NCBI RefSeq assembly: GCF_030811475.1
Contig: NZ_JAUSQV010000001.1
Location: forward strand, 992,001 to 1,056,000
DNA from: Nakamurella flavida
GTDB lineage: Bacteria > Actinomycetota > Actinomycetes > Mycobacteriales > Nakamurellaceae
Direction: 5' to 3'
Length of the DNA stretch: 64,000 nt
The notes under the pieces: model-generated
What the model was told of the DNA's origin: nothing
What the model saw: only the letters and a program-made list of their open reading frames with translations
The model's database searches: none
Program-made: the position numbers and the translations under genes
Part shown: piece after piece, positions 1 through 64,000 of the stretch
How the letters are laid out: each line of letters opens with the position of its first letter
Numbering within the stretch: position 1 is the stretch's first letter

Positions 1-392
1 ACGGGTTGCTGTTCACCATCGTCGTGCTCTTCGCGCTGCAGGGTCAGCAGATCACCTCCCGCCCCTGGGATGTCGCCCGCATCGCGCTGCCGTTGGTCGT
101 CTACTTCCTCGTCACCTTCGGGGTCTCGTTCCTGGCCGGGCGCGCCCTGCACCTGGGCTACGCCAGGACGACCACGCTGGCGTTCACCGCCGCCGGCAAC
201 AATTTCGAGCTGGCCATCGCGGTTGCGATCGGCACGTTCGGTGTCACCTCCGGGCAGGCCCTGGCCGGGGTGGTCGGACCGCTGATCGAGGTGCCCGCCC
301 TGGTCGCCCTGGTGTACGTCGCCCTGTGGGCCGGGCGGCGGCTGTTCCCCGGCGACCCGACCCTGCCCGCGGCCACCCGCACCCGCCGCTGA
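1..392 (+). CDS. ACR3-family arsenite efflux permease, C-terminal part (5' truncated by window edge)
   Basis: The reading frame is open from the first bases and stops at 390-392, so this is the tail of a longer membrane protein. About 130 residues are visible. They hold hydrophobic helices around IVVLFALQG, LPLVVYFLVTFGVSFLAG and a motif AFTAAGNNFELAIAVAIG, which is the conserved Asn-Asn-Phe-Glu region of ACR3/ArsB-type arsenite transporters (bile acid:sodium symporter superfamily). Known ACR3 proteins export arsenite through the cytoplasmic membrane. The arsC-like gene 50 nt downstream on the same strand supports an arsenic resistance operon. A generic BASS-family transporter is the alternative. 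Confidence 0.85.
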   Translation, partial: GLLFTIVVLFALQGQQITSRPWDVARIALPLVVYFLVTFGVSFLAGRALHLGYARTTTLAFTAAGNNFELAIAVAIGTFGVTSGQALAGVVGPLIEVPALVALVYVALWAGRRLFPGDPTLPAATRTRR

Positions 393-441
393 CCACAGCG
401 TCGACTTCCCCATCCGACCCGCTCGTCCCCCAGGAGCCCGC

Positions 442-864
442 GTGTCCCACCGCCCGTCCGTGCTGTTCGTCTGCGTCCGCAACGGCGGCAAGTCCCAGAT
501 GGCCGCCGGCCTCATGCGTCAGGCCGCCGGGGACGCCGTCCGGGTCGAGTCCGCCGGCACCGACCCCGGGGCGACGGTCAACGCCCTGTCCGCGCAGAGC
601 CTGCTCGAGGTCGGCGTCGACATCGCCGAGCAGCAGCCCAGGGCCGTCAGCGATCAGCTCATCGCCGACGCCGACCTCGTCGTCACCCTCGGCCGGGACG
701 CCCGGGTCGAGCCCACCGACGGCACCCCCGTCGTCCGGTGGGACACCGACGAGCCCTCCGAACGCGGCATCGACGGCCTCGAACGCATGCGTCTGATCCG
801 CGACGACATCGCCGCCCGCGTCCGCCGGCTCACCGCGGAGCTGAGCTCGTCGGCGACGTCCTGA
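442..864 (+). CDS. arsC: Arsenate-mycothiol transferase / low-molecular-weight phosphatase-type arsenate reductase
   Basis: A 140-residue protein of the LMW protein tyrosine phosphatase fold. The P-loop is FVCVRNGGKSQMA with nucleophile Cys11. The usual Arg of CX5R is a Lys (Lys17), as in corynebacterial and mycobacterial ArsC1-type enzymes that attach arsenate to mycothiol, later resolved by mycoredoxin. The segment GVDIAEQQPR and the later VVTLGRDA match the family. The start is GTG at 442. It lies 50 nt after the ACR3 gene, so both probably share a transcript that detoxifies arsenate by reduction and then arsenite export. The substrate is inferred from family and context; a phosphatase role cannot be excluded. 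Confidence 0.85.
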   Translation: MSHRPSVLFVCVRNGGKSQMAAGLMRQAAGDAVRVESAGTDPGATVNALSAQSLLEVGVDIAEQQPRAVSDQLIADADLVVTLGRDARVEPTDGTPVVRWDTDEPSERGIDGLERMRLIRDDIAARVRRLTAELSSSATS

Positions 865-896
865 CCGGTCGGCCCGCCGACGGTGCCCGGCCCGGG

Positions 897-923
897 CAGG
901 CTCACCCGCCGGCGGTGAGCCTG
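897..923. terminator. Hairpin between convergent arsC and the small gene after xfp
   Basis: CAGGCTCACC (897-906) is a perfect 10-bp inverted match to GGTGAGCCTG (914-923) with a 7-nt loop. It lies at the junction of two converging genes and covers the last codons of the minus-strand small gene. There is no T-tract, as is usual for actinobacterial intrinsic terminators. A bidirectional terminator is the most likely role. Confidence 0.6.
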
Positions 924-1111
924 TCCCGCAGCGCATGCACCCGGGCCTTCAGTTCCAGGGCCCGCGGGGTGTCGCGCCCGACGAGGTCCTCGGCGAGCAC
1001 GTCGAGGGTGGCGATGGCGTGCCGCCGCTGCACCGTTCCCGGCGCGGTGTCCGCCCGCGCCGTGTGGTCGAGCACGTCGGCGATGGTCTCGAGCGACTCG
1101 GCTCTGAACAT
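902..1111 (-). CDS. Small hypothetical protein downstream of phosphoketolase
   Basis: A 69-residue reading frame with ATG start, preceded by GGGAG about 8 nt upstream. It begins 21 nt after the phosphoketolase stop on the same strand, so it is probably co-transcribed. The sequence is charged and helix-forming (SLETIADVLDHTAR, ALELKARVHALRDRL) with no Cys and no membrane segment. I do not recognise a family. Its position suggests a protein linked to phosphoketolase expression or activity, but nothing in the sequence proves it. It could be a spurious frame; the good ribosome site and operon spacing argue for a real gene. Confidence 0.5.
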   Translation of the reverse strand: MFRAESLETIADVLDHTARADTAPGTVQRRHAIATLDVLAEDLVGRDTPRALELKARVHALRDRLTAGG

Positions 1112-1132
1112 GGGTCGGCTCCCGGGGTCGGG

Positions 1133-3580
1133 TCAGGCCGTCGGGAAATCGGCGCTGGTGTTGGCGGCCGCGGTCAGCTCGGCACTGTCCGGTCCGACGT
1201 CGCCCCAGGTCCAGTCCCGCACCGACGGCAGGTCGTCGCCGTGCTCCCGGGTGTACCGCTGCGCCTCGGCCCGCGCGTCCACCATCTGCTGACGCAGCAG
1301 CGCCGCGTGCGAGCGCAGGGTGGGCACCTGGTCGATGACGTCGATGACCAGGTGGAACCGGTCCATGTCGTTCATCATCACCATGTCGAACGGGGTGGAG
1401 GTGGTGCCCTCCTCCTTGTAGCCGCGCACGTGGATGTTGGCGTGGTTGGTGCGTCGATAGGTCAGCCGGTGGATCAGCCAGGGATAGCCGTGATAGGCGA
1501 AGATCACCGGGGCGTCGGCGGTGAACAGGGTGTCGAAGTCGCGGTCGGACAACCCGTGCGGGTGCTCCCCCGCGCTCTGCAGACGCATCAGGTCGACCAC
1601 GTTGATGAAGCGGACCCGCAGCTCCGGCAGGTGCTCCCGCAGGATCGAGACCGCCGCCAGTGCCTCGAGGGTCGGTACGTCCCCGGCACACCCGATGACG
1701 ACATCCGGGCTGCCCTCGTCGTTGCTCGCCCAGTCCCAGATGCCGAGCCCGCGGGCGCAGTGATCGCCCGCCTCGTCGGGGGTGAGCCAGTCGAAACAGG
1801 GCTGCTTGCCGGCCACGATCACGTTGACGTAGTTCACCGAGGCCAGGCAGTGCTCGATCGTGGACAGCAGCGTGTTGGTGTCCGGCGGGAAGTACGCCCG
1901 GATGACGTCGGCCTTCTTGTTGACCACGTGGTCCACGAAACCCGGGTCCTGGTGGGAGAAACCATTGTGGTCCTGCCGCCACACGTGCGAGGTGAGCAGA
2001 TAGGTCAGCGAGGCCACCGGCCGCCGCCACCCGATCTCCCGGGTCACCTTGAGCCACTTGGCGTGCTGGTTGAACATCGAGTCCACCAGGTGGATGAACG
2101 CCTCGTAGCAGGAGAACACCCCGTGCCGACCGGTCAGCAGATAGCCCTCCAGCAACCCCTGGCAGGTGTGCTCGGACAGGATCTCCATCACCCGACCCGA
2201 GCCGGCCAGATGCACGTCCACGGGCAGGATCTCGCCCTGCCACACCTTGTCGGTGGTGGCGTACACGGCGTCCAGTCGGTTGGACGCGGTCTCGTCCGGG
2301 CCGACGATCCGGAAGTTGTCCAGGTTGTCGATCATCACGTCGAGCAGGTACTGCCCCATCACCCGGGTCGGTTCGTGGATGGATGCGCCCGGGGCCGTCA
2401 CCTCCACGCCGCGCTCCCGGAAGTCCCGCAGGATCAACGGTCTGCGCAGCAGGCCGCCGTTGGCGTGCGGATTGGCGCTCATCCGTCGATCCCCCACGGG
2501 CGCCAACGCGGCGATGCGCTCGATCACCCGGCCGTCGGCGTCGAACAGTTCCTCGGGCCGGTAGGAACGCATCCACTCGGCCAGCATCGCCCGGTGCGAG
2601 GCGTTCGTGCGGGTCTCGGTCAGCGGCACCTGGTGGGAACGCCAGGTGCCCTCGTACCGCAGACCGTCGATCTCCTTGGGACCGGTCCACCCCTTCGGGG
2701 TGACCATCAGGATCATCGGCCACGGCCGGCGCTCGGTCACCCCGCCGGTGCGGGCCCCGGCCTGGATTTCCCGGATGCGGTCGATCGCGGTGTCCATCGC
2801 GGCGGCCATGGCCTGGTGCACCAGCATCGGGTCGTCGCCCTCGACGGTGATGACCTCGTGCCCGTAGCCGCGGAGCAGATCGTGCAGCTCCTCGCGGCGG
2901 ATCCGCGCCGGGATGGTCGGGTTGGCGATCTTCCAGCCGTTCAGGTGCAGGATCGGCAACACCGCGCCGTCGGTCACCGGGCTGAGCAGCTTGTTCGCGT
3001 GCCAGGACGCGGCCAGCGGGCCGGTCTCGAACTCCCCGTCGCCGACCACGGCGGCGACGACCAGATCGGGGTTGTCCAGCGCCGCCCCGTAGGCATGCGA
3101 GAGCACGTACCCGAGCTCGCCGCCCTCGTGGATCGACCCGGGCGTCTCCGGCGCCACATGACTGGGGATACCGCCGGGAAAGCTGAACTGCCGGAACAGC
3201 TTCCGGATGCCGTCGGTGGTCTGCGTGATGTGCGGGTAGACCTCGCTGTAGGTGCCGTCCAGATAGGTCGACGCCACCGCCGCGGGACCGCCGTGCCCGG
3301 GGCCGGCCAGGAAGATCGCGTTCACGTCCCGCTCCCGGATGACCCGGTTGAGATGGGCGTAGACCATGTTCAGGCCGGGTGTCGTACCCCAGTGCCCGAG
3401 CAGCCGCGGCTTCACGTCCTCGGCGACGAGATCCCGGTCGAGGAGGGGATTGTCGAGCAGGTAGATCTGCCCGACGGCCAGATAGTTCGCCGCCCGCCAC
3501 CAGGCGTGGATGTCGTCGAGTTCGGTCGCGGACAGCGGTCCGGGGTTCGCGGTGGTCGAGGCGGTGGCGGCAGCGGTCAT
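1133..3580 (-). CDS. xfp: Xylulose-5-phosphate/fructose-6-phosphate phosphoketolase
   Basis: An 815-residue thiamine diphosphate enzyme of usual family length. It splits xylulose 5-phosphate (or fructose 6-phosphate) with phosphate to acetyl phosphate plus glyceraldehyde 3-phosphate (or erythrose 4-phosphate). Visible signatures are GHWGTTPG (62-69), GPGHGGP (93-99), the SFPGGIPSH segment, and the ThDP-binding GDGEFETG (180-187). The C-terminal third has the usual phosphoketolase ending with [10 protein letters not shown]. The ATG start follows GGAGG with a short spacer. The gene stands alone apart from the small gene downstream; no acetate kinase or phosphotransacetylase lies next to it here. 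It is a cytosolic carbon-saving shunt enzyme. Confidence 0.97.
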
Positions 3581-3796
3581 GCGGTCCTCCAGGTGGCCGG
3601 CACGATCACCGACCGTCGGGGGCGCGGCCCGTCACCGACGGGGCCACCTTCCCCGGGCCCCCACCGTTGCCGTGCACCCACCGGGCACGTCACCCCTGTC
3701 GATGACGCCACCGTAGGCGCGCTGGGCCGGTCCGGCACCCCGGCGTCCGTCCGGACACCAGATGTTCACCGGCCGGCCCCCCTCCCGGTGGTGGGC

Positions 3797-4450
3797 TCAG
3801 ACCACCCGCACCGCGAGCAGCACGGCGTCGACCGCCGTCACCTCGACACCCTCCATGACCGCCGGCCGGGTGGGGGCGTCGCACACCACGATCCGCCACT
3901 GCGTCGGGTCGAGCGACTCCGCCACCTGCTCGGCGGTGAACTGCATGTCCGGCCACTCCTCGTGCCCGGAGTGCCGCGGGTGGTCGGGATGGTGGCCCAC
4001 CACGAGCAGTGCGCCACCCGGGGCCACGGCCGCGGCCAGCTCCTGCTGCACCCGCTGCAGGTGTGGGCGGGGCAGGTGCATGAACTGGGCGGAGACCAGG
4101 TCGTACCGCTGCTCCGCCCGCCAGGTCAGGATGTCGGCCTGCTGCCACGACATCCGCTGCTCCACGCCGGGCTCGGCCGCCTGCGCGGTCGATCGCGCCG
4201 CGCGGGCCAGCGCCACGGCCGAGACGTCCAGACCGGTCACCTGCCAGCCCTGCCGCGCCAGCCACAGCACGTCCGCCCCCTCGCCGCACCCCACGTCCAG
4301 CGCGGTCCCGGGGGTGAGCCCGGCGGCGTGGCGGACCAGCTGCGGGTTGGGGTTGCCGCTCCAGATCTGCTGGCTGGCGGCGTACCGCTCGTCCCAGAAC
4401 TCGGGGGTGAACAGGTTCATGGTCGCGTCGGGCACTGCTCCGGACGTCAT
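3797..4450 (-). CDS. Class I SAM-dependent methyltransferase
   Basis: A 217-residue protein with the Rossmann methyltransferase motif I as ALDVGCGEGADVLWLA, followed by an acidic ribose-binding position in VTGLDVS. The N-terminus FWDERYAASQQIWSGNPN is typical of the UbiE/Tam-like small methyltransferases often annotated as thiopurine or tellurite-resistance (TehB-like) methyltransferases. The ATG at 4450 follows AGGAG; a second in-frame ATG sits 10 codons later. The substrate cannot be read from the sequence. It lies between xfp and the prepilin peptidase gene on the minus strand with about 110 nt to the latter, so it may be transcribed alone. Confidence 0.85.
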   Translation of the reverse strand: MTSGAVPDATMNLFTPEFWDERYAASQQIWSGNPNPQLVRHAAGLTPGTALDVGCGEGADVLWLARQGWQVTGLDVSAVALARAARSTAQAAEPGVEQRMSWQQADILTWRAEQRYDLVSAQFMHLPRPHLQRVQQELAAAVAPGGALLVVGHHPDHPRHSGHEEWPDMQFTAEQVAESLDPTQWRIVVCDAPTRPAVMEGVEVTAVDAVLLAVRVV

Positions 4451-4557
4451 CGGAACTCCTCGGTCGGGCTGTCGGGCGGCGGTCGGGCGCTCCGCCGGCT
4501 CCCACTGTGCGGACTCTTGACCGCGCCTGGCAAGCCCTGTTGCCGGTTCAGCACGGC

Positions 4558-5229
4558 TCAACCGCCGGCGGACCACCCGGGCACGGCGAGCACCAGCCAG
4601 CACCCGGCCAGCAGATGTGGCCCGAAGGCCAGCGCGGACCGCATCGTCATCCGCCGGCTGAGCAGGCCGAGGAGCGACACGACGGAGCCGGTGACGAAGG
4701 CGAGCACCACACCGAGCACGGCCGCCCCCCAGGACAGGTACCCGGTGAGCAGCACCAGGGCCGGGACGAGCTTGACGTCGCCGCGGCCCATCGCCGCCGG
4801 GGCGATCCGCCAGACCAGCCAGAACAGACCGCCGACCAGGGCGGCCGCGAGCACTGCGCGCGGCACGCTGCCCGACCCCGGCGACCACAGCGAGGTCCCG
4901 ACGACGAGGGCGGCGCTGACCCCCCACGCCGGGAGGGTCAGGGCGTCGGGGAGGCGGTGGTGCCGCAGGTCCACCGCGGCCAATGCCACGCCGAGCCAAC
5001 CCGCCCACAGCAGGATCACCAGCCGCGCGGTGCCCCAGCCCGCGGCGAGCGAGGCGGCGGTGACCACGGCGCAGGCGATCTCCACCCCGCCGGGGCGCAG
5101 CACGGCACCCCGGCGCAACCGGGCCAGCACGCTCCGGATCCCGACCCCCACCCCGGCGCCGGTGAGCAGGCCGACGACGACGAGAACCCACCAGGAGGCC
5201 GTCCAGGCGTCGAGTCGATCACCGAGCAT
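4558..5229 (-). CDS. Prepilin peptidase, A24A type without N-terminal methylase
   Basis: A 223-residue polytopic membrane protein. The two aspartates expected of TadV/CpaA/PilD-type aspartic proteases are visible in AAVDLRHHRLPDALTLP and in the GxGD signature AMGRGDVKLVPAL. About six hydrophobic helices surround them. The N-terminal methyltransferase domain with its Cys pairs found in PilD is absent, as in many actinobacterial enzymes. It would cleave leader peptides of type IV pilin-like or Flp-like proteins at the membrane. It is the last gene of the alaS-ruvX-mltG-aroE block, about 150 nt after aroE. No pilin gene is visible in this window. Confidence 0.88.
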   Translation of the reverse strand: MLGDRLDAWTASWWVLVVVGLLTGAGVGVGIRSVLARLRRGAVLRPGGVEIACAVVTAASLAAGWGTARLVILLWAGWLGVALAAVDLRHHRLPDALTLPAWGVSAALVVGTSLWSPGSGSVPRAVLAAALVGGLFWLVWRIAPAAMGRGDVKLVPALVLLTGYLSWGAAVLGVVLAFVTGSVVSLLGLLSRRMTMRSALAFGPHLLAGCWLVLAVPGWSAGG

Positions 5230-5381
5230 GCGATCACGGTGACACGGCGGGTCCGGGCACCGACCCGGTTGTCCCCAGGTGCACCCCCGCAACGCCGAGG
5301 TCCACCCGCGCGGGGGCGGTCGGCCGTCGGGGCGGTGACCACGAGGCACCGCCGTCCCCCGTCGGGACGCCTCGGCCCGGG

Positions 5382-6245
5382 TCAGTCGACCGGCAGCGCC
5401 AGGTCGGTCCCGGACGCGGCCCGCAGCGCATCGCGCATCGCCGCGGCCGGGGCGGACACCCCGGTCATCAGCTCGAACTGCCGGAGCGCCTGGTGCAGCA
5501 GCATGTCCAGGCCCGTCACGACCACCCGGTCGGCCGCGCCGGCGGCGGCCAGGACGGTCGGCCAGGGGGCGTAGACCACGTCGAGCAGCACCGGGGCCGG
5601 AGCCACCGCCGCGGCCAGGGCGTCGGCGCCGCCGGCCGGGACGGTGGACACGACGAGATCCGCCTTCCGGGCCGCCGCCGCCACCGGGTCGACGTCGAAC
5701 GGGGTCACCGTCACGTCGAGCCCGAGGTCCCGGGCCAGCGCGGCGGCACCGGCGGTGCTCTGCGGGCGCCGTCCGACCAGGACCAGGGACCGGGCGCCCA
5801 TCTCGGCCAGGGCCAGCACGACGGCCATCGCCGTCCCGCCGCCGCCCAGCACCACCGCCCGGTCGACCGACGGCACGCCGGCACTGCGCAGGGCCCCGCG
5901 CACCCCGTCGACGTCGGTGTTCTCCGCGGCCCAGCCGTCCGTCCGACGCAGCAGGGTGTTCGCCACCCCGAGGCGGCGGACCCGGTCGGACCGCTCGGTC
6001 GCGACGGCGGCCGCGGCGGCCTTGCCGGGCATGGTCACCGAGAGGCCCGCCCACGACGCGTCCAGCCCGCCCACGAGAGCGGGCAGGGCCGCGGCGTCGC
6101 ACTCGATCGCCTGGTAGCTCCAGTCCAGTCCGGTCGCGGCGTATCCGGCGCGGTGCAGCACCGGGGAGAGGGAGTGGGCGATGGGCGAACCGAGCACGGC
6201 GGCGCGACGGCGGCCGGACGGATCCCCGGACACGGGGGCGGCCAC
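5382..6245 (-). CDS. aroE: Shikimate dehydrogenase
   Basis: A 287-residue NADP-dependent shikimate 5-dehydrogenase. The substrate-binding SPIAHSLSPVLH motif is near the N-terminus, followed by SVTMPGKAAA with the catalytic Lys. The NADP-binding segment is VVLGGGGTAMAVVLAL and ends in VGRRPQ. The GTG start lies one base beyond the mltG stop, so the two are translated together. It catalyses reduction of 3-dehydroshikimate in chorismate synthesis in the cytosol. Its place between mltG and the prepilin peptidase gene is the common actinobacterial order. A quinate-type paralog is less likely given this context. Confidence 0.95.
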   Translation of the reverse strand: MAAPVSGDPSGRRRAAVLGSPIAHSLSPVLHRAGYAATGLDWSYQAIECDAAALPALVGGLDASWAGLSVTMPGKAAAAAVATERSDRVRRLGVANTLLRRTDGWAAENTDVDGVRGALRSAGVPSVDRAVVLGGGGTAMAVVLALAEMGARSLVLVGRRPQSTAGAAALARDLGLDVTVTPFDVDPVAAAARKADLVVSTVPAGGADALAAAVAPAPVLLDVVYAPWPTVLAAAGAADRVVVTGLDMLLHQALRQFELMTGVSAPAAAMRDALRAASGTDLALPVD

Positions 6246-6246
6246 G

Positions 6247-7575
6247 TCAGCCGAAGACGCCGTTGGCCCGGGCCTGCTCGATACACGCCTCGTGCTCGGG
6301 CAGCGTCACGCTGAAGCAGGACGCCCCGGTCTGGTCGATCTTGACGAAGTACATCCACGGCCCCTGCGCCGGCGCGAGGGTCGCCGCGATCGCATCCGGG
6401 CCGGGCGAGGAGATCGGTGTGGGCGGCAGACCGGTGTTGAGGTAGGTGTTGTACGGCCCGGCGGTGTCCCGGTCGGCCGACGAAGTGGCGATCTGCGCGC
6501 GGTCCAGCGCGTAGTTGACCGTCGAGTCGAACTGCAGGCGCATGTCGACCGCGAGCCGGTTGTCTATGACCCGGGCGACCTTCGGCATGTCGGCGGTGAT
6601 GCCCTCCCGTTCGACGAGCGACGCGGCCACGGCGACCTGGTACGGGGTCAACCCGGTGCTCGCGGAACGGGCGACGACGTCGCTGGTGTACCAGGAGGCC
6701 GCGGAGGCGGTGACGACGGACTTCAGCGTGTCCACCGCACTCTGGTTCGGCGGCACGTTGTAGTCCCCGGGCAGGATCATGCCCTCGAGTCGCTTGCGGG
6801 GGTCCGGAGCGGCGCGGACCGCGTCCACGGCCCACTCGACCACGCCGAGCTGGGCCGGGTCGGTGGTCTCGGCCGCCGCCCACAGGTCGTCCGCGGAGAA
6901 GCAGGCGCTGCGGTCGGTGCCCGCCTCGTCCAGCGGGACGCACGCGGCCTCGGCGATCTGGGTGACGTACCCCGGCACCGATCCGTTCGCGACCCCGTCG
7001 GCGCTGGTGGCCACGTCGGCCAGCTGACGTCCCGGGATGAGTCGCAGGGCGCCCACGCGGTTGGCCGGATCGACCAGGGTGTTGGCCGCCTCCGCCGCGG
7101 ATGCCCCGACGCGCACCTTGTAGTACCCCGGCCGCAGTGCCTTGACGTCGGCGTCCTGGGCCGCGGTGGCGGTGAAGGCCTCGTCGCTGGCCACCACACC
7201 GGCGTCGGTCAGGGTCGCGGCGATGGAGTCCAGGGTGTCCCCGCTCTGCACCCGGACGACGGTCCACTGCGCGCCCGCGCCGACGTAGTCCGGGATGGTG
7301 GTGACGGACTTCCGCCAGATCGTGAATCCGACGGCGAGACCGGCGACCAGCGCGACGAGCACGGTCAGCGCGACGAGCGTCGAACGCCGGCGGCGACGGC
7401 GCATGCGGGCGGCCCGTTCCTGCGGGTGCTCGGCGGGCGGGCCGACCGGCGGGCGGGCTCGCTCCCGGTCGTCGGCCCGGGCCGGGTCGGCGTCCAGCGC
7501 GGCCCGCAGGGCGGCCGGGTCGACGTCTCCGGTCTCGCCGTCGTGCCGGTCGAAGAGCCCGAGTCCGTGGTTCAC
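6247..7575 (-). CDS. mltG: Endolytic murein transglycosylase MltG
   Basis: A 442-residue membrane-anchored protein. The first 60 residues are cytoplasmic and very basic just before a single transmembrane helix (STLVALTVLVALVAGLAVG). A LysM-like segment follows (VQSGDTLDSIAATL), then the YceG/MltG domain. The probable catalytic glutamate is Glu322 in ASLVEREG. Further signatures are MRLQFDSTVNYAL, GPYNTYLNTGLPPTPI and SPGPDAI. It cuts nascent peptidoglycan glycan strands outside the membrane and limits their length. The GTG start overlaps the ruvX stop (GTGA), which indicates coupled translation. Confidence 0.95.
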   Translation of the reverse strand: MNHGLGLFDRHDGETGDVDPAALRAALDADPARADDRERARPPVGPPAEHPQERAARMRRRRRRSTLVALTVLVALVAGLAVGFTIWRKSVTTIPDYVGAGAQWTVVRVQSGDTLDSIAATLTDAGVVASDEAFTATAAQDADVKALRPGYYKVRVGASAAEAANTLVDPANRVGALRLIPGRQLADVATSADGVANGSVPGYVTQIAEAACVPLDEAGTDRSACFSADDLWAAAETTDPAQLGVVEWAVDAVRAAPDPRKRLEGMILPGDYNVPPNQSAVDTLKSVVTASAASWYTSDVVARSASTGLTPYQVAVAASLVEREGITADMPKVARVIDNRLAVDMRLQFDSTVNYALDRAQIATSSADRDTAGPYNTYLNTGLPPTPISSPGPDAIAATLAPAQGPWMYFVKIDQTGASCFSVTLPEHEACIEQARANGVFG

Positions 7576-8054
7576 GAGGACGCCCGGGCCAGCGTGTCGA
7601 GTCGGTTCTGCAGGATCGACACCGCCGCGACCTGGTCGACCACCGATCTTCTTGCCTTGGCCGACATGCCTCGGTCCGCCAGGCCGCGATTGGCGATGAC
7701 GCTGGTCAGCCGCTCGTCGACGAACTCCAGCGGGATCCCCCGGCCGGCGGTGGTCAGCCGTGCGGTGAGCGCGTCGGCGTAGGCGCGGACGGCCGTGACG
7801 GCGGGGCCGCTGTCGCCCCGCAGGGTCCGGGGAAGCCCGATCACCACTTCCACCACCTCGTGTTCCTCGACCAGCCGCACGATCTCGTCCAGGTCGGTGC
7901 CCTTGCCGACGTCCCGTTTCAGGGTCGCGACCGGCACCGCCAACATGCCGAGGGGGTCGCTCCTGGCGACCCCCACCCGCACCGTACCGACGTCGATTCC
8001 CAGGCGCACCCCCCGGCGCCGGTCACCCTCCGTACCACTCGGGGTCGGGATCAC
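7572..8054 (-). CDS. ruvX: Putative pre-16S rRNA nuclease / Holliday junction resolvase-like RuvX (YqgF)
   Basis: A 160-residue RNase H-fold protein. Characteristic signatures are [17 protein letters not shown] near residue 18, [11 protein letters not shown] in the middle, and FVDERLTS with the conserved Asp-Glu. The GTG start at 8054 overlaps the alaS stop in a GTGA arrangement, and its own stop overlaps the mltG start the same way. That gives a three-gene translationally coupled chain alaS-ruvX-mltG. The family matures the 5' end of 16S rRNA and has been linked to recombination. The 14 residues before RLGID are not conserved, so a slightly later start is possible, but the overlap favours this one. 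Confidence 0.93.
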
Positions 8055-10732
8055 GCCCTGTCGTCCCCCAACACGCTGCGCAGCTCGGCGATGGCCGCCG
8101 GGACGCCGGCGGGGTTGCTGCCGCCGCCCTGGGCCATGTCCGGCTTGCCGCCCCCGCGGCCCCCCACCTGCGGGACGAACGCCTTGACCAGGTCGCCGGC
8201 CTTGACCCCGAGCTGCACCGCGGGCGCCGTCACGGCGACCACGAAGGCCACGGCGTCCGCGGACGGCGCGAACAGGGCGACCACGGCCGGCCGACCGGAC
8301 ATCCGGTTCTTCAGATCGGTGGCCAGGGTGCGGACGTCGGCGGCCGAGGTGCCCTCGGGCAGGGCTGCGGCGACGAGATCGACGGCCCCGACCCGGGTGG
8401 CCCCGTCGACCATGGCGGCGGCGGAACCGGTCAGCTGGGCGGCGCGGACCGCGGCCAGCTCCTTCTCCACCTGGCGCAGCCGCTCGGTGAGCGTCTCGAT
8501 CCGGCCCGGCACCTCGGCGGCCGGGACCTTCAGCAGCCCGGCGACCTGGTGGACCAGGGCCCGCTCGGCGGCCAGGTGCTGGAACGCCTCGAAGCCGACG
8601 ACGGCCTCGACGCGGCGCAGCCCGGAGCCGACGGAGGACTCGCTGGTCAGCGCGAGCGGTCCGATCTGCGACGAGTGCTCGACGTGGGTGCCACCGCACA
8701 GCTCGACCGACCACGGCCCGCCGATCTCCACGATCCGGACGGTGTCGTCGTAGGTCTCGCCGAACAGCGCGATCGCGCCCATCGCGGCCGCCTCGGCCTG
8801 GGTCCCGTAGACGACCCGCACCCCGAGATCGGCGCGGATGGCCCGGTTGGAGACCTCCTCGATCTCGCTGCGCATCGCCGCGGTGAGCGCGGTGTCGAAC
8901 GAGAAGTCCAGCCGCAGGTAGCCGGGCTTGTTGTACGAGCCGGCCTGCAGGGCCTGCGGGCCGAGCACCTGCCGGAGTGCGGCGTGCACCACGTGGGTGC
9001 CGGAGTGCGCCTGTCGGGCACCCAGGCGCCATTCCGGATCGACGTGCGCGGTGACGGTGGAGCCGGCGACCAGCTCGCCGTCGGTGACCCGGACGCGGTG
9101 CACGGTCAGCTTGCGGTCGACCTTCTGCACGTCCAGCACCTCGGCGCGGCCGTGCGGTCCGACGATCCACCCGGCATCGGAGTCCTGCCCGCCGGACTCG
9201 GCGTACAGCGGGGTCTGATCGAGCACCAGCTCGATCACCTGCCCCTCGGCGGCGGTGTCGACCAGTGCGCCGTCGACGAGCAGACCGGTGACAATGCCCT
9301 CCGAGACGAGCTCGGAGTACCCGGTGAACCGGGTCGGGCCGTCGGCCAGCAGACCCCGGTAGACCGAGAGGTCGGCGAGGGAACCCTTGCGTGCCTTGGC
9401 ATCGGCCCGGGCCCGGGTCTTCTGCTCCTCCATCAGCCGGGTGAACCCGGCGACGTCGACGGTCAGCCCGGCCTCGGCCGCCATCTCCAGGGTGAGGTCG
9501 ATCGGGAAGCCCTGGGTGTCGTGCAGGGTGAACGCGGTGGCGCCGGGCAGCACGGTGGCACCCTCGGCCTTGGTCTCCTGCTCGGCCACGGCGAACAGCT
9601 TGGTGCCCGACGCGATGGTGCGCAGGAACGCCTTCTCCTCGGTGACACCGATCTTCTCGATGCGGGCGAAGTCGGTGGCCAGCTCCGGGTAGGACGGGCT
9701 CATCAGGTCCCGCACGACGCCGAACAGGGTGCCGATCACGGGCTCGGTCACGCCGATCAGCCGAGCGGCGCGGACGGTGCGCCGGACCAGCCGGCGCAGC
9801 ACGTACCCGCGGCCCTCGTTGCCGGGGGTGACCCCGTCGCCGATGAGCAGGGTGGCGGAGCGACTGTGGTCGGCGATGACCCGCATGCGGATGTCGGCCT
9901 GGGGGTCCTGCCCGTACGTCCGGCCGGACAGTTCCTCCATCCTGCTGATGATGGGCCGCAACAGGTCGGTCTCGTAGACGTTGTCGACGTCCTGCAGGAC
10001 CAGCGCCATCCGTTCGACACCCAGTCCGGTGTCGATGTTCTGGCTGGGCAGCGGGCCGAGGATGTCGAAGTCGGCGGCGTGGGATCCGCCGAGACCGCTG
10101 GACTCGCCCCGCATGTCCTGCATGAAGACGAGGTTCCAGACCTCCAGGTACCGCTCGTCGGAAGCGAGCGGCCCGCCGTCGGGGCCGAAGGACGGCCCGC
10201 GGTCGTAGTAGATCTCCGAGCACGGACCGCACGGGCCGGGGACGCCCATGGACCAGAAGTTGTCGGCCATGCCCATCTTCTGGATGCGCTCGGCGGGCAG
10301 CCCGGCGATCTCCTGCCACAGCTGGACGGACTCGTCGTCCTTCTCGAACACGGTCACCCACAGCCGGTCCGGGTCGAGCCCGTACCCGCCGTCGGCCAGC
10401 GAGCCGGTGAGCAGCGTCCAGGCGTGCTGGATCGCGCCGGCCTTGAAGTAGTCGCCGAACGAGAAGTTCCCGGCCATCTGGAAGAACGTGTTGTGCCGGG
10501 TGGTGATGCCGACGTTGTCGATGTCCAGGGTGCGCACGCACTTCTGCACGCTGGTCGCCCGCGGGAAGGGCGGGGTGCTCTGGCCGAGGAAGTACGGCTT
10601 GAACGGGACCATGCCGGCCACGGTGAACAGCAGGGTCGGATCCTCGCTGATCAGCGAGGCGGAGGGGACGACGGTGTGCCCGGCCCGCTCGAAGTGATCC
10701 AGGAACCGCTGCCGGATCTCATGGGTCTGCAC
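8051..10732 (-). CDS. alaS: Alanyl-tRNA synthetase
   Basis: An 893-residue class II synthetase of normal length. The N-terminus [21 protein letters not shown] and [15 protein letters not shown] belong to the catalytic core. The editing domain shows zinc-type HSGTHVVH and [13 protein letters not shown] motifs. The C-terminal C-Ala (DHHA1) domain ends with the [15 protein letters not shown] signature. It charges tRNA-Ala with alanine and clears mischarged serine or glycine. The GTG start is the only one that keeps the full conserved N-terminus. It lies 134 nt after the DUF6167 gene and overlaps ruvX downstream. A second, separate editing protein lies at 25329-26225. Confidence 0.98.
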
Positions 10733-10866
10733 GGGGTCATCGCTCCATCACTGCCGGGGACCGGGCCCGTGCCGGGCTCGATCGGATCTGCTGGGCTGCG
10801 GTCCGCCGGATCGACGGTCGCGCGGGGGCCGGCGCCCGCGGGGGGGGTGCCGGGGGGCCGGGGAGG

Positions 10867-11220
10867 TCAGGCGCTGCGGCGGGCCGACCGGCGCGGCGGC
10901 GGGTCGGCCGCCACCACGGTGGGAGGGGACGCGTCCGGCCCGGCGGATTCGGGACCGACCATGAGCACGGCGCCGGTGGTGTTGTCGATGACCGGGCGGT
11001 AGCTGGCCTGCCGGTTCAGCGCACCCTGGCGGACGTCGGAGGCGAAGGAGCCCACCGCGTTGCCGAGTTCGGCGATGGCGTCGGCGACGTCGGCGGCGAT
11101 GGCCGACGGGGTCAGCTGGGCGGCCATCGCGGCCCGCGCCGCTTCCTTGGCCCGCCGGGTGCGTCGCATGGACATCGCGCCCAGGGCGACCCCGGCCGCG
11201 AAATAGTGGATGCGCTTCAC
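10867..11220 (-). CDS. DUF6167-like small membrane-associated protein upstream of alaS
   Basis: A 117-residue protein with GTG start and a GGAAGGA ribosome site further upstream. The N-terminus KRIHYFAAGVALGAMSMRR is a short hydrophobic stretch bounded by basic residues, consistent with membrane tethering. A helical segment follows (AAMAAQLTPSAIAADVADAIAELGNAVGSFASDVRQ cut into two amphipathic parts), then a Pro/Ala-rich tail. Proteins of this kind commonly sit just before alaS in actinomycetes, sometimes after a DUF948 gene, which is not present here. The function is unknown; the context suggests a house-keeping envelope role. Confidence 0.72.
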   Translation of the reverse strand: MKRIHYFAAGVALGAMSMRRTRRAKEAARAAMAAQLTPSAIAADVADAIAELGNAVGSFASDVRQGALNRQASYRPVIDNTTGAVLMVGPESAGPDASPPTVVAADPPPRRSARRSA

Positions 11221-11496
11221 GTGTGCTGGCGTTCCTTCCCCGACCTGCCGGCCCGGGACGACACCGCGTCCCCGCCCGGCCCCTGTGGTGACCGACCTGC
11301 CCTCCACGGACCACGCGACGGGCCCGCCGGGTGCCGGGGGCGTCATCGCGTTCGGCTGAGGGTATACGGCGTGGTCCGTCGGACGGGAACCTCGGCGGGA
11401 CGCACCGGGGTGCACCTCACCTGAGCCCGACCTCACCGACGCTGTGTTTCGCTGCCCTGTCGGCGGCACGCGGGGTCCGCCCGACCGCCGCCACCG

Positions 11497-12780
11497 GTGT
11501 CCGTCCCACCCCGCACGGAAGGGGCGTCCGGTGTCCTGTGTGGCTCCCGCCGGGTCGGCGTAGTGCTCGCCGCATCCCTGCTGTGCTGCGTGGGCAGCAT
11601 CGCCGTCTGGTCGCTGGCCGCCGGTCGCCTCGAGACGTGGCGGGTGTCGCCGGCCCTCGTCCTCGCCGTGCTCGGCGCAGTGGTCGGCCTGTTCGTCCGG
11701 CCGGAGATCATCGAGGTGCTCGACTTCCCGGTGACCGAGCAGATCATCGAACTCATCCTGGCCACCCTGCTGTTCTCCGACGCCATCGCCGTGCGCGGGC
11801 GGATGCTCGGATCGAGCCCCGCCGTCTCCAGCCGCCTGCTCTTCGTCGCTCTGCCCCTCTCCCTGGCCCTCGCGGCAGCGGTGGGGGTGCTCGTCCTGCC
11901 GGGACACCCCGTGGCTCTCGCCGTGGTCATCGCCTGCATCGTGATGCCCACCGACCTGTCGCCGGCGCCGGGGATCCTGGCCGAGGCCCGACTACCGCTG
12001 CGGGTGCGCTCGGCCCTGAACGTGGAGAGCGGCCTGAACGACGGGATCGTCGCCCCCGTCTTCGCCGTCGCCCTGGCCGCCGTGACCACGTCGGCCGCCG
12101 GATCCGATCCTGGATCGGAGTCCGGTTCCGCGGTGCTCGCCGAGGCGCTCGGGGCGAGCGCCGTCGCGCTGGCCGTCGGGCTGGGTACCGGCACCGTCTA
12201 CGGACTGCTCGTCCGGGTCGCGCGGGCACGCGGCTGGAGCGAGGACACCTCGATCCGCATCGGCATGCTGGCCGTTCCGCTCACCACCTACTGCATCGCG
12301 GTGCTGCTGGACGGGAACGGGTTCGTGGCCGCGTTCATCAGCGGGGTGGCCGTGCACCTGATCCTCCGCGAGGAGACCGAGCAGTTCACCGGCTTCACCA
12401 AGGACGTGGTCGAGACGACCTCGCTGGGGCTGTGGTTCGTGTTCGGCGTGCTCGCCGGGGTCGTCTTCTTCTCCGGCGTCGACTGGCCGGTGGTGGTGGT
12501 CTCCGTGCTGGCCCTCACCCTGTTGCGCCTGGTCCCCGTCGGGCTGGCCCTCGTCCGGTCGGGCACGACGGCCGCCGAGCGTTTCGCCCTGTCCCTCCTG
12601 GGCCCGCGGGGCGTGACCTCACTGGTCTTCGGTCTGCTGGCGGTCAACGCCATCGACGACGACACCACCATCACCGTGCTGCAGATCATGGTGCTCACCG
12701 TGTCGGTGAGCCTGCTGCTGCACGGGATCGGCGCAGCCCCGGTGGCCCGCCGGCTCTTCCCGTCGCCGCCGCGGGGATGA
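11497..12780 (+). CDS. CPA1-family cation:proton antiporter (NhaP-like)
   Basis: A hydrophobic protein of up to 427 residues with roughly 12 membrane helices. Two family landmarks are present: an acidic residue in MPTDLSPAPGI (helix 5 region) and the Asn-Asp pair in NVESGLNDGIVAPVF (helix 6 region). The segment LGPRGVTSLVFGLLA is another conserved CPA1 stretch. The family exchanges Na+ or K+ for H+ across the cytoplasmic membrane. Start choice is uncertain: GTG at 11497 gives 427 residues, but GTG at 11563 just before the first helix also works and neither has a strong ribosome site. It is monocistronic, divergent from the DUF6167/alaS block. Confidence 0.85.
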   Translation: MSVPPRTEGASGVLCGSRRVGVVLAASLLCCVGSIAVWSLAAGRLETWRVSPALVLAVLGAVVGLFVRPEIIEVLDFPVTEQIIELILATLLFSDAIAVRGRMLGSSPAVSSRLLFVALPLSLALAAAVGVLVLPGHPVALAVVIACIVMPTDLSPAPGILAEARLPLRVRSALNVESGLNDGIVAPVFAVALAAVTTSAAGSDPGSESGSAVLAEALGASAVALAVGLGTGTVYGLLVRVARARGWSEDTSIRIGMLAVPLTTYCIAVLLDGNGFVAAFISGVAVHLILREETEQFTGFTKDVVETTSLGLWFVFGVLAGVVFFSGVDWPVVVVSVLALTLLRLVPVGLALVRSGTTAAERFALSLLGPRGVTSLVFGLLAVNAIDDDTTITVLQIMVLTVSVSLLLHGIGAAPVARRLFPSPPRG

Positions 12781-12910
12781 CCGGATCGGGGCCGGGATTT
12801 GTCGTGCGGGACTCCTCGGCGGGATCCTTCACGGGCCGTCGCCCGTCGATCGGCACTCGACCGCACCTCCGCGCGCACCGACCACCGAGCCCAGGGAGAC
12901 CGCACACCCG

Positions 12911-14674
12911 ATGACCACGTCCACCCCCAGCACCAGCCGCACGGACGATGCCGGCCGCGCCTCCGCCGACGGCCCCTCCACCGAGATCCGTCACGGCGGC
13001 GCTCCCGAGGGTGTCGACGCGCACGACTGGCGTCGCACGGCGGTGGTCTACCAGATCTATCCCCGCTCGTTCGCGGACGCGAACGGCGACGGCATCGGCG
13101 ATCTGCCCGGCATCACGGCTCGTCTCGGTGACCTCGCCGACCTGGGCGTGGACGCCGTCTGGCTGTCGCCCTTCTACACCTCGCCGCAGGCCGACGCCGG
13201 GTACGACGTCGCCGACTACCGCGACGTGGACCCGCTGTTCGGCACCCTGGCCGACTTCGACGCACTGCTGGCCCGCACCCACGAGCTGGGCATGAAGCTC
13301 GTGGTCGACCTGGTCCCGAACCATTCGTCCGACGAGCACCGCTGGTTCCGGGAGGCCCTCGCCGCGGCCCCCGGCTCCCCGGAACGCGAGCGGTACATCT
13401 TCCGGGACGGCTCCGGCCCGGACGGGTCCCTGCCGCCGAACAACTGGCCGTCGATGTTCCGCGGCCCCGCCTGGACCCGGACGACGAACGCCGACGGCAC
13501 CCCCGGCCAGTGGTACCTGCACCTGTTCGACACCAAGCAGCCCGACTGGAACTGGGAGAACCCGGAGATCCGCGAGGAGTTCCTGTCGATCCTGCGGTTC
13601 TGGCTCGACCGCGGGGTGGACGGCTTCCGGGTCGACGTGGCCAACTCGATGATCAAGGACCAGGCCCTGCCCGACGTGGCCCTGGACTCCGACGGCCACC
13701 CGGCCGGTCATTTCACCAGCCCCGACGGGGAGTCCGAGATCGAGGGCGCGCCCTCGCCGTACCTGGATCTGGACGGCGTGCACGAGATCTACCGCAGCTG
13801 GCGGGCCGTGCTGGACGAGTACACCCCCGGCCGGATGCTGGTCGCCGAGGCCTGGGTGCAGCCGCTGTCCCGGCTGGCCCTCTACGTCCGCCCGGACGAG
13901 ATGGACCAGGCGTTCAACTTCGACTTCCTGGCCGCGCCGTGGAACGCCGCGACCCTGCGGGAGGTCATCTCGGCCTCGATGGCCAACAACGACTCCGTCG
14001 GCGCACCCACCACCTGGGTGCTGTCCAACCACGACGTCGTCCGGCACGCCACCCGGTTCGGCCTGAAGCGGGCCGGCGGCCTGCACGCCGGCATCCGCGC
14101 GGTGGACGACCAGCCCGATGCCGAGCTGGGCCTGCGCCGCGCGCGGGCGGCCACGCTGCTGATGCTGGCCCTGCCCGGTTCGGCCTACCTGTACCAGGGT
14201 GAGGAGCTCGGCCTGCCCGAGCACACCGATCTGGACGACGACCTGCGTCAGGACCCGACCTGGTGGCGCTCCGGGCACACCGAGGCCGGCCGCGACGGCT
14301 GCCGCGTCCCGGTGCCGTGGGAGGGCGACGCACCCGGGGCCGGGTTCGGCCCGACCGGGCTCACCTGGCTGCCCCAGCCCGCCGCCTACGCGCGGCTGGC
14401 CCGCGACAAGCAGCGCGGCGTCCCGGGATCGACCCTGGAGATGTACACGGCGGCGCTGGCCGCCCGCCGGGAGTTCCAGCTGGGCGCCGGCTCGCTGAGC
14501 TGGGAGTCCACCCCGGGCGCCGACGCGGTCGCCCTGCGCAACGGGGCGATCCGCGTCGTCTGCAACACCGGTTCGACCCCGATCCCGCTGCCCGCCGGCG
14601 AGGTCGTGCTGGCCAGTGTCGAGCTGCCGGGCGACGGCACCCTGCCCGGCGACGCCGCGGTCTGGGTGCGCTGA
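12911..14674 (+). CDS. Alpha-glucosidase, glycoside hydrolase family 13
   Basis: A 587-residue (beta/alpha)8 enzyme. It begins its domain at VVYQIYPRSFADANGDGIGDL, carries VDLVPNHSS, the nucleophile Asp242 in GFRVDVANS, the acid/base Glu313 in LVAEAW, and Asp375 in SNHD. The sequence TKQPDWNWENPE is typical of alpha-1,4-glucosidases (oligo-alpha-glucosidase group) rather than amylases or trehalose synthase. No signal peptide is present, so it is cytosolic. The ATG is preceded by GGGAG. A strong hairpin follows the stop. The maltokinase-cap-like gene lies 245 nt downstream, so both may serve maltose or alpha-glucan metabolism. Confidence 0.93.
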   Translation: MTTSTPSTSRTDDAGRASADGPSTEIRHGGAPEGVDAHDWRRTAVVYQIYPRSFADANGDGIGDLPGITARLGDLADLGVDAVWLSPFYTSPQADAGYDVADYRDVDPLFGTLADFDALLARTHELGMKLVVDLVPNHSSDEHRWFREALAAAPGSPERERYIFRDGSGPDGSLPPNNWPSMFRGPAWTRTTNADGTPGQWYLHLFDTKQPDWNWENPEIREEFLSILRFWLDRGVDGFRVDVANSMIKDQALPDVALDSDGHPAGHFTSPDGESEIEGAPSPYLDLDGVHEIYRSWRAVLDEYTPGRMLVAEAWVQPLSRLALYVRPDEMDQAFNFDFLAAPWNAATLREVISASMANNDSVGAPTTWVLSNHDVVRHATRFGLKRAGGLHAGIRAVDDQPDAELGLRRARAATLLMLALPGSAYLYQGEELGLPEHTDLDDDLRQDPTWWRSGHTEAGRDGCRVPVPWEGDAPGAGFGPTGLTWLPQPAAYARLARDKQRGVPGSTLEMYTAALAARREFQLGAGSLSWESTPGADAVALRNGAIRVVCNTGSTPIPLPAGEVVLASVELPGDGTLPGDAAVWVR

Positions 14675-14693
14675 CCGGCACGCACGGATCACC

Positions 14694-14728
14694 CGGGCCC
14701 GGGTCGGCAGCACGCCGACCCGGGCCCG
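14694..14728 (+). terminator. Perfect 15-bp hairpin after the GH13 gene
   Basis: The arms 14694-14708 and 14714-14728 are perfect reverse complements of 15 bp (CGGGCCCGGGTCGGC and its complement) around the 5-nt loop AGCAC. It starts 20 nt after the GH13 stop codon. No T-tract follows. The strength and position point to an intrinsic terminator of the T-less actinobacterial kind. Confidence 0.75.
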
Positions 14729-14919
14729 CCGGGTCTCCCGACCCCGGGGCACGGCACGAGGGGCACCCGGCCGACCGGTGGGTCAGGCGTTCTCCTCGGC
14801 GAACGCCCGTGCCCCGACCACGGCGTGCGAGGGCGGATTGATCGCCGAGGGGTTCTGCAGCCAGGTCGGGCCGCGACATCGGAGACACTGATGATCACCC
14901 CCGAGCAGGAAGGACGACC

Positions 14920-15501
14920 GTGTCCACCATCTTCCGGACCACCCTCACCCCCGGCAAGCTCGACCTGGTCGCCGCCTGGATCGTGAACCGACCCTGGTAC
15001 GTCCGGCAGGATGCGGCCCCGGAACTGGCCCGGGCCGGCGGCTTCCGGCTGGACGACCCGGCCGGCGAGGTGGGCATCGAGTTCATGCACGTGGTCGACA
15101 CGGCCGGCGCGGACCCGGTCGTCTACCACGTGCCGGTCACCTACCGCGGGGCTCCGCCGACCGGCGACGACGGTTCACCCACCGACGGGGCCCTGATCGG
15201 CCGGGCGGAGCACGGCGTGCTCGGCACCCGCTGGGTCTACGACGGCGAGCACGACCCGGTCCTGCTGTCCGCCCTGGCCGCGTTCTGCAACGGCGCGGTG
15301 CAGGCCCAAGCGCAGAGCGAGACCGACACCCTCGACCCGTCCGTCCGCGTCGAGGGGGTGAGCGGGACGGTCTCGGTGGCCGACCTGCGCATCGTGCACC
15401 GGCTGGCCGCCGGACCCGTCCCCGACGGCGGTGGGGTCAGCGGCACCTGGACGACACCGGACGGCGAGCGCCTGCGCGGCCCGCTGGTGGTGCTGCGGTA
15501 G
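14920..15501 (+). CDS. Standalone maltokinase N-terminal cap-like domain protein
   Basis: A 193-residue protein with GTG start after AGGA. The motifs EFMHVVDTAG, YHVPVTYRGAPP, LIGRAEHGVLG and RWVYDGEHDPV are those of the cap domain found at the N-terminus of mycobacterial-type maltokinase, here without any kinase domain. Such standalone proteins are often labelled glucan-branching related by context. It contains no catalytic motif I can identify. The neighbouring GH13 enzyme supports a tie to maltose or glucan metabolism, possibly as a substrate-binding or regulatory protein. The last codons are duplicated just beyond the stop (see findings). Confidence 0.75.
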   Translation: MSTIFRTTLTPGKLDLVAAWIVNRPWYVRQDAAPELARAGGFRLDDPAGEVGIEFMHVVDTAGADPVVYHVPVTYRGAPPTGDDGSPTDGALIGRAEHGVLGTRWVYDGEHDPVLLSALAAFCNGAVQAQAQSETDTLDPSVRVEGVSGTVSVADLRIVHRLAAGPVPDGGGVSGTWTTPDGERLRGPLVVLR

Positions 15502-15524
15502 CTGGTGGTGCTGCTGGGGTCCGC

Positions 15525-16532
<1,008 letters not shown>

Positions 16533-16534
16533 GG

Positions 16535-17959
16535 TCACTCCCCTGTTCGACGACGGCCGGTGCGGATCAGCTGCCGGAGCCACGAGACCCGCTGAGCCAC
16601 GGTGCGTTCATGGCCGCGGTCCACCGGACGGTAGTAGTCCCGCCCGACGAGTTCGTCCGGCGGGTACTGCTGCGCGACGACGGCATCGGGCCGGTCGTGT
16701 GGATAGACGTAACCCTTCGCGTTCCCCAGCGCCGCCGCGCCCGGGTAGTGGCCGTCCCGCAGATGCGGCGGGACACTGCCGGCCAGCCCGGACCGGACGT
16801 CGGCCATGGCCGCGTCGATGGCCATGATCACCGCATTCGACTTGGGGGCGGTGGCCAGGTGGATGGTCGCCTGGGTCAGGGCGATGCGCGCCTCCGGCAG
16901 GCCGACGAGCTGGACGACCTGGGCCGCGGCGACCGCCGTGGTCAGCGCGGTCGGGTCGGCCATGCCGATGTCCTCGCTGGCGTGCACCATCAACCGCCGG
17001 GCGATGAACCGGGGGTCCTCCCCCGCCTCGATCATCCGGGCCAGGTAGTGCACGGCGGCGTCGGCGTCGCTGCCCCGGATCGACTTGATGAAGGCGCTGA
17101 TGACGTCGTAGTGCTGGTCGCCGGAGCGGTCGTAGCGCACCGCGGCCCGGTTGACCGCCCGCTCCACCGCGGGAAGATCGATCTCGGCCGGCCCCTGCGC
17201 GTCCGACCCCGGCTCGGGCACCGACCCGGCTGCGGCCTCCAGGGCGGTGAGCGCCCGCCGGGCGTCCCCGCCGGCCAGCGCGAGCAGATGCGCCCGGGCG
17301 TCCGGTGCCAGGGTGTACCGACCGCCGAGTCCCCGGTCGTCCCGCACCGCCCGTTCCACCAGCTCGTCGATCTCGGTGTCCTGCAACGGTTGCAGCTGCA
17401 GCACGAGCGAGCGGGACAGCAACGGGGAGACCACGGAGAAGAACGGGTTCTCGGTGGTGGCGGCGATGAGGATGACGGTGCGGTCCTCCACCGCGCCGAG
17501 CAGCGAGTCCTGCTGGGTCCGGGAGAACCGGTGCACCTCGTCGATGAACAGCACGGTCTGCTCACCGGTGGTGCGCAGCGAGAGCTGGGCGCCGGTGATG
17601 ACCGCACGCACCTCCTTGACGCCGGCCGAGACCGCGGACAGCTGCTCGAAGCGGCGGCCGGTCGCCCCGGCCACCAGCATGGCCAGCGTGGTCTTGCCCG
17701 TCCCGGGGGGCCCGTACAGCAGCATCGAGGACGGCGCACCGCCCTCGACCAACCGGCGCAGCGGGGCGCCCGGGCCGAGCAGGTGCTTCTGCCCGGCCAC
17801 CTCGTCCAGGGTGAGCGGACGCATCCGGGTGGCCAGCGGCGCCTTCGGGTCCCGCGAGCGGTCGTCCGTCGGGCCACTCGGGCGCGGCGCCACCGGGGCG
17901 CCGGCCGGCCCGCCGTCGGGCTGCGCCACCGCGAACAGTCCCAGGTCCCCGTCGCTCAC
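16535..17959 (-). CDS. rarA: Replication-associated recombination protein A (RarA/MgsA AAA+ ATPase)
   Basis: A 474-residue AAA+ protein. It has the start region [19 protein letters not shown], Walker [15 protein letters not shown], Walker [11 protein letters not shown], sensor AATTENPFF, and the family-specific tail [28 protein letters not shown] and [12 protein letters not shown]. It acts at stalled replication forks. The GTG at 17959 is chosen because VSDGDLGLF begins the family alignment and a TAGCGT -10 hexamer ends 8 nt before it. The stretch between residues 15 and 45 is a low-complexity Pro/Arg linker. It is divergent from the flavin reductase gene at 18063. Confidence 0.95.
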
Positions 17960-17967
17960 GCTGCCCG

Positions 17968-17973
17968 ACGCTA
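17968..17973 (-). promoter_or_regulatory. -10 element of rarA, near-leaderless
   Basis: On the minus strand TAGCGT occupies 17973-17968, followed by 8 nt and the GTG start at 17959. A start of transcription 7 to 8 nt downstream would give an mRNA beginning at or one base before the start codon. No clear -35 hexamer is visible. Confidence 0.55.
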
Positions 17974-18049
17974 CCGCCCGCCTGCCGCGGCCACGCGCCC
18001 GCGCCACGGCGGACGTGCGCCGGCCGACCGGGAGACGGAGGCGGGTCCG

Positions 18050-18055
18050 TAGCGT
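18050..18055 (+). promoter_or_regulatory. -10 element of the flavin reductase gene, leaderless
   Basis: TAGCGT is followed by exactly 7 nt and then the GTG at 18063. No ribosome-binding site fits in that space, so translation is presumably leaderless. It mirrors the rarA promoter in the same 103-nt divergent spacer. A convincing -35 hexamer is not seen. Confidence 0.55.
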
Positions 18056-18062
18056 GGCCGGG

Positions 18063-19208
18063 GTGAGCTCTCGCAGCACCGTCACCCCGGCCGACCGCGC
18101 CACGGCCTGGGACGTGATCGTGGTCGGCGCCGGACCCGCCGGGTGCGCGGCCGCCGCCGCGGCCCGGCAGGCCGACCCGGTCGCTCGGGTGCTGCTGCTG
18201 GACCGCACCGACTTCCCCCGCGACAAGGTGTGCGGCGACGGCATCGCCGCGCAGGCCTGGGATGCGTTGCGGGATCTGGGATTCGACACCGGAGCCGTGG
18301 CCGAGGGCTACCCGTCGCTCCGTCGGTTGCGGCTGACCGGACCGGGTGGCCCGGTGGCCGAACGGGACATGGCCCACCCGGTGCACGTCGTCCCGCGCCG
18401 GGTGTTCGACGCCCGGCTGGTCGCCGACGTGACCGCCCGCGGGGTCGAGCTGCGCCGGCACCGGGTGACCGGGGTGGTCGTCCGGACCGACGGAGTGGAG
18501 GTCGACGGGCTGCTCCGGGCCCGGGCGGTGATCGGGGCCGACGGGGCCGAGTCGCTCGTCCGCCGGGCCGCCGGGGTGCCCGCTCCCCGATCGGGCACGG
18601 TGGCCGTCGCCCTGCGCGGTTACGCGCCGGTCCCGGCGGACGCCCGCACCCAGATGATCACGATGACCGACCGCCGCTGGCCCGCCTACGCCTGGAACTT
18701 CCCGGTCGGCGACGGCACCGCCAATGTCGGGTACGGGCATCTGCTGGACGGCCCGCCGGTGAGTCGGGCGGAGATGGCCGAGTCACTGCATCGCCTGCTG
18801 CCCGATGTCGGCGAGGTCCAGGGGCTGCGCGGGCACCGGCTGCCACTGTCCACCGGCCGGCCGCGAATACCCGACGGCCGGGTCCTGCTCGTGGGCGACG
18901 CGCAGTCGCTCATCCACCCGCTGACCGGGGAGGGCATCTACTACGCGATCGTGTCCGGCGCGCTGGCCGGGGGCGCCGCCGTCCGGGGAGCGCGGGCGGG
19001 GGCGGTGTACCGGCGGGCCATGCGGCACCGGCTGGGTCGGCACCTGCGGCACACCTCGCTGGTCGCCTCGGCCGGCCGCTGGCCCGCCGTCATCGACGCC
19101 GGGGTGCGCTCGGCCGCCCGTCGACAGCGCTCGTTCGACGACCTCGTGCACTTCGGGTTGGCCGACGGCACGCTGCGACCCCGGATGGTGGCCGGGCTCG
19201 TTCGCTGA
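18063..19208 (+). CDS. Geranylgeranyl reductase family FAD-dependent oxidoreductase
   Basis: A 381-residue flavoprotein. The FAD-binding Rossmann motif is [12 protein letters not shown] (Gly22, Gly24, Gly27), followed by [12 protein letters not shown] typical of geranylgeranyl reductase and related polyprenyl-saturating enzymes, then [20 protein letters not shown] as the second FAD motif. Members reduce prenyl side chains, for example of menaquinone, or act as halogenase-like or monooxygenase enzymes. No signal peptide is seen. The GTG start lies 7 nt after a -10 hexamer. Downstream at 109 nt is the AAA+ ATPase gene with its own -10 element. Menaquinone tail reduction is plausible but not proven. 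Confidence 0.88.
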
Positions 19209-19304
19209 CCCGGCGCCAGACGACGCACAGCCACCGTCACCGGTTCGACCGGCGTGACTGCTCCCGGGAGAGCGACACACCGGGATCCGGCCCGGCTCCG
19301 GACC

Positions 19305-19310
19305 TAGACT
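19305..19310 (+). promoter_or_regulatory. -10 element of the AAA+ ATPase gene, leaderless
   Basis: TAGACT is followed by exactly 7 nt (CCGGCCC) and the GTG start at 19318. The geometry equals that at 18050 and 42589, and again leaves no room for a ribosome-binding site. The -35 region is not obvious. Confidence 0.5.
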
Positions 19311-19317
19311 CCGGCCC

Positions 19318-20646
19318 GTGCCCGCCGACGACACCGCAGTCATCACGGCCCTGCAGGCCGTCCTGGAGGCCGACCCCGCCAACGCGGTCGTCCGCCTGCA
19401 TCTGGCCGACCTGCTGCTGGCAGCCGGACGGCGGGAGGAGGCCCTGGCCTCCGTCGCCGCCGTGCTGAGCCGGGAGCCGACCTCGGCTCCCGCCCGGGCC
19501 GCGCTGCAGCGGGTCCTGGGCGGCGCACCGGGACCCGACCCGACCCGGCCGTCCGGTGGCGCCGCCGGGGAGCCGGCCCCCGACGGGCCCGGCCCATCGG
19601 GCCGACCGGACGAGGACGAGACCCCTGGGCTCGCACCGGACGCCGACGAGCCGGCGGACGAAGCGGACGGGACACCGAGCTTCGACTGGTCCGCCGCCGA
19701 GCACGACGTGGGTGTGGACGTCCCGCCGCCGTTCGTCGCCGAGGACCTCGACGACGCCCCGGTGGAGGTGGAACGCACCGTCGACATCCGTCTCGCGGAC
19801 GTGGCCGGGATGCAGGACGTGAAGGACCGACTGGAGGTCGCGTTCCTCGGTCCGATGCGCAATCCGGAGATGGCGGCCGCGTTCGGCAAGACCCTGCGGG
19901 GCGGCCTGCTGCTGTACGGGCCGCCCGGGGTGGGCAAGACGTACATCGCCCGGGCCCTGGCCGGCGAGATGGGCGCCTCGTTCACGAGTGTGTCGATGGC
20001 CGACATCCTGGACGGTTGGCTGGGGGCGGCCGAGAAGAACATCCAGCAGCTGTTCCGGTACGCCCGGCGCAACGGGCCGTGCGTGTTGTTCTTCGACGAG
20101 GTCGACGCCATCGGGCACCGGCGGTCGCGGATCGGGTCCGGCTGGTCGGGCCTGCGGGGTGCGGTGCAGCAGCTGCTCACCGAGATGGACTCGGTCGGCG
20201 CGGACAACGAGGACCTCTTCGTGCTGGGCGCGACGAACGCCCCGTGGGACGTCGACCCCGCCCTGCGGCGGCCGGGCCGCTTCGACCGCACGGTGCTCGT
20301 CCTGCCGCCGGACACCGAGGCCCGCCGCGCCATGCTGCGGGCCCAGTTGTCGACCCGTCCGGTGGCCGGCATCGCGGTGGAGCGGTTGGTCACCGCGACC
20401 GCCGACTACTCCGGCGCCGACCTCAAGCATCTCTGCGACTCGGCTGCCGAACTCGCCCTGGCCGACTCGGTGCGGGCCGGGCAGGTCCGGCCCATCGGGA
20501 TGGCCGACTTCGACCGGGTGCTGGCCGAGATCGGGCCGTCGACCCTGCCCTGGCTGGAATCCGCCCGCACCGTCGTCGCCTACGGCAACGCCGGGGGCGA
20601 GTACGACGACCTGCTGGCCTACCTGGCCGAGCGGAAACTCCTCTGA
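19318..20646 (+). CDS. AAA+ ATPase with N-terminal TPR-like segment (FtsH/VPS4-like core)
   Basis: A 442-residue protein. Residues 1-60 form a short TPR-like helical region (ALQAVLEADPANAVVRLHLADLLLAAGR). Residues about 65-150 are an acidic Pro-rich linker. The AAA+ core follows, with Walker A GPPGVGKT (201-208), Walker B LFFDEVDA (Asp260, Glu261), GATNAPWDVDPALRRPGRFDR with arginine fingers, and sensor 2 in DYSGADLKHL. There is no protease domain and no membrane helix. It probably remodels a protein. Its partner is the TPR membrane protein encoded immediately downstream. The family is seen in actinomycetes but I know no proven function. Confidence 0.9.
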   Translation: MPADDTAVITALQAVLEADPANAVVRLHLADLLLAAGRREEALASVAAVLSREPTSAPARAALQRVLGGAPGPDPTRPSGGAAGEPAPDGPGPSGRPDEDETPGLAPDADEPADEADGTPSFDWSAAEHDVGVDVPPPFVAEDLDDAPVEVERTVDIRLADVAGMQDVKDRLEVAFLGPMRNPEMAAAFGKTLRGGLLLYGPPGVGKTYIARALAGEMGASFTSVSMADILDGWLGAAEKNIQQLFRYARRNGPCVLFFDEVDAIGHRRSRIGSGWSGLRGAVQQLLTEMDSVGADNEDLFVLGATNAPWDVDPALRRPGRFDRTVLVLPPDTEARRAMLRAQLSTRPVAGIAVERLVTATADYSGADLKHLCDSAAELALADSVRAGQVRPIGMADFDRVLAEIGPSTLPWLESARTVVAYGNAGGEYDDLLAYLAERKLL

Positions 20647-20687
20647 CGGCCGGCGGTGGGCCGCGGCGCTGGCAGGCCCACCTCGAG

Positions 20688-22832
20688 GTGGGGCACCCGG
20701 CGGAGGCCCTGAAGGAGATCGGCGCCCACCTCGCGCAGCACCCCGACGACGCGAACGCCCTGCGCTGGGCCGCCCGCGCCCAGCTGGATCTGGGTGACCT
20801 GCCGGCCGCGGAGACCACCGTGCGGGCGGCACTCGCGCACGAACCGGACGACGAGTGGGGCCTGCGTCTGCTGGCCGCGGTGCTGCGGTCGACCGGCCGG
20901 GCCGTGGAATCGGTCCCCGTGGCGCAGGACGCCGTGCACAGCAGCGGCGGGACGACGGCCACGCTGGTAGGGCTGGCCCAGTCGCTGCGCGCCGCCGCCC
21001 GCCCGCTGGCCGCGCTGGGGGTGGCCAAGATCGCCGTGGTCCAGGACCCGGACGAGGCCGAGGCCATGCTGGCGCTGGCCCTCGGGTATCTGGCCACCGA
21101 CGACCGGGAGCGGGCGGTCGGTGCGATCGGCAGCGTGCTGGCGACGCAGCCGGACCACCCGACGGCCGTCCCGTTGATGGCCGGCCTCGACCGGGCCGGC
21201 AGTCGCTGGGCCCTGGCCCGGCTGACCGCCCGGGTCACCGCCGACCCGGCGGCGCGGGCCGAACTGCGGCGCGAGGTCGTCGACGCCCTGTTCGACGCCC
21301 GGACGGTCGCCGACACCCTTCCGCCGCTGGTGGTGGTGCACCGCCGACGCGGGCCGGCGGTCGACGACTCGGCCCTGGTGTCGACCATGGTCGCCGCCGG
21401 CGATCCCGACGCGGCCCGGTGGCTGTCCCTGGGTCTGCACCGTCGGTTCGCCCTGGCGGTGCTGCTCACGACGGTGCTGCTGTTCGGCTCCTGGCTGCCC
21501 GAGGAGTGGCGGTGGCTGCCGGTGAGCCTGGGCCTGATCGTGCTGCCGACCCTGGCCCTGGTCCGCACCGCCGCTGCGGCGAGGTCGCTGCGCGGGCCGA
21601 CCCTGCGACCCGTGGCCCGCCGCACCCTGCTCTCGGTGCCGTTCGTGGTGGGCGGCCTCGGCTGTGGTGCTCTCGTGGCCCTCGGGGTCGTGGGGCTGAT
21701 CGGCCGGCGGTCCGCCGACCTGATGCTGCTGGGCGGATCTCTCGGCGCGCTGCTGCTGGGTCTGTTCCTGCTCCTCACCGTCCCCCTGCACCCGATGCGC
21801 ACCTTCGCCGAGGTCATCCCGGACGCCCGCCCGGTGGTCAGCGCGTTCACCCGCATCCGCGCGTTCACCACCGCCCTCGTCCTGATCGCCGGTGGGGTGG
21901 CGGCCGCGTGCTGGGCGGTGCGCGACGGCGGGACCCGGGGGTGGCTGCTGGTGGCCGGCGCGGCCGGCGTGCTCGGGGTGGCCGCGGCGGGGGTGGCCCT
22001 GCGGCCCCGGACCCGGCTGGAATCGGTGGTGACCCGGCAGCTGGCGGCGACGACCCTGCGCTGGCCCCTGATCGGCAGTGCACTGGCCGTGCCCGTCCTG
22101 CTGACGCCCCTGCATCCACCCGCCGCCGTCGTGGGGGTCCCGCTGGTCGTCCTGGCCGCCCTGTTCGGCCCCTGGCTGATGTGGACCCGGGCGCTGAGCT
22201 TCCTCCCCGGGTACGTCGGCGCCCCGGGCGCCGGGCGGCCCCGACCGGCCCCCGCACCGGCCTCCCGCCGCTTCCGCCGGTCCCTGCACCGGTGGTTGCT
22301 GCTGACCAGCGCCGCGCTGCTGGTCGCCGCGCTGTTCCTGGTGGCCACCGTGCCCGACCCGGCGAACCGCTTCCGGTCGGCCGACGCGGTGATGTTCTCC
22401 GCGGTCCTCCTGGCCGGGGCGGCGCTGATCGGCGCGCTCGGCGGGGTCCGGGTGATCACCCGGCTCCCGGCCGGGTCCCGCCGGCTGTTCCTGTCCGCCG
22501 CCCGGGTGCGGACGGCGCTGGGGTGGGTGCTCGGGGCGGGTGTCGTCCTCCCCCTGGTCACCGCGCTGACCGTCCTGCTCGCCCCGTTCGCCCTCGGCGG
22601 CATCGCCGCGCTGATCGCCCTGCTCTGCGGCCTGGCGATGATCGCGGCCTCGGTGACGTTCGGCCGGGTCCGCGCCGCCCTGGAGGAGCGGGTGCGGGTG
22701 GTCGGCCGGACGGTGCCGACCCCCGCTCCGATCTTCCGACGCGCGCCTCCCGACCGCACCGGGCCCGCCGACGAGGAGTTGCTGACCACCTGGACGCCGA
22801 CGGATCCGGCCGACCGGACCGCCGGCGGCTGA
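20688..22832 (+). CDS. TPR-containing polytopic membrane protein, partner of the AAA+ ATPase
   Basis: The first 230 residues are TPR-like helices (ALKEIGAHLAQHPDDANALRWAARAQLDLGD, split by the usual PDD and LGD turns). A large membrane domain follows with about eight hydrophobic helices, for example FALAVLLTTVLLFGSWL, SLGLIVLPTLALV and LILIAGGVAAACW-like stretches, then a charged tail. The start is unclear. GTG at 20688 is the first standard start codon, but it cuts into the first TPR helix; a CTG at 20643 that overlaps the ATPase stop as CTGA would give 15 more residues, including the conserved Trp. The tight junction suggests a two-component complex at the membrane. Confidence 0.8.
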   Translation: MGHPAEALKEIGAHLAQHPDDANALRWAARAQLDLGDLPAAETTVRAALAHEPDDEWGLRLLAAVLRSTGRAVESVPVAQDAVHSSGGTTATLVGLAQSLRAAARPLAALGVAKIAVVQDPDEAEAMLALALGYLATDDRERAVGAIGSVLATQPDHPTAVPLMAGLDRAGSRWALARLTARVTADPAARAELRREVVDALFDARTVADTLPPLVVVHRRRGPAVDDSALVSTMVAAGDPDAARWLSLGLHRRFALAVLLTTVLLFGSWLPEEWRWLPVSLGLIVLPTLALVRTAAAARSLRGPTLRPVARRTLLSVPFVVGGLGCGALVALGVVGLIGRRSADLMLLGGSLGALLLGLFLLLTVPLHPMRTFAEVIPDARPVVSAFTRIRAFTTALVLIAGGVAAACWAVRDGGTRGWLLVAGAAGVLGVAAAGVALRPRTRLESVVTRQLAATTLRWPLIGSALAVPVLLTPLHPPAAVVGVPLVVLAALFGPWLMWTRALSFLPGYVGAPGAGRPRPAPAPASRRFRRSLHRWLLLTSAALLVAALFLVATVPDPANRFRSADAVMFSAVLLAGAALIGALGGVRVITRLPAGSRRLFLSAARVRTALGWVLGAGVVLPLVTALTVLLAPFALGGIAALIALLCGLAMIAASVTFGRVRAALEERVRVVGRTVPTPAPIFRRAPPDRTGPADEELLTTWTPTDPADRTAGG

Positions 22833-22834
22833 CG

Positions 22835-22856
22835 GTCCCGGCGCCCGGGGCCGGAC
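22835..22856. terminator. Short hairpin between convergent genes
   Basis: GTCCCGGC (22835-22842) can pair with GCCGGAC (22850-22856) with one bulged C and a 7-nt loop. It fills the 24-nt space between the TPR protein stop and the stop of the converging oxidoreductase gene. A shared terminator is plausible, though the stem is short. Confidence 0.4.
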
Positions 22857-23849
22857 TCAGCGGGTGGCCACCGTCCTGCCGCGCACCCCGTCCTTCCCGA
22901 GCGTCCGCAGCGCCTGCGGGATCTCCGGGAAAGCGACCACCCGACCCACCGTGGCATGCAGGACGCCCTGCTCGACCAGACCGTCGATCTGCCGGAGCTG
23001 GTCGCCGTCGGCGTGCATGAAGAGGAACTCGTAGCCGACGCCGAGCTTGCGGGCGCGGCGTCGGACCTTGCCGCTCAACGCGGTGATCGCCAGGCGCAGG
23101 ACCGGGTTGAGGCCCCGCGCGCGGGCGAAGGCGGGATCGGGCGGGCCGGCGATGCCGATCACCTTCCCGCCCGGCCGGAGGACCGACAGCGACCGGGTCA
23201 GGATCTCGCCGCCCTGGCTGTCCAGGACGAGGTCGTAGCCCTCGACGAGCTCGGTGAAATCCTGCGCGCGGTAGTCGATGACGACATCGGCGCCCAGGCC
23301 CCGGACGAACTCGGCGTTGGCCGCGCTCGCGGTGGTGGCGACGGTGGCCCCGAGGTGCTTCGCCAGCTGGATGGCCAGGGCACCCACCCCACCGGCACCG
23401 GCGTGGATCAACACCCGCTGGCCCGGTCGGAGCCGGCCCCGCTCGACCAGGGCCTGCCAGGCGGTCAGCGCCACCAGCGGCAGCGAACCCGCCTCGGCCA
23501 TCGTCATCGACGCCGGCACGGGGGCGAGATCGTCCTCGGCGACGGCGATCCGGCCGGCGAAGGTCCCGATGCGACCGTCCCGGGGCCGGCCGTGGACGTC
23601 GTCGCCCGGAGCGAACCTCCGGACTCCGGCGCCCACGCGCACCACGGTGCCGGCGACGTCGTGGCCGAGGGGCGACGGCAGCGGGTAGGGGAGGATCTGC
23701 TTGAACTCACCCGTCCGGATCTTCTCGTCGAGCTGGTTCAACCCGGCCGCCCGTACCTCGACGAGGACGTCGTGCTCCCCCACCGTGGGTTCGGGGACCT
23801 CGACCTCGTTCAGCGGTTGCCCGTACCGGGTGACGACGAATGCCTTCAT
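22857..23849 (-). CDS. NADP-dependent zinc-type MDR oxidoreductase
   Basis: A 330-residue medium-chain dehydrogenase/reductase of the quinone oxidoreductase-like group. Signatures are AAGLNQLDEKIRTGEF, GHDVAGTVVRVGAG, LPLVALTAWQAL and VLIHAGAGGVGALAIQLAKHLGA. Zinc ligands are absent. The ATG at 23849 follows GGAGCATC. It lies 32 nt after the SDR gene on the same strand, so both are probably co-transcribed and answer to the divergent TetR regulator. Both enzymes would use NADP(H) to act on a reactive carbonyl or quinone-like compound; the true substrate is unknown. Confidence 0.88.
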   Translation of the reverse strand: MKAFVVTRYGQPLNEVEVPEPTVGEHDVLVEVRAAGLNQLDEKIRTGEFKQILPYPLPSPLGHDVAGTVVRVGAGVRRFAPGDDVHGRPRDGRIGTFAGRIAVAEDDLAPVPASMTMAEAGSLPLVALTAWQALVERGRLRPGQRVLIHAGAGGVGALAIQLAKHLGATVATTASAANAEFVRGLGADVVIDYRAQDFTELVEGYDLVLDSQGGEILTRSLSVLRPGGKVIGIAGPPDPAFARARGLNPVLRLAITALSGKVRRRARKLGVGYEFLFMHADGDQLRQIDGLVEQGVLHATVGRVVAFPEIPQALRTLGKDGVRGRTVATR

Positions 23850-23881
23850 GATGCGATGCTCCTGGGTGCTCGGGGCCGGGC

Positions 23882-24601
23882 TCAGCGGCCGGCGGTGGGG
23901 ACGGGCAGCTGCGGGTAGACGACGGTGAGCGGCGCGCTCAGACCGGCCTTCGCCCGCACGGACGTCTCGTCGGCGAGCACCTCGTACTCGCCGGCCTCGA
24001 CGGCGTCGTGGACGATCCGGACGAGTTCGGCCGGGTCGAGCTTCGGGTCGGTCGCGTGTGCGGCCATCGCGGTGTCGACGTAGCCGACGTGCACGCCGAC
24101 GACGTGCACCCCGACCGGGGCGAGCTCGAGGCGCAGGGAGTTGGTGACCGACCACAGAGCGGCCTTGGTGGCGCTGTAGATGCCGGCCACGGCGTACCAG
24201 CTCAGCGCCGAGTGGATGTCGATGACGGTGGCGCCGGGCCGGCCGGCCAGCACCGGCGCGAAGGCGCGGGCCACGAACAGCGGACCGAGGAAGTTGGTCT
24301 CGACGTTCGTCCGGATCTCGGCGTCGGTATGGCTCAGGATCCCGGGGCTCGTCACCGAGGCGCCGGCGTTGTTGACCAGGACGGTGACGTCCGGTGCGGC
24401 CTGCACGGCCGCCTCGATCGACGCGGGGTCGGTGACGTCGAGGGTGAGCGGGACGATCCGGGGGTCGTCCCAGGTCAGCGGGCGGCGGGCGGCTGCGTAG
24501 ACCTTGGCGGCGCCCCGGGCGAGCGCGTCGTGGACGAAATGGGTCCCGATGCCTCCGTTGGCTCCGGTGACCAGGACGACGGCGTCGTGCAGTGCGGGCA
24601 T
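23882..24601 (-). CDS. Short-chain dehydrogenase/reductase under TetR control
   Basis: A 239-residue classical SDR. The cofactor motif is VTGANGGIGTHF, followed by DVTDPAS, VLVNNAGAS, a catalytic Ser region IHSALSW, and the YSATK active site (Tyr-x-x-x-Lys). Basic residues after the second strand (AAARRP) favour NADP. The ATG at 24601 follows AGGAG with a good spacer. It begins 116 nt from the TetR gene start on the other strand and precedes the MDR oxidoreductase gene. Its substrate cannot be assigned. Confidence 0.9.
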   Translation of the reverse strand: MPALHDAVVLVTGANGGIGTHFVHDALARGAAKVYAAARRPLTWDDPRIVPLTLDVTDPASIEAAVQAAPDVTVLVNNAGASVTSPGILSHTDAEIRTNVETNFLGPLFVARAFAPVLAGRPGATVIDIHSALSWYAVAGIYSATKAALWSVTNSLRLELAPVGVHVVGVHVGYVDTAMAAHATDPKLDPAELVRIVHDAVEAGEYEVLADETSVRAKAGLSAPLTVVYPQLPVPTAGR

Positions 24602-24659
24602 GGCAGGCTCCTGTGCGGGTGGATCGGGCGGCCGACGGCTGCCCGGACGGGTCGGCAAA

Positions 24660-24677
24660 TACTGACTACCCTCAGAA
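24660..24677. promoter_or_regulatory. Candidate TetR operator in the SDR/TetR divergent spacer
   Basis: TACTGA-CTACCC-TCAGAA is an imperfect inverted repeat (CTGA-N6-TCAG perfect in the core) in the AT-richer middle of the 116-nt spacer. A second CTCAGA copy follows at 24687-24692. The site lies between both promoters, as expected for a local TetR repressor. This is inference from symmetry and position only. Confidence 0.5.
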
Positions 24678-24717
24678 CTGCCCGCACTCAGATTCTATTC
24701 CAGGAGGTGGCCGGAGG

Positions 24718-25332
24718 ATGACCGGGTCCGTGGGCCGCCGCGAGCGGAACAAGCAGGACAAGCTCGGCCGGATCGTGGCCGCGGCCGGTGAGCTGTTCGC
24801 CGAGCGGAGCATCGACGAGGTCACCACCCAGGAGATCGCCGAGCGGGCGGACATCGGGACGGGAACGCTCTTCCTGTACGCGCGCAACAAGGGCGAGCTG
24901 CTCCTGCTCGTGCAGAACGCGACCTACGCCGCCGCCCTGGACCGGGGTCGGGCCGCCGCGGAAGGCGCCCCCGACGCCCTGACCGCGGTCATGGCGATCG
25001 TCGCCGAGGTCGTGGCGTGCAACCGCAGCCGGCCGAGCAACGGGCGGACGTACCTCCGGGAGATGGTGTTCGGCGATCCCGACGAGCCCCACCACCGGGA
25101 GGCCCGCGCACTGGCCGGGCGGACCGAACAGGCGATCGCCGACGTCCTGGCCGACGATCCCGCCATCGGGCCGGACACCGCAGGCGTCCTGGCCCATGTC
25201 GTCTCGGCGGTCATGCTGCTGGCCATGGCGTCCGCGCCCGCGGTCGACAGCTCGGTGTCGGACGTGCTCGACGACATCCGCCCGCAGATCCGCGCCCTGC
25301 TCCCCCACCCGTCCAGGAAGGTCACGGCATGA
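24718..25332 (+). CDS. TetR/AcrR family transcriptional regulator
   Basis: A 204-residue regulator. The N-terminal HTH is RIVAAAGELFAERSIDEVTTQEIAERADIGTGTLFLYARNKGELL cut across helices 1 to 4, a textbook TetR domain (about residues 15-60). The C-terminal ligand domain is unconserved, as expected. The ATG follows GGAGG/GGAGG doublets at 24703 and 24712. It is divergent from the SDR-oxidoreductase pair, which it probably represses until a ligand binds. Its stop overlaps the start of the alanyl-tRNA editing gene (ATGA), so the two are co-translated. Confidence 0.92.
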   Translation: MTGSVGRRERNKQDKLGRIVAAAGELFAERSIDEVTTQEIAERADIGTGTLFLYARNKGELLLLVQNATYAAALDRGRAAAEGAPDALTAVMAIVAEVVACNRSRPSNGRTYLREMVFGDPDEPHHREARALAGRTEQAIADVLADDPAIGPDTAGVLAHVVSAVMLLAMASAPAVDSSVSDVLDDIRPQIRALLPHPSRKVTA

Positions 25333-26225
25333 GCCACCCGGTCACCGACACCGTCCTGCACCCCTCCGCCACGGCCACCCGGGTGTCCTACCCGACGGGC
25401 GGGACCCACGGTCCGGGAACGGTCGTCGGCCTGGCCCGGTTCACCGGGCGCGACGGCGGGGGCGTGCTGGGTGTGGTGCTGGACGCCACCGCGGCCCACC
25501 CGGTGTCCCCCACCTGGCCCGACCAGCCGGCCGACCGGGGCGAGCTGCTCTCGGCGGCACGGACCCACGCCCTCCTCGACGTCCGACAGGGCGTCCTGCA
25601 CGACGGCCTGCTCACCGTGGACGTCTCGGCCGGCCGGGTCCCCGGCGACGAGGTGGTCGTGCACCTGGTCGACCCGGGTGCGTCGCTGACCCTGGGCGAG
25701 CGTGTCGAGGTGATCGTGGATGCCGAGTGGCGCCGGTCGTTGTCCCTCGCCCACTCCGCCTGCCACCTCGGCGCGTTGGCCCTCGACGCGGCGCTGGCCC
25801 CGTTGTGGAGCAGATCCGTCGCCACCGACCCGCTGGGCCACCCGGCGTTCGACCGACTCGCGATCACCTCCTCGACCCTGTCCCCCCGTCGGGCCGTGGA
25901 CGTGTACCGACTGGGGAAGTCGCTGCGCAAGAAGGGGTTCGACGGGACCCGGTTGACCGACGAGTTGGCCGCGGTCGCGGCCGCGCAGGCGGCCACGCTC
26001 GACCGCTGGCTCGCCCAGGACACCGCGACCCACGTCGAGGCGGGCGACGGCACCCTGTCCGCGCGCCGCCGGTGGTGCGGAACCCTGGACGGCATCGAGG
26101 TCGACCTGCCCTGTGGCGGAACGCATGTCGCATCCACCGGTGAGCTGGCCGGGATCACCGTCGAGCACCAGCTGTCCGAGGCGGCGGATGCGCTGACCGT
26201 CACCACGTCGGTGCCGGCCGGCTGA
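25329..26225 (+). CDS. Alanyl-tRNA editing protein (AlaX-like)
   Basis: A 298-residue protein resembling the editing half of alanyl-tRNA synthetase. The zinc-type ligands are visible as HSACH (His142, His146) and CGGTH (Cys262, His266). The N-terminal 120 residues fit the beta-barrel that precedes the editing domain in longer AlaX proteins. About 100 residues separate the two metal motifs. Family members remove serine or glycine wrongly attached to tRNA-Ala. ATGA overlap with the TetR gene is unusual for a translation quality-control gene and suggests it is induced with the SDR cluster or keeps its own minor promoter. Confidence 0.85.
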   Translation: MSHPVTDTVLHPSATATRVSYPTGGTHGPGTVVGLARFTGRDGGGVLGVVLDATAAHPVSPTWPDQPADRGELLSAARTHALLDVRQGVLHDGLLTVDVSAGRVPGDEVVVHLVDPGASLTLGERVEVIVDAEWRRSLSLAHSACHLGALALDAALAPLWSRSVATDPLGHPAFDRLAITSSTLSPRRAVDVYRLGKSLRKKGFDGTRLTDELAAVAAAQAATLDRWLAQDTATHVEAGDGTLSARRRWCGTLDGIEVDLPCGGTHVASTGELAGITVEHQLSEAADALTVTTSVPAG

Positions 26226-26238
26226 CGAGCCCCGGAGG

Positions 26239-26937
26239 TCACTCCCGACCGACCACCTCCGCCGCGCACACCTGCAGATCGTGCCCGTGGGCCGTCGACC
26301 GGGTGCGGAGTGCGTCGAACGCCTGCTGCGAATCCAGCCCGTGACGGGCCATGAGGATGCCCTTGGCCCGCCCGATCACGTCCGCCCGGTCCAGGGCGGC
26401 GGCCAGTTCCTCGTACCGCAGGGCATGGCGCAGGGCGACCGCGGCGTGGGCGGCGAGGATCTCACCGACCCGCCGGTCGTGCTCGTGGCCCGACGGCGGA
26501 TGGCGGCACCACAGGGTCAACGACCCGACCTCCCGACCCCCGGAGGTCAGGGCGAGATCCAGACGGCAGCGGCCCGTCCCCGACGGACAGCTCCCGCCGT
26601 CCGGCACGGGACCGGGCAGCCCCTGGGCCGGTAGCGACCGACCGTGCGGGGCGTGCACGGTCCGACCGTCGGCGGCCAGGACGACCTGGGCGCACGATGC
26701 CCCGGGCACCATCTCCACCGCGAGCCGCAGCACGGTGTGCAGGGTCGATGTGGTGCCGGCACCGGCGTCGAGGGAACCGGCCACGACACCGAACGCACGG
26801 GCCAGGACCGTGCCGGCCCCCGACGGCTCGCCCGCCGCGATCACGTCCCGTCCCGACTCGACGCACGCCCGGCCGGCGGGTGCGCCCCGGCTCGGCCCGA
26901 GTGGCGGGCCGGCGTGGGCCTCGATCCCCACCGTCAC
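26239..26937 (-). CDS. GAF/ANTAR domain antiterminator-type regulator
   Basis: A 232-residue protein. Residues about 45-165 are a GAF-like sensory region (VLRLAVEMVPGASCAQVVLAADG), and the C-terminal 60 residues are an ANTAR domain (ALDRADVIGRAKGILMARHGLDSQQAFDAL). ANTAR domains bind paired hairpins in nascent RNA and prevent termination. The GTG at 26937 overlaps the stop of the upstream gene (GTGA), which fixes the start. No kinase lies nearby. Cysteines in GGSCPSGTGRC may matter for sensing, but this is speculation. Confidence 0.85.
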   Translation of the reverse strand: MTVGIEAHAGPPLGPSRGAPAGRACVESGRDVIAAGEPSGAGTVLARAFGVVAGSLDAGAGTTSTLHTVLRLAVEMVPGASCAQVVLAADGRTVHAPHGRSLPAQGLPGPVPDGGSCPSGTGRCRLDLALTSGGREVGSLTLWCRHPPSGHEHDRRVGEILAAHAAVALRHALRYEELAAALDRADVIGRAKGILMARHGLDSQQAFDALRTRSTAHGHDLQVCAAEVVGRE

Positions 26938-27491
26938 GGCCGCGGCCACGGCCGGCCCGCCCGGGTCTCCTGCTCGTTCCGCGCGGCCGTCTCGCGGTCG
27001 AGCCAGGCGTCGAGCGCGGCACGCCGCCCCGGCGCGAGATCGATCTCGTCGCTGGTCACCACCCGGTAGCCCGGACGGAGACCCGGGTCCCGGCGGCCGA
27101 CATCGGGCACCAGGCACTCGAGCCGGCCACGGCCGTCCAGCTCCAGCCCGTCGGTCGGGTCGGTGTCCCGGTGGCCGGGTGCGACGACCTCCCAGCACAG
27201 GGCGGGATCGTCGAGGACGTCGGCCACCGCGCGGCCGAGTTCCCGCAGGGCGGACTCGCGGAGCCGGGCGGCGAGCCGGTCGCGGAGGGCCTCGACGGCG
27301 GCCGCGCACGCGGCCGCGATGACACCGGCCGAGGCCCCGACCTCGCGGCGGCCCGATCGACCCACCCCGGTCGGGTCACCCGGCTCGGGGTCCGTCGACC
27401 GGTGCGGACCCGTCCGACGGACGGTGGGTCGCGCGGCGCAGGACCGGATGCGGTCGGGGAGGAAGGGGTGGGAGGCGGGATCGGTGTGCAT
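26934..27491 (-). CDS. Hypothetical protein coupled to the ANTAR regulator
   Basis: A 185-residue protein with ATG start. The first 45 residues are basic and low in complexity. The middle is helical (AACAAAVEALRDRLAARLRESALRELGRAVADVLDD), cut by no Gly, then a short beta-rich part (ECLVPDVGRRDPGLRPGYRVV), ending in an acidic helix. I do not recognise a domain. Its stop overlaps the ANTAR gene start, so the two are expressed together; it may feed a signal to the ANTAR protein. A TAGCCT -10-like hexamer on the minus strand (27601-27596) would give a leader of about 100 nt that can form a small CCCCG/CGGGG hairpin near the start codon. Confidence 0.6.
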   Translation of the reverse strand: MHTDPASHPFLPDRIRSCAARPTVRRTGPHRSTDPEPGDPTGVGRSGRREVGASAGVIAAACAAAVEALRDRLAARLRESALRELGRAVADVLDDPALCWEVVAPGHRDTDPTDGLELDGRGRLECLVPDVGRRDPGLRPGYRVVTSDEIDLAPGRRAALDAWLDRETAARNEQETRAGRPWPRP

Positions 27492-27681
27492 GGGAGCCCC
27501 GTCGGCGGGGTGGAACCTGAATGCGTGCCCGGCACGACGATGCGGCGGCTACGCGGCGACATCGACCCCGGGTCGGCTGGCGGATCAGCGACGTCAGGCT
27601 ACCCGGCCCGGCCCCCGAACGGGCGATGGTGTGACGGGGACCGGGCGGCGCCGATCCCGAGCGCGTGGCGGGCCGGGAGGG

Positions 27682-28467
27682 TCAGGCCGACACCTCGGCC
27701 AGGAAGTCCTCCATCGCCCGCCAGGAGCGGCGGTTCGCCCTCTCCTGGAAGGCCGCGCCCATCCCGGGGGCATCGGTGTCCGGCACGGCGAACGCGTGCA
27801 TCGCCCCGCTGTAGGTGACGACCTGCCAGTCCTCGACCCCGGCGTGGCGCATCTCGTCCTGGAACGTGGCCACGGCCGTGTCGGGCACCACCGGATCGGC
27901 GGCCCCGGTGAGCACGAGCACGGATGCGGTGATGCTGCCGGGGACGGCCGGGGCGCCCGTGCCGAGGTTGCCGTGGAAGGCCACCACCCCGCGGACATCG
28001 GCACCGGCGCGGGCCACCTCGAGGGCGGCCGACCCGCCGAAGCAGTACCCCATGACCACGACGCGGTCCGGGTCGACCCGGGGGTCGGCACGCAGCGCGT
28101 CGAGGTTGGCCAGCACCCGGGCCCGGAACAGCTCCACGTCCCCGTAGTACCGCCCGGCGAGACCGGCCGCTTCCTCGTTGCTCGCGGGCCGGACATCGGC
28201 GCCGTACAGGTCGCCGGCGAGCGCGACGTACCCCAGTCGGGCGAGCATCCGGGCCCGCACCTTGACGTGGTCGACGACGCCGAACCAGTCGTGCAGGACG
28301 AGCACGGCGGGGAGCGTCCCACCGGACCCGGCCGGCGCGGCGAGGAAACCCTCCAGCTCGGTGTCCCCCTCGGCGTACCGCACGGTGTCGGTGGTGATCG
28401 GGCCCGACTCCGGCACCGAGTCCAGGAGTTGTTGCAGGGCGGGGCTGAGATCGGCGTCGTGCGTCAT
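27682..28467 (-). CDS. Dienelactone hydrolase family protein
   Basis: A 261-residue alpha/beta hydrolase. The catalytic triad of dienelactone hydrolases is visible: Cys142 in VVVMGYCFGG, Asp191 in LTGAADPVVP, and His224 in YSGAMHAFA. The oxyanion region is LHDWFGV. It is cytosolic with no signal peptide. The ATG at 28467 is preceded by a TAGCGT hexamer with exactly 7 nt between, so the message is probably leaderless. No aromatic ring-cleavage genes are near, so a generic lactone or ester hydrolase role is more likely than chloroaromatic degradation. Confidence 0.9.
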   Translation of the reverse strand: MTHDADLSPALQQLLDSVPESGPITTDTVRYAEGDTELEGFLAAPAGSGGTLPAVLVLHDWFGVVDHVKVRARMLARLGYVALAGDLYGADVRPASNEEAAGLAGRYYGDVELFRARVLANLDALRADPRVDPDRVVVMGYCFGGSAALEVARAGADVRGVVAFHGNLGTGAPAVPGSITASVLVLTGAADPVVPDTAVATFQDEMRHAGVEDWQVVTYSGAMHAFAVPDTDAPGMGAAFQERANRRSWRAMEDFLAEVSA

Positions 28468-28474
28468 CCCCAGG

Positions 28475-28480
28475 ACGCTA
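28475..28480 (-). promoter_or_regulatory. -10 element of the dienelactone hydrolase gene, leaderless
   Basis: Minus-strand TAGCGT (28480-28475) is separated from the ATG at 28467 by 7 nt (CCTGGGG). The geometry equals the other leaderless promoters in this window. The -35 is weak or absent. Confidence 0.55.
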
Positions 28481-28620
28481 CGCGCGGGCCACCCCGCCGC
28501 GCCCGGGCACGACCGTGGCCCGCCTGTCATCCTCGAGAAGGACCCGGGGTCGACCTCCGGTGCCACTGCCTGCCCATCGGACGAGCCCGTGGGTGGACGC
28601 GCGCGACCCGGTCGGCCTCC

Positions 28621-28626
28621 TAGCGT
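28621..28626 (+). promoter_or_regulatory. Likely -10 element for the PAP2-kinase-regulator operon
   Basis: TAGCGT lies 65 nt before the chosen ATG at 28692. It matches the hexamer used by neighbouring genes. Transcription would start near 28633, leaving a leader of about 59 nt, or 11 nt if the in-frame GTG at 28644 were used. Confidence 0.4.
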
Positions 28627-28691
28627 CGACCCTGTCCGCCGGAGTGCCTGATCGCACCCCCGTCCAGCCGAGTCCGAACCCCGAGGTCAGC

Positions 28692-29567
28692 ATGTCGCGC
28701 GTCCCCGCCCTGCTCCCGGCCGTGCTGGCCCAGGACGCCCCGGCCACCCCGGCCGACGCGGCGATCGGCGTCACCTGGATGCCCTACCTGCTGGTCGGCG
28801 TGGCTCTTCTCGTGGTGGGTGCGGTGGCCCGGCTCCGGGCCCGGGGGGCCGATCGCGGTCTGCGCGAGTTCCTGGTGGTGCGCGGGTCGACCCTGCTGCT
28901 GATCGCGCTGCTCATCGGGTGGTTGGCCGATGCCGCCGCCGAGGGTGACGGGTTGACCGCGGTCGACCGGCCCGTCTGGTCCTGGTTCGTCACCCACCGC
29001 ACCGGCCTGACGACCGTCCTGGCGAAGGTGGCGACAGAGGTGGGCAGCACCGGGGTGATGGCCGTCCTGGCCGCACTGGCCGCGGTGTGGCTGTGGTTGC
29101 GGGCGGGGCGCCGCGGGGATGCCGTTCTGGTCGCCGTGGTCACCGCCGGAGCGGGCCTGCTGGTGACCGTGTCCAAGCCGATCGTCGGTCGGGTCCGGCC
29201 ACCGGAGGGCTTCCGCCTGGTGACCGAGACCAATCAGTCGTTCCCGTCCGGGCATGCGCTGGCGTCGGTCGCCGTGCTCGGGGTCCTCGCCATCGTGTTC
29301 CTCCCCCGGCTCTCCTCCGCCGGGCGACGTGCTGCCGGGTGGGCCCTGGTCGCGGCGGCGGTGCTGGCCATTGGCGCCAGCCGGCTGTACCTGGGTGTCC
29401 ACTGGCCGACCGACGTCGCCGGTGGCTGGCTGACCGGTGCCGGTTGGCTGCTGGCCTGCCTCACCGTGCGCACTCTCGGGCGGCGTCACCCCGTCCTGCT
29501 CCGGGGTGGTTCGGCCACCCTGCTCGACCACCGGCCAGGTCGGATGTGGACGGGTGCTCCCGGATGA
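28692..29567 (+). CDS. PAP2-family membrane phosphatase
   Basis: A 291-residue membrane protein with about six helices. All three phosphatase motifs are intact: KPIVGRVRP (Lys162 onward), PSGH (185-188), and SRLYLGVHWPTD (Ser230 to Asp241). Such enzymes remove phosphate from undecaprenyl diphosphate, phosphatidic acid or similar lipids at the outer face of the membrane. The ATG follows GAGG. Its stop overlaps the start of a histidine kinase gene (ATGA), so it is the first gene of a three-gene operon with a two-component system, unusual for a recycling enzyme. Possibly the kinase senses envelope lipid state. Confidence 0.9.
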   Translation: MSRVPALLPAVLAQDAPATPADAAIGVTWMPYLLVGVALLVVGAVARLRARGADRGLREFLVVRGSTLLLIALLIGWLADAAAEGDGLTAVDRPVWSWFVTHRTGLTTVLAKVATEVGSTGVMAVLAALAAVWLWLRAGRRGDAVLVAVVTAGAGLLVTVSKPIVGRVRPPEGFRLVTETNQSFPSGHALASVAVLGVLAIVFLPRLSSAGRRAAGWALVAAAVLAIGASRLYLGVHWPTDVAGGWLTGAGWLLACLTVRTLGRRHPVLLRGGSATLLDHRPGRMWTGAPG

Positions 29568-30853
29568 CCGCTCCGACGAGCCTGCGTCACACGCTCCCGT
29601 CCGCCCGCTCCTGGCAGGCTCGCCTCATGCCGGGGACCGGAGGTCGCGATGCCGCAGCGGTCGGGCGGCCGCGATGGTGGCGCTCCCGGGTCCAGGACGG
29701 CGCCGGCCTGGCCGCGGCACTGGTCGGCCGGGCCAACCGGTATCCGCTGGCCGCGGATGCGGCCCTGGCCCTGCTGCTCGCCCTGGGCACCCTGCCGGAC
29801 GCCGTCGGACGCAACGGCGGCGGGACGGCCCTGGCGCTGCACGTCGCCCTGTGGCTGCCCGTGGTGTTCCGCCGGCGGGCGCCCCTGGTGGTGTTCGGGA
29901 TCCTGGCCGCGATCGCGTTCGTGCAGTGGCTCACCGGGATCGAGCTCGCCGCCGACCTCGCCCTGCTGATCGCGCTCTACACCGTGGCGGCGCACCGTCG
30001 TCGGGGCCGGGCCCTGCTGGCCGCGTCCGTTCTCGAGATCGGGGTCGTCCTGGCCACCCTCACCTGGGGTCACGAGGACGGCCCGGTCCGCACCTTCGTG
30101 CAGCTGTCCGGCGTCGTGGTCGCCGCGCTGCTCCTGGGCACGACGGTGCAGAGCCGGCAGCGGGGTTACGCCGTGCTGCAGGAGCGCGCGGAACGGTTGG
30201 AGCGGGAGCGCGATCAGCAGGCCGCCATCGCCGCGGCGGGCGAACGCGCGCGGATCGCGCGCGAGATGCACGACATCGTGGCCCACAGCCTGTCGGTGAT
30301 GATCACGCTGGCCGACGGCGCCCGGATGACCGACCGCGCCGAGGATGCCCGGGCCGCCATGGCGCAGGTGTCGCGCACCGGCCGGGACGCCCTCGCCGAC
30401 ACCCGGCGGGTGCTCGGGGTCCTGCGCGACGACGAGTCCGCGGCCACCCGGCAACCGGCGCCGACCATCGCCACGCTCGACACCCTGCTCGACACGGTCC
30501 GGTCCACCGGTCTGACGGTCGACATGACCGTGCACGGCAGACGTTTCGACGTCACCCCGACCGCCCAGACCGCCCTGTACCGGATCGTGCAGGAGGCGCT
30601 GACCAACACCGTCAAACACGCCGGGGCGAGCCGCGCGGAGGTGGGTCTGGAGTACGACGACCCGGCGCTCCGGGTCCGGATCACCGACGACGGACCGGAC
30701 ACCGGCCACCGGGGCCGGGGCACCGGCCACGGCATCCTGGGGATCGGCGAGCGGGCCGCCCTGTTCGGCGGCTCGGCCCAGGCCGGCCCTGGCCCGGGCG
30801 GCGGCTGGCAGGTCACGGCGACCCTCGCCCGCACGCACGGACCCGCGGCGTGA
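29564..30853 (+). CDS. NarL-type sensor histidine kinase
   Basis: A 429-residue kinase of the HisKA_3 group. The N-terminal half has four or five membrane helices (for example LAADAALALLLALGTLP, ALHVALWLPVVF, LVVFGILAAIAFVQW) without a large outer loop. A coiled coil (LQERAERLERERDQQAAI) leads to the phosphoacceptor His236 in REMHDIVAHSLSVM. The ATPase domain shows EALTNTVKHAGAS (N box) and ITDDGPDTG, GHGILGIGERAALFGG. The ATG overlaps the PAP2 stop and its own stop overlaps the response regulator start. The signal is probably sensed within the membrane. Confidence 0.93.
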   Translation: MTAPTSLRHTLPSARSWQARLMPGTGGRDAAAVGRPRWWRSRVQDGAGLAAALVGRANRYPLAADAALALLLALGTLPDAVGRNGGGTALALHVALWLPVVFRRRAPLVVFGILAAIAFVQWLTGIELAADLALLIALYTVAAHRRRGRALLAASVLEIGVVLATLTWGHEDGPVRTFVQLSGVVVAALLLGTTVQSRQRGYAVLQERAERLERERDQQAAIAAAGERARIAREMHDIVAHSLSVMITLADGARMTDRAEDARAAMAQVSRTGRDALADTRRVLGVLRDDESAATRQPAPTIATLDTLLDTVRSTGLTVDMTVHGRRFDVTPTAQTALYRIVQEALTNTVKHAGASRAEVGLEYDDPALRVRITDDGPDTGHRGRGTGHGILGIGERAALFGGSAQAGPGPGGGWQVTATLARTHGPAA

Positions 30854-31512
30854 CGACGGTCGTGCTGGCCGACGACCAGCCGCTGATCCGGATGGGCTTC
30901 CGCCTGGTCCTCGGGTCGACGCCCGACATCACCGTCATCGGGGAGGCCGACAACGGCGGTCAGGCCGTGGAGCTGGCCGTCCGCCTCGATCCGGACGTCG
31001 TGCTGATGGATGTGCGGATGCCCGGTACGGACGGCATCGAGGCCACCCGGCAGGTCGTGGAGCGAGCACCGAGGTCCCGGGTGCTCATCCTCACCACGTT
31101 CGACCTGGACGAGTACGCCTTCGCCGGGCTGCACGCAGGGGCCAGCGGGTTCCTCCTCAAGGACGTCGAACCCGCGGAACTGATCTCCGCCATCCGTACC
31201 GTCGCCCGGGGTGATGCGGTCATCGCACCCCGGGTCACCCGCCGTCTGCTGGACACCTTCGCCTCCAGCCTTCCCGGGGCCCCCGGTCCCGGTGCCCCGC
31301 TGCTGGATCGGCTGACCCCGCGGGAACGGGAGGTGCTGGTCCAGGTGGCGACCGGCCGGTCCAACTCGGAGATCGCCGAACAGCTGTTCCTGTCCGAGAC
31401 CACGGTCAAGACCCATCTCGGGCGCGTGCTGACCAAGCTCGAACTCCGCGACCGTGTCCAGGTCGTGGTGTTCGCCTTCCAGAACGGGCTCGCACCCACC
31501 GCCGGATCCTGA
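30850..31512 (+). CDS. LuxR/NarL-family response regulator
   Basis: A 220-residue regulator. The receiver domain has the acidic pair ADDQ near residue 8, the phosphorylation site Asp54 in VVLMDVRMPG, a Thr in LTTFD and Lys in LLKDVEP. A LuxR-type HTH covers residues about 155-215 (LTPREREVLVQVATGRSNSEIAEQL then SETTVKTH). The GTG overlaps the kinase stop (GTGA). It is the cognate regulator of the kinase upstream; targets are unknown, with autoregulation of the operon and the DedA gene 50 nt downstream being plausible. Confidence 0.95.
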   Translation: MTTVVLADDQPLIRMGFRLVLGSTPDITVIGEADNGGQAVELAVRLDPDVVLMDVRMPGTDGIEATRQVVERAPRSRVLILTTFDLDEYAFAGLHAGASGFLLKDVEPAELISAIRTVARGDAVIAPRVTRRLLDTFASSLPGAPGPGAPLLDRLTPREREVLVQVATGRSNSEIAEQLFLSETTVKTHLGRVLTKLELRDRVQVVVFAFQNGLAPTAGS

Positions 31513-31562
31513 GCCCCGTCGCGTCCGTCCCGCCCCCGCACTCATGCCCCGAGAGGCCCACC

Positions 31563-32231
31563 ATGACCAGCGCCGCCCTGCTCCCCGGCTGGCTCGACCC
31601 GGCCACCATGATCGACGGATTCGGTTCCTGGGCCACCCTGGGTGTCGCGCTGATCATCTTCGCCGAGTGCGGGTTGCTCCTCGGCTTCTTCCTGCCCGGC
31701 GACACCCTGCTCTTCCTCGCCGGGCTGCTCGCGGCCTCGGCCCGCACCGGCGGCCAGGGGCTGCACGTTCCGGTGGCCGTGCTCATCGCCGTCCTGGCCG
31801 TCGCGGCGTTCGTCGGCAACGTGGTCGGGTACGCGATCGGTCGGAAGGTCGGACCGGCGGTGTTCACCGACCGGTCGCGCTTCCTCAAGCGGGAGTACGT
31901 CGAGCGGGCCGAGGCGTTCTTCGCGCGCTACGGACGGATCGCCGTGGTGCTGGCCAGGTTCGTGCCCGTCGTCCGCACCCTGGCCACCGTCATGGCCGGC
32001 GTCTCGCGGATGAACCTGCGGGTCTACACCCTGTACTCCGCCATCGGTGGCGTCCTCTGGGTCACCGCCGTCACCCTGGCCGGGTACTTCCTCGGGCGGA
32101 TTCCCTTCGTCCGCGACCACATCGATCTGATCTCCGTCGCTGCCGTGCTGGTGGTCGTCGTCGGCCTGGCCGTCCCCGCCGTGTCCCACCTGCGCCGTCG
32201 ACGCGGGCGATCGCCCGGCTCCGTGGCCTGA
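31563..32231 (+). CDS. DedA-family membrane protein
   Basis: A 222-residue integral membrane protein with the VTT/SNARE-associated domain. Signatures are FAECGLLLGFFLPGDTLLFLAGLL, ALAFVGN-like VAAFVGNVVGYAIGRKVGP, EAFFARYGRIAVVLARFVPVVRTLATVMAGVSRM (seen across two helices) and GYFLGRIPFV. The acidic Glu and the two conserved Arg residues of DedA proteins are present. Family members act as lipid scramblases or undecaprenyl phosphate flippases. It lies 50 nt after the response regulator, preceded by GAGAGG, and next to a PAP2 enzyme, so the locus may serve carrier-lipid recycling. Confidence 0.9.
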   Translation: MTSAALLPGWLDPATMIDGFGSWATLGVALIIFAECGLLLGFFLPGDTLLFLAGLLAASARTGGQGLHVPVAVLIAVLAVAAFVGNVVGYAIGRKVGPAVFTDRSRFLKREYVERAEAFFARYGRIAVVLARFVPVVRTLATVMAGVSRMNLRVYTLYSAIGGVLWVTAVTLAGYFLGRIPFVRDHIDLISVAAVLVVVVGLAVPAVSHLRRRRGRSPGSVA

Positions 32232-32321
32232 GCCCCGCCCGACCGTGCCGCTGTGATGCGACGCCACCTCGGTGGATCCGGTTCACCGCAGGTCCCCGGT
32301 CCGCTGTGGCAGGGTCGGATC

Positions 32322-34148
32322 ATGATCACCCTGCCCCCCGCGAGCGAGACCGTCGACGGCTATCCCCGTATCGAGGACCACGCCCTGATCGGCGACGGCG
32401 TCACGGCCGCACTGGTCGGGACGGACGGCGCCATCCGTTGGCTCTGCCTCCCCCGCTTCGACGGACCGGCCCTGTTCGCCTCGTTGCTGGACCGGACCCG
32501 CGGTGGGGAGTGGACCCTGCGGCCGGCCGACGACGCGGCCATCCGCTCGCTGCACCAGGAGTACCTGACCGACACCGCGGTGACCCGCACGGTCCTCACC
32601 ACCGACACCGGCACCGTGGAGATCCTGGACGCCCTCACCGTCGACTCCGCGTTCGTCGAGCACGCGTCCTCGGCCGTGGGCGAGCTGGTCCGCCTGGCCA
32701 CGGTCACCGACGGCGCCGTCGAGCTGCGCACGACCCTGAGCGGACGGGGCGGCGTGCAGGCCGACGGCGACGACCGGGCGGTCAGCGTCACCGGGGCGGG
32801 GTCCACCGTGCGGCTCACCGTGACCCGCGAGGTCCCCGGCCTGGCCGACCTGGACGGACGGGTCACCCTGACCGCCGGCGAGTCGGTGGCCCTGGTGCTG
32901 CGCTGGGCCGACGGGCCGACCGACGTGCACTCCCCCGACGACGCCCGGGCCGCGCTCGACCGCACCGCACAGGTATGGCGGGACTGGGCGGAATGCATCG
33001 ACTTCACCGGCCGCCACGTCGATCTCGTCCGGCGCAGCGCCGTCACCCTCAAGCTCTGCGACTTCCCTCCCAACGGCGCCATCGTCGCCGCACCCACCGC
33101 CTCGCTGCCCGAAGCCATCGGTGGCGAGCGGAACTGGGACTACCGCTTCACCTGGGTGCGTGACGCCGCCTACACCGTCTACGCGCTCCGTCGCATCGGC
33201 CTCAGCGCCGAGGCCGACGGATTCCTGGAATGGGTGCTGGACAACTGCATGCGGCACCAGCGCCCCCACCTGCTCTACACCCTGGACGGTGAGCCGCTCG
33301 GGCCGGAGACGGAGGATCCCGATCTGGAGGGCTACCGGGGGTCGCCGCCCGTGCGGTGGGGCAACGGCGCCGCGGATCAGATCCAGCACGACGTCTACGG
33401 CGAGATCCTCGACTGCGCCTGGCAGTTCGTCCGCGCCGGGGGTGAGCTCGACGACGTCCGGTGGGAGGCCCTGCTGGCGCTGGGCCGGCTCGCCGAGGAG
33501 AACTGGCGCACGCCGGACCACGGCATCTGGGAGATCCGGGACACCGGCCGGCCGTTCACCTACTCGGTCGCCATGTGCCAGGTGGCCGCCGACCGGCTGT
33601 CCCGGATCGCCGAGACGACCGGTCGGACCGATCACGTCGCGCACTGGCGGGAGCTGTCGGACACGATCCGGGCCGAGTTGCTGGAGCGTGCGTTCGACGA
33701 GGACAGCGGGATCTTCAACGAACACCTGGACGAGCCCGGCACGCTGGACTCCAGCCTGCTCGCACTGCCGCTGCGCCGCGTGGTCGCCAAGGACGACCCC
33801 CGGATGGCGGCCACCACCCGGGCGGTGGCCGAGCGACTCGCGGCCGGCACCGACACCGGTCTGCTCTACCGGTATCTGCACACCGAGTCGCCGGACGGGC
33901 TGGAAGGCGAGGAGGGTTCGTTCCTGCTGTGCTCGTTCTGGTGGGTGGACAACCTCGTGGGTTCCGGCGAGTTCGACCGCGCCCAGGCCCTGTTCGACAG
34001 CCTGTGCGCCCGGGTGAACCACGTCGGGCTGCTGCCCGAGCAGATCGACCCGCACACCGACGAGTTCCTCGGTAACTTCCCGCAGGCGTTCAGCCACATC
34101 GGGCTGATCAGCAGCGCGGTGAACCTGGAACGCAACCGGCCCCGGTGA
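32322..34148 (+). CDS. Glycoside hydrolase family 15 protein (trehalase/glucoamylase-like)
   Basis: A 608-residue cytosolic enzyme. The N-terminal 220 residues form the beta-sandwich of prokaryotic GH15 proteins, beginning with GYPRIEDHALIGDGVTAALVGTDGAIRWLCLPRFD. The (alpha/alpha)6 barrel follows, with ANWDYRFTWVRDA-like NWDYRFTWVRDAAYTVYAL, GNGAADQIQHDVYGE, EENWRTPDHGIWEIRD carrying a general acid Glu, and SFWWVDNLV near the end. In actinomycetes this family includes trehalases. Trehalose or another alpha-glucan is the likely substrate. It is transcribed alone, 90 nt after the DedA gene. Confidence 0.9.
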   Translation: MITLPPASETVDGYPRIEDHALIGDGVTAALVGTDGAIRWLCLPRFDGPALFASLLDRTRGGEWTLRPADDAAIRSLHQEYLTDTAVTRTVLTTDTGTVEILDALTVDSAFVEHASSAVGELVRLATVTDGAVELRTTLSGRGGVQADGDDRAVSVTGAGSTVRLTVTREVPGLADLDGRVTLTAGESVALVLRWADGPTDVHSPDDARAALDRTAQVWRDWAECIDFTGRHVDLVRRSAVTLKLCDFPPNGAIVAAPTASLPEAIGGERNWDYRFTWVRDAAYTVYALRRIGLSAEADGFLEWVLDNCMRHQRPHLLYTLDGEPLGPETEDPDLEGYRGSPPVRWGNGAADQIQHDVYGEILDCAWQFVRAGGELDDVRWEALLALGRLAEENWRTPDHGIWEIRDTGRPFTYSVAMCQVAADRLSRIAETTGRTDHVAHWRELSDTIRAELLERAFDEDSGIFNEHLDEPGTLDSSLLALPLRRVVAKDDPRMAATTRAVAERLAAGTDTGLLYRYLHTESPDGLEGEEGSFLLCSFWWVDNLVGSGEFDRAQALFDSLCARVNHVGLLPEQIDPHTDEFLGNFPQAFSHIGLISSAVNLERNRPR

Positions 34149-34185
34149 GACCCACCGCCCAGCCGAGTGTCCGCGGCCGGGCGGG

Positions 34186-34977
34186 TCAGCGCACCAGGGT
34201 GCGCCCGCCGTCGACCACCAGCACCTGGCCGGTGACGAAGGACGCCTCGTCACTGGCCAGGTAGTGGAATGCCGCGGCGATGTCGGCGGGTTCCCCGACT
34301 CGGCGCACCGGCTGCTGCCCCGCGGTCCGGTCGATCCCGGCCGCGCCGAGCGAGTTGACCGCGTCCAGGGTCTGGGGGGTGCGGATGATCCCGGGCGCCA
34401 CCGCGTTCACGGTGATCCCGTCCGGTCCCAGTTCGGCGGCCAGACTGCGGACCAGCCCACTGACCCCGGCCTTGGCCGCCGCGTAGTGCGCGTGGTCCAC
34501 CCAGGCCTCGTGGTTGCCGACCGTGGACGTGGTGGCCAGCAACCGTCCGCCACCCTGCGCCCGCATCGGGGTGAGGGCCGAGCGGAACAGCCGCCAGACC
34601 CCGGCCAGGTCGATGTCCAGGGTCTGGGTGAACTGCGCCTCGGTCATCTGCAGCAGCGGCGCGGTGCGGGCGATGGCGGCGTTGGCCACGGCCACGTCGA
34701 CGCGGCCGAAGGCCCGCGCCGCCGTGTCGACGAGTTCCTGCACCGACGCGGGGTCCTGGACGTCGACGGGCACGACGCGCAGCGCGTCCCGGTCCGCCCC
34801 CCGGGCCACCGCCTCGTCGAGCACGGCGGAGACGTCGTGGCCGTCCGGCGGATGGTGGCCGACGACGACGGCCGCACCGGCCGCGGCCAGGCGCACTGCG
34901 GTCGCCGCCCCGATGCCGGACGCGGCTCCGGTGATCACCGCGACCCGTCCGGCCAGGTCGAACGTTCCCGGGCTCAT
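34186..34977 (-). CDS. SDR-family oxidoreductase, last gene of the nucleoside-importer operon
   Basis: A 263-residue classical short-chain dehydrogenase. Motifs are VITGAASGIGAATA, VPVDVQDPASV, VANAAIARTAP, TSTVGNH (catalytic Ser or Thr region), the YAAAK active site, and NAVAPGIIRTP. The ending FVTGQVLVVDGGRT is typical of 3-oxoacyl reductase-like and sugar dehydrogenases. The ATG overlaps the stop of the preceding SDR gene (ATGA). In this operon it may oxidise a sugar or sugar acid released by the nucleoside hydrolase. That role is inferred from context. Confidence 0.88.
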   Translation of the reverse strand: MSPGTFDLAGRVAVITGAASGIGAATAVRLAAAGAAVVVGHHPPDGHDVSAVLDEAVARGADRDALRVVPVDVQDPASVQELVDTAARAFGRVDVAVANAAIARTAPLLQMTEAQFTQTLDIDLAGVWRLFRSALTPMRAQGGGRLLATTSTVGNHEAWVDHAHYAAAKAGVSGLVRSLAAELGPDGITVNAVAPGIIRTPQTLDAVNSLGAAGIDRTAGQQPVRRVGEPADIAAAFHYLASDEASFVTGQVLVVDGGRTLVR

Positions 34978-35756
34978 GACGCCGTCCAGCCGCCGTCGAC
35001 GCTGAGCACCGCGCCGGAGACGAACGTGCAGTCGTCGCCGGCGAGGAACAGCACGGACCCGACGACGTCGGTCACCGCACCCAGTCGCGGAAAGGGTGTG
35101 CGCCGCAACGAATACGCGGTGGCGGTGTCCACGGTCCCGTCCCGCAGGTAGTCGGCCTCCCCCGGGTGGTCGCCGGTGATGATCCGCCCCGGGGCCACCG
35201 CGTTGGCGACGATGCCGGCACCCGCGTAGTCCACGGCGATCGACCGGGTCAGGGCGATGACCCCGGCCTTGGCCACGGTGTAGCCGAGGGCGGCCGGCGG
35301 GGCGGTGATGCCCAGCTGGGAGGTGGTGTTCACGATGCGCCCCCGCACGCCGGCGACCGCTTCCTGGCCGACCATCGCCCCGACGAAGGCGCGACTCATG
35401 AGGAACTGCGTCCGCAGGTTGACATCCAGGTACCAGTCCCATTCGGTGTCGGTGGTGTCCAGCAGGGTGGAGCCGCCGAAGTGCCCGGCGTTGTTGACCA
35501 GGACGTCCACCCGACCGGTCACCGCGGTCGCCGCCGACAGCACCGACGCGACCGCGACGGGATCGGTCAGATCGGCCAGCACGGGGCGGACCCGGTCGGC
35601 GTGGTCACGCACGGCCGGGGCGTCCAGCAGGGCCTCGTCCCGATCGGTGGCCACCACATGCGCTCCCTCCTGGGCGAAACGGCCGACCAGGGCGCGTCCG
35701 ATGCCCCCGGCCGCGCCGGAGACCACCACCACCCGGTCGGTGAACCTCCCTGTCAC
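34974..35756 (-). CDS. SDR-family oxidoreductase, sixth gene of the importer operon
   Basis: A 260-residue short-chain dehydrogenase. Motifs are VVSGAAGGIGRALV, ATDRDEALLD (an Asp that selects NAD), VLVNNAGHFGG, NTTSQLGI with the catalytic Ser, the YTVAK active site, and FVSGAVLSVDGG at the end. The GTG start overlaps the nucleoside hydrolase stop (GTGA) and the stop overlaps the next SDR. The preference for NAD suggests oxidation. It is only distantly similar to the SDR that follows, so the two probably catalyse successive steps. Confidence 0.88.
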   Translation of the reverse strand: MTGRFTDRVVVVSGAAGGIGRALVGRFAQEGAHVVATDRDEALLDAPAVRDHADRVRPVLADLTDPVAVASVLSAATAVTGRVDVLVNNAGHFGGSTLLDTTDTEWDWYLDVNLRTQFLMSRAFVGAMVGQEAVAGVRGRIVNTTSQLGITAPPAALGYTVAKAGVIALTRSIAVDYAGAGIVANAVAPGRIITGDHPGEADYLRDGTVDTATAYSLRRTPFPRLGAVTDVVGSVLFLAGDDCTFVSGAVLSVDGGWTAS

Positions 35757-36772
35757 GACCGCGTCGCCGGGTGCAGCAGGCGGTCGACCAGCAGATCCGG
35801 GAAGCGGCCGTCGGTCTCCAGCACGACCGTGCAGTTGCCGGGCGCCAGATCGGTGAACCCTCGATAGCGGGCCCGGGTGTCGCAGATGGTCGCGCCGCGG
35901 CCGGGGCCGTCCGTGGTGTCGACGACGACGTCGATGGTCGGCGCGGAGAGCGGGACGACGTCACCGGTCAACACCCCGGCGGCCAGGGCGTCGTGACAGG
36001 GCGAGCTGCGCTTCCCGAAGGACTCCCGACCGTAGGCGCCCATGTAGAAGTCCGCGGCCGCGGCGACGAACGCCGCCGCCGGCGACCCGGCGGCCAGGGT
36101 GAGCCGGTGCTCGTCCGTCAGCACTTCGCGCATGGTGACGTCCAGCGGCACCAGGGTCGTCGGCCACGCCGCGGTGAGCACCTGCTGGGCCGCCTCCGGG
36201 TCGTGGATGACGTTGGCCTCCGCAGCCGGTGACTGGTTCCCGGGGGCATCCGCGGCGCCGCCCATGGCCACCACGTCCACCACCCGGGCGGTGATGTCCC
36301 GGATCTCGTCCAGGGCGTGGGCCAGATTGGTCAGCGGCGCCAGGGCCAGGATGCGCAGGCGGCCGGCGTACTCGGCCGACAGTCGGTCGATGAGCTGCAC
36401 GGCGGTGGCGTCGACGGGCCGACCGTGGATGTCCGCCGGGAGCCCGGTGTCCCCCAGCCCGTCCTCGCCGTGCACGTGGGTGGCCAGGTAGGTCACCTCG
36501 CCGACCAGCGGCTGCTCGGCGCCCACTGCGACCGGGATGTCGTGCCGCCCGGCCAGTTCCAGCACGCGCAGGGTGTTCTGGGCGCAGCGCGCGGCGGTGT
36601 TGTTGCCGAAGACGGTGGTCACCCCGACCACCTCGACGTCCGGGTGCGCCAGCAGGTACAGCAGCGCCATCGCGTCGTCGATCCCGGTGTCGCAGTCGAC
36701 CAGCACCGGGGTGCGATCGGGTCCGGACGCGGCGGCGGTCGAGCTGGTCTGGGGGGCGGGGGGAACGGACAT
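35753..36772 (-). CDS. Nucleoside hydrolase (IUNH family)
   Basis: A 339-residue hydrolase. The calcium-binding signature is LVDCDTGIDDAMALLYLL with Asp26, Asp28, Asp32 and Asp33 of the DTGxDD motif. Further family marks are TTVFGNNTAARCAQNTL, ALAPLTNLA and a late His in SSPCHDALAAG. Known members split the N-glycosidic bond of ribonucleosides to base plus ribose in the cytosol. The ATG lies one base after the upstream permease stop. Its place directly after a nucleoside-type ABC importer strongly suggests it acts on the imported compound. Base specificity cannot be read. Confidence 0.93.
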   Translation of the reverse strand: MSVPPAPQTSSTAAASGPDRTPVLVDCDTGIDDAMALLYLLAHPDVEVVGVTTVFGNNTAARCAQNTLRVLELAGRHDIPVAVGAEQPLVGEVTYLATHVHGEDGLGDTGLPADIHGRPVDATAVQLIDRLSAEYAGRLRILALAPLTNLAHALDEIRDITARVVDVVAMGGAADAPGNQSPAAEANVIHDPEAAQQVLTAAWPTTLVPLDVTMREVLTDEHRLTLAAGSPAAAFVAAAADFYMGAYGRESFGKRSSPCHDALAAGVLTGDVVPLSAPTIDVVVDTTDGPGRGATICDTRARYRGFTDLAPGNCTVVLETDGRFPDLLVDRLLHPATRS

Positions 36773-36773
36773 G

Positions 36774-37718
36774 TCAGCCCTTCGGGATGATCGCGGGGAC
36801 GTACTGGGTGATCGAGACGTCGTAGCGCCGACGTCGGCTCTCCCGGACGGCCTGGACGGCGAGCGCGACCACGGTGGCCACGTACGGGAGAGCATGGACG
36901 ATCTGCTGCAGACCCAGATCGGTGCCCTGCAGCCGGACGGCCACCGAGGTGGCCGCGGCGAACAGCAGGGACGCGCCGATCGTGCCCCACGGGGTGGCCC
37001 GCCCGAAGACGACCGCGGCGAAGGCGATGAACCCCAGACCACCGGTGAGCTGCGAGTTGAAGGAGGCGACCGAGCTGATCGACAGGTAGGCCCCGCCGAT
37101 GCCGGCCAGCGCACCGCTGATGAGCAGCGCCGCCACCCGGATCTGCACGGGCTTGACACCCACGGCCAGGGCCGCCTCGTCGGACTCCCCGACCGCCTTG
37201 ACGTGCAGGCCGAACCGGGTGCGCTGCAGCACGATCGAAGCTGCCACCGTGACCAGGACGGTGACCCAGACCAGGGCGCTCTGGTTCTGCAGGGCGGGCC
37301 CGATGACCGGGATGTCGGCCAGGAACCCCAGCGAGGGCCGCGGGATGAGGGTGGTGCCGGTCGGGGCGTACGTGCCGGTGGACCCCAACACGCCCTGCAC
37401 GACGAGCAGGCTGGCCCCGACGGCCAACAGGTTGGCCGCGATACCGGCGATGATGAGGTCGCAGCCGAGCCCGTAGACCGCCGCGGACAGCACCCCCGCC
37501 CACAACGCACCGGCCACCATGCCGGCGACCACGCCCACCCACGGGTTGCCGACCGCGGTGCCCACGGCCAGGGCCGCGAGGGCGGCGACCAGCATGCAGC
37601 CGTCCAACGCGATGTTGGACGCGCGGGCCCGTTCGGCGAACATGCCGCCCATGGCCGTGGCCAGGATCGGCACCAGACTGGTCAGCAGGATGGCCAGGAA
37701 TCCGGAGACACCGCTCAT
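36774..37718 (-). CDS. ABC transporter permease, BMP/nucleoside type (NupQ-like)
   Basis: A 314-residue membrane protein with about nine helices. The stretch AERARASNIALDGCMLVAALAALAVG, read over two segments, and GVKPVQIRVAALLISGALAGIGGAYLS are typical of the second permease in BmpA-NupOPQ type importers. The ATG at 37718 is one base after the first permease stop. It pairs with the 359-residue permease upstream to form the channel for a nucleoside-like substrate. Confidence 0.9.
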   Translation of the reverse strand: MSGVSGFLAILLTSLVPILATAMGGMFAERARASNIALDGCMLVAALAALAVGTAVGNPWVGVVAGMVAGALWAGVLSAAVYGLGCDLIIAGIAANLLAVGASLLVVQGVLGSTGTYAPTGTTLIPRPSLGFLADIPVIGPALQNQSALVWVTVLVTVAASIVLQRTRFGLHVKAVGESDEAALAVGVKPVQIRVAALLISGALAGIGGAYLSISSVASFNSQLTGGLGFIAFAAVVFGRATPWGTIGASLLFAAATSVAVRLQGTDLGLQQIVHALPYVATVVALAVQAVRESRRRRYDVSITQYVPAIIPKG

Positions 37719-37719
37719 G

Positions 37720-38799
37720 TCAGGACCTCCCACCGATCCGCTGGCTGGTGACGAGCAGGACCAGGACGCCCTGCAGCACGAAGACCAGGGCGAACGGCAC
37801 GTTCGAGGCCGACTGCATGGAGGTCGCTCCCGTCATGAGCATCGCGTAGAGGAAGGCGGCCAGGACGACCCCGCCGGGCCGGAGCCGCCCGATCAGGGCC
37901 ACCGTGATACCCAGGAAGCCGTACTGCGGCGAGAAGCCCGAGACGTAGGCGTGGGTGATGCCGAGGACGGCGACCCCGCCGCCCAGACCGGCGAGCGCGC
38001 CGCTGCTCAGCAGTGAGGTGAGCAGGTAGCGGGTGGACCGGATGCCCAGGTACTCCGCGAAAGCCGGCTGCACGCCGGCGATCTCCATCCGCCGTCCCGT
38101 GCGGGTGCGGTCGAACACCAGCCAGGCACCCGCCGCGACGAGCAGGGCCAGGATGACGCCGACGTTGGCCGGTGAGGGCACGAGCAGGCGGGTCAACCAG
38201 AGGTCGGTGGGCAGCGGCGGCGTCTCCACCGCCCCCGAGGTCTTGTCCCGGAAGAACCGGTTGACCAGGAACAGCGCGAGATCCGCGGCGATGTAGTTGA
38301 ACATCAGCGTGGTCAGGATCTCGTTGGTGCCGAAGCGGATCCGCAGCCAGGCGGGCAGGGCCACCCACGCGGCACCGGCGAGGGCGGCGCAGACGAGCGC
38401 GACGAGCTGGGCGAGGATCCCCGGGCCGGGGACCGCCACCACCACCACGGCGGCGACCAGGCCACCGAGGACCAGCTGCCCCTCGGTGCCGATGTTGAAG
38501 GCGCCGGCCCGGAACGACACGGTCGCGGCGAGCGCCGTGAAGATCAGCACCGTGCCGATGGCGATCATGTTGCCGAAGGCGTACCGGGTCTTGAACGTCC
38601 CGGTCAGGAACGAGGAGAACGCGGTCGCCGGGTCGTCGGCCACCAGCAGGATGACCCCGAAGCAGACGACCAGGCCGAGGACGACGGCCAGCACCGACTG
38701 GCGCAGGCCCAGCGGCACCACGCGGCGGGCCCCGGCCCGCAGCCAGCCGACCCGAGGGGAGCTCTCGGTGGGGTCGGGGGCGGGGATCTGCGTCGTCAC
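37720..38799 (-). CDS. ABC transporter permease, BMP/nucleoside type (NupP-like)
   Basis: A 359-residue membrane protein. After a cytosolic Pro-rich N-terminus it has about nine helices, with AATVSFRAGAFNIGTEGQ, LRIRFGTNEILTTLMFNYIA and EYLGIRSTRYLLTSLLSSGALAGLGG as recognisable permease segments (the EAA-like loop). The GTG at 38799 overlaps the ATPase stop (GTGA). It is the first of the two permeases of the importer. Confidence 0.92.
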   Translation of the reverse strand: MTTQIPAPDPTESSPRVGWLRAGARRVVPLGLRQSVLAVVLGLVVCFGVILLVADDPATAFSSFLTGTFKTRYAFGNMIAIGTVLIFTALAATVSFRAGAFNIGTEGQLVLGGLVAAVVVVAVPGPGILAQLVALVCAALAGAAWVALPAWLRIRFGTNEILTTLMFNYIAADLALFLVNRFFRDKTSGAVETPPLPTDLWLTRLLVPSPANVGVILALLVAAGAWLVFDRTRTGRRMEIAGVQPAFAEYLGIRSTRYLLTSLLSSGALAGLGGGVAVLGITHAYVSGFSPQYGFLGITVALIGRLRPGGVVLAAFLYAMLMTGATSMQSASNVPFALVFVLQGVLVLLVTSQRIGGRS

Positions 38800-40337
38800 G
38801 AGGAGCTTCCTTCCAGCATGGCCCGGCCGACCTCGGCCTCGGTGGGCCGACGGTCGACGAACTCGGCGACGATCCGGCCCCGGGACATCACCAGGACCCG
38901 GTCGGCGATGGCGACGACCTCCTCGATCTCGCTGGAGACCAGCAGCACGGCGCCACCGGAGTCGCGGCGGGCCACCAGTTCCCGGCGGACGAAGGCGGCC
39001 GCGGCGATGTCCAGTCCGCGGGTCGGCTCGGCGCACACCACCAGGTCCGGGTCGCGCGAGAACTCCCGGGCCAGCACCGTCTTCTGGGCGTTGCCGCCGG
39101 ACAGCCGACGCATCAACTGGCGCGGGGACGCGGCCCGGACGTCGAAGGCGGTCATCAGCCCGGCGGCGAGCCGGCGGATGCGGGGCGCCGACAGCAGCCG
39201 GCCGCCGACCTCCGGTGATCCCAGGTGGCCGGCGGTGATGTTGGCCTCCACGGACAGGTTGCCGGCCATGCCCCGCCCGATGCGGTCCTCCGGGACGTGC
39301 GCCATCCCGGCCGCCCGCGCCGCCGACGGCCCGGCCCCGGTCACGTCGACCGGACCGACCAGGACGCGACCCGCGGCCGGGGTGCGCAGCCCGGTGATGG
39401 CCTCCACCAGCTCGGTCTGCCCGTTGCCGGCGATGCCCAGCACGCCCACGATCTCGCCCGCCCGCACGGTCAGGTCGACGCCGTCGACCACCGTCTTGCC
39501 GCGGCCGCTGACCAGCTCGATGCCCTCCACCCGCAGTCGGACGTCGCCGGGTGTTCCGAACGGCACCTCGCTGTCCGCCGGAGGGGCGTCGCCGGTGATC
39601 AGGCCGGCCAGCTCGGCGTTCGTCACGGCGTGGATCGGCTCGTGGGCGACCCGGCGACCCCGGCGCAGCACCGTCACGGTGTCGGCCACCTCGCGCACCT
39701 CGCGGAGGTGGTGGCTGATCAGCACCACGGCCAGTCCGTCGGCCGCGAAGCCCCGGACGACCTGGAAGAAGCGCTCCGTCTCGGCCGGGGTCAGGACGGC
39801 GGTCGGTTCGTCCAGCACGAGGACGGACACGTCCTTGGCCAGGGCCCGGAGGATCTCCACCCGCTGCTGGGCGCCCACCGACAGGCTGCGCACCAGGTCG
39901 TCGGGACGGACGTCCAGGCCGTAGCGTTCGGCCAGTTCGCCGACAACCCGGTGGCTGTGCCGACGGTCCAGGAACGGACCGTGGTGCGGTTCGGATCCCA
40001 GGAAGACGTTGTCGGCGACGGAGAGCGAGGGCACCAGCTTGAAGTGCTGGTGGACCATGCCGATGCCCAGGGCCAGGGCCCGCCGGGGAGAGGTAACGTG
40101 CACGGTCTCCCCCCGGATCAGGATGTCCCCCTGGTCCGGGCGGGTCAGCCCGAAGAGGCAGTTCATCAGGGTGGACTTGCCCGCCCCGTTCTCCCCGAGC
40201 AGCGCGTGGATCTCCCCGGCCCGGACCTCCAGGTCCACGTCGTCCACGGCGACCAGCGAGCCGAAGGTCTTCCGGATCCCCCGCATGACGAGCAGGGGTG
40301 GGTCACCCTGGCGGGCGACGGGGCGGGCAGTGGTCAC
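38796..40337 (-). CDS. ABC transporter ATP-binding protein with two nucleotide-binding domains (NupO/RbsA-like)
   Basis: A 513-residue duplicated ATPase. The first half has Walker A LLGENGAGKST (47-57), Q-loop VHQHF, signature LSVGAQQRVEI and Walker B VLVLDEPTA. The second half has a degenerate Walker A (LGIAGNGQTELVEA, without the Lys), signature LSGGNAQKTVLARE and an Glu-for-Asp change near CAEPTRGLD, as is usual for RbsA/NupO proteins. It powers the importer. The GTG at 40337 follows GAGGACC; a later ATG at the start of the ATPase domain is less likely. A hairpin in front of it may lower its expression relative to the binding protein. Confidence 0.93.
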   Translation of the reverse strand: MTTARPVARQGDPPLLVMRGIRKTFGSLVAVDDVDLEVRAGEIHALLGENGAGKSTLMNCLFGLTRPDQGDILIRGETVHVTSPRRALALGIGMVHQHFKLVPSLSVADNVFLGSEPHHGPFLDRRHSHRVVGELAERYGLDVRPDDLVRSLSVGAQQRVEILRALAKDVSVLVLDEPTAVLTPAETERFFQVVRGFAADGLAVVLISHHLREVREVADTVTVLRRGRRVAHEPIHAVTNAELAGLITGDAPPADSEVPFGTPGDVRLRVEGIELVSGRGKTVVDGVDLTVRAGEIVGVLGIAGNGQTELVEAITGLRTPAAGRVLVGPVDVTGAGPSAARAAGMAHVPEDRIGRGMAGNLSVEANITAGHLGSPEVGGRLLSAPRIRRLAAGLMTAFDVRAASPRQLMRRLSGGNAQKTVLAREFSRDPDLVVCAEPTRGLDIAAAAFVRRELVARRDSGGAVLLVSSEIEEVVAIADRVLVMSRGRIVAEFVDRRPTEAEVGRAMLEGSSS

Positions 40338-40370
40338 GACGGTCCTCGGCGGTGGTGTCGGTGGTGATCG

Positions 40371-40400
40371 ACGGTGGCGCCCCGGACGGGACGCCACCGT
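40371..40400 (-). promoter_or_regulatory. Intercistronic hairpin between bmpA and the ATPase gene
   Basis: ACGGTGGCG (40371-40379) and CGCCACCGT (40392-40400) form a perfect 9-bp stem with an inner CCC/GGG pairing. It lies in the 88-nt gap after the lipoprotein stop at 40426. Importer operons often need far more binding protein than ATPase, and such a hairpin can end part of the transcripts or protect the bmpA message. Confidence 0.6.
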
Positions 40401-40425
40401 GCGCGGGGTCGGAGAACGCGGGGGA

Positions 40426-41541
40426 TCAGAGAGCGGTGTCGACGGTGATGGTGCCGTCGACCACCTTCTGGCTCAGCGCCTCGACCTGGGCCTGGATGTC
40501 GGCCGGCACCAGGGCGTCGTTGAACGCGATACCCACGCCGTCGTTGGCGATGTTGCCGACGATCGTCGTGCCCATCTCCAGGGTCCCGGCCTGGAAGGCC
40601 TGGATGCCGGAGTAGACGGTGTTGCCCACGGCCTTGATCGCGCTGGCCGGGGTGGACTCCGGGTGCAGCTGGTTCTGGTCGGAGTCGGTACCCAGCGCGT
40701 AGCGGCCGTTGTCCGCACCCGCCTGCAGCACACCGAGCCCGGCGGCCCCGGCCACCTGGTAGACCACGTCGGACCCGTCGCCGTACATCGCCTTGGTCAG
40801 ATCGTAGGCACCCTGGGCACTCTCGAAGTCGCCGACGAAGCGCAGATCCACCGTGATGGACGGGTCGATCGACTTGGCACCCTGCTCGTAGCCGACAGCG
40901 AAGTCCCGGATGACCGGGATGTCCATCCCGCCGACCAGGCCGATCTTCTTGCTGCCGGTGGCCCGGGGGAACGTGTCCGGGTTGGTGGTGATCAGCGCGG
41001 CCAGGACACCGACGAGGAACGCGCCCTCGTTCTGGGCGTAGGAGATGCCGGTGGTGTTCGGGCCCACGGACGGGCTGTCGAAGATCAGGTACTTCTGGTC
41101 GGGGAACTGCGCGGCGACCTTCTCCAGGGTGGAGGCCATGACGGTTCCACCGGTGACGATGAGCCCGCTCTCCCCGGTGGCGGACGCCTCGGTCAGATTG
41201 CGCTCCCAGGCCGGGGCGTCGTCGGCACCGGCTTCGATGACCTTGACCGACACCCCGAGATCGGCGGCGGCACGCTGCAGGCCGTCGTTGGCCGAGTCCA
41301 TGAAGCTCTGATCACCGAGCTGGCCACTGAGCGGGGCGATGATGTTCAACGCCTCGGCCGGCACCGACGGAGCGGCCGACGCGGTCGCGGCGGAGCTCGC
41401 GGACGAACCGCCGGCGGCGGAGGTCGCGGCCGATGCGGCCGACGAGCTCGTCGCGGTGCCGGACGCGCCTCCGCAGGCACTGAGCAGCAGGGTCGTGGTG
41501 GCAGTCAGCGCGATGGCGGCGGACCAGGTGGATCTCGTCAT
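40426..41541 (-). CDS. BMP-family lipoprotein, substrate-binding protein of nucleoside ABC importer
   Basis: A 371-residue lipoprotein. The signal peptide ends in a lipobox LLSAC with the lipidated Cys23, followed by a Ser/Ala-rich tether to about residue 60. The binding domain begins LNIIAPLSGQLGDQSFMDSANDG, and includes LIVTGGTVMA, YLIFDSPSVG, GFLVG-like AFLVGVLAALIT and GTDSDQNQLHPE, typical of the BmpA/Med/PnrA family that binds purine nucleosides. The ATG follows GAGGAG with a 7-nt spacer. It begins the importer part of the operon, 44 nt after the alpha/beta hydrolase gene. Confidence 0.93.
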   Translation of the reverse strand: MTRSTWSAAIALTATTTLLLSACGGASGTATSSSAASAATSAAGGSSASSAATASAAPSVPAEALNIIAPLSGQLGDQSFMDSANDGLQRAAADLGVSVKVIEAGADDAPAWERNLTEASATGESGLIVTGGTVMASTLEKVAAQFPDQKYLIFDSPSVGPNTTGISYAQNEGAFLVGVLAALITTNPDTFPRATGSKKIGLVGGMDIPVIRDFAVGYEQGAKSIDPSITVDLRFVGDFESAQGAYDLTKAMYGDGSDVVYQVAGAAGLGVLQAGADNGRYALGTDSDQNQLHPESTPASAIKAVGNTVYSGIQAFQAGTLEMGTTIVGNIANDGVGIAFNDALVPADIQAQVEALSQKVVDGTITVDTAL

Positions 41542-41585
41542 GGGGATCTCCTCGGGGCGGGACGGGGCGGGTGGCGGGGCGGCGG

Positions 41586-42416
41586 TCAGGCCACGGGAGC
41601 GTGGCCGGCCAGGAAGTCGGTGATGAGCCGGGCGAGGACAGGCGCGTCCTCGATGTGCAGGTAGTGCCGGAGCCCGGGACGGATGACCAGGTCCGCGCCG
41701 GGGATGCGGGCGGCCAGGGCGCGGGACATCGCCGGGGTCGAGCCGGCATCGTCCTCGCCGGTGACCACCAGGGTGGGGACCGTGATGGCGTCCGCCCGGT
41801 CGAGAAGATCGGTGGTGGCCAGGATCTCGTAGGCCGACCCGTAGGAATGGTGGTCGACCCCGGCCACCACCGCACACTCCGCCGCGACCAGGTCGGGACG
41901 GTCATGGCGGAACGCCTCGGTGAACCACCGTTCGACGCTGGCCCGGGCCGATTCGGCCGGGTCCGTCGTCCGGATGACCTGCAGGCGGTCCAGCGCCCGG
42001 GTGCGCTGGGCCTCGTCGCGACCCCCGATGGAGTTCAGGAGCACCAGCGCCGTGGTGCGCTCGGGGTGATCGACCGCGACCGCCTGGGCCACCACGGCGC
42101 CGAGCGAGAAGCCGATGACGACCGCGGCCCCGACACCCAGTTCGTCCAGCAGACGGATGTGATCGTCCACCTGGTCCTGCAGGGAGTAGCTCTCCCCCAC
42201 GGGTTCGGAGTCCCCGTGCCCGCGGTAGTCGGCCGCGATGTACCGGCGGTCGGCCGGCAGCAGCGGGAGCAGCGTCGCCCAGGTCGACGCCGAGCTCCCG
42301 ACGCCGTGCAGCAGCACCACCGGCGGGTCACCGACCCGCCCCACGTCGACGTAGGCGAGGTGGGGCCGGGAGGTCGTCTGCGCCCGACGGAGGGGCACCT
42401 GAAGGTCTTCATGCAT
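41586..42416 (-). CDS. Alpha/beta hydrolase, first gene of the leftward operon
   Basis: A 276-residue hydrolase of the 3-oxoadipate enol-lactonase/haloperoxidase type. The oxyanion loop is LLHGVGSSAS, the nucleophile is Ser104 in VIGFSLGAVV, an acid is in VTGEDDAGS and the His in GLRHYLHIED. The segment AADYRGHGDSEP is characteristic. The ATG at 42416 is chosen over a GTG 27 nt upstream because a TTGACA/TACCGT promoter ends 10 nt before it. It may open a lactone or cleave an ester or amide of the imported compound. It is divergent from the GntR gene. Confidence 0.88.
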   Translation of the reverse strand: MHEDLQVPLRRAQTTSRPHLAYVDVGRVGDPPVVLLHGVGSSASTWATLLPLLPADRRYIAADYRGHGDSEPVGESYSLQDQVDDHIRLLDELGVGAAVVIGFSLGAVVAQAVAVDHPERTTALVLLNSIGGRDEAQRTRALDRLQVIRTTDPAESARASVERWFTEAFRHDRPDLVAAECAVVAGVDHHSYGSAYEILATTDLLDRADAITVPTLVVTGEDDAGSTPAMSRALAARIPGADLVIRPGLRHYLHIEDAPVLARLITDFLAGHAPVA

Positions 42417-42426
42417 GGCAGACAGG

Positions 42427-42456
42427 ACGGTAGGGACGGCCACCGATGCATGTCAA
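42427..42456 (-). promoter_or_regulatory. Promoter of the leftward operon
   Basis: On the minus strand TTGACA (42456-42451) is followed after 18 nt by TACCGT (42432-42427). The -35 matches the consensus perfectly. The ATG at 42416 is 10 nt beyond the -10, so the leader would be only a few bases. The -35 abuts the palindrome at 42456-42466. Confidence 0.6.
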
Positions 42457-42466
42457 GACTCAGTCT
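42456..42466. promoter_or_regulatory. Candidate GntR operator AGACT-C-AGTCT
   Basis: A perfect 5+1+5 palindrome in the 185-nt spacer between the divergent operons. It overlaps the first base of the leftward -35 hexamer, where a bound repressor would block polymerase. It is the only clear dyad in the spacer. Assignment to the adjacent GntR protein is inference. Confidence 0.5.
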
Positions 42467-42565
42467 GGTTTCTCGTGTTACAGCTCCGTGACGAGGAAAT
42501 GCACCCACCTGGAGCAGTATTCAGTCGTCCGTCCGGCGGGTCTGTGCCATGCCTGAGGCGCTGTC

Positions 42566-42594
42566 TTGACGGTCCCGACCCTCACTCCTAGGCT
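42566..42594 (+). promoter_or_regulatory. Leaderless promoter of the gntR operon
   Basis: TTGACG (42566-42571), a 17-nt spacer, and TAGGCT (42589-42594) form a good promoter. The ATG at 42602 follows after exactly 7 nt, so transcription would begin at the start codon itself. No Shine-Dalgarno sequence is present. This supports the chosen GntR start. Confidence 0.7.
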
Positions 42595-42601
42595 CTGTGC
42601 C

Positions 42602-43285
42602 ATGCAAGAGTCGAGATCCAGTCGGCAGTCCACCGTGGTGGACGGCATCCGCCGGCGGATCATCTCCGGAGAGATGAGCAGCGGCACCGCGCTGTCGGAG
42701 GTGTCGCTGGCTCAGGACTTCGGGGTGAGCCGGACGCCGGTACGCGAGGCCCTCAAGCAGCTCCAGGCCGAGGGGCTGGTCGAGGTCCGGCCGCGGGTCG
42801 GCACCTTCGTCAGCACCCCCACGCGCACCGAGATCATCGAGCTGTTCCAGGTCAAGGAGGTGCTGGAGGGTGCCGCCGCCCGGTTCCTGGCCGCCCGGGG
42901 GGAGGTCGCCGAGCTGGATGCGCTGCGGCACAACGTCGCCCGCTCCGATCTGGCCCTGGAGCGGGACGATGTCGAGACGTACACCGAACTGGTGGCCGAG
43001 TTCCACGACCTGATCGTGCTGGGGGCGGGCAACGCCAAACTGCGCGCGCACCACACCACCTTGATGAACCAGCTCGCCTACCCGCGACTGATCAGCACCT
43101 CCCTGTCGACCCCCGGACGGTTCGCCGAGAGCGAGAACGAGCACCGTCGGTTGCTCGAGGTCATCGAGAGCCGGGACGGCGCCTCCGCCGAACGCCTGAT
43201 GCGCAACCACGTCCGGGCCAGCCAGGAGGCCCTGGTCGAGTCCATGTTCGCCGATCACGACGAGCGCCCCGGGAGCGATGCGTGA
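42602..43285 (+). CDS. GntR-family transcriptional regulator, FCD (FadR) subgroup
   Basis: A 227-residue regulator. The winged HTH covers about residues 8-75 (VVDGIRRRIISGEMSSG, SLAQDFGVSRTPVREALKQL, AEGLVEVRPRVGTFVS). The C-terminal FCD domain is helical, with metal-type His residues in EFHDLIVLGAGN and ENEHRRLLEVIESRD and HVRAS. Such regulators usually respond to organic acids of the pathway they control. The stop overlaps the first DUF1185 gene (GTGA). Its position between two divergent catabolic operons makes it the likely repressor of both. Confidence 0.92.
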   Translation: MQESRSSRQSTVVDGIRRRIISGEMSSGTALSEVSLAQDFGVSRTPVREALKQLQAEGLVEVRPRVGTFVSTPTRTEIIELFQVKEVLEGAAARFLAARGEVAELDALRHNVARSDLALERDDVETYTELVAEFHDLIVLGAGNAKLRAHHTTLMNQLAYPRLISTSLSTPGRFAESENEHRRLLEVIESRDGASAERLMRNHVRASQEALVESMFADHDERPGSDA

Positions 43286-43872
43286 GTCTGCAGATCCGCC
43301 GGGTCCACGTGATGAGGCAGGCCGTGCACACCGAGGCCGGCCGGGTGCTGGACGCCGATCTGCAGCAGGTCGTGGCGGCGGCGGTGCTCACCGACCCGTG
43401 GTCCGGGCGGGGCGACGTGCGCGACCTGTCCTCGCCGGTGCGGCAGGGGTGCCCGCCGCTGGCCCGACTGCTGATGGATCGGGCCCTGGCCGCGCTGCCG
43501 GCGGGCGCCACCGCCGCCGCGGTGGGCAAGGCGGTGGCCGTGGGCACCGGGGTGGAGCTGGAACACGGGGCTGCGCTCATCCACAATCCCTACTTCTCGG
43601 ACGTGGTGCGGGACAGGGTGGACGGCACCTCGGTGCTGCCGTCCACCGAGACCCGCGGGCCGGAGGGTGTCCTGCTCACCGTCCCCCTGGTCCACCGCAC
43701 GCACGCCACCGACCGCGCCCACTACCAGGGAGTGCAGGTCTGCGTCCCGGACGCCCCGCACCCCGACGAGATCGTCGTCCTGGTCGCGGTGTCCACCGGA
43801 ACCCGGCCCGATCCGCGCATCGGCGACCGACGCACCGACGCACCCTTCGATCCCACCGCCTGGAGGCCGTGA
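43282..43872 (+). CDS. DUF1185 (AA_synth) family protein, first paralog
   Basis: A 196-residue cytosolic protein. The family motifs are [31 protein letters not shown] and [15 protein letters not shown]. The Glu-His-Gly and the following His in ALIH look like an active or binding site and are shared with the next protein. The family is labelled amino acid synthesis in databases, but I know of no established reaction. The GTG overlaps the gntR stop. Together with its neighbour it may form a heteromer that acts on the pathway intermediate. Confidence 0.85.
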
Positions 43873-44420
43873 TGCTGATCCGCAAGACCGTGACCATGGT
43901 GGAGGAGACCCTGCGAGAGGGCGGGGTGAGCGTGGATCCGCCGGCCCGGGTCGCCGTGGTCGCCGTGGTCGTCGCGAACCCGTGGGCCGGCCGAGGTCAC
44001 GTGGCCGATCTGGGCCCGGTGGCCGACGAGATCGCCCCGGCGATAGGCGCACACCTGGCCCCGCTGGTCATCGCTGCGCTCGGGGCCCCGGCCGAGGCGT
44101 ACGGCAAGGCGGCGATCGTCGGGACGTCCGGGGAGATCGAGCACGGCTCCGCGTTGATCCACACCCTGGCCTTCGGGAACCATCTGCGCGAACCACTGGC
44201 CGCGCTCACCCTGCTGCCGGCGGTGGAGAAGCGGGCGGCGGCGGGGACCACCTTCGACATCCCCCTCAAGCACGTCATGGACGCGACCATCCGGTCCCAC
44301 CACCAGAGCATCGAGATGCGCATCCCCGACGCCCCCGGGCCGGACGAGATCGTCGTCGCCCTGGCCCTGGCCGCCCAGGGCCGTCCGCTGCAACGGCTCC
44401 CGGCCTTCCGCCGGGCCTGA
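43872..44420 (+). CDS. DUF1185 (AA_synth) family protein, second paralog
   Basis: A 182-residue paralog of the protein encoded just upstream. Shared positions are [37 protein letters not shown] and [18 protein letters not shown]. Only about a third of the remaining residues agree, so the duplication is old. The ATG overlaps the previous stop by one base (TGATG). Retention of both copies side by side, with the same core motif, argues for two non-identical subunits or two successive steps. Confidence 0.85.
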
Positions 44421-44476
44421 CCCCATCCCCGCACCACCGGCCCGCAGCGCGGGCACCACACCCAGGAGGACGCGCA

Positions 44477-45403
44477 ATGCCCAAGGACATCAAGGTCAGT
44501 TTCGGCGTGGACGTCGACGCCGTCTCCGGTTGGCTGGGTTCCTACGGCGGAGAGGACAGTCTGCAGGACATCCAGCGCGGCCTGTTCGCCGGTGACGTCG
44601 GCCTGCCCCGGCTGGTCAAGCTCTTCGACCGGTACGACCTCAAGGCCACCTTCTTCGCCCCCGGCCATTCCATCGAGACCTTCCCCCGCAGCATGGAGCT
44701 CGTCGTGGCCGGCGGCCACGAGGTGGGCGCCCACGGGTACTCCCACGAGAACCCCCGTGACATGTCCCCCCAGCAGGAGGAGGACGTGCTGAACCGCTCC
44801 ATCGAGCTCATCCGGCAGCTCACCGGGCGCGGTCCGAAGGGGTACATCGCACCCTGGGGCGAGATGACCACGATCCAGGCGGACCTGTTGCTGCGCAACG
44901 GGATCTCCTACGACCGCACCCAGGTGCTGCACGACTTCCAGCCGTTCTACGCCCGCACCGGGGACAGCTGGACGAAGATCGACTACGCGAAGACCGCAGC
45001 CGAGTGGATGCATCCCCTCGTCCGCGGGACCGAGATCGACCTGGTCAGCCTGGCGTTCAACTGGTACCTCGACGACCTGCCGCCGATGATGTTCGTCAAG
45101 GGCAGCCCGAACAGCTACGGCTTCGCCAACCCGCGGGACATCGAGACCCTGTGGCGCGACCAGTTCGACTGGGTGTACCGCGAGTACGACTACGCCACCT
45201 TCCCCATCTGCCTGCATCCGGACGTCGCCGGCCGGCCGCAGGTGCTCCTCATGATCGAGCGGCTCATCGAGCACATGCTGGGCCACGAGGGAGTCAGCAT
45301 CACCACCTGCGAGTCCATCGTCGACGACTTCCGACGCCGGTACCCGTTCGCGACCGACTCCCGCTACCCGTTCGACCGCGAGTTCGGCGCCGGGACCCGG
45401 TGA
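44477..45403 (+). CDS. CE4/polysaccharide-deacetylase-fold protein, PuuE allantoinase or cyclic-imide-hydrolase-like
   Basis: A 308-residue cytosolic protein without signal peptide, so not a cell-wall deacetylase. The NodB-fold marks are [11 protein letters not shown] (Asp12, Asp14), [15 protein letters not shown], and [12 protein letters not shown] (His86, His90), then KGYIAPWGE. The [15 protein letters not shown] region and [15 protein letters not shown] match the subgroup that contains cyclic imide hydrolase and PuuE allantoinase, enzymes that open cyclic amide rings. ATG follows AGGAGGA. Its stop overlaps the asparaginase gene. Ring opening of a cyclic imide, hydantoin or ureide is the most likely reaction. 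Confidence 0.85.
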
Positions 45404-46410
45404 CCCCGCAGGCCGACCCGTCCGGGCTGCCGCGCATCGCGGTGCTCTCGCTCGGCGGGACGATCACCACTCCCGCCGAACGTCCCGACGGCGCGCGGCC
45501 ACCGTTGACGGCCGCCGATCTGGTGTCCGCGATCCCCGAGCTCGCGACCGTGGCCGACGTCCGGCCCGTGGTCGCCGGAGCCCGGATGTCGGCCGATCTC
45601 CGCGCCACCGACATCGCGGAGGTGGCTCGGTGGATCGACGGGGCCCGGCGCGACGGCATCGACGGCGTGGTCGTCACCCAGGGCACCGACACCCTGGAGG
45701 AGTCGGCCTACCTGCTGGACCTGCTGTCGCCCGGGGACACCCCCGTCGTCGTGACCGGCGCCATGCGCAATCCCGGACGACCGGGGAGCGACGGCCAGGC
45801 AAACCTGCTGGCCGCGGTCCGCACCGCGGCGCACCCCGGTGCGGTGGGACTGGGCGTGCTCGTCGTCCTCGACGACGTCGTCCACCTGGCGCGCGCGGTG
45901 CGCAAGACCCACACGACGGCCACCGGGGCGTTCGTGTCCACGCCGGGGCCGATCGGATCCGTCGTGGAGGACCGGGTGCGGCTCGGCCTGCGCCCGACCC
46001 GGCGTTCGCCGGTGTACGTCTGGCCCGAGCAGGTCCGCCCGGCCGCGGTCCCGCTCGTCCAGCACTGCTTCGACGACGACGACCGCCTGCTGCGGTCGGT
46101 GGGCGACTCGGGCGCGGACGGTCTCGTGCTCGCAGTACTGGGCGCCGGTCACGTGGGGGCCAGACTGCTGCCCGTCATCGACGACCTGGTGGCCAGGATG
46201 CCGGTCGTGATGGCCTCCCGGACCGGGTCGGGCGACCTCAACCGGATCTCGGCGGGCTACCCCGGCTCCGAGCGGGATCTGCTCGGGAGGGGCGTCGTCT
46301 CGGCCGGGGCGCTCGACCCCCTCAAGGCCCGCATCCTGCTGATGTCCCATCTCACCGCAGGAGCGCCACTCCCGACCTTGGCGGCCGCCTACGAGCAGGC
46401 GTCGGGCTGA
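45400..46410 (+). CDS. Asparaginase / asparaginase-like amidohydrolase
   Basis: A 336-residue enzyme of the bacterial L-asparaginase (type I/II) family. The nucleophile Thr21 is in [10 protein letters not shown], the second catalytic set is TQGTDTLEE (Thr96, Asp97), and [19 protein letters not shown] and [18 protein letters not shown] are conserved. It lacks a signal peptide. The GTG overlaps the CE4 gene stop. In this locus it could deamidate a half-amide produced by ring opening rather than asparagine; the sequence alone does not decide. Confidence 0.92.
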
Positions 46411-46434
46411 GCCGACTTCGCCGCCCGGTCGTGC

Positions 46435-47496
46435 TCAGGCGGGGACGGCCACCGCCACGAGGCGGTGGACCAGGCGCATCTTGTCCAGCACGTGCGGGGC
46501 CAGCACGAACGGGTACAGATCCGAGTGGCCCATCGACCGGTTGATCATGTTCAGCGACCAGGCCAGCGGCAGCCACAGCTCGATGATCCGGTCGAACCCG
46601 GCGTCACCGGCGAGCGGGTGGTCGGCGGTGGCACCGGCCGGGGCGATGCCGAAAGCGGCTGCGGTGTCCAGGGTGTCGCGGATGTGCAGGTAGTGCGCGA
46701 AGGTCTCGGCCCAGTCCTCCGCCGGGTGCATCGTGGCGTAGGACGAGACGTAGTCCTGCTCCCAGCCGGCCGGGGCGCCCTGCGAGTAGTGCCGGTCCAG
46801 GGCGGCCTGGTAGTCGGTGTCCGGGTCGCCGAAGAGCCTCTCGAACTCGCTCCGGGCCGGGCCCGTCTCGGCCAGCACGAAGAAGTAGTAGTGGCCGGTC
46901 TCGTGGCGGAAGTGTCCGAGCAGGGTCCGGTACGGCTCGTCCATCGACACCCGCAACTGCTCGCGGTGCACGTCGTCACCCTCGGCCAGATCCAGGGTGA
47001 TGACCCCGTCGGCGTGACCGGTGATCACCGGTTCGTGCTCGCTGGACAACAGGTCGAAGACCAGACCCCGGTCCGGGTCGGCGATCCGGTCGGTGATGGG
47101 CAGGCCGAGCTCGACCAACTCGACGACCAGCCGCCGCTTGGCCGCCTCGGCCGCGGCGAACTGGCTGTGGGCCTGGAACGACGCCGAGGCGCCCGGGCGG
47201 GTCCGGGTCAGCGAGCAGGACCGGCACAGCGGACCGGGGCCGTCCGCGGCGACGAGCCAGTTGCAGCCGGCGATGTGCACGTTGGCGCACCGCCGCGACT
47301 CGGGCAGCGGGGGCGCGGCCACGGCCAGCGGGTCCTGCGAGACGGCGGGGTCGACACTGGCCGTGGACCCGTCGGGCCCGACGATGAGGAACGACCGGGA
47401 AGCCAGGTCGAACCCGATGTCGTGGGCACAGCTCAGGCAGCGGGAGTTCTCGAAAGCCAACCGTTGGCCGCAGTTCGGACACGCGAAGTCGCGCAC
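46435..47496 (-). CDS. Zinc-ribbon and HExxH metallopeptidase-like protein (DUF2248 family)
   Basis: A 353-residue protein. The N-terminus is a zinc ribbon (Cys6, Cys9, Cys20, Cys23) and a second Cys set follows (Cys70, Cys78, Cys91, Cys94). The metallopeptidase motif is HETGHYYF (His198, Glu199, His202) with a later Glu in DWAETFAHYLHIRDTLDTA. No signal peptide is seen, so it is cytosolic. Members are annotated as putative zinc-binding metallopeptidase and occur next to circularly permuted ATP-grasp genes. The start is GTG at 47496; a TAGCGT hexamer 65 nt upstream may be its promoter. Confidence 0.88.
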   Translation of the reverse strand: MRDFACPNCGQRLAFENSRCLSCAHDIGFDLASRSFLIVGPDGSTASVDPAVSQDPLAVAAPPLPESRRCANVHIAGCNWLVAADGPGPLCRSCSLTRTRPGASASFQAHSQFAAAEAAKRRLVVELVELGLPITDRIADPDRGLVFDLLSSEHEPVITGHADGVITLDLAEGDDVHREQLRVSMDEPYRTLLGHFRHETGHYYFFVLAETGPARSEFERLFGDPDTDYQAALDRHYSQGAPAGWEQDYVSSYATMHPAEDWAETFAHYLHIRDTLDTAAAFGIAPAGATADHPLAGDAGFDRIIELWLPLAWSLNMINRSMGHSDLYPFVLAPHVLDKMRLVHRLVAVAVPA

Positions 47497-47654
47497 GCTG
47501 GTCTCGCTCTCGATACGCCCGGGGAGTCGGGTGACCGGACGGACCCGAGTGGCGGGCCTGACGCTACCGGCGCGGGGGCGGCGATCGTCCCCGGTCAGGC
47601 CCGATCCCCCGCAGCGGGACGGCGAACGCGACCATTCTCACGTCGATCGGCCGG

Positions 47655-48539
47655 CTACTCCGGAGCGACGTCCACCGAGACGGTCATCTCGCTCTTCTCG
47701 GCGTGGGTGAACAACACGCCCCGCAGGGGGGAGACATCGCCGTAGTCGCGCCCCCAGGCCACCGTGGTGTACCGGTCGCCGGCGCGGTGGTCGTTGGTGG
47801 GGTCGAAGGCCAGCCAGCTCCCGTCCGGTCCCCGCACCGCCGCCCAGGCGTGGCTCGCGTCCACGCCGACCATCCGTTCCCGGCCCGGGGGCGGGGTGGT
47901 GGCCAGATATCCGGAGACGTACCGACCGGCCAGGCCGACCGATCGGAGACAGGCGACCGCGAGATGGGCGAAGTCCTGGCACACCCCGGCCCGGCTCGCC
48001 AGCAGGTCGGGCACGTTGCTGGTGACCGACGAGGCCCGGGGGTCGTACCGGAAGTCGGAGTGGATCCGGTGGGTCAACTCGTCGACCGCCTCCCCGAGCG
48101 GCCGACCCGGCAGGAAGGTGGCCCCGGCGTACCGCCGTACCGCGTCGTCCACCTCGACGAGGGGGGAATCCAGGCAGTACTCGACGGCCAGCGGATCCAC
48201 CCCCGCCGGGCGGGCGGCCTCCCAGGGGGCGGACTCCACCGCCGGGTCCCGGACCGGGTCGCTCACCTCGACGGTGGACGTCCCGGTGACCTCGAGCCGG
48301 GTGTACGCACTGGTCACCGAGAAGTACGTGGCCCGGTTGCCGTGCACGTCCACCCCGGTGGAGTGGTCCGACGGATCCGGGTCCACCGAGACCCGGTGGT
48401 CCAGGCATCGTTGGTGCGGCAGCGTCCGCGGGGTGAGGAACGCCCGCCCGAAGGACACGGAGACGTCGTCGGAGTACCGGTAGGTCGTGCGGTGCTGGAT
48501 CCGGTAGCGGCGCACCGGTGCCGACTCGACGGCGGTCAT
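47655..48539 (-). CDS. Transglutaminase-like protein of the ATP-grasp/alpha-E cluster
   Basis: A 294-residue protein. The N-terminal 130 residues are the bacterial transglutaminase-like N domain (RYRIQHRTTYRYSDDVSVSFG, TLPHQRC). The catalytic triad is complete: Cys187 in SRAGVCQDFAHL, His230 in VDASHAWAAV, Asp247 in LAFDPTND. It would cut or join isopeptide or peptide bonds. The ATG overlaps the stop of the ATP-grasp gene (ATGA), so the two are made together. Peptidase and transferase activities cannot be told apart from sequence. Confidence 0.92.
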   Translation of the reverse strand: MTAVESAPVRRYRIQHRTTYRYSDDVSVSFGRAFLTPRTLPHQRCLDHRVSVDPDPSDHSTGVDVHGNRATYFSVTSAYTRLEVTGTSTVEVSDPVRDPAVESAPWEAARPAGVDPLAVEYCLDSPLVEVDDAVRRYAGATFLPGRPLGEAVDELTHRIHSDFRYDPRASSVTSNVPDLLASRAGVCQDFAHLAVACLRSVGLAGRYVSGYLATTPPPGRERMVGVDASHAWAAVRGPDGSWLAFDPTNDHRAGDRYTTVAWGRDYGDVSPLRGVLFTHAEKSEMTVSVDVAPE

Positions 48540-51271
48540 CGACCCCGGCCGTTCGCGTCCGGGCCACGGTGCTGCGACTGCGTTCCCATCGGACGCATCG
48601 GCCGGGGACGCCAGAAGTACTGCCGACCGACGGCTTCGGCGGCGGCACGGACCTCCTGGTGGATCTGGTCCAGCAGGTCGCGCAGTTCGGCCCGCTCACC
48701 CCCGGCGTCGGCGGTCTCCAGGTCCACGGGGCGGCAGCGGCGCAGCAGTGCGGCGATGTCCTCCAGCAGCCGGCGGGGTCGCGAGGTCGACGACGCGTCG
48801 GGCAGGACGGCGAGGTCGCCGATGGCCTGGGCGATCTGGAAGGCCACCGACCGCGGGTTGCCCAGGTCGAGCAGCAGGAGATCCAGGACCGTGCCGATCT
48901 GGATGCGCCCCCGGTAGCGCCGCCGGTAGGTGACCCCGGACTCCGCCGCGGCGAGCACCGACTCGGCGAGCACCGAGTCGACGGCGGGGGTCCGCCGGGT
49001 GGTCACGGTGGCCGACAGCAGCGCGGTGACCTGCAGGGCGCGCTCCAGCCGCCGGCCCAGATCCAGCAGGTACCAGCCCGGATCGCGGATCATGTTCTCG
49101 CCGATCAGGCCGGTCAGTCCGAGCAGCGCGGCGAGCAGGGCCTCCTGCGCGGTCTGCACGTCGTCGTCCGGCGAGCCCAGGGCGCCGGCGGTGGCGGACG
49201 ACGCGGCCAGGTCACCCACTGCACGGTCCGCCCCACCCAGTACGAGCCACGCGTCGTCGGAGAGCTGATCGCGCACCGAGCGGGCGTTCTCCCGGAGGGC
49301 GGCGAGGGAGTGGGCCACCGAACCGGATTCGTGCGGCCGCACCATCACCTCACCGATCCAGCGGACCGGGTCGATCCCGGCCCGCGGTGGGGTCGTCCCG
49401 GAGACCCGGGACACCGCGGCCAGCAGCACCGGGACGCACCCGGCACCCAGATGGTCCGAACGCGAACCGAACTCCTCGGCACGGGCGCGGGCCACCATGC
49501 TGAGCCGGGTCAGGTCCTCCGTCCGCTCGGCGTAGCGGCCCAGCCAGAAGAGGTCCTCCAGGACGCGCGGCGAGGACATCGCCTCCGCGGGCACCGCGGC
49601 GACCAGTGGCCCCTCGTGCAGCCACACCCGGTCCCGGCGGCGCTCGGCCGGATCCGCCAGGCCGGACTGCACCCACACGTCCTTCGCGACCCCGAACCCG
49701 GGCGCGGCGACCCCGTCGGGCCCGGTCCCGTCGGGCACGACCCCCCGGGCCAGTCCGCCGGGCATGGCGGCGTACCCGGCGGCGGCGGCCACGGTGAACA
49801 GGCGCAGGCTGGTCTCGGCGGCGGCCAACCGGTTCCCGTCGACCACCGGGGTCTGCGACCACGGTTCATGTCGTTGGCCGACCCACCGGGTCGGCCGGGA
49901 CCGGATGCGCCCCACCAGGTCCGTCCGCTCCGCGGCGGACATCCGGGCCGGGACCGACCAGGCGCCCGAACCGGTGGGGCGCACCACCATGTCGTCCAGG
50001 TGGGCGAGCACATGGGACAACGACCGGGGATCGCCGCACCAGAAGGTGGCCACCGACGGCAGGCTCAACGGTTCGTCCAGCAGGCACCGGGACAGCGCGG
50101 GCAGGTACGGCAGCAGGCCCGGGTTCTCCAGGACACCGCTGCCCAGTGTGTTCACCACGGTGACCGTGCCCTGCCGGCAGGCCTGGGTCAGGCCCACCAC
50201 CCCCACCGGTGACCCCGGGCGCAGATCGAGCGGATCGGCCAGTGCGGCGTCGACCCGGCGGACGACCACGTGCACCGGTTCCAGCCGGCCCATCGACCGC
50301 ATCCACAGACTGCCGCCGCGCACCACCAGATCGGCGCTCTCCACCAGCGGGACTCCCAGCAGGGAGGCCAGATAGGCCTGGTCGAAGGCGGCCTCGGCAT
50401 GGGTGCCGGGACTGAGCACGACGATGCGCGGGTCCTCCACCGTCGTCGGCGCGACCGCGGCCAGGCTCAGGCGCATCGTGTGGAAGAACGCACTCAGCCC
50501 CCGCGGGGCGGCGGTCCGCAGCAGATCGGGCTGGGCCCGGGTGAGCACCCGCCGGTCGACCATCGCGTACCCGGACCCGGACGGGGTCTGGGTGCGGTCG
50601 GCCAGCACCTGGAAGGAGCCGTCGGGGCCGCGGGCCACGTCGGCGGCGTGGAAGACGAGCTGGTGGGCGCCGGGGATGGTGATGCCGTGTGCCGCCCGCA
50701 GGTAGTGCTCGTGCTCGAACACCAGCTCGGGGGGCAGCAACCCCTCGGCCACGGTGCGCCGCCGGCCGTAGAGGTCGACCAGGAGCAGGTCCAGCAGCCG
50801 GGAGCGCTGGGTCAGGCCCGGTTCCACGATGGCCCAGTCGGCCGCGTCGACGACCACGGGCAGGGGGTCCAGCCGCCATCCGGCGGAGCCGAGGGGCTGG
50901 GGCAACGGCCCGAAGTGCTCCCCCACCGCCGGTGCGTGGACGGCTGCGCCGTCGTGCGGGGTGTAGGTGACGCCGTCGTCCTCGACCAGCCGGTCCACCA
51001 CCTCGACCAGGTCGGCGGCCCCGGACGGACCCAGCCGGACCAGGGTGTCGGTCACGGCCCGCCAACCCGGGAGCGGGACGCTCGAGTCCGGTCCCGTCAT
51101 CTCGGCGTACCGGGAGCCGCCGGCGCGGTGCAGGTAGCCCTCGACCGCGTCGGGGCGGTCCCCGTCCGGCGACGGCGCCGTTCCGCCATCCGGGCGGGCC
51201 GGATCGGGCCGAACCGCCGAACCGGACGGATCACGGGTGGGGAGGACGCCGGCCACCGGGATCGTCGTCAT
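48536..51271 (-). CDS. Fused circularly permuted ATP-grasp (DUF404/DUF407) and alpha-E (DUF403) protein
   Basis: A 911-residue protein. Residues about 60-530 are the circularly permuted ATP-grasp ligase (GVTYTPHDGAAVHAPA, PLPVVVDAADWAIVEPGLTQR, LADRTQTPSGSGYAMVDRRVL, VVLSPGTHAEAAFDQAYLA, VNTLGSGVLENPGLL). Residues about 570-890 are the helical alpha-E domain beginning LEDLFWLGRYAERTEDLTRL. In many bacteria these are two genes; mycobacteria have them fused. The ligase is predicted to form peptide-like bonds. The ATG at 51271 is used since the earlier in-frame part lacks conservation. Transglutaminase follows with overlap. Confidence 0.92.
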   Translation of the reverse strand: MTTIPVAGVLPTRDPSGSAVRPDPARPDGGTAPSPDGDRPDAVEGYLHRAGGSRYAEMTGPDSSVPLPGWRAVTDTLVRLGPSGAADLVEVVDRLVEDDGVTYTPHDGAAVHAPAVGEHFGPLPQPLGSAGWRLDPLPVVVDAADWAIVEPGLTQRSRLLDLLLVDLYGRRRTVAEGLLPPELVFEHEHYLRAAHGITIPGAHQLVFHAADVARGPDGSFQVLADRTQTPSGSGYAMVDRRVLTRAQPDLLRTAAPRGLSAFFHTMRLSLAAVAPTTVEDPRIVVLSPGTHAEAAFDQAYLASLLGVPLVESADLVVRGGSLWMRSMGRLEPVHVVVRRVDAALADPLDLRPGSPVGVVGLTQACRQGTVTVVNTLGSGVLENPGLLPYLPALSRCLLDEPLSLPSVATFWCGDPRSLSHVLAHLDDMVVRPTGSGAWSVPARMSAAERTDLVGRIRSRPTRWVGQRHEPWSQTPVVDGNRLAAAETSLRLFTVAAAAGYAAMPGGLARGVVPDGTGPDGVAAPGFGVAKDVWVQSGLADPAERRRDRVWLHEGPLVAAVPAEAMSSPRVLEDLFWLGRYAERTEDLTRLSMVARARAEEFGSRSDHLGAGCVPVLLAAVSRVSGTTPPRAGIDPVRWIGEVMVRPHESGSVAHSLAALRENARSVRDQLSDDAWLVLGGADRAVGDLAASSATAGALGSPDDDVQTAQEALLAALLGLTGLIGENMIRDPGWYLLDLGRRLERALQVTALLSATVTTRRTPAVDSVLAESVLAAAESGVTYRRRYRGRIQIGTVLDLLLLDLGNPRSVAFQIAQAIGDLAVLPDASSTSRPRRLLEDIAALLRRCRPVDLETADAGGERAELRDLLDQIHQEVRAAAEAVGRQYFWRPRPMRPMGTQSQHRGPDANGRGR

Positions 51272-51596
51272 GCCGATCCCGCCGGCCGCCGCGGCGAACC
51301 GGCACAGGACGACATCCGCGCATTGTCGCCCACCGGGACCCGAAACCCGAGCCCCGGGGGCGGAGCACACCCGGTGGGACCACGCGGGCCGCCGATGCCT
51401 CTGGATCGTGACCGTCGGTCACCGCCGTTCCTCCCGGCCGGTGGTCCCCAGGAGCGGCACCGGTCCGGCTGCTGGACCGCCCCCCTTGCCCACCGGCGGC
51501 TGGCGTGGGAATGTCCGCATCGGTACCGGCGGCCGCGGGACGGCCGGGTGCAACCCCGACGTTCCCGGGCCGCGGACGGCCGGAAGGGGTCAGGAC
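51272..51596. other. 325-nt divergent intergenic region without genes
   Basis: It separates the ATP-grasp operon from the GAF-ANTAR gene. The plus-strand side ends with GGAAGGGGTCAGGAC before the ATG at 51597, a good ribosome site. I see no gene, clear dyad or consensus promoter. It must hold both promoters. Confidence 0.6.
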
Positions 51597-52466
51597 ATGA
51601 CGGCGGATGCCGAGCAGGGCAGGTCCACGGAAGAGCGGGGTCGCACCACGGCTTCGGCCACCCCCGATGAAGGTGTCGGCGCGGTGCTCTCCCGGATGGC
51701 CCGCTCGCTGCAGGAGCTTCCCGATCTGGCGCAGACGCTGCAGGGCGTGGTCGACGCAGCGGTCGCCAACATCCGCGGTGCGGACTTCGCGGGCATCACG
51801 CAGATCGTCGACGGGATCCCCCGGACGACCGCGGGCACCGATCCGTTGGTGGGCGCCGTCGACGAGGTCCAGTACGAGACCGGGCAGGGCCCCTGCCTGT
51901 CCGCCATCGCCGACCAGGCCACCGTGTCGTCGGCGGACCTGGCCACCGAGACGCGCTGGCCGGACTTCGCCCAGCGCACCGTCGATCTCGGCATCCGCTC
52001 GATGCTGGCCTTCCAGCTGTTCGTCCGTAGCAAGGACGTCGGCGCCCTGAATCTGTACTCCCGTGCCCCCGGCGCGTTCGACGCCGTCGACGAGCAGATG
52101 GGCCTGCTGCTGGCCAGTCATGCCGCCGTCGCCCTGGTCGGGGCCCAGGAGCTGGGCGACCTGCAGGCGGCCCTGGTCACCCGGGACGTCATCGGACAGG
52201 CCAAAGGCATGTTGATGGAGAGGTTCTCGCTGTCCGGGCCGGCCGCCTTCCAACTGCTGGTGGCCGCGTCTCAGGCGACCAACCGCAAACTGCGCGACAT
52301 CGCCGTGAGCATCGCCCAGGAGGGCCCGGGGCAGGTCGGTCGGATACCGACCGGCGGCGCACCCGGGCTCGTCGAGCAGGCCCGGGAGGCGGACCGGTCG
52401 GCACCGGTCCGTCCGGCTGCGGGGCGGGCCGGCGAGGTGAGGAAACCCGGCCCGCCCCGGAGGTGA
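51597..52466 (+). CDS. GAF and ANTAR domain-containing protein
   Basis: A 289-residue regulator. Residues about 45-185 form a GAF domain (GVVDAAVANIRGADFAGITQI, VQYETGQGPCLSAIADQ, RSMLAFQLFVRSKDVGALNLYS). The ANTAR domain follows at about 200-250 (ALVTRDVIGQAKGMLMERFSLSGPAAFQLL). A disordered tail of 40 residues ends the protein. The GQGPCLSA motif with its Cys is typical of the actinobacterial family. It likely senses a small molecule or redox state and acts on RNA terminators. The gene is monocistronic; targets are unknown. Confidence 0.92.
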   Translation: MTADAEQGRSTEERGRTTASATPDEGVGAVLSRMARSLQELPDLAQTLQGVVDAAVANIRGADFAGITQIVDGIPRTTAGTDPLVGAVDEVQYETGQGPCLSAIADQATVSSADLATETRWPDFAQRTVDLGIRSMLAFQLFVRSKDVGALNLYSRAPGAFDAVDEQMGLLLASHAAVALVGAQELGDLQAALVTRDVIGQAKGMLMERFSLSGPAAFQLLVAASQATNRKLRDIAVSIAQEGPGQVGRIPTGGAPGLVEQAREADRSAPVRPAAGRAGEVRKPGPPRR

Positions 52467-52478
52467 CCCCCGCCCGGC

Positions 52479-53177
52479 TCAACCCCAGGGCAGGTCCCCG
52501 TGCCGATCGACGAACCGACCCGTGCCGTGGCCCGGACCCTCGGTGGCCAGCCCGACGATCGCATCGGTGCCCTCGGTGACGGTCTGCGGGCCGTTGTGCC
52601 CGTTGAGGTCGGTGGCGGTGTAGCCGGGGTCAGCGGCACAGATCCGGATGTCGGGGAACGCCTTGGCGTACTGCGCGGTCAACATGAACACCGCCGCCTT
52701 GGACGCGGTGTACCCCGGGGCGACGACGTGGGACTCCACGCGGGCTTCGTCGCGGGTGATGGAGACCGAGCCCAGGCCGCTGCTCACGTTGACGATCACC
52801 GGGTCGGCCGAACGGTGGAGCAGGGGCAGGAAAGCGGTGGTCGTGCGGACGATCCCCAGCACGTTGACGTCGAACACCGCCTGCACGTCGGCCGCCGTCA
52901 GGTCGGTCGGGGACGCGGCGCTGCCGGCGATGCCGGCGTTGTTGACCAGGACGTCGACGACTCCCTCGTGCCTCTCGACGTCGGCGACCGCAGCAGCCAC
53001 CGACGCGTCGTCGGTGACGTCGAGCTGGATGAACCGAGCGCCGAGTTCCTCGGCGGCGGCGGCGCCGACCCGGGGATCGCGGGCGCCGATCAGGACGGTG
53101 TGGCCGGCGGCGATCAGCCGACGGGCGGTCTCGTGGCCCAGGCCCTTGTTGGCCCCGGTGATGAAAGTGGTTGTCAT
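52479..53177 (-). CDS. SDR-family NAD(P)-dependent oxidoreductase
   Basis: A 232-residue short-chain dehydrogenase. Motifs are FITGANKGLGHETA (cofactor), LDVTDDASV, VLVNNAGIAGS, VNVSSGLGSV with catalytic Ser, and the YTASK active site. GANKGLG and the ending PDIRICAADPGYTATDLNG resemble carbonyl reductase-like SDRs. The ATG at 53177 is 102 nt from the divergent HTH regulator gene, which probably controls it. Substrate is unknown. Confidence 0.9.
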   Translation of the reverse strand: MTTTFITGANKGLGHETARRLIAAGHTVLIGARDPRVGAAAAEELGARFIQLDVTDDASVAAAVADVERHEGVVDVLVNNAGIAGSAASPTDLTAADVQAVFDVNVLGIVRTTTAFLPLLHRSADPVIVNVSSGLGSVSITRDEARVESHVVAPGYTASKAAVFMLTAQYAKAFPDIRICAADPGYTATDLNGHNGPQTVTEGTDAIVGLATEGPGHGTGRFVDRHGDLPWG

Positions 53178-53279
53178 ACCGTCATCGTGGACCCCGGTCC
53201 GGGCGGCCGACAGGGACCGCGCGACGGGGGGACGTCCAGTACCACCCCGGGGACTCGGTGCGGGACGACACTGGTGCCC

Positions 53280-54152
53280 ATGACCGGTGACAGCACTCCG
53301 GGGGCCACGCTGGGCGCCACCCTGCGGGCCTGGCGGGACCGCCTGTCCCCCGCCGCCGCGGGCCTGCCGCCCGGGCGTTCCCGGCGGGCGACCGGGCTGC
53401 GCCGGGAGGAGCTCGCGGACCTGTCCGGGTTGTCCGTCGACTACGTGGTCCGCCTGGAGCAGGGCCGGGCCACCACCCCGTCCGCGCAGGTGGTCGCCGC
53501 ACTCGCCCGCGCCCTGCAGCTCAGCACCGCCGAACGCGACCACCTGTTCTCGCTGGCCCGGCTCGCGCCCCCCGACCGCGGCGAGATCGACGACCACATC
53601 CCGCCCGGGGTGCACCGTGTGCTCCACCGTCTCGGGGATGTCGCCGTCGCGGTCTTCGCCGCCGACTGGGAGCTCGTCTGGTGGAACCGCGGATGGTCCG
53701 CCCTGCTCGGGGACCCGGCGTCATCGGAAGGCGGCCGGTGGAACTTCGCGCGCTTCCACTTCCCGGTCGCGGGTCGCCCACCGGTGACCCCCCACTGGCC
53801 GGTGGTCTCCACGTCGGACTCCGCGGTGCGGGCGGCCGTGGTGTCCGATCTCCGCTCGGCCACCGGTCGCCACCCGCACAGCGTCCGGCTGCGCCGCCTG
53901 ATCGCCGATCTCCGAGCCGGGAACGCGGATTTCGCCGCGCTGTGGTCGGCCGGCGCCGTGGGGGCGCACCGCGAGGACCACAAGGTGGTGCACCATCCGT
54001 CGGTCGGCCCCGTGACGGTGGACTGCGACGTGCTGACCGACGGCGACGCGGCCCTGAAGATCGTGGTGATGACCGCGGCACCCGACACTCCCGACGAGAC
54101 CTCCTACCGGCTGGCCCTCGTCGCCGGCGCCGCCACACCGGCCGGCCGGTGA
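53280..54152 (+). CDS. XRE-family HTH regulator with MmyB-like ligand domain
   Basis: A 290-residue regulator. The N-terminal helix-turn-helix is TGLRREELADLSGLSVDYVVRLEQGR, a hallmark of this actinobacterial group, within about residues 8-85. The C-terminal part (VAVFAADWELVWWNRGWSALLGDP, then a region with HREDHKVVHHPSVGPV) is the MmyB-like PAS-type domain that in some members binds fatty acids. The ATG is at 53280. It diverges from an SDR gene with 102 nt between, the usual pairing of this regulator type with a reductase it represses. Confidence 0.92.
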   Translation: MTGDSTPGATLGATLRAWRDRLSPAAAGLPPGRSRRATGLRREELADLSGLSVDYVVRLEQGRATTPSAQVVAALARALQLSTAERDHLFSLARLAPPDRGEIDDHIPPGVHRVLHRLGDVAVAVFAADWELVWWNRGWSALLGDPASSEGGRWNFARFHFPVAGRPPVTPHWPVVSTSDSAVRAAVVSDLRSATGRHPHSVRLRRLIADLRAGNADFAALWSAGAVGAHREDHKVVHHPSVGPVTVDCDVLTDGDAALKIVVMTAAPDTPDETSYRLALVAGAATPAGR

Positions 54153-54635
54153 CGCCCTGCCCGGTCACCGCCGACCCGGGCCGCTCACGCTGAGCTGACA
54201 CACCCCCGCCCAGCCCGACTCCCGGAACGGCCCGGTGGGTGCGCACGCATGCCGATGGTGAGTACCCGTCGCCGCACGTCGTCACTCGCGAACCCGTTGG
54301 GATGCAGTCCTCTTCCGGGCGGGTGGATCCGCGTCGATCCCCTGCCGTGCCGGCGGGAGCACTGTTAACGTCCGGTGCAGCACACCACTTCCGGCCGACG
54401 CAGCGATCCGATCGCCCCGCTGCCGGAGACCACCCGTCGGCACTGAAACGGGTGACCGTGCCCGTGTCCCCGCTCCGTGCCGTCCGGCCCGAGCGTGCTC
54501 CCGCCGGGTCCGTCACGCACGCCCCGGTGGTCCCTGAACGCGTCCCGTCCCGGCCCTCGCCGGACCCACCGCACCCCCTCGTCGCGGATCTCCGCGAACC
54601 CGCTCCGACCTCACCCGTCAACCGAAGGACCTCCC
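54153..54635. other. 483-nt gene-free region before the GH16 gene
   Basis: No coding region on either strand is convincing here. It must carry the GH16 promoter. A GTTAAC palindrome at 54364-54369 is the only AT-richer spot and could be part of a -10 or operator. AAGGAC precedes the ATG at 54636 by 6 nt. The leader could be over 200 nt long. Confidence 0.5.
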
Positions 54636-56606
54636 ATGTCCCGAGCCTTCTCCCGGCGCGCCGGCAGCCTGTTGGCCGCCGGTCTGGCTGCCGTCGCCGT
54701 GCTGGCCGCCGCTCCCGCCCAGGCGGCCGAGATGGCCTCCATCGCACCATCTCTCGGCACCGTCCGAGCTGCCGTCGGCCCGGCGTACGCGGCCCCCGCC
54801 CTGTCGGTGACCACGACCGCCACCGCGGCCACCGCCTCGGTGACCCTGACCGCGGCGGTGGCCACCGCCGCCACCGAGGCCGGGGTGTGCGCCCAGGACG
54901 CGACCGGGACCTACCGCGACTTCCCGCGCGTCGCCGCTGTGACGCTCACCCCGGCCGGATGGAGCACCACGCTCAGCCGCAGCTTCCCGGTCGGGACCTA
55001 CACCTACTGGGGTTGCGCGAAGATCAACGGCGGCTGGTACAACATCGGTGCCCGCCAGACCTTCACCATCACCGGTGCGGCCGCCCCCGTCACCACCACA
55101 CCCGTCACCACCCCGGCACCGTCCACCAGCCCGGCCCCCTCCACCACCCCGGCCCCCTCCACCACCCCGGCCCCCTCCACCACCCCGGCCCCCTCCACCA
55201 GCCCGGCCCCGTCCACCAGCCCGGCACCGACCACCACCCCGGCCCCGACCGGCCCCACCAGCTACGGGTCCGCCGACCTCCAGGCCGTCGTGAGCGGCCA
55301 GTCGGTCACCGCGACGGCCCGGCTCACCGCCACCCGGCCGACGACCGCGGCCAGCGCGGGCATCTGCGTCAAGGACTCCGACGGCGTCAACCGCAACTTC
55401 CCGCTGGAGAGTGCCGTCGCCCTGACCCCGGCCGGTTTCGCCGAGACGGCCACCAAGTCCTTCGACCCGGGCACGTACACCTACTGGGGCTGCGTCAAGA
55501 TCGGCAGCGGGTGGTACGACGTCGGCGAGCGGAAGAGCTTCACCGTCGCCGTGCCGAACGGACCGATCATCCCGATCTTCCAGACCACCTACTCCGCAAC
55601 CGGTCTTGCGGCAACGGTGTCCGGTGCACAGGTCACCGCCACCGCCGCGATCAGCGCCACCCGCCTGGCCACCGCGTCGCAGGTGGGGATCTGCGTCAAG
55701 GACGCCCGGGGCGTCGACCAGGACTTCCCCAAGGAGACCGACGTCCTGCTCAGCCCCACCCCGCGGGTCGTCACCGCCACCCGGGTCTACGTCCCCGGCA
55801 CCTACACCTACCTGGGCTGCGCTCGCATCGGCACCGGCTGGTACCGATTCGGCACCCCGCAGACCTTCACCGTCGCCGCGGCCGGCGCCGTGGACGCCGG
55901 TGCCAGCGGCGAGCCGATGCCCAAGGGCGACCTGCCGGGCTTCACCCAGATCTTCAGCGAGGACTTCGGCGTCGCCCAGGGCGAGGGTCTGTTCCCCGGC
56001 GTCTACGGGGCGAAGTGGAAGAGCTACGACGGGTTCACCGACACCTCGCAGCGCGGCGACTACGACCAGGACATCATCTCGGTGCACGACGGGGTGCTCG
56101 ACATGCACCTGCGCACCGGCTCCGACGGCCGACCCAAGAGCGCCGCACCCATCCCGCTGCTCACCTCCGGCGGCACCGTCACCGGTCAGGTGTACGGCCG
56201 CTACTCCGTGCGCTTCAAGGCCGACGCCCTGCCCGGGTACGGCATGGCCGGTCTGCTCTGGCCGTCGAGCGGTGTGTGGGCCGACGGCGAGATCGACTAC
56301 CCGGAGGGCGGTCTGGACTCCACGATGTGGGCCTACACGCACTGCGTGGGCAACCCGCAGAAGAACTGCTCCTACCTGGACACCGCAGTGGCGTTCACCG
56401 GATGGCACACCGCGACCATCGAGTGGCTGCCCGGCCGCATCAACTACGTGCTGGACGGCACCACCCTGCAGACCGTCACCAACAACGTGCCGACCAAGGC
56501 CATGCAGTGGGTGCTGCAGACGGGCACCACCGGGGACGGGCCCGCAGCCACCACGGACGGGCACGTGCTCATCGACTGGGTGAGCGTCTGGAAGTACACC
56601 GGCTGA
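54636..56606 (+). CDS. Secreted multidomain glycoside hydrolase family 16 protein
   Basis: A 656-residue exported enzyme. A signal peptide (basic RRAG, hydrophobic LLAAGLAAVAVLAAAPAQA) is cut near residue 31. Three copies of an unknown beta-rich module of about 95 residues follow, near residues 51-145, 209-303 and 314-412. Each has a paired Cys pattern GxCxxD ... TYTYxGCxxI. A Pro/Thr/Ser linker of APSTTP units separates copies 1 and 2. The GH16 domain occupies about 430-656, with catalytic Glu552, Asp554 and Glu557 in EIDYPE. It should cut beta-glucan or a similar polymer outside the cell. The repeated modules may bind the polymer. Confidence 0.93.
   Translation: MSRAFSRRAGSLLAAGLAAVAVLAAAPAQAAEMASIAPSLGTVRAAVGPAYAAPALSVTTTATAATASVTLTAAVATAATEAGVCAQDATGTYRDFPRVAAVTLTPAGWSTTLSRSFPVGTYTYWGCAKINGGWYNIGARQTFTITGAAAPVTTTPVTTPAPSTSPAPSTTPAPSTTPAPSTTPAPSTSPAPSTSPAPTTTPAPTGPTSYGSADLQAVVSGQSVTATARLTATRPTTAASAGICVKDSDGVNRNFPLESAVALTPAGFAETATKSFDPGTYTYWGCVKIGSGWYDVGERKSFTVAVPNGPIIPIFQTTYSATGLAATVSGAQVTATAAISATRLATASQVGICVKDARGVDQDFPKETDVLLSPTPRVVTATRVYVPGTYTYLGCARIGTGWYRFGTPQTFTVAAAGAVDAGASGEPMPKGDLPGFTQIFSEDFGVAQGEGLFPGVYGAKWKSYDGFTDTSQRGDYDQDIISVHDGVLDMHLRTGSDGRPKSAAPIPLLTSGGTVTGQVYGRYSVRFKADALPGYGMAGLLWPSSGVWADGEIDYPEGGLDSTMWAYTHCVGNPQKNCSYLDTAVAFTGWHTATIEWLPGRINYVLDGTTLQTVTNNVPTKAMQWVLQTGTTGDGPAATTDGHVLIDWVSVWKYTG
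55116..55241 (+). repeat. Tandem 18-bp repeat in the GH16 Pro/Thr linker
   Basis: Seven units of 18 bp lie head to tail and encode APSTSP/APSTTP/APTTTP. Three central copies (55134-55187) are identical (gcc ccc tcc acc acc ccg). Identity at the DNA level points to recent expansion by slippage or unequal exchange. The unit number probably varies among strains and tunes linker length. Confidence 0.9.
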
Positions 56607-56748
56607 CCCCCGGGCAACCGGACCCGTCGACGGGCGTCACCGTGGCACCACGGTGAGGCCCGTCGGCACGCAGCGGACGCCCACCGCGCGGCGAGCACCG
56701 CCCGCCCAGCACCGCCCGACAGACACCGCACGACGAGAGGCGACGATC

Positions 56749-57714
56749 GTGTTCCGGCTTCCCGACTCCTGGGTGTGGGACTTCTGGACCGTCCAGGACG
56801 GACCCACCCATCACCTGTTCTTCCTGTACGCCTCCCGGGCCCTGCACGACCCGGACCGACGACACCTGCGGGCCTCCATCGGTCACGCGGTCTCCACCGA
56901 CCTGCGCACCTGGCAGCGGGTGGCCGACGCACTCGTGCACGGGGAGGCGGGCGAGTTCGACGCCACCGCCACCTGGACGGGGTCGGTGGTGCGCGGGCCC
57001 GACGGCACGTGGCACCTGTTCTACACCGGGACCACCGTGCACACCGACGGTCTGCTCCAGCAGATCGGCGTGGCCACCAGCACCGATCTGCTGCGGTGGG
57101 ACAAGCAGCCCGGGCCACTGCTCCGGGCCGACCCCCGGTGGTACGAAACCCTGGGCCAGTCGTTCTGGCGGGACGAACACTTCCGCGATCCGTGGGTGTT
57201 CGCGGACCCGCACGGGGACGGCTGGCACATGTTCGTCACCGCGCGGGCGCGGCACGGGGCGGTCGACGATCGTGGTGTCGTCGGGTACGCCCGCTCGACC
57301 GATCTGGCCACCTGGGACGTGCTGCCGCCGCTCACCGCGCCCGGGACGGGCTTCGGGCAGCTCGAGGTGCTCCAGCTGGTCCGGGTGGACGGGCGGTGGG
57401 TGTTGATCTTCAACTGCCTGGCCACCGAGTTCGCCGCCGCCCGCGCGGAGGCGGGCGGGCCGGGCGGGGTGTGGGCGGCCCGTGCGGACTCGCCCGTCGG
57501 ACCGTTCGACATCGCCCATGCCACCCGGCTCACCGACGAGCGCCTGTACGTCGGCAAGCTGATGCAGGACCGCACCGGCGCCTGGGTGATGCTCGCCTTC
57601 CGCAACGACGGCCCGGACGGGTTCGTCGGCTCGCTCACCGACCCGATGCCGGTGCGGTGGGATGCCGGCCGCCTCGTGGTGGAGGCGGCCGGTGCCCTGA
57701 TCCAGCCGGACTGA
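56749..57714 (+). CDS. Five-bladed beta-propeller glycosidase, GH32/GH68/GH43-like
   Basis: A 321-residue protein without a signal peptide. The first motif is FRLPDSWVWDFWTVQDGPTHHLFFL, with a catalytic-type Asp near WDFW, then ATWTGSVVRGPDGTWHLFYTGT and HFRDPWVFADPHGDGWHMF, the RDP motif with its Asp, and a Glu in GQLEVLQLV. This is the layout of GH32/68/43 propeller enzymes. GTG at 56749 follows GAGAGG. The substrate is perhaps a sucrose- or fructoside-like sugar, or arabinan. Its closeness to the GH16 gene suggests intracellular processing of released oligosaccharides. Confidence 0.85.
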   Translation: MFRLPDSWVWDFWTVQDGPTHHLFFLYASRALHDPDRRHLRASIGHAVSTDLRTWQRVADALVHGEAGEFDATATWTGSVVRGPDGTWHLFYTGTTVHTDGLLQQIGVATSTDLLRWDKQPGPLLRADPRWYETLGQSFWRDEHFRDPWVFADPHGDGWHMFVTARARHGAVDDRGVVGYARSTDLATWDVLPPLTAPGTGFGQLEVLQLVRVDGRWVLIFNCLATEFAAARAEAGGPGGVWAARADSPVGPFDIAHATRLTDERLYVGKLMQDRTGAWVMLAFRNDGPDGFVGSLTDPMPVRWDAGRLVVEAAGALIQPD

Positions 57715-57747
57715 CCCCTCGCACGGCCCGGCGTGGATGCCGCCGCG

Positions 57748-58230
57748 TCAGACGACGGCCGGCTCCTCGCGGGCGGCCCGCAGTGCGGCCACGTCGAACT
57801 TGCCCATGGTCATCATGGCGGCGGTGGCCCGCCCGGCCGCGGCCGGTTCCCCGCCCAGCAGCTCGCCGATGTCGGCCGGGATGACCTGCCAGGAGACGCC
57901 GAAGCGGTCCTTGAGCCAACCGCACCGGCCCTCCTGCCCACCGTCCGCGGTCAGCGCCGCCCAGAAGCGGTCGATCTCGGCCTGGTCGGCGCACGGGATC
58001 TGGAAGGAGATCGCTTCGGAGAAGGAGAACATCGGGCCGCCGTTCAGCCCCATGAACGGGTGGCCGTCCAGGTCGAACGTCACCGTCACCACCTGGCCCG
58101 GCTCGCCGTGTCCACCGGGCCCCTGCCGGGTCAGCCCGGTGATCGCGGAGTTCGGGAACACCGACAGGTAGAACTCCGCCGCCTGCTCGGCCTGGTCGTC
58201 GAACCACAGGCAGGTGGTCATCACCGCCAT
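57748..58230 (-). CDS. VOC-family protein (PhnB/3-demethylubiquinone methyltransferase-like)
   Basis: A 160-residue protein of the glyoxalase/bleomycin resistance fold. The motifs TCLWFDDQAEQAAEFYLSVFPNS, FMGLNGGPMFSFSEAISF and DRFGVSWQVIP are typical of the PhnB-like group often mislabelled as 3-demethylubiquinone methyltransferase. ATG follows GGAGG with an ideal spacer. No metal-binding triad is fully clear. A cytosolic protein of unknown reaction, probably transcribed alone. Confidence 0.9.
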   Translation of the reverse strand: MAVMTTCLWFDDQAEQAAEFYLSVFPNSAITGLTRQGPGGHGEPGQVVTVTFDLDGHPFMGLNGGPMFSFSEAISFQIPCADQAEIDRFWAALTADGGQEGRCGWLKDRFGVSWQVIPADIGELLGGEPAAAGRATAAMMTMGKFDVAALRAAREEPAVV

Positions 58231-58332
58231 CTGAGAACCTCCGTCGTTCCGGCGGCCCTCGCGGCACGCACACGGGTCAGACCGTATCGAGGCGCAGAAG
58301 TCATCGGTCCGGGTCCGGTCCGGCCGCCCGGC

Positions 58333-59253
58333 TCAGTCGGAGTGGTCGTGCTTGCGGCGCCGTCCGTGGTGCACCAGGTCGACGGGCGGACGGTGCTGGT
58401 CGGCGGCTTCGGCCGGGGCCTCACCGTCCGCCACCGTCTCCCCCTCCGGCTTCGGCTCCGGGGCGGGGCCGATGGCGCTGCCGAGCAGGCCGGCATTCGG
58501 CATGCTGACCATCCCCTCGTCGGTGTCGATGACGGTGTACATGATCCCGGCGCCGACGATGACGCCCTCGAAGGGCCCGCCCATGGCACCGCTGCGCACC
58601 TTCACCCGCTGCCCGGGCACGTAGGGCCGGGCGAACAGCAGGACCAGGCCGGCGAAGAAGTTGCCCAGCGTCTGCTGGGCGGCGATGCCGACGACGACAC
58701 CGGTGACCGCGCCGCCGATGAGCAGGTTGCCCAGGTTGACCTGGAGCAGGGACAACACCCCGAAGCCGACCGTGACGTAGGCCAGGATCATGCAGATCAG
58801 CCGGATCGCCGAGCCGGCCTCCACGTTCGCCCTGGCCTCGCTGACCCGGCCGAGCTCCCGGGCGATGGACCGGCCGGCGATCACGCCGGCCACCACGAAG
58901 ACGACGGTCAGGGCGATGACGATGGCCACCACCCCGGGCGCGGGGATGTCGAAACGCCAACCGAACAGGTCGAACTCGGCCTGGGTGGATCTGCGGACCC
59001 CGCCCAGGTTCGCCCCCACCGCGAAGGCGATCAGGCTGATGAGGAGCGTCGGCACGGCCCGCTTCAGGTCGGGCTTGGTGCGGCTGTTCACCGCGCCCAG
59101 CACGCTCCGGGACCGGCGGCGGGCCCGCACACCGAGGCTCTCGGTCTCCGGTTCGGCCGGGACCGACCCCGAGCGGGGAGAGGCCGGTTCGGCCGGAACC
59201 GGGTCGGTGGGCGGGACGGACGGCGCACTGGTCATGGCTGCCATGGTGGGCAT
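58333..59253 (-). CDS. Mechanosensitive ion channel family protein (MscS-like)
   Basis: A 306-residue membrane protein. A charged Pro-rich N-terminus precedes four helices; the last two form the MscS pore region GGAVTGVVVGIAAQQTLGNFFAGLVLLFARPYVPGQRV. A beta domain follows (GGPFEGVIVGAGIMYTVIDTDEGMVSMPN), then an acidic tail ending in a His/Arg-rich stretch. It probably releases solutes on hypo-osmotic shock. Three in-frame ATG codons (59253, 59244, 59235) are possible; the first has GGGGG in front. It lies 112 nt after the DUF389 gene. Confidence 0.9.
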   Translation of the reverse strand: MPTMAAMTSAPSVPPTDPVPAEPASPRSGSVPAEPETESLGVRARRRSRSVLGAVNSRTKPDLKRAVPTLLISLIAFAVGANLGGVRRSTQAEFDLFGWRFDIPAPGVVAIVIALTVVFVVAGVIAGRSIARELGRVSEARANVEAGSAIRLICMILAYVTVGFGVLSLLQVNLGNLLIGGAVTGVVVGIAAQQTLGNFFAGLVLLFARPYVPGQRVKVRSGAMGGPFEGVIVGAGIMYTVIDTDEGMVSMPNAGLLGSAIGPAPEPKPEGETVADGEAPAEAADQHRPPVDLVHHGRRRKHDHSD

Positions 59254-59365
59254 CGACCCCCGGCCCGATCAACTCCCCGGGGCCCGACGGGAGCATCGTC
59301 ACCACGCGGCAACCCCGGGCGCCGGCCCGGCCGCCATGTCCCCGGCCGCCCCCGGGCTGACCGGG

Positions 59366-60307
59366 TCAGGCGGCCCGGACGGCGGCCCGACGGATCGAGC
59401 GTCGTCGCACGGCGCGACGGAGGAGCAACATCGTCACCGCCGACGCGACGATGCCGACCACGTTGATACCGAGCTGGGCGGCCGAACCGGCCACCTTGTC
59501 CCACTCGTCGAGGACGAGCCCGACGGCCACGTACCCGGCCGCCGGCACCGTGGTGACCGAGATGAAGACACCGACCAGGGCGGTGGACTGCCGGCTGGTC
59601 AGCGACAACATCCCCGCGGCACCGGCGAGCACGGCCACCACGAAGGAGAGGAATCCCGGCTCGTAGATGAACTCCGTCTCGATGTTGAGGTCCACCAGTT
59701 CCGGGAAGAACACCTCCGTCCGGACCGCCACGAACGCCGCTGCCGCGGTCACCGCCATGGCCAGCGCGAATCCGATCAGCAGGGAGACCACGCCCCGCCG
59801 CATCAGAGCGGGTCGGCGTCGGACGAGCCCCACCGCGATGGCGGCCAGCGGGCCGAACTCCGGCCCGAGCACCATGGCTCCGACGATCGTGATCGCCGAG
59901 TCCGTGACGATCCCGATGCCGGCCAGCAGGGTCGCGATGGTCAGGAAGGTCAGGAACGTGCCGGTGAGTTCTGCGTCCTGGCCGACCCGGGCCTCCAGGT
60001 CTCGCCAGACCATCGCGTCGGTCGCGTTGCCCGGTGCCTGCACCGCGGCACGCTCGGCGCGGGTCGACACGCTGAGCTCGGTGGCGTCCACCGCGATGGA
60101 GCCGTCGCGGTCCAGACCCAGCGCGACGAGCTCCCCGATCAGGTCGTCGGCGCACTCCCGCACGACGTCGGCCTCCACGAGGTCGCCGAGGGGCAGCCGC
60201 GACGCCCCGGTCACCACGCTGAGGTGAGCCAGACCCGTCCAGCCCTCGAGCAGGGCGATGACCTCCGTGGACAGCGCAGCCGGGACCAGCAGTCGCAGAT
60301 GCAGCAT
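59366..60307 (-). CDS. DUF389 family membrane protein
   Basis: A 313-residue protein. The N-terminal 110 residues are cytosolic (HLRLLVPAALSTEVIALLEG). Then six or so membrane helices carry the family core IVTDSAITIVGAMVLGPEFGPLAAIAVGLV, with the conserved GAMVLGPEFGP. The function of the family is unknown, though some are labelled TIGR00341 or hydrophobic domain proteins. ATG follows GGAGG. It lies 27 nt after aspS on the same strand and is likely co-transcribed, a link that may only be positional. Confidence 0.9.
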   Translation of the reverse strand: MLHLRLLVPAALSTEVIALLEGWTGLAHLSVVTGASRLPLGDLVEADVVRECADDLIGELVALGLDRDGSIAVDATELSVSTRAERAAVQAPGNATDAMVWRDLEARVGQDAELTGTFLTFLTIATLLAGIGIVTDSAITIVGAMVLGPEFGPLAAIAVGLVRRRPALMRRGVVSLLIGFALAMAVTAAAAFVAVRTEVFFPELVDLNIETEFIYEPGFLSFVVAVLAGAAGMLSLTSRQSTALVGVFISVTTVPAAGYVAVGLVLDEWDKVAGSAAQLGINVVGIVASAVTMLLLRRAVRRRSIRRAAVRAA

Positions 60308-60334
60308 CCCGGCCTCCGCCGTCGGGTCGTCGGG

Positions 60335-62125
60335 TCAGCCGGCGGGACGCGGCGCCGGCGGCGGGGTGTCGACCCCGGCCTCCTTGCGCTGCGCGGCGGT
60401 GATCTGACCGGGGGCGCCGGTCAGCGGGTCGTAGCCGCCGCCGGACTTCGGGAACGCGATGACCTCGCGGATCGAGTCCTCCCCGGCCAGCAGCATGACG
60501 ATCCGGTCCCACCCGAAGGCGATGCCGCCGTGCGGCGGGGCGCCGAAGGTGAACGCGTCGAGCAGGAACCCGAACTTCTCCCGGGCGGTCGCCTCGTCCA
60601 GGCCCATCACCGCGAACACCCGCTCCTGGATGTCGCGGCGGTGGATACGGATGGAGCCACCACCGATCTCGTTGCCGTTGCAGACGATGTCGTAGGCGTA
60701 GGCCAGCGCGCTGCCCGGATCGGTGTCGAAGGTGTCGACGTGCTCGGGCTTGGGCGAGGTGAACGCGTGGTGCACGGCCGTCCAGGCGCCGCCGCCCACC
60801 GCCAAGTCGTCGGACTCCTCGGTGGACTGGAAGAGCGGAGCGTCCACCACCCAGCAGAACGCCCACGCGGACTCGTCGATCAGGCCGCCGCGGCGGGCGA
60901 TCTCCAGCCGGGCGGCGCCGAGCAGTTCCTGGGCCGAACGGCGCGGACCGGCCGCGAAGAACACGGCGTCCCCGACGTTCGCGCCGACGGCGGCGGCCAG
61001 CCCGGCCCGCTCGTCCTCGGAGATGTTCTTGGCCACCGGGCCACCCAGCACGATCTCGCCGTCCTCGCCGGCGGTCACCGTCACGTAGGCCAGACCGCGG
61101 TGCCCGCGCTGCTTGGCCCACTCCTGCCAGGCGTCGAAACCACGACGCGGGGTGGACGCCCCGCCGGGCTGGACGACAGCGCCGACGTACGGCGCCTGGA
61201 ACACCCGGAACGGGGTGGCGGCGAAGTACCCGGTCAGCTCGGTCAGCTCGAGATCGCAGCGCAGGTCCGGCTTGTCGGAGCCGTACCGGTCCATCGCGTC
61301 GGCGAAGGTGATGCGCGGCAACGGGGTCGGGATCTGGTACCCGATCAGCTTCCACAGCGCCGAGACGATCTCCTCGGCCAGCGCGATCACGTCGTCCTGG
61401 TCCACGAAGGACATCTCGACGTCGAGCTGGGTGAACTCCGGCTGGCGGTCCGCGCGGAAGTCCTCGTCGCGGTAGCAGCGGGCGATCTGGTAGTACCGCT
61501 CCATCCCCGCCACCATCAGCAGCTGCTTGAACAGCTGCGGGGACTGCGGCAACGCGTACCAGTTGCCGGGCCGCAGCCGGGCCGGGACGAGGAAGTCCCG
61601 CGCCCCCTCCGGCGTGGAGCGGGTCAGGGTCGGCGTCTCGATCTCGACGAACTCGTGGTCGTCCAGCACGGTGCGGGCGGCGCGGTTGACCGCACTGCGC
61701 AGCCGCAACGCGGCTGCCGGGCGGGCCCGGCGCAGATCCAGGTAGCGGTAGCGCAGCCGCGCCTCCTCACCGACCTGGGCCGAGGAGTCGTCGATCTGGA
61801 ACGGCAACGGCGCGGACTCGCTGAGCACCTCGAAGCCGGTGGCCGAGATCTCGATGTCACCGGTCGGCAGCTCGGGGTTGCCGTTGCCCTCGGGACGGAC
61901 CTCGACGGTGCCGCGCACCAGCAGGCAGAACTCGTTGCGCAGGCGGTGGGCCTGCTCGGCGACCTCGCCGGAGCGGAACACCACCTGCACCACGCCGCTG
62001 GCGTCGCGCAGATCGATGAAGATCACCCCGCCGTGGTCACGGCGGCGGGCCACCCAACCGGCCAACACCACCGAACTGCCCTCGTCGGTGGCACGCAGGG
62101 AACCGGCATCTCGATCGCGAAGCAC
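60335..62125 (-). CDS. aspS: Aspartyl-tRNA synthetase
   Basis: A 596-residue class IIb synthetase of bacterial length. The OB-fold anticodon domain starts at [19 protein letters not shown]. The catalytic core shows [45 protein letters not shown] split over motif 2, followed by the GAD insertion, and motif 3 [27 protein letters not shown]. The start is GTG at 62125. A TAGGAT -10 at 62177-62172 on the minus strand would give a 40-nt leader with AGGG before the start. Whether it is discriminating or also charges tRNA-Asn depends on GatCAB, not seen here. Confidence 0.97.
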
Positions 62126-62281
62126 AGCGACAATCCCTCAGGTCGATCACGCAGGAAATCCGAACCGATCGATCCTACGGCGCACGGTCCGGTGGATGTC
62201 CGTCCGCCGACCGCCCGGCCACCCCGCACGCGGACCACCCGGTCACACGGCGGAGGGCCGGCCCGGCGGAACACCCACGGT

Positions 62282-62509
62282 TCAGACGGAGAGGTGCTCC
62301 TGTGCCGGGCGGTGGAACTGCTGCACGTGGGAGGCCAGCTGCCCGAGCCGTTCGGTGCGGTCGGCGGCCCGGCCGTCGGCCGTCACCCATCGCACCCACT
62401 TCAGCTGGTCGTCGGGCCGCAGCGCCTGGAACGCGGTCAACGCGGCCCCGTCGTCGGTCAGCACGGTGGCCATGTCGTCGGGGATCGCCACGCCGTTGTC
62501 GGAGATCAT
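62282..62509 (-). CDS. Small YdeI/OmdA-like protein
   Basis: A 75-residue protein. FQALRPDDQLKWVRWVTADGRAADRTERLGQLAS matches, in two pieces, the Bacteriocin-protection/OmpD-associated C-terminal helix pair of the YdeI family (typical pattern F..L.P..Q...V.W....K...TR..R). The larger N-terminal domain of full YdeI proteins is missing, so it is a minimal member. ATG at 62509, with a GTG two codons earlier as the alternative. It lies 156 nt upstream of aspS on the same strand. Function unknown. Confidence 0.75.
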   Translation of the reverse strand: MISDNGVAIPDDMATVLTDDGAALTAFQALRPDDQLKWVRWVTADGRAADRTERLGQLASHVQQFHRPAQEHLSV

Positions 62510-62876
62510 CCGGTGCACTCCTGTTCGTCCGGTGGTCCCGCCGGCGCCCTGCCGACTAGGGCTCCAGTCTGCTCCGATCGGGCCCGGCGTGCGGGGTCCC
62601 GACGGGCGGATCACTCCCGCGCCGACGGCCGCGCCCGGTACTCCCGGTGACCGGGTGGCGGCAGGGCTCCGCCGGCCGGGTGAGGGGGGCCGGTGGCGAG
62701 GAAGATCCAGAACTGTGCGTGAGCTCACCCCGGCGTGCAGCCGTGCGTCCGCTAAGCTGGGGTTCTCCTGGAGCGTGTCGCGCTTCCTCGACGACGGATA
62801 CTTCATCTTTCGGGGCCTGCGACCCGTATCGATCAACCGGATCGATTCTGCTCCTCCCCGCAAGTGATGGGCTTAA
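62510..62876. other. 367-nt divergent intergenic region and long leader of the DEAD-box gene
   Basis: No coding region is convincing. A TAAGCT hexamer at 62753-62758 could be a -10 for the helicase gene, giving a leader of over 100 nt. Within it lies a stem of ATCGATC (62828-62834) and GATCGAT (62840-62846) with a 5-nt loop. Just before the ATG the sequence is AT-richer than the rest of the window. Long structured leaders are common for cold-inducible helicase genes. Confidence 0.5.
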
Positions 62877-64000
62877 ATGTCATTCCCTGCTGTCTCCGTT
62901 CCGTCCGATGCTGCCTCCGATCTGCCGACCGTCACCGACGTCCGCGCTGACGACGTCACCACCGCTCCCGCCGACGTCGACGTTCCTGTCGTCGCCGCGG
63001 ACATCGACTCCGCCGACATCGACTCCGCCGAGCTCGACTCCGACCTCGACGAGGACGTCGAGGAGCTCGCCTCCCCCGCCGAGCCCGGCTTCGAGTCCCT
63101 GGGCCTGCCCGCCTCGCTGATGCGGGCCGTCACCAGCCTCGGCTACACCGTCCCCACCGCCATCCAGGCGCAGGCCATCCCGGCCCTGCTGTCCGGTCGT
63201 GACATCACCGGTGTCGCGCAGACCGGCACCGGCAAGACGGCGGCCTTCGGTCTGCCTCTGCTGGCCGCGGTCGACCCGTCGATCCCGCAGGTCCAGGCCC
63301 TGGTGCTGACCCCCACCCGCGAGCTGGCCCAGCAGGTCGCCGAGGCGATCTCCGGGTTCGCGCAGCACCAGCACAAGCTGAACGTCGTCGCCATCTACGG
63401 CGGCGCGAGCTTCCTGCCGCAGCGCAACGCCCTCCGCTCCGGCGCCCAGGTCGTCGTCGGCACCCCCGGCCGGATCATCGACCACCTCGAGCGCAACACC
63501 CTCGACGTCACCGGCATCCGCTTCCTGGTGCTCGACGAGGCCGACGAAATGCTCCGCATGGGCTTCGCCGAGGACGTCGACCGCATCCTGACCGACGCCC
63601 CCAAGGACCGGCAGACGGCGTTGTTCTCCGCGACCATGCCGCCGGCCATCCGCTCGGTGGCCAAGCGCCACCTGAACAACCCGGTCGACGTCACCGTCAG
63701 CCGGCAGTCGTCCACCGTCGCCGGCGTGCGGCAGACCTACGCGGTCGTGCCGTTCCGCGAGAAGGTGGACGTGCTGACCCGCTACCTCTCGGTGCACCCG
63801 GGCGACGCCAGCATCGTCTTCGTCCGCACCAAGGGCGCCTGCGACGAGGTCGGAGCCGAGCTGATCGCCCGCGGCGTGTCCGCCGCGGCCATCAACGGCG
63901 ACGTGCCCCAGAAGGAGCGCGAGCGCATCATCGAGCGCCTCAAGGACGGCCGTCTGGACGTCCTCGTGGCCACCGACGTCGCCGCCCGCGGCCTGGACGT
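62877..64000 (+). CDS. DEAD-box ATP-dependent RNA helicase, 3' end cut by the window
   Basis: The frame opens with ATG at 62877 and stays open to the window end (374 residues visible). The first 65 residues are acidic and low in complexity (DSADIDSAELDSDLDEDVEEL). Then the helicase core: Q motif FESLGLPASLMRAVTSLGY with PTAIQAQAIP, Walker A AQTGTGKTAAF, PTRELAQQ, TPGRIIDHL, DEAD box VLDEADEML, SATMP, and the second domain up to VATDVAARGLDV. This is the DeaD/CsdA type that remodels structured RNA in ribosome assembly and mRNA decay. The stop lies outside the window. Confidence 0.96.
   Translation, partial: MSFPAVSVPSDAASDLPTVTDVRADDVTTAPADVDVPVVAADIDSADIDSAELDSDLDEDVEELASPAEPGFESLGLPASLMRAVTSLGYTVPTAIQAQAIPALLSGRDITGVAQTGTGKTAAFGLPLLAAVDPSIPQVQALVLTPTRELAQQVAEAISGFAQHQHKLNVVAIYGGASFLPQRNALRSGAQVVVGTPGRIIDHLERNTLDVTGIRFLVLDEADEMLRMGFAEDVDRILTDAPKDRQTALFSATMPPAIRSVAKRHLNNPVDVTVSRQSSTVAGVRQTYAVVPFREKVDVLTRYLSVHPGDASIVFVRTKGACDEVGAELIARGVSAAAINGDVPQKERERIIERLKDGRLDVLVATDVAARGLD

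Follow-up and report, generated by a model that had tools for sequence, protein, structure and literature searches.

A divergent Nakamurella flavida locus that may couple a trigonelline-type switch and core to other import and ring-opening genes

A divergent gene cluster of Nakamurella flavida, at 34186..46410 of the 64,000-nucleotide stretch of DNA analysed here (the window), sets an importer and a nucleoside hydrolase on one side of a GntR regulator and putative amide-opening enzymes on the other. It raises the question of whether the two arms serve the breakdown of one compound and, if so, by what reactions. A literature search found no paper describing this gene set.

Gene content and layout

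The locus consists of 13 genes, eight of them leftward, with GntR and four others rightward. An earlier note, made from the sequence alone, had counted 12; all the genes that it named are real, each scoring above its curated Pfam cut-off. All 13 frames and stops were recovered by a GC-frame gene finder, some with different starts. The features are as follows.

34186..34977, minus strand: SDR2, short-chain dehydrogenase (Pfam PF13561, E 2.3e-61)
34974..35756, minus strand: SDR1, short-chain dehydrogenase (Pfam PF13561)
35753..36772, minus strand: IUNH nucleoside hydrolase, nearest to pyrimidine-type RihA (PF01156, E 4.9e-78)
36774..37718, minus strand: ABC permease B, BPD_transp_2 (PF02653; alternative start GTG 37733)
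37720..38799, minus strand: ABC permease A, BPD_transp_2 (PF02653)
38796..40397, minus strand: double ABC ATPase (PF00005, two stretches)
40426..41541, minus strand: BMP/PnrA-like substrate-binding lipoprotein (PF02608, E 1.9e-52)
41586..42416, minus strand: alpha/beta hydrolase, TgnD-like (PF00561)
42408..42423, plus strand: predicted GntR operator that covers the start codon of the hydrolase gene (PWM, 19.7 bits)
42542..42557, minus strand: predicted GntR operator, middle site, the weakest (PWM, 15.7 bits)
42595..42610, minus strand: predicted GntR operator that covers the start codon of the GntR gene, the best in the window (PWM, 23.6 bits)
42602..43285, plus strand: GntR/FCD regulator (PF00392, PF07729)
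43282..43872, plus strand: DUFa, first DUF1185/AA_synth protein (PF06684, E 3.3e-47)
43872..44420, plus strand: DUFb, second DUF1185/AA_synth protein (PF06684, E 9.7e-57; start 43869 also possible)
44477..45403, plus strand: CE4 family protein of the HpPgdA/PuuE type, putative cyclic-amide ring opener (PF01522)
45400..46410, plus strand: asparaginase, putative half-amidase (PF00710 and PF17763)

With the listed starts, eight of the 11 same-strand junctions overlap by 1–4 nt or lie 1 nt apart. The tight packing reported earlier for nearly all junctions thus holds for these; the wider gaps are 44 nt for BMP/hydrolase, 56 nt for DUFb/CE4 and, depending on which start is used, at least 28 nt for ATPase/BMP. 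There is no tRNA inside the locus, and no Rfam model matches the locus or the whole window at gathering score, so that riboswitch or other RNA control is unsupported. The longest repeat pairs listed for the locus are of low identity, as expected for GC-rich coding sequence.

The trigonelline-type core and its predicted operator

Trigonelline, N-methylnicotinate, is a plant compound. In the trigonelline (tgn) cluster of Acinetobacter sp. PK01, the gene order is GntR on one side and DUF1185, hydrolase, tgnA, tgnB, tgnC, permease, (hypothetical) and SSADH on the other. We take TgnA to be a flavin reductase, TgnB a flavin-dependent oxygenase, TgnC an aldehyde dehydrogenase and the hydrolase, recorded as an alpha/beta hydrolase, to be TgnD. 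The N. flavida locus resembles this Acinetobacter-type cluster in the order and family of its GntR, DUF1185 and hydrolase genes, including the DUF1185 protein that adjoins GntR.

Searches with DUFb gave 87 distinct actinobacterial loci (the top 80 among 329 relatives, together with ten loci from the same class, after removal of three duplicates). DUFa is present in 82 of these, the hydrolase in 85, GntR in 81, an aldehyde dehydrogenase in 83 and a flavin reductase in 79. A luciferase-like monooxygenase (LLM) lies within 7 kb in 82 of the 87: 54 are TgnB-like (at least 50% identity to the LLM of locus L044, itself 54% identical over its length to the annotated tgnB of PK01) and 28 are of another LLM type. 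Judged by these relatives, trigonelline-type clusters have as their core the GntR gene, the DUF1185 pair and the alpha/beta hydrolase gene. DUFb is 63–72% identical to the DUFb proteins of tgn-type loci; its tree has long branches and gives no resolved placement. DUFa departs from the alignment at four near-invariant positions and, lacking these residues, may be degenerate.

The hydrolase had been read as a sugar lactonase, and it does match the PcaD enol-lactonase models, below their cut-offs. Its best hit and a shared motif place it instead in the tgn type. With the tgn-type hydrolase of L044 as query, it is the best match in the N. flavida genome (124 versus 54.7 bits, a one-way best hit), and it has the motif TGxxDxGSTPxMS in common with tgn-type hydrolases; identity to the Acinetobacter tgn hydrolase is only 27%. 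It is probably the TgnD-like ortholog of the hydrolase that adjoins DUF1185 in tgn-type clusters. In a comparison with vitamin B6 breakdown, it matches alpha-(N-acetylaminomethylene)succinate hydrolase (PDB 3kxp), which presumably splits acyl-aminomethylene succinate, at 51.5 bits; however, the closest PDB chain is a 3-oxoadipate enol-lactonase (97.6 bits), and the protein is therefore not assigned to the 3kxp enzyme.

Unlike tgn clusters, the locus is devoid of TgnA, TgnB, TgnC, SSADH and the permease, and it adds a BMP importer, IUNH, SDRs, CE4, an asparaginase and a second DUF1185 gene. Pfam detected neither a TgnB-type LLM nor the TgnC aldehyde dehydrogenase or TgnA flavin reductase among the locus proteins, and the best TgnB match in the whole N. 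flavida genome (31%, 64.7 bits) is no ortholog. Two other loci, L112 and L133, keep the core and the operators and have no LLM, so the swapping of outer modules is not unique to N. flavida.

The earlier note held that DUF1185 has no firm function. One lead does exist: the DUF1185 homolog TgnF is reported to stimulate succinate semialdehyde oxidation (PMC7913881). The idea of the DUF1185 pair as a split ring opener resembling cyanuric acid hydrolase was dropped as a primary reading, because DUF1185 accompanies oxidative ring cleavers, which should not require such an enzyme.

The regulator is 48–64% identical to the best GntR proteins of tgn-type loci and falls, on a long branch, within a 57-row clade of tgn-type regulators (support 100/98). 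A position weight matrix (PWM) for its operator was trained on the tgn-type loci of other genomes, with the window left out; the seed was composed only after inspection of k-mers and of the window. The 16-bp operator predicted for the actinobacterial tgn-type GntR regulon is also present at the promoters of the N. flavida locus. The three top-scoring sites of the window (23.6, 19.7 and 15.7 bits) all lie within 42408–42610, the next best reaching 10.7 bits; among 60 Markov control windows, 19.7 bits was reached in none and 15.7 bits in three. Since predicted operators cover the start codons of both arms, the arms probably form one GntR regulon, in agreement with the joint regulation proposed earlier. 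Thirteen DUF1185 loci that are non-tandem or not actinobacterial gave top PWM scores of 16.3 (L200), 16.2 (L199), 14.1 (L050) and 12.9 bits (L049), none of them next to where the regulator or a DUF1185 gene starts; for L199 and L200, which are proteobacterial tgn clusters, the GntR–DUF1185 gap holds none of the four highest scores. We take these scores to be due to chance, aided by a G + C content lower than the model background. The operator and a promoter-like spacing make ATG 42416 a more likely start of the hydrolase than GTG 42443; a strict promoter scan found no site, and the paired GTCTTGAC boxes are therefore only suggestive.

Import and putative ring-opening modules

The importer is complete by Pfam (BMP-family lipoprotein, double ATPase and two permeases), as had been proposed, and its gene order is like that of annotated BMP/PnrA-type ABC importers on plasmids; in the window the nucleoside hydrolase gene follows the importer genes. 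The BMP protein has matches at E ≤ 1e-40 in one of 61 genomes, N. flavida itself, and the top-ranked hit among 52 BMP-matching plasmid records shares 39.2% identity with it; no close relative of the importer occurs among the genomes and plasmid records searched. PDB relatives include 2fqw (tmpC) and the atrazine-related binding protein 6pi5. Two plasmid regions with BMP relatives had no informative neighbours.

The proposed nucleoside hydrolase is indeed RihA-like: it scores 263.2 bits against PF01156 (cut-off 34.2), has the Asp-rich N-terminal motif, and has RihA as its nearest relative, with 185.8 bits for the RihA model (below the cut-off of 433) and 161 bits for the PDB entry YbeK/RihA. 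Matches at E ≤ 1e-60 occur in eight of 197 genomes of the class, including N. flavida, the others being 45–48% identical. Within 1.5 kb on each side of the seven nearest IUNH genes of other genomes, no other window gene was matched. One plasmid IUNH relative sits between a GntR and an MFS gene.

The pairing of CE4 with asparaginase, already remarked on in the earlier note, is recurrent: the two genes adjoin in 12 of 16 actinobacterial CE4 loci, and in all 16 CE4 was seen without a BMP or IUNH gene. A cytosine/purine/allantoin permease adjoins CE4 in at least three of the 16 (suspected neighbours scanned), which fits a nucleobase-like ring. The closest solved relative of the CE4 protein is PDB 3qbu (E 3.3e-130, residues 1–290), and the alignment retains the DxD and HGYSHENP stretches, presumably metal-binding motifs. 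The match to the PuuE allantoinase model TIGR03212 (70.9 bits) is below the curated cut-off of 424.6. Following the earlier note, we take HpPgdA-type CE4 proteins to be linked to cyclic-imide hydrolase; our literature search found no paper on this link. A very unlikely alternative, that CE4 is purely envelope-related and the remainder an ordinary nucleoside salvage operon, has on its side the name of 3qbu, peptidoglycan deacetylase, and against it the 4-nt overlap of the CE4 and asparaginase genes and the neighbours of CE4 relatives: asparaginase, hydantoinase-type genes and nucleobase permeases.

The asparaginase meets the Pfam asparaginase domains and scores 180.1 with the type II model TIGR00520, under the cut-off of 314.3. 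It shares 44–47% identity with the CE4-adjacent asparaginases of Paracoccus and Rubrobacter and only 34% with those of L165 and Rhodococcus erythropolis, which come from clusters holding the kin of SDR2.

The CE4-MFS-SDR-SDR clusters compared included those of the R. erythropolis R138 plasmid, L165 and L168 (with asparaginase) and of the Pantoea sp. At-9b plasmid (asparaginase not annotated). Their CE4 proteins are 58–63% identical to that of N. flavida and their first SDRs 47–50% identical to SDR2; SDR1 is only 32–38% identical to the second SDR. With the L165 SDR as query, SDR2 is the best of 41 places in the N. flavida genome (219.9 versus 144.5 bits, one-way). The clusters differ from the window in that they carry an MFS transporter where the window has the BMP ABC system, and in lacking any match to a window-type DUF1185, IUNH or BMP gene. 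As the kin of SDR2 travel with CE4, the SDRs probably do not serve sugar oxidation, the role first suggested for them.

Proposed pathway and competing readings

The full gene set is absent from every other locus examined. As a whole it is thus not conserved as a unit in what was searched, the outcome that the earlier note had named as counting against its proposal; parts of it are conserved. The locus is a mosaic of separately recurring parts, and comparison gives no proof that the importer, IUNH and CE4 share one compound.

We tentatively favour, at a probability of about 45 per cent, a rewired catabolic regulon in which a tgn-type switch and core govern other import and ring-opening modules for the breakdown of a nucleoside-like N-heterocycle. 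Gene content, operator sites and module kinship were computed; all the reactions, their order and the inducer we infer. GntR, its operator, the two DUF1185 proteins and the TgnD-like hydrolase would derive from actinobacterial trigonelline-type clusters, and the BMP importer with IUNH and the CE4/asparaginase/SDR module would replace the flavin-dependent ring cleaver, reductase and aldehyde dehydrogenase. A nucleoside-like N-glycoside would be taken up by the BMP ABC system and its N-heterocycle released by the IUNH enzyme. One or both SDRs would adjust a hydroxyl or oxo group on the heterocycle or a side chain, CE4 would hydrolytically open the cyclic amide or imide bond, and the asparaginase would cleave off the terminal amide so produced. 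The TgnD-like hydrolase, helped by the DUF1185 pair, would then split what is left, an acyl-aminomethylene (enamide) acid, towards a semialdehyde, and a ring-opened intermediate would release GntR from both start-codon operators. The Rut pathway and cyanuric acid hydrolase/barbiturase offer a comparison in the manner of working only (cyclic-amide ring opening with an alpha/beta hydrolase step). The hydrolase of the locus scores 75.0 bits with the RutD model, against a cut-off of 238.5; no further Rut or AtzD/barbiturase matches were listed (Pfam, 13 of 13 proteins; NCBIfam, 10 of 13).

The most serious competitor, though an improbable one, holds that two separate pathways, nucleoside uptake and salvage to the left and imide or amide breakdown to the right, share a regulator and a divergent promoter by accident of position. 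The gene sets are coherent within each half, CE4 occurs elsewhere without BMP or IUNH and mostly with asparaginase, and the complete set was not found again. Against it stand the predicted operators at both arms, the split of the tgn-type core (hydrolase in the left arm, remainder in the right) and the place of SDR2 as the last gene of the left arm, which interleaves the modules across the arms.

Less probable still is the original scheme, in which the SDRs oxidize the sugar, with the hydrolase as its lactonase, and the base undergoes ring opening and deamidation. The Pfam content, the sub-cut-off PcaD matches and the enol-lactonase as best PDB chain are in its favour, but the hydrolase belongs to the tgn type and the kin of SDR2 lie in clusters without a visible sugar or nucleoside gene. 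A trigonelline pathway with its monooxygenase encoded elsewhere in the genome would account for the regulator, operator, DUF1185 pair and hydrolase, all of that type, yet it is more doubtful again: neither a BCCT nor a cytosine permease is encoded in the locus, and the BMP importer and IUNH should be superfluous for trigonelline. A trigonelline pathway as such was set aside, since the genome has no TgnB ortholog.

Within the rewired-regulon reading, a more specific and rather unlikely version is a new, oxygen-independent route for N-glycosylated N-heterocycles. The base would be freed by the nucleoside hydrolase, opened hydrolytically by CE4 and deamidated, and would then join the acyl-aminomethylene dicarboxylate trunk that oxidative cleavage of the trigonelline ring normally feeds. 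Conceivable substrates are 5-substituted tRNA uridines, such as 5-carbamoylmethyl- or 5-carboxymethyluridine. The asparaginase would then act on the carboxamide and CE4 on the uracil imide to give 2-(ureidomethylene)succinate, the ureido counterpart of the trigonelline intermediate. Alternatively, the substrate could be a pyridone riboside derived from NAD. Such a route, if real, would show the reuse of a catabolic switch and core on new substrates.

If the rewired regulon is confirmed, it would be a clear case of module swapping beneath a conserved switch and would reveal a way of catabolizing modified nucleosides or related compounds that is absent from our literature searches. The regulator–operator pair would predict which uncharacterized clusters form one regulon, and DUF1185 (PF06684) would gain a biochemical setting common to oxidative and hydrolytic ring opening, making its function testable.

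Gene content and conservation of the locus

The locus at 34186..46410 has eight leftward genes (alpha/beta hydrolase, BMP lipoprotein, double ATPase, two permeases, the nucleoside hydrolase IUNH, SDR1 and SDR2) and five rightward genes (GntR/FCD regulator, DUFa, DUFb, CE4 and asparaginase), DUFa and DUFb being its two DUF1185 (PF06684) proteins. The divergent gap measures 158 bases, or 185 with ATG 42416 as the hydrolase start. The gene content named by the earlier note is real: matches of the locus proteins pass curated Pfam cut-offs, and a codon-position GC gene finder reproduces the frames and stops. The statement that nearly all junctions are tight holds in part, 8 of 11 same-strand junctions overlapping by 1–4 nt or lying one base apart. 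On its flanks are GH15 and Peptidase_Mx genes, for which no link to the locus was seen. Leftward genes adjoining the asparaginase end (46435–51370; Peptidase_Mx, transglutaminase, circularly permuted ATP-grasp/Alpha-E) likewise show none.

Conservation as a unit had been set as a test, and the full set was not found in the genomes and loci searched. Of 61 genomes, comprising the own genome and relatives, six match PF06684; over the class the figure is 27 of 394, own included. Among 17 genomes of the genus, own included, G012 carries DUF1185 in tandem, though set among trigonelline-type genes, and G003 carries one distant copy, 34% identical to DUFb. At E ≤ 1e-40, BMP is matched in one of 61 genomes, the own genome itself; the plasmid relative that ranks best shares 39.2% identity with it over 82%. 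IUNH, likest to RihA-type enzymes, has matches in 8 of 197 class genomes including its own (E ≤ 1e-60; 45–48% identity), and no other window gene matched in the 1.5 kb on each side of these relatives.

Relation to trigonelline degradation clusters

DUFb relatives were collected from genome contigs (379 pattern matches, 329 relatives); the best 80 were taken, ten of twenty other loci, those with a tandem pair, were added, and three duplicates were removed, giving 87 distinct actinobacterial loci (L-numbered; up to about 20 kb, eight of them below 15 kb). In this set (best 80 of 329 plus ten; tblastn, E ≤ 1e-8), DUFa is present in 82 loci, the hydrolase in 85 (82 hits less than 400 nt from DUFb), GntR in 81 and aldehyde dehydrogenase in 83. 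There are 79 loci with flavin reductase, 75 with a SnoaL-like protein and 41 with a BCCT transporter. None of the 87 matches BMP, either permease, CE4 or asparaginase, and one matches IUNH (L093, 37%). L093 is an Actinophytocola MAG, with the nucleoside hydrolase inside the 20 kb around a trigonelline-type (tgn-type) cluster.

A luciferase-like monooxygenase (LLM) lies at most 7 kb away in 82 of the 87 loci (same sample); 54 of these share 50% identity or more with the L044 LLM used as query, and the other 28 are more divergent from it. No LLM lies within that distance in the other five loci: L039, L073 (which is a short contig), L096, L112 and L133. The L044 LLM is 54% identical, over its full length, to the annotated tgnB (oxygenase component of flavin-dependent trigonelline monooxygenase) of Acinetobacter sp. 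PK01; the cluster there reads GntR | DUF1185, hydrolase, tgnA, tgnB, tgnC, cytosine permease, hypothetical and SSADH. The order on a Mesorhizobium plasmid is similar, and an Arthrobacter plasmid carries the tandem DUF1185 pair. Because of these annotated relatives, we infer that the actinobacterial clusters degrade trigonelline. Clusters with the other LLM type may act on another substrate; the same DUF1185 pair, hydrolase and aldehyde dehydrogenase occur with two LLM kinds, which suggests at least two substrates for this kind of cluster (L038–L047, L058–L137).

Two loci have the core and operators without LLM: L133 (8446–14738, Planosporangium), with an apparent amino-acid-type ABC system, and L112 (4470–12798, Pseudoclavibacter), with a different ABC system, an alcohol-dehydrogenase-like protein and an aldehyde dehydrogenase; these neighbours, the aldehyde dehydrogenase excepted, were named from reading of sequence starts, not by family scan.

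Compared with these loci (best 80 of 329 plus ten), DUFb is 63–72% identical to its counterparts (45% in L039), GntR 48–64% to the best regulator per locus, DUFa 37–54%, and the hydrolase 32–45% to hydrolases neighbouring DUFb. When the own genome was searched with the L044 hydrolase, the window hydrolase ranked first (124 bits, next 54.7); it shares the motif TGxxDxGSTPxMS with the aligned actinobacterial ones. The window GntR falls, on a long branch, within a clade of 57 regulators of tgn-type loci (support 100/98; midpoint root), not grouped with its own genus member. DUFa (43282–43872) deviates at N36, G87, G102 and S142 (DUFb numbering), positions near-invariant in alignment A1 and kept by its other three DUFa proteins; DUFa is perhaps a non-catalytic partner of DUFb.

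Predicted operator sites in the divergent region

A near-palindrome was indicated by 8-mers common to promoter regions of tgn-type loci, and a 16-bp weight matrix was trained without the window, on 90 loci from other genomes with the three duplicates left in; as the seed was written after sight of the sequences, the test is somewhat less independent. Within these training loci, 86 of 90 clusters carry sites scoring 12 bits or above, and site density is 0.351 per kb inside clusters compared with 0.031 outside. L112 and L133, both in the training set, have sites before GntR. The divergent region holds the three top-scoring sites of the 64-kb window, and the next site has 10.7 bits.

Table. Predicted operators.
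42595; 23.6 bits; on the GntR start codon
42408; 19.7 bits; on the hydrolase ATG 42416
42542; 15.7 bits; in the divergent region

Sixty first-order Markov copies of the window gave best scores with a mean of 11.4 and a maximum of 18.5; three copies got to 15.7 bits and none to 19.7. Every score was below 12 on 16 CE4 loci, and the proteobacterial tgn clusters L199 and L200 had no high site in the GntR–DUF1185 gap. Judged from these predicted sites, both arms probably form one regulon. Inverted GTCTTGAC boxes lie at 42452–42459 and 42563–42570, at a similar distance from either start codon; they may serve as −35 elements for leaderless transcripts. A strict promoter scan gave no site at either position.

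The CE4 neighbourhoods and a proposed pathway

CE4 is matched in 21 of 394 class genomes including its own (E ≤ 1e-40), 17 of them at 60% identity or more; the four others, at about 35%, were left out, giving 16 non-own loci. In 12 of the 16, tblastn places asparaginase no more than about 1.5 kb from CE4 (partial in L169); the gene finder, which missed genes in L166 and L167, has it as direct neighbour in ten. The order asparaginase, CE4, transporter, SDR, SDR is found in L164, L165 and L168 (the transporter is MFS by Pfam in L168, and alike in the others) and on an R. erythropolis plasmid; in Pantoea it is CE4, MFS, SDR, SDR. Searched with the first SDR of L165, the own genome gave SDR2 as best of 41 places (219.9 against 144.5 bits). 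Two features count against a single inherited module: SDR1 has low identity (32–38%) to the second SDR of the CE4 clusters, and the window asparaginase is closer to its counterparts in Paracoccus and Rubrobacter (44–47%) than to those in L165 and R. erythropolis (34%).

A cytosine/purine/allantoin permease (PF02133) neighbours CE4 in L163, L166 and L170. In five proteobacterial CE4 regions a GTP-binding protein is annotated in all five (CobW once), with asparaginase beside CE4 in two and dihydropyrimidinase in two. CE4 is followed by a small hypothetical and a GTP-binding protein in five of seven annotated plasmid regions (L138, L139, L178, where it is named CobW family, L179 and L181); in L182 the two stand after MFS and two SDRs, and in the annotated region of L180 they were not seen near CE4. 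The GTP-binding protein is possibly a metal chaperone for CE4. Adjoining the five-gene row of L165 are, at 3861–6598, a 117-residue protein (no Pfam match), LamB/YcsF and biotin carboxylase, surroundings that resemble 5-oxoprolinase-type systems. In L162 (10451–11269) an S-Me-THD (PF06032) protein stands beside an actinobacterial CE4 that has no asparaginase; S-Me-THD is associated with hydantoinase genes, a further hint of ring-amide chemistry around this CE4 type. These neighbourhoods fit action on nitrogen heterocycles, without naming the substrate. Of solved structures, 3qbu, which is named a peptidoglycan deacetylase, comes closest to the window CE4.

The locus is a mosaic. In the proposed working, the substrate would be imported, its base released, opened hydrolytically and deamidated, and the TgnD-like hydrolase would make the final split with DUF1185 assisting. 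According to passages of PMC8269262, trigonelline breakdown starts with ring opening by TgnA/TgnB. The window locus is not a tgn cluster by membership, because TgnB, TgnA and TgnC are absent from it, and its likeness to such clusters apparently lies downstream of ring opening.
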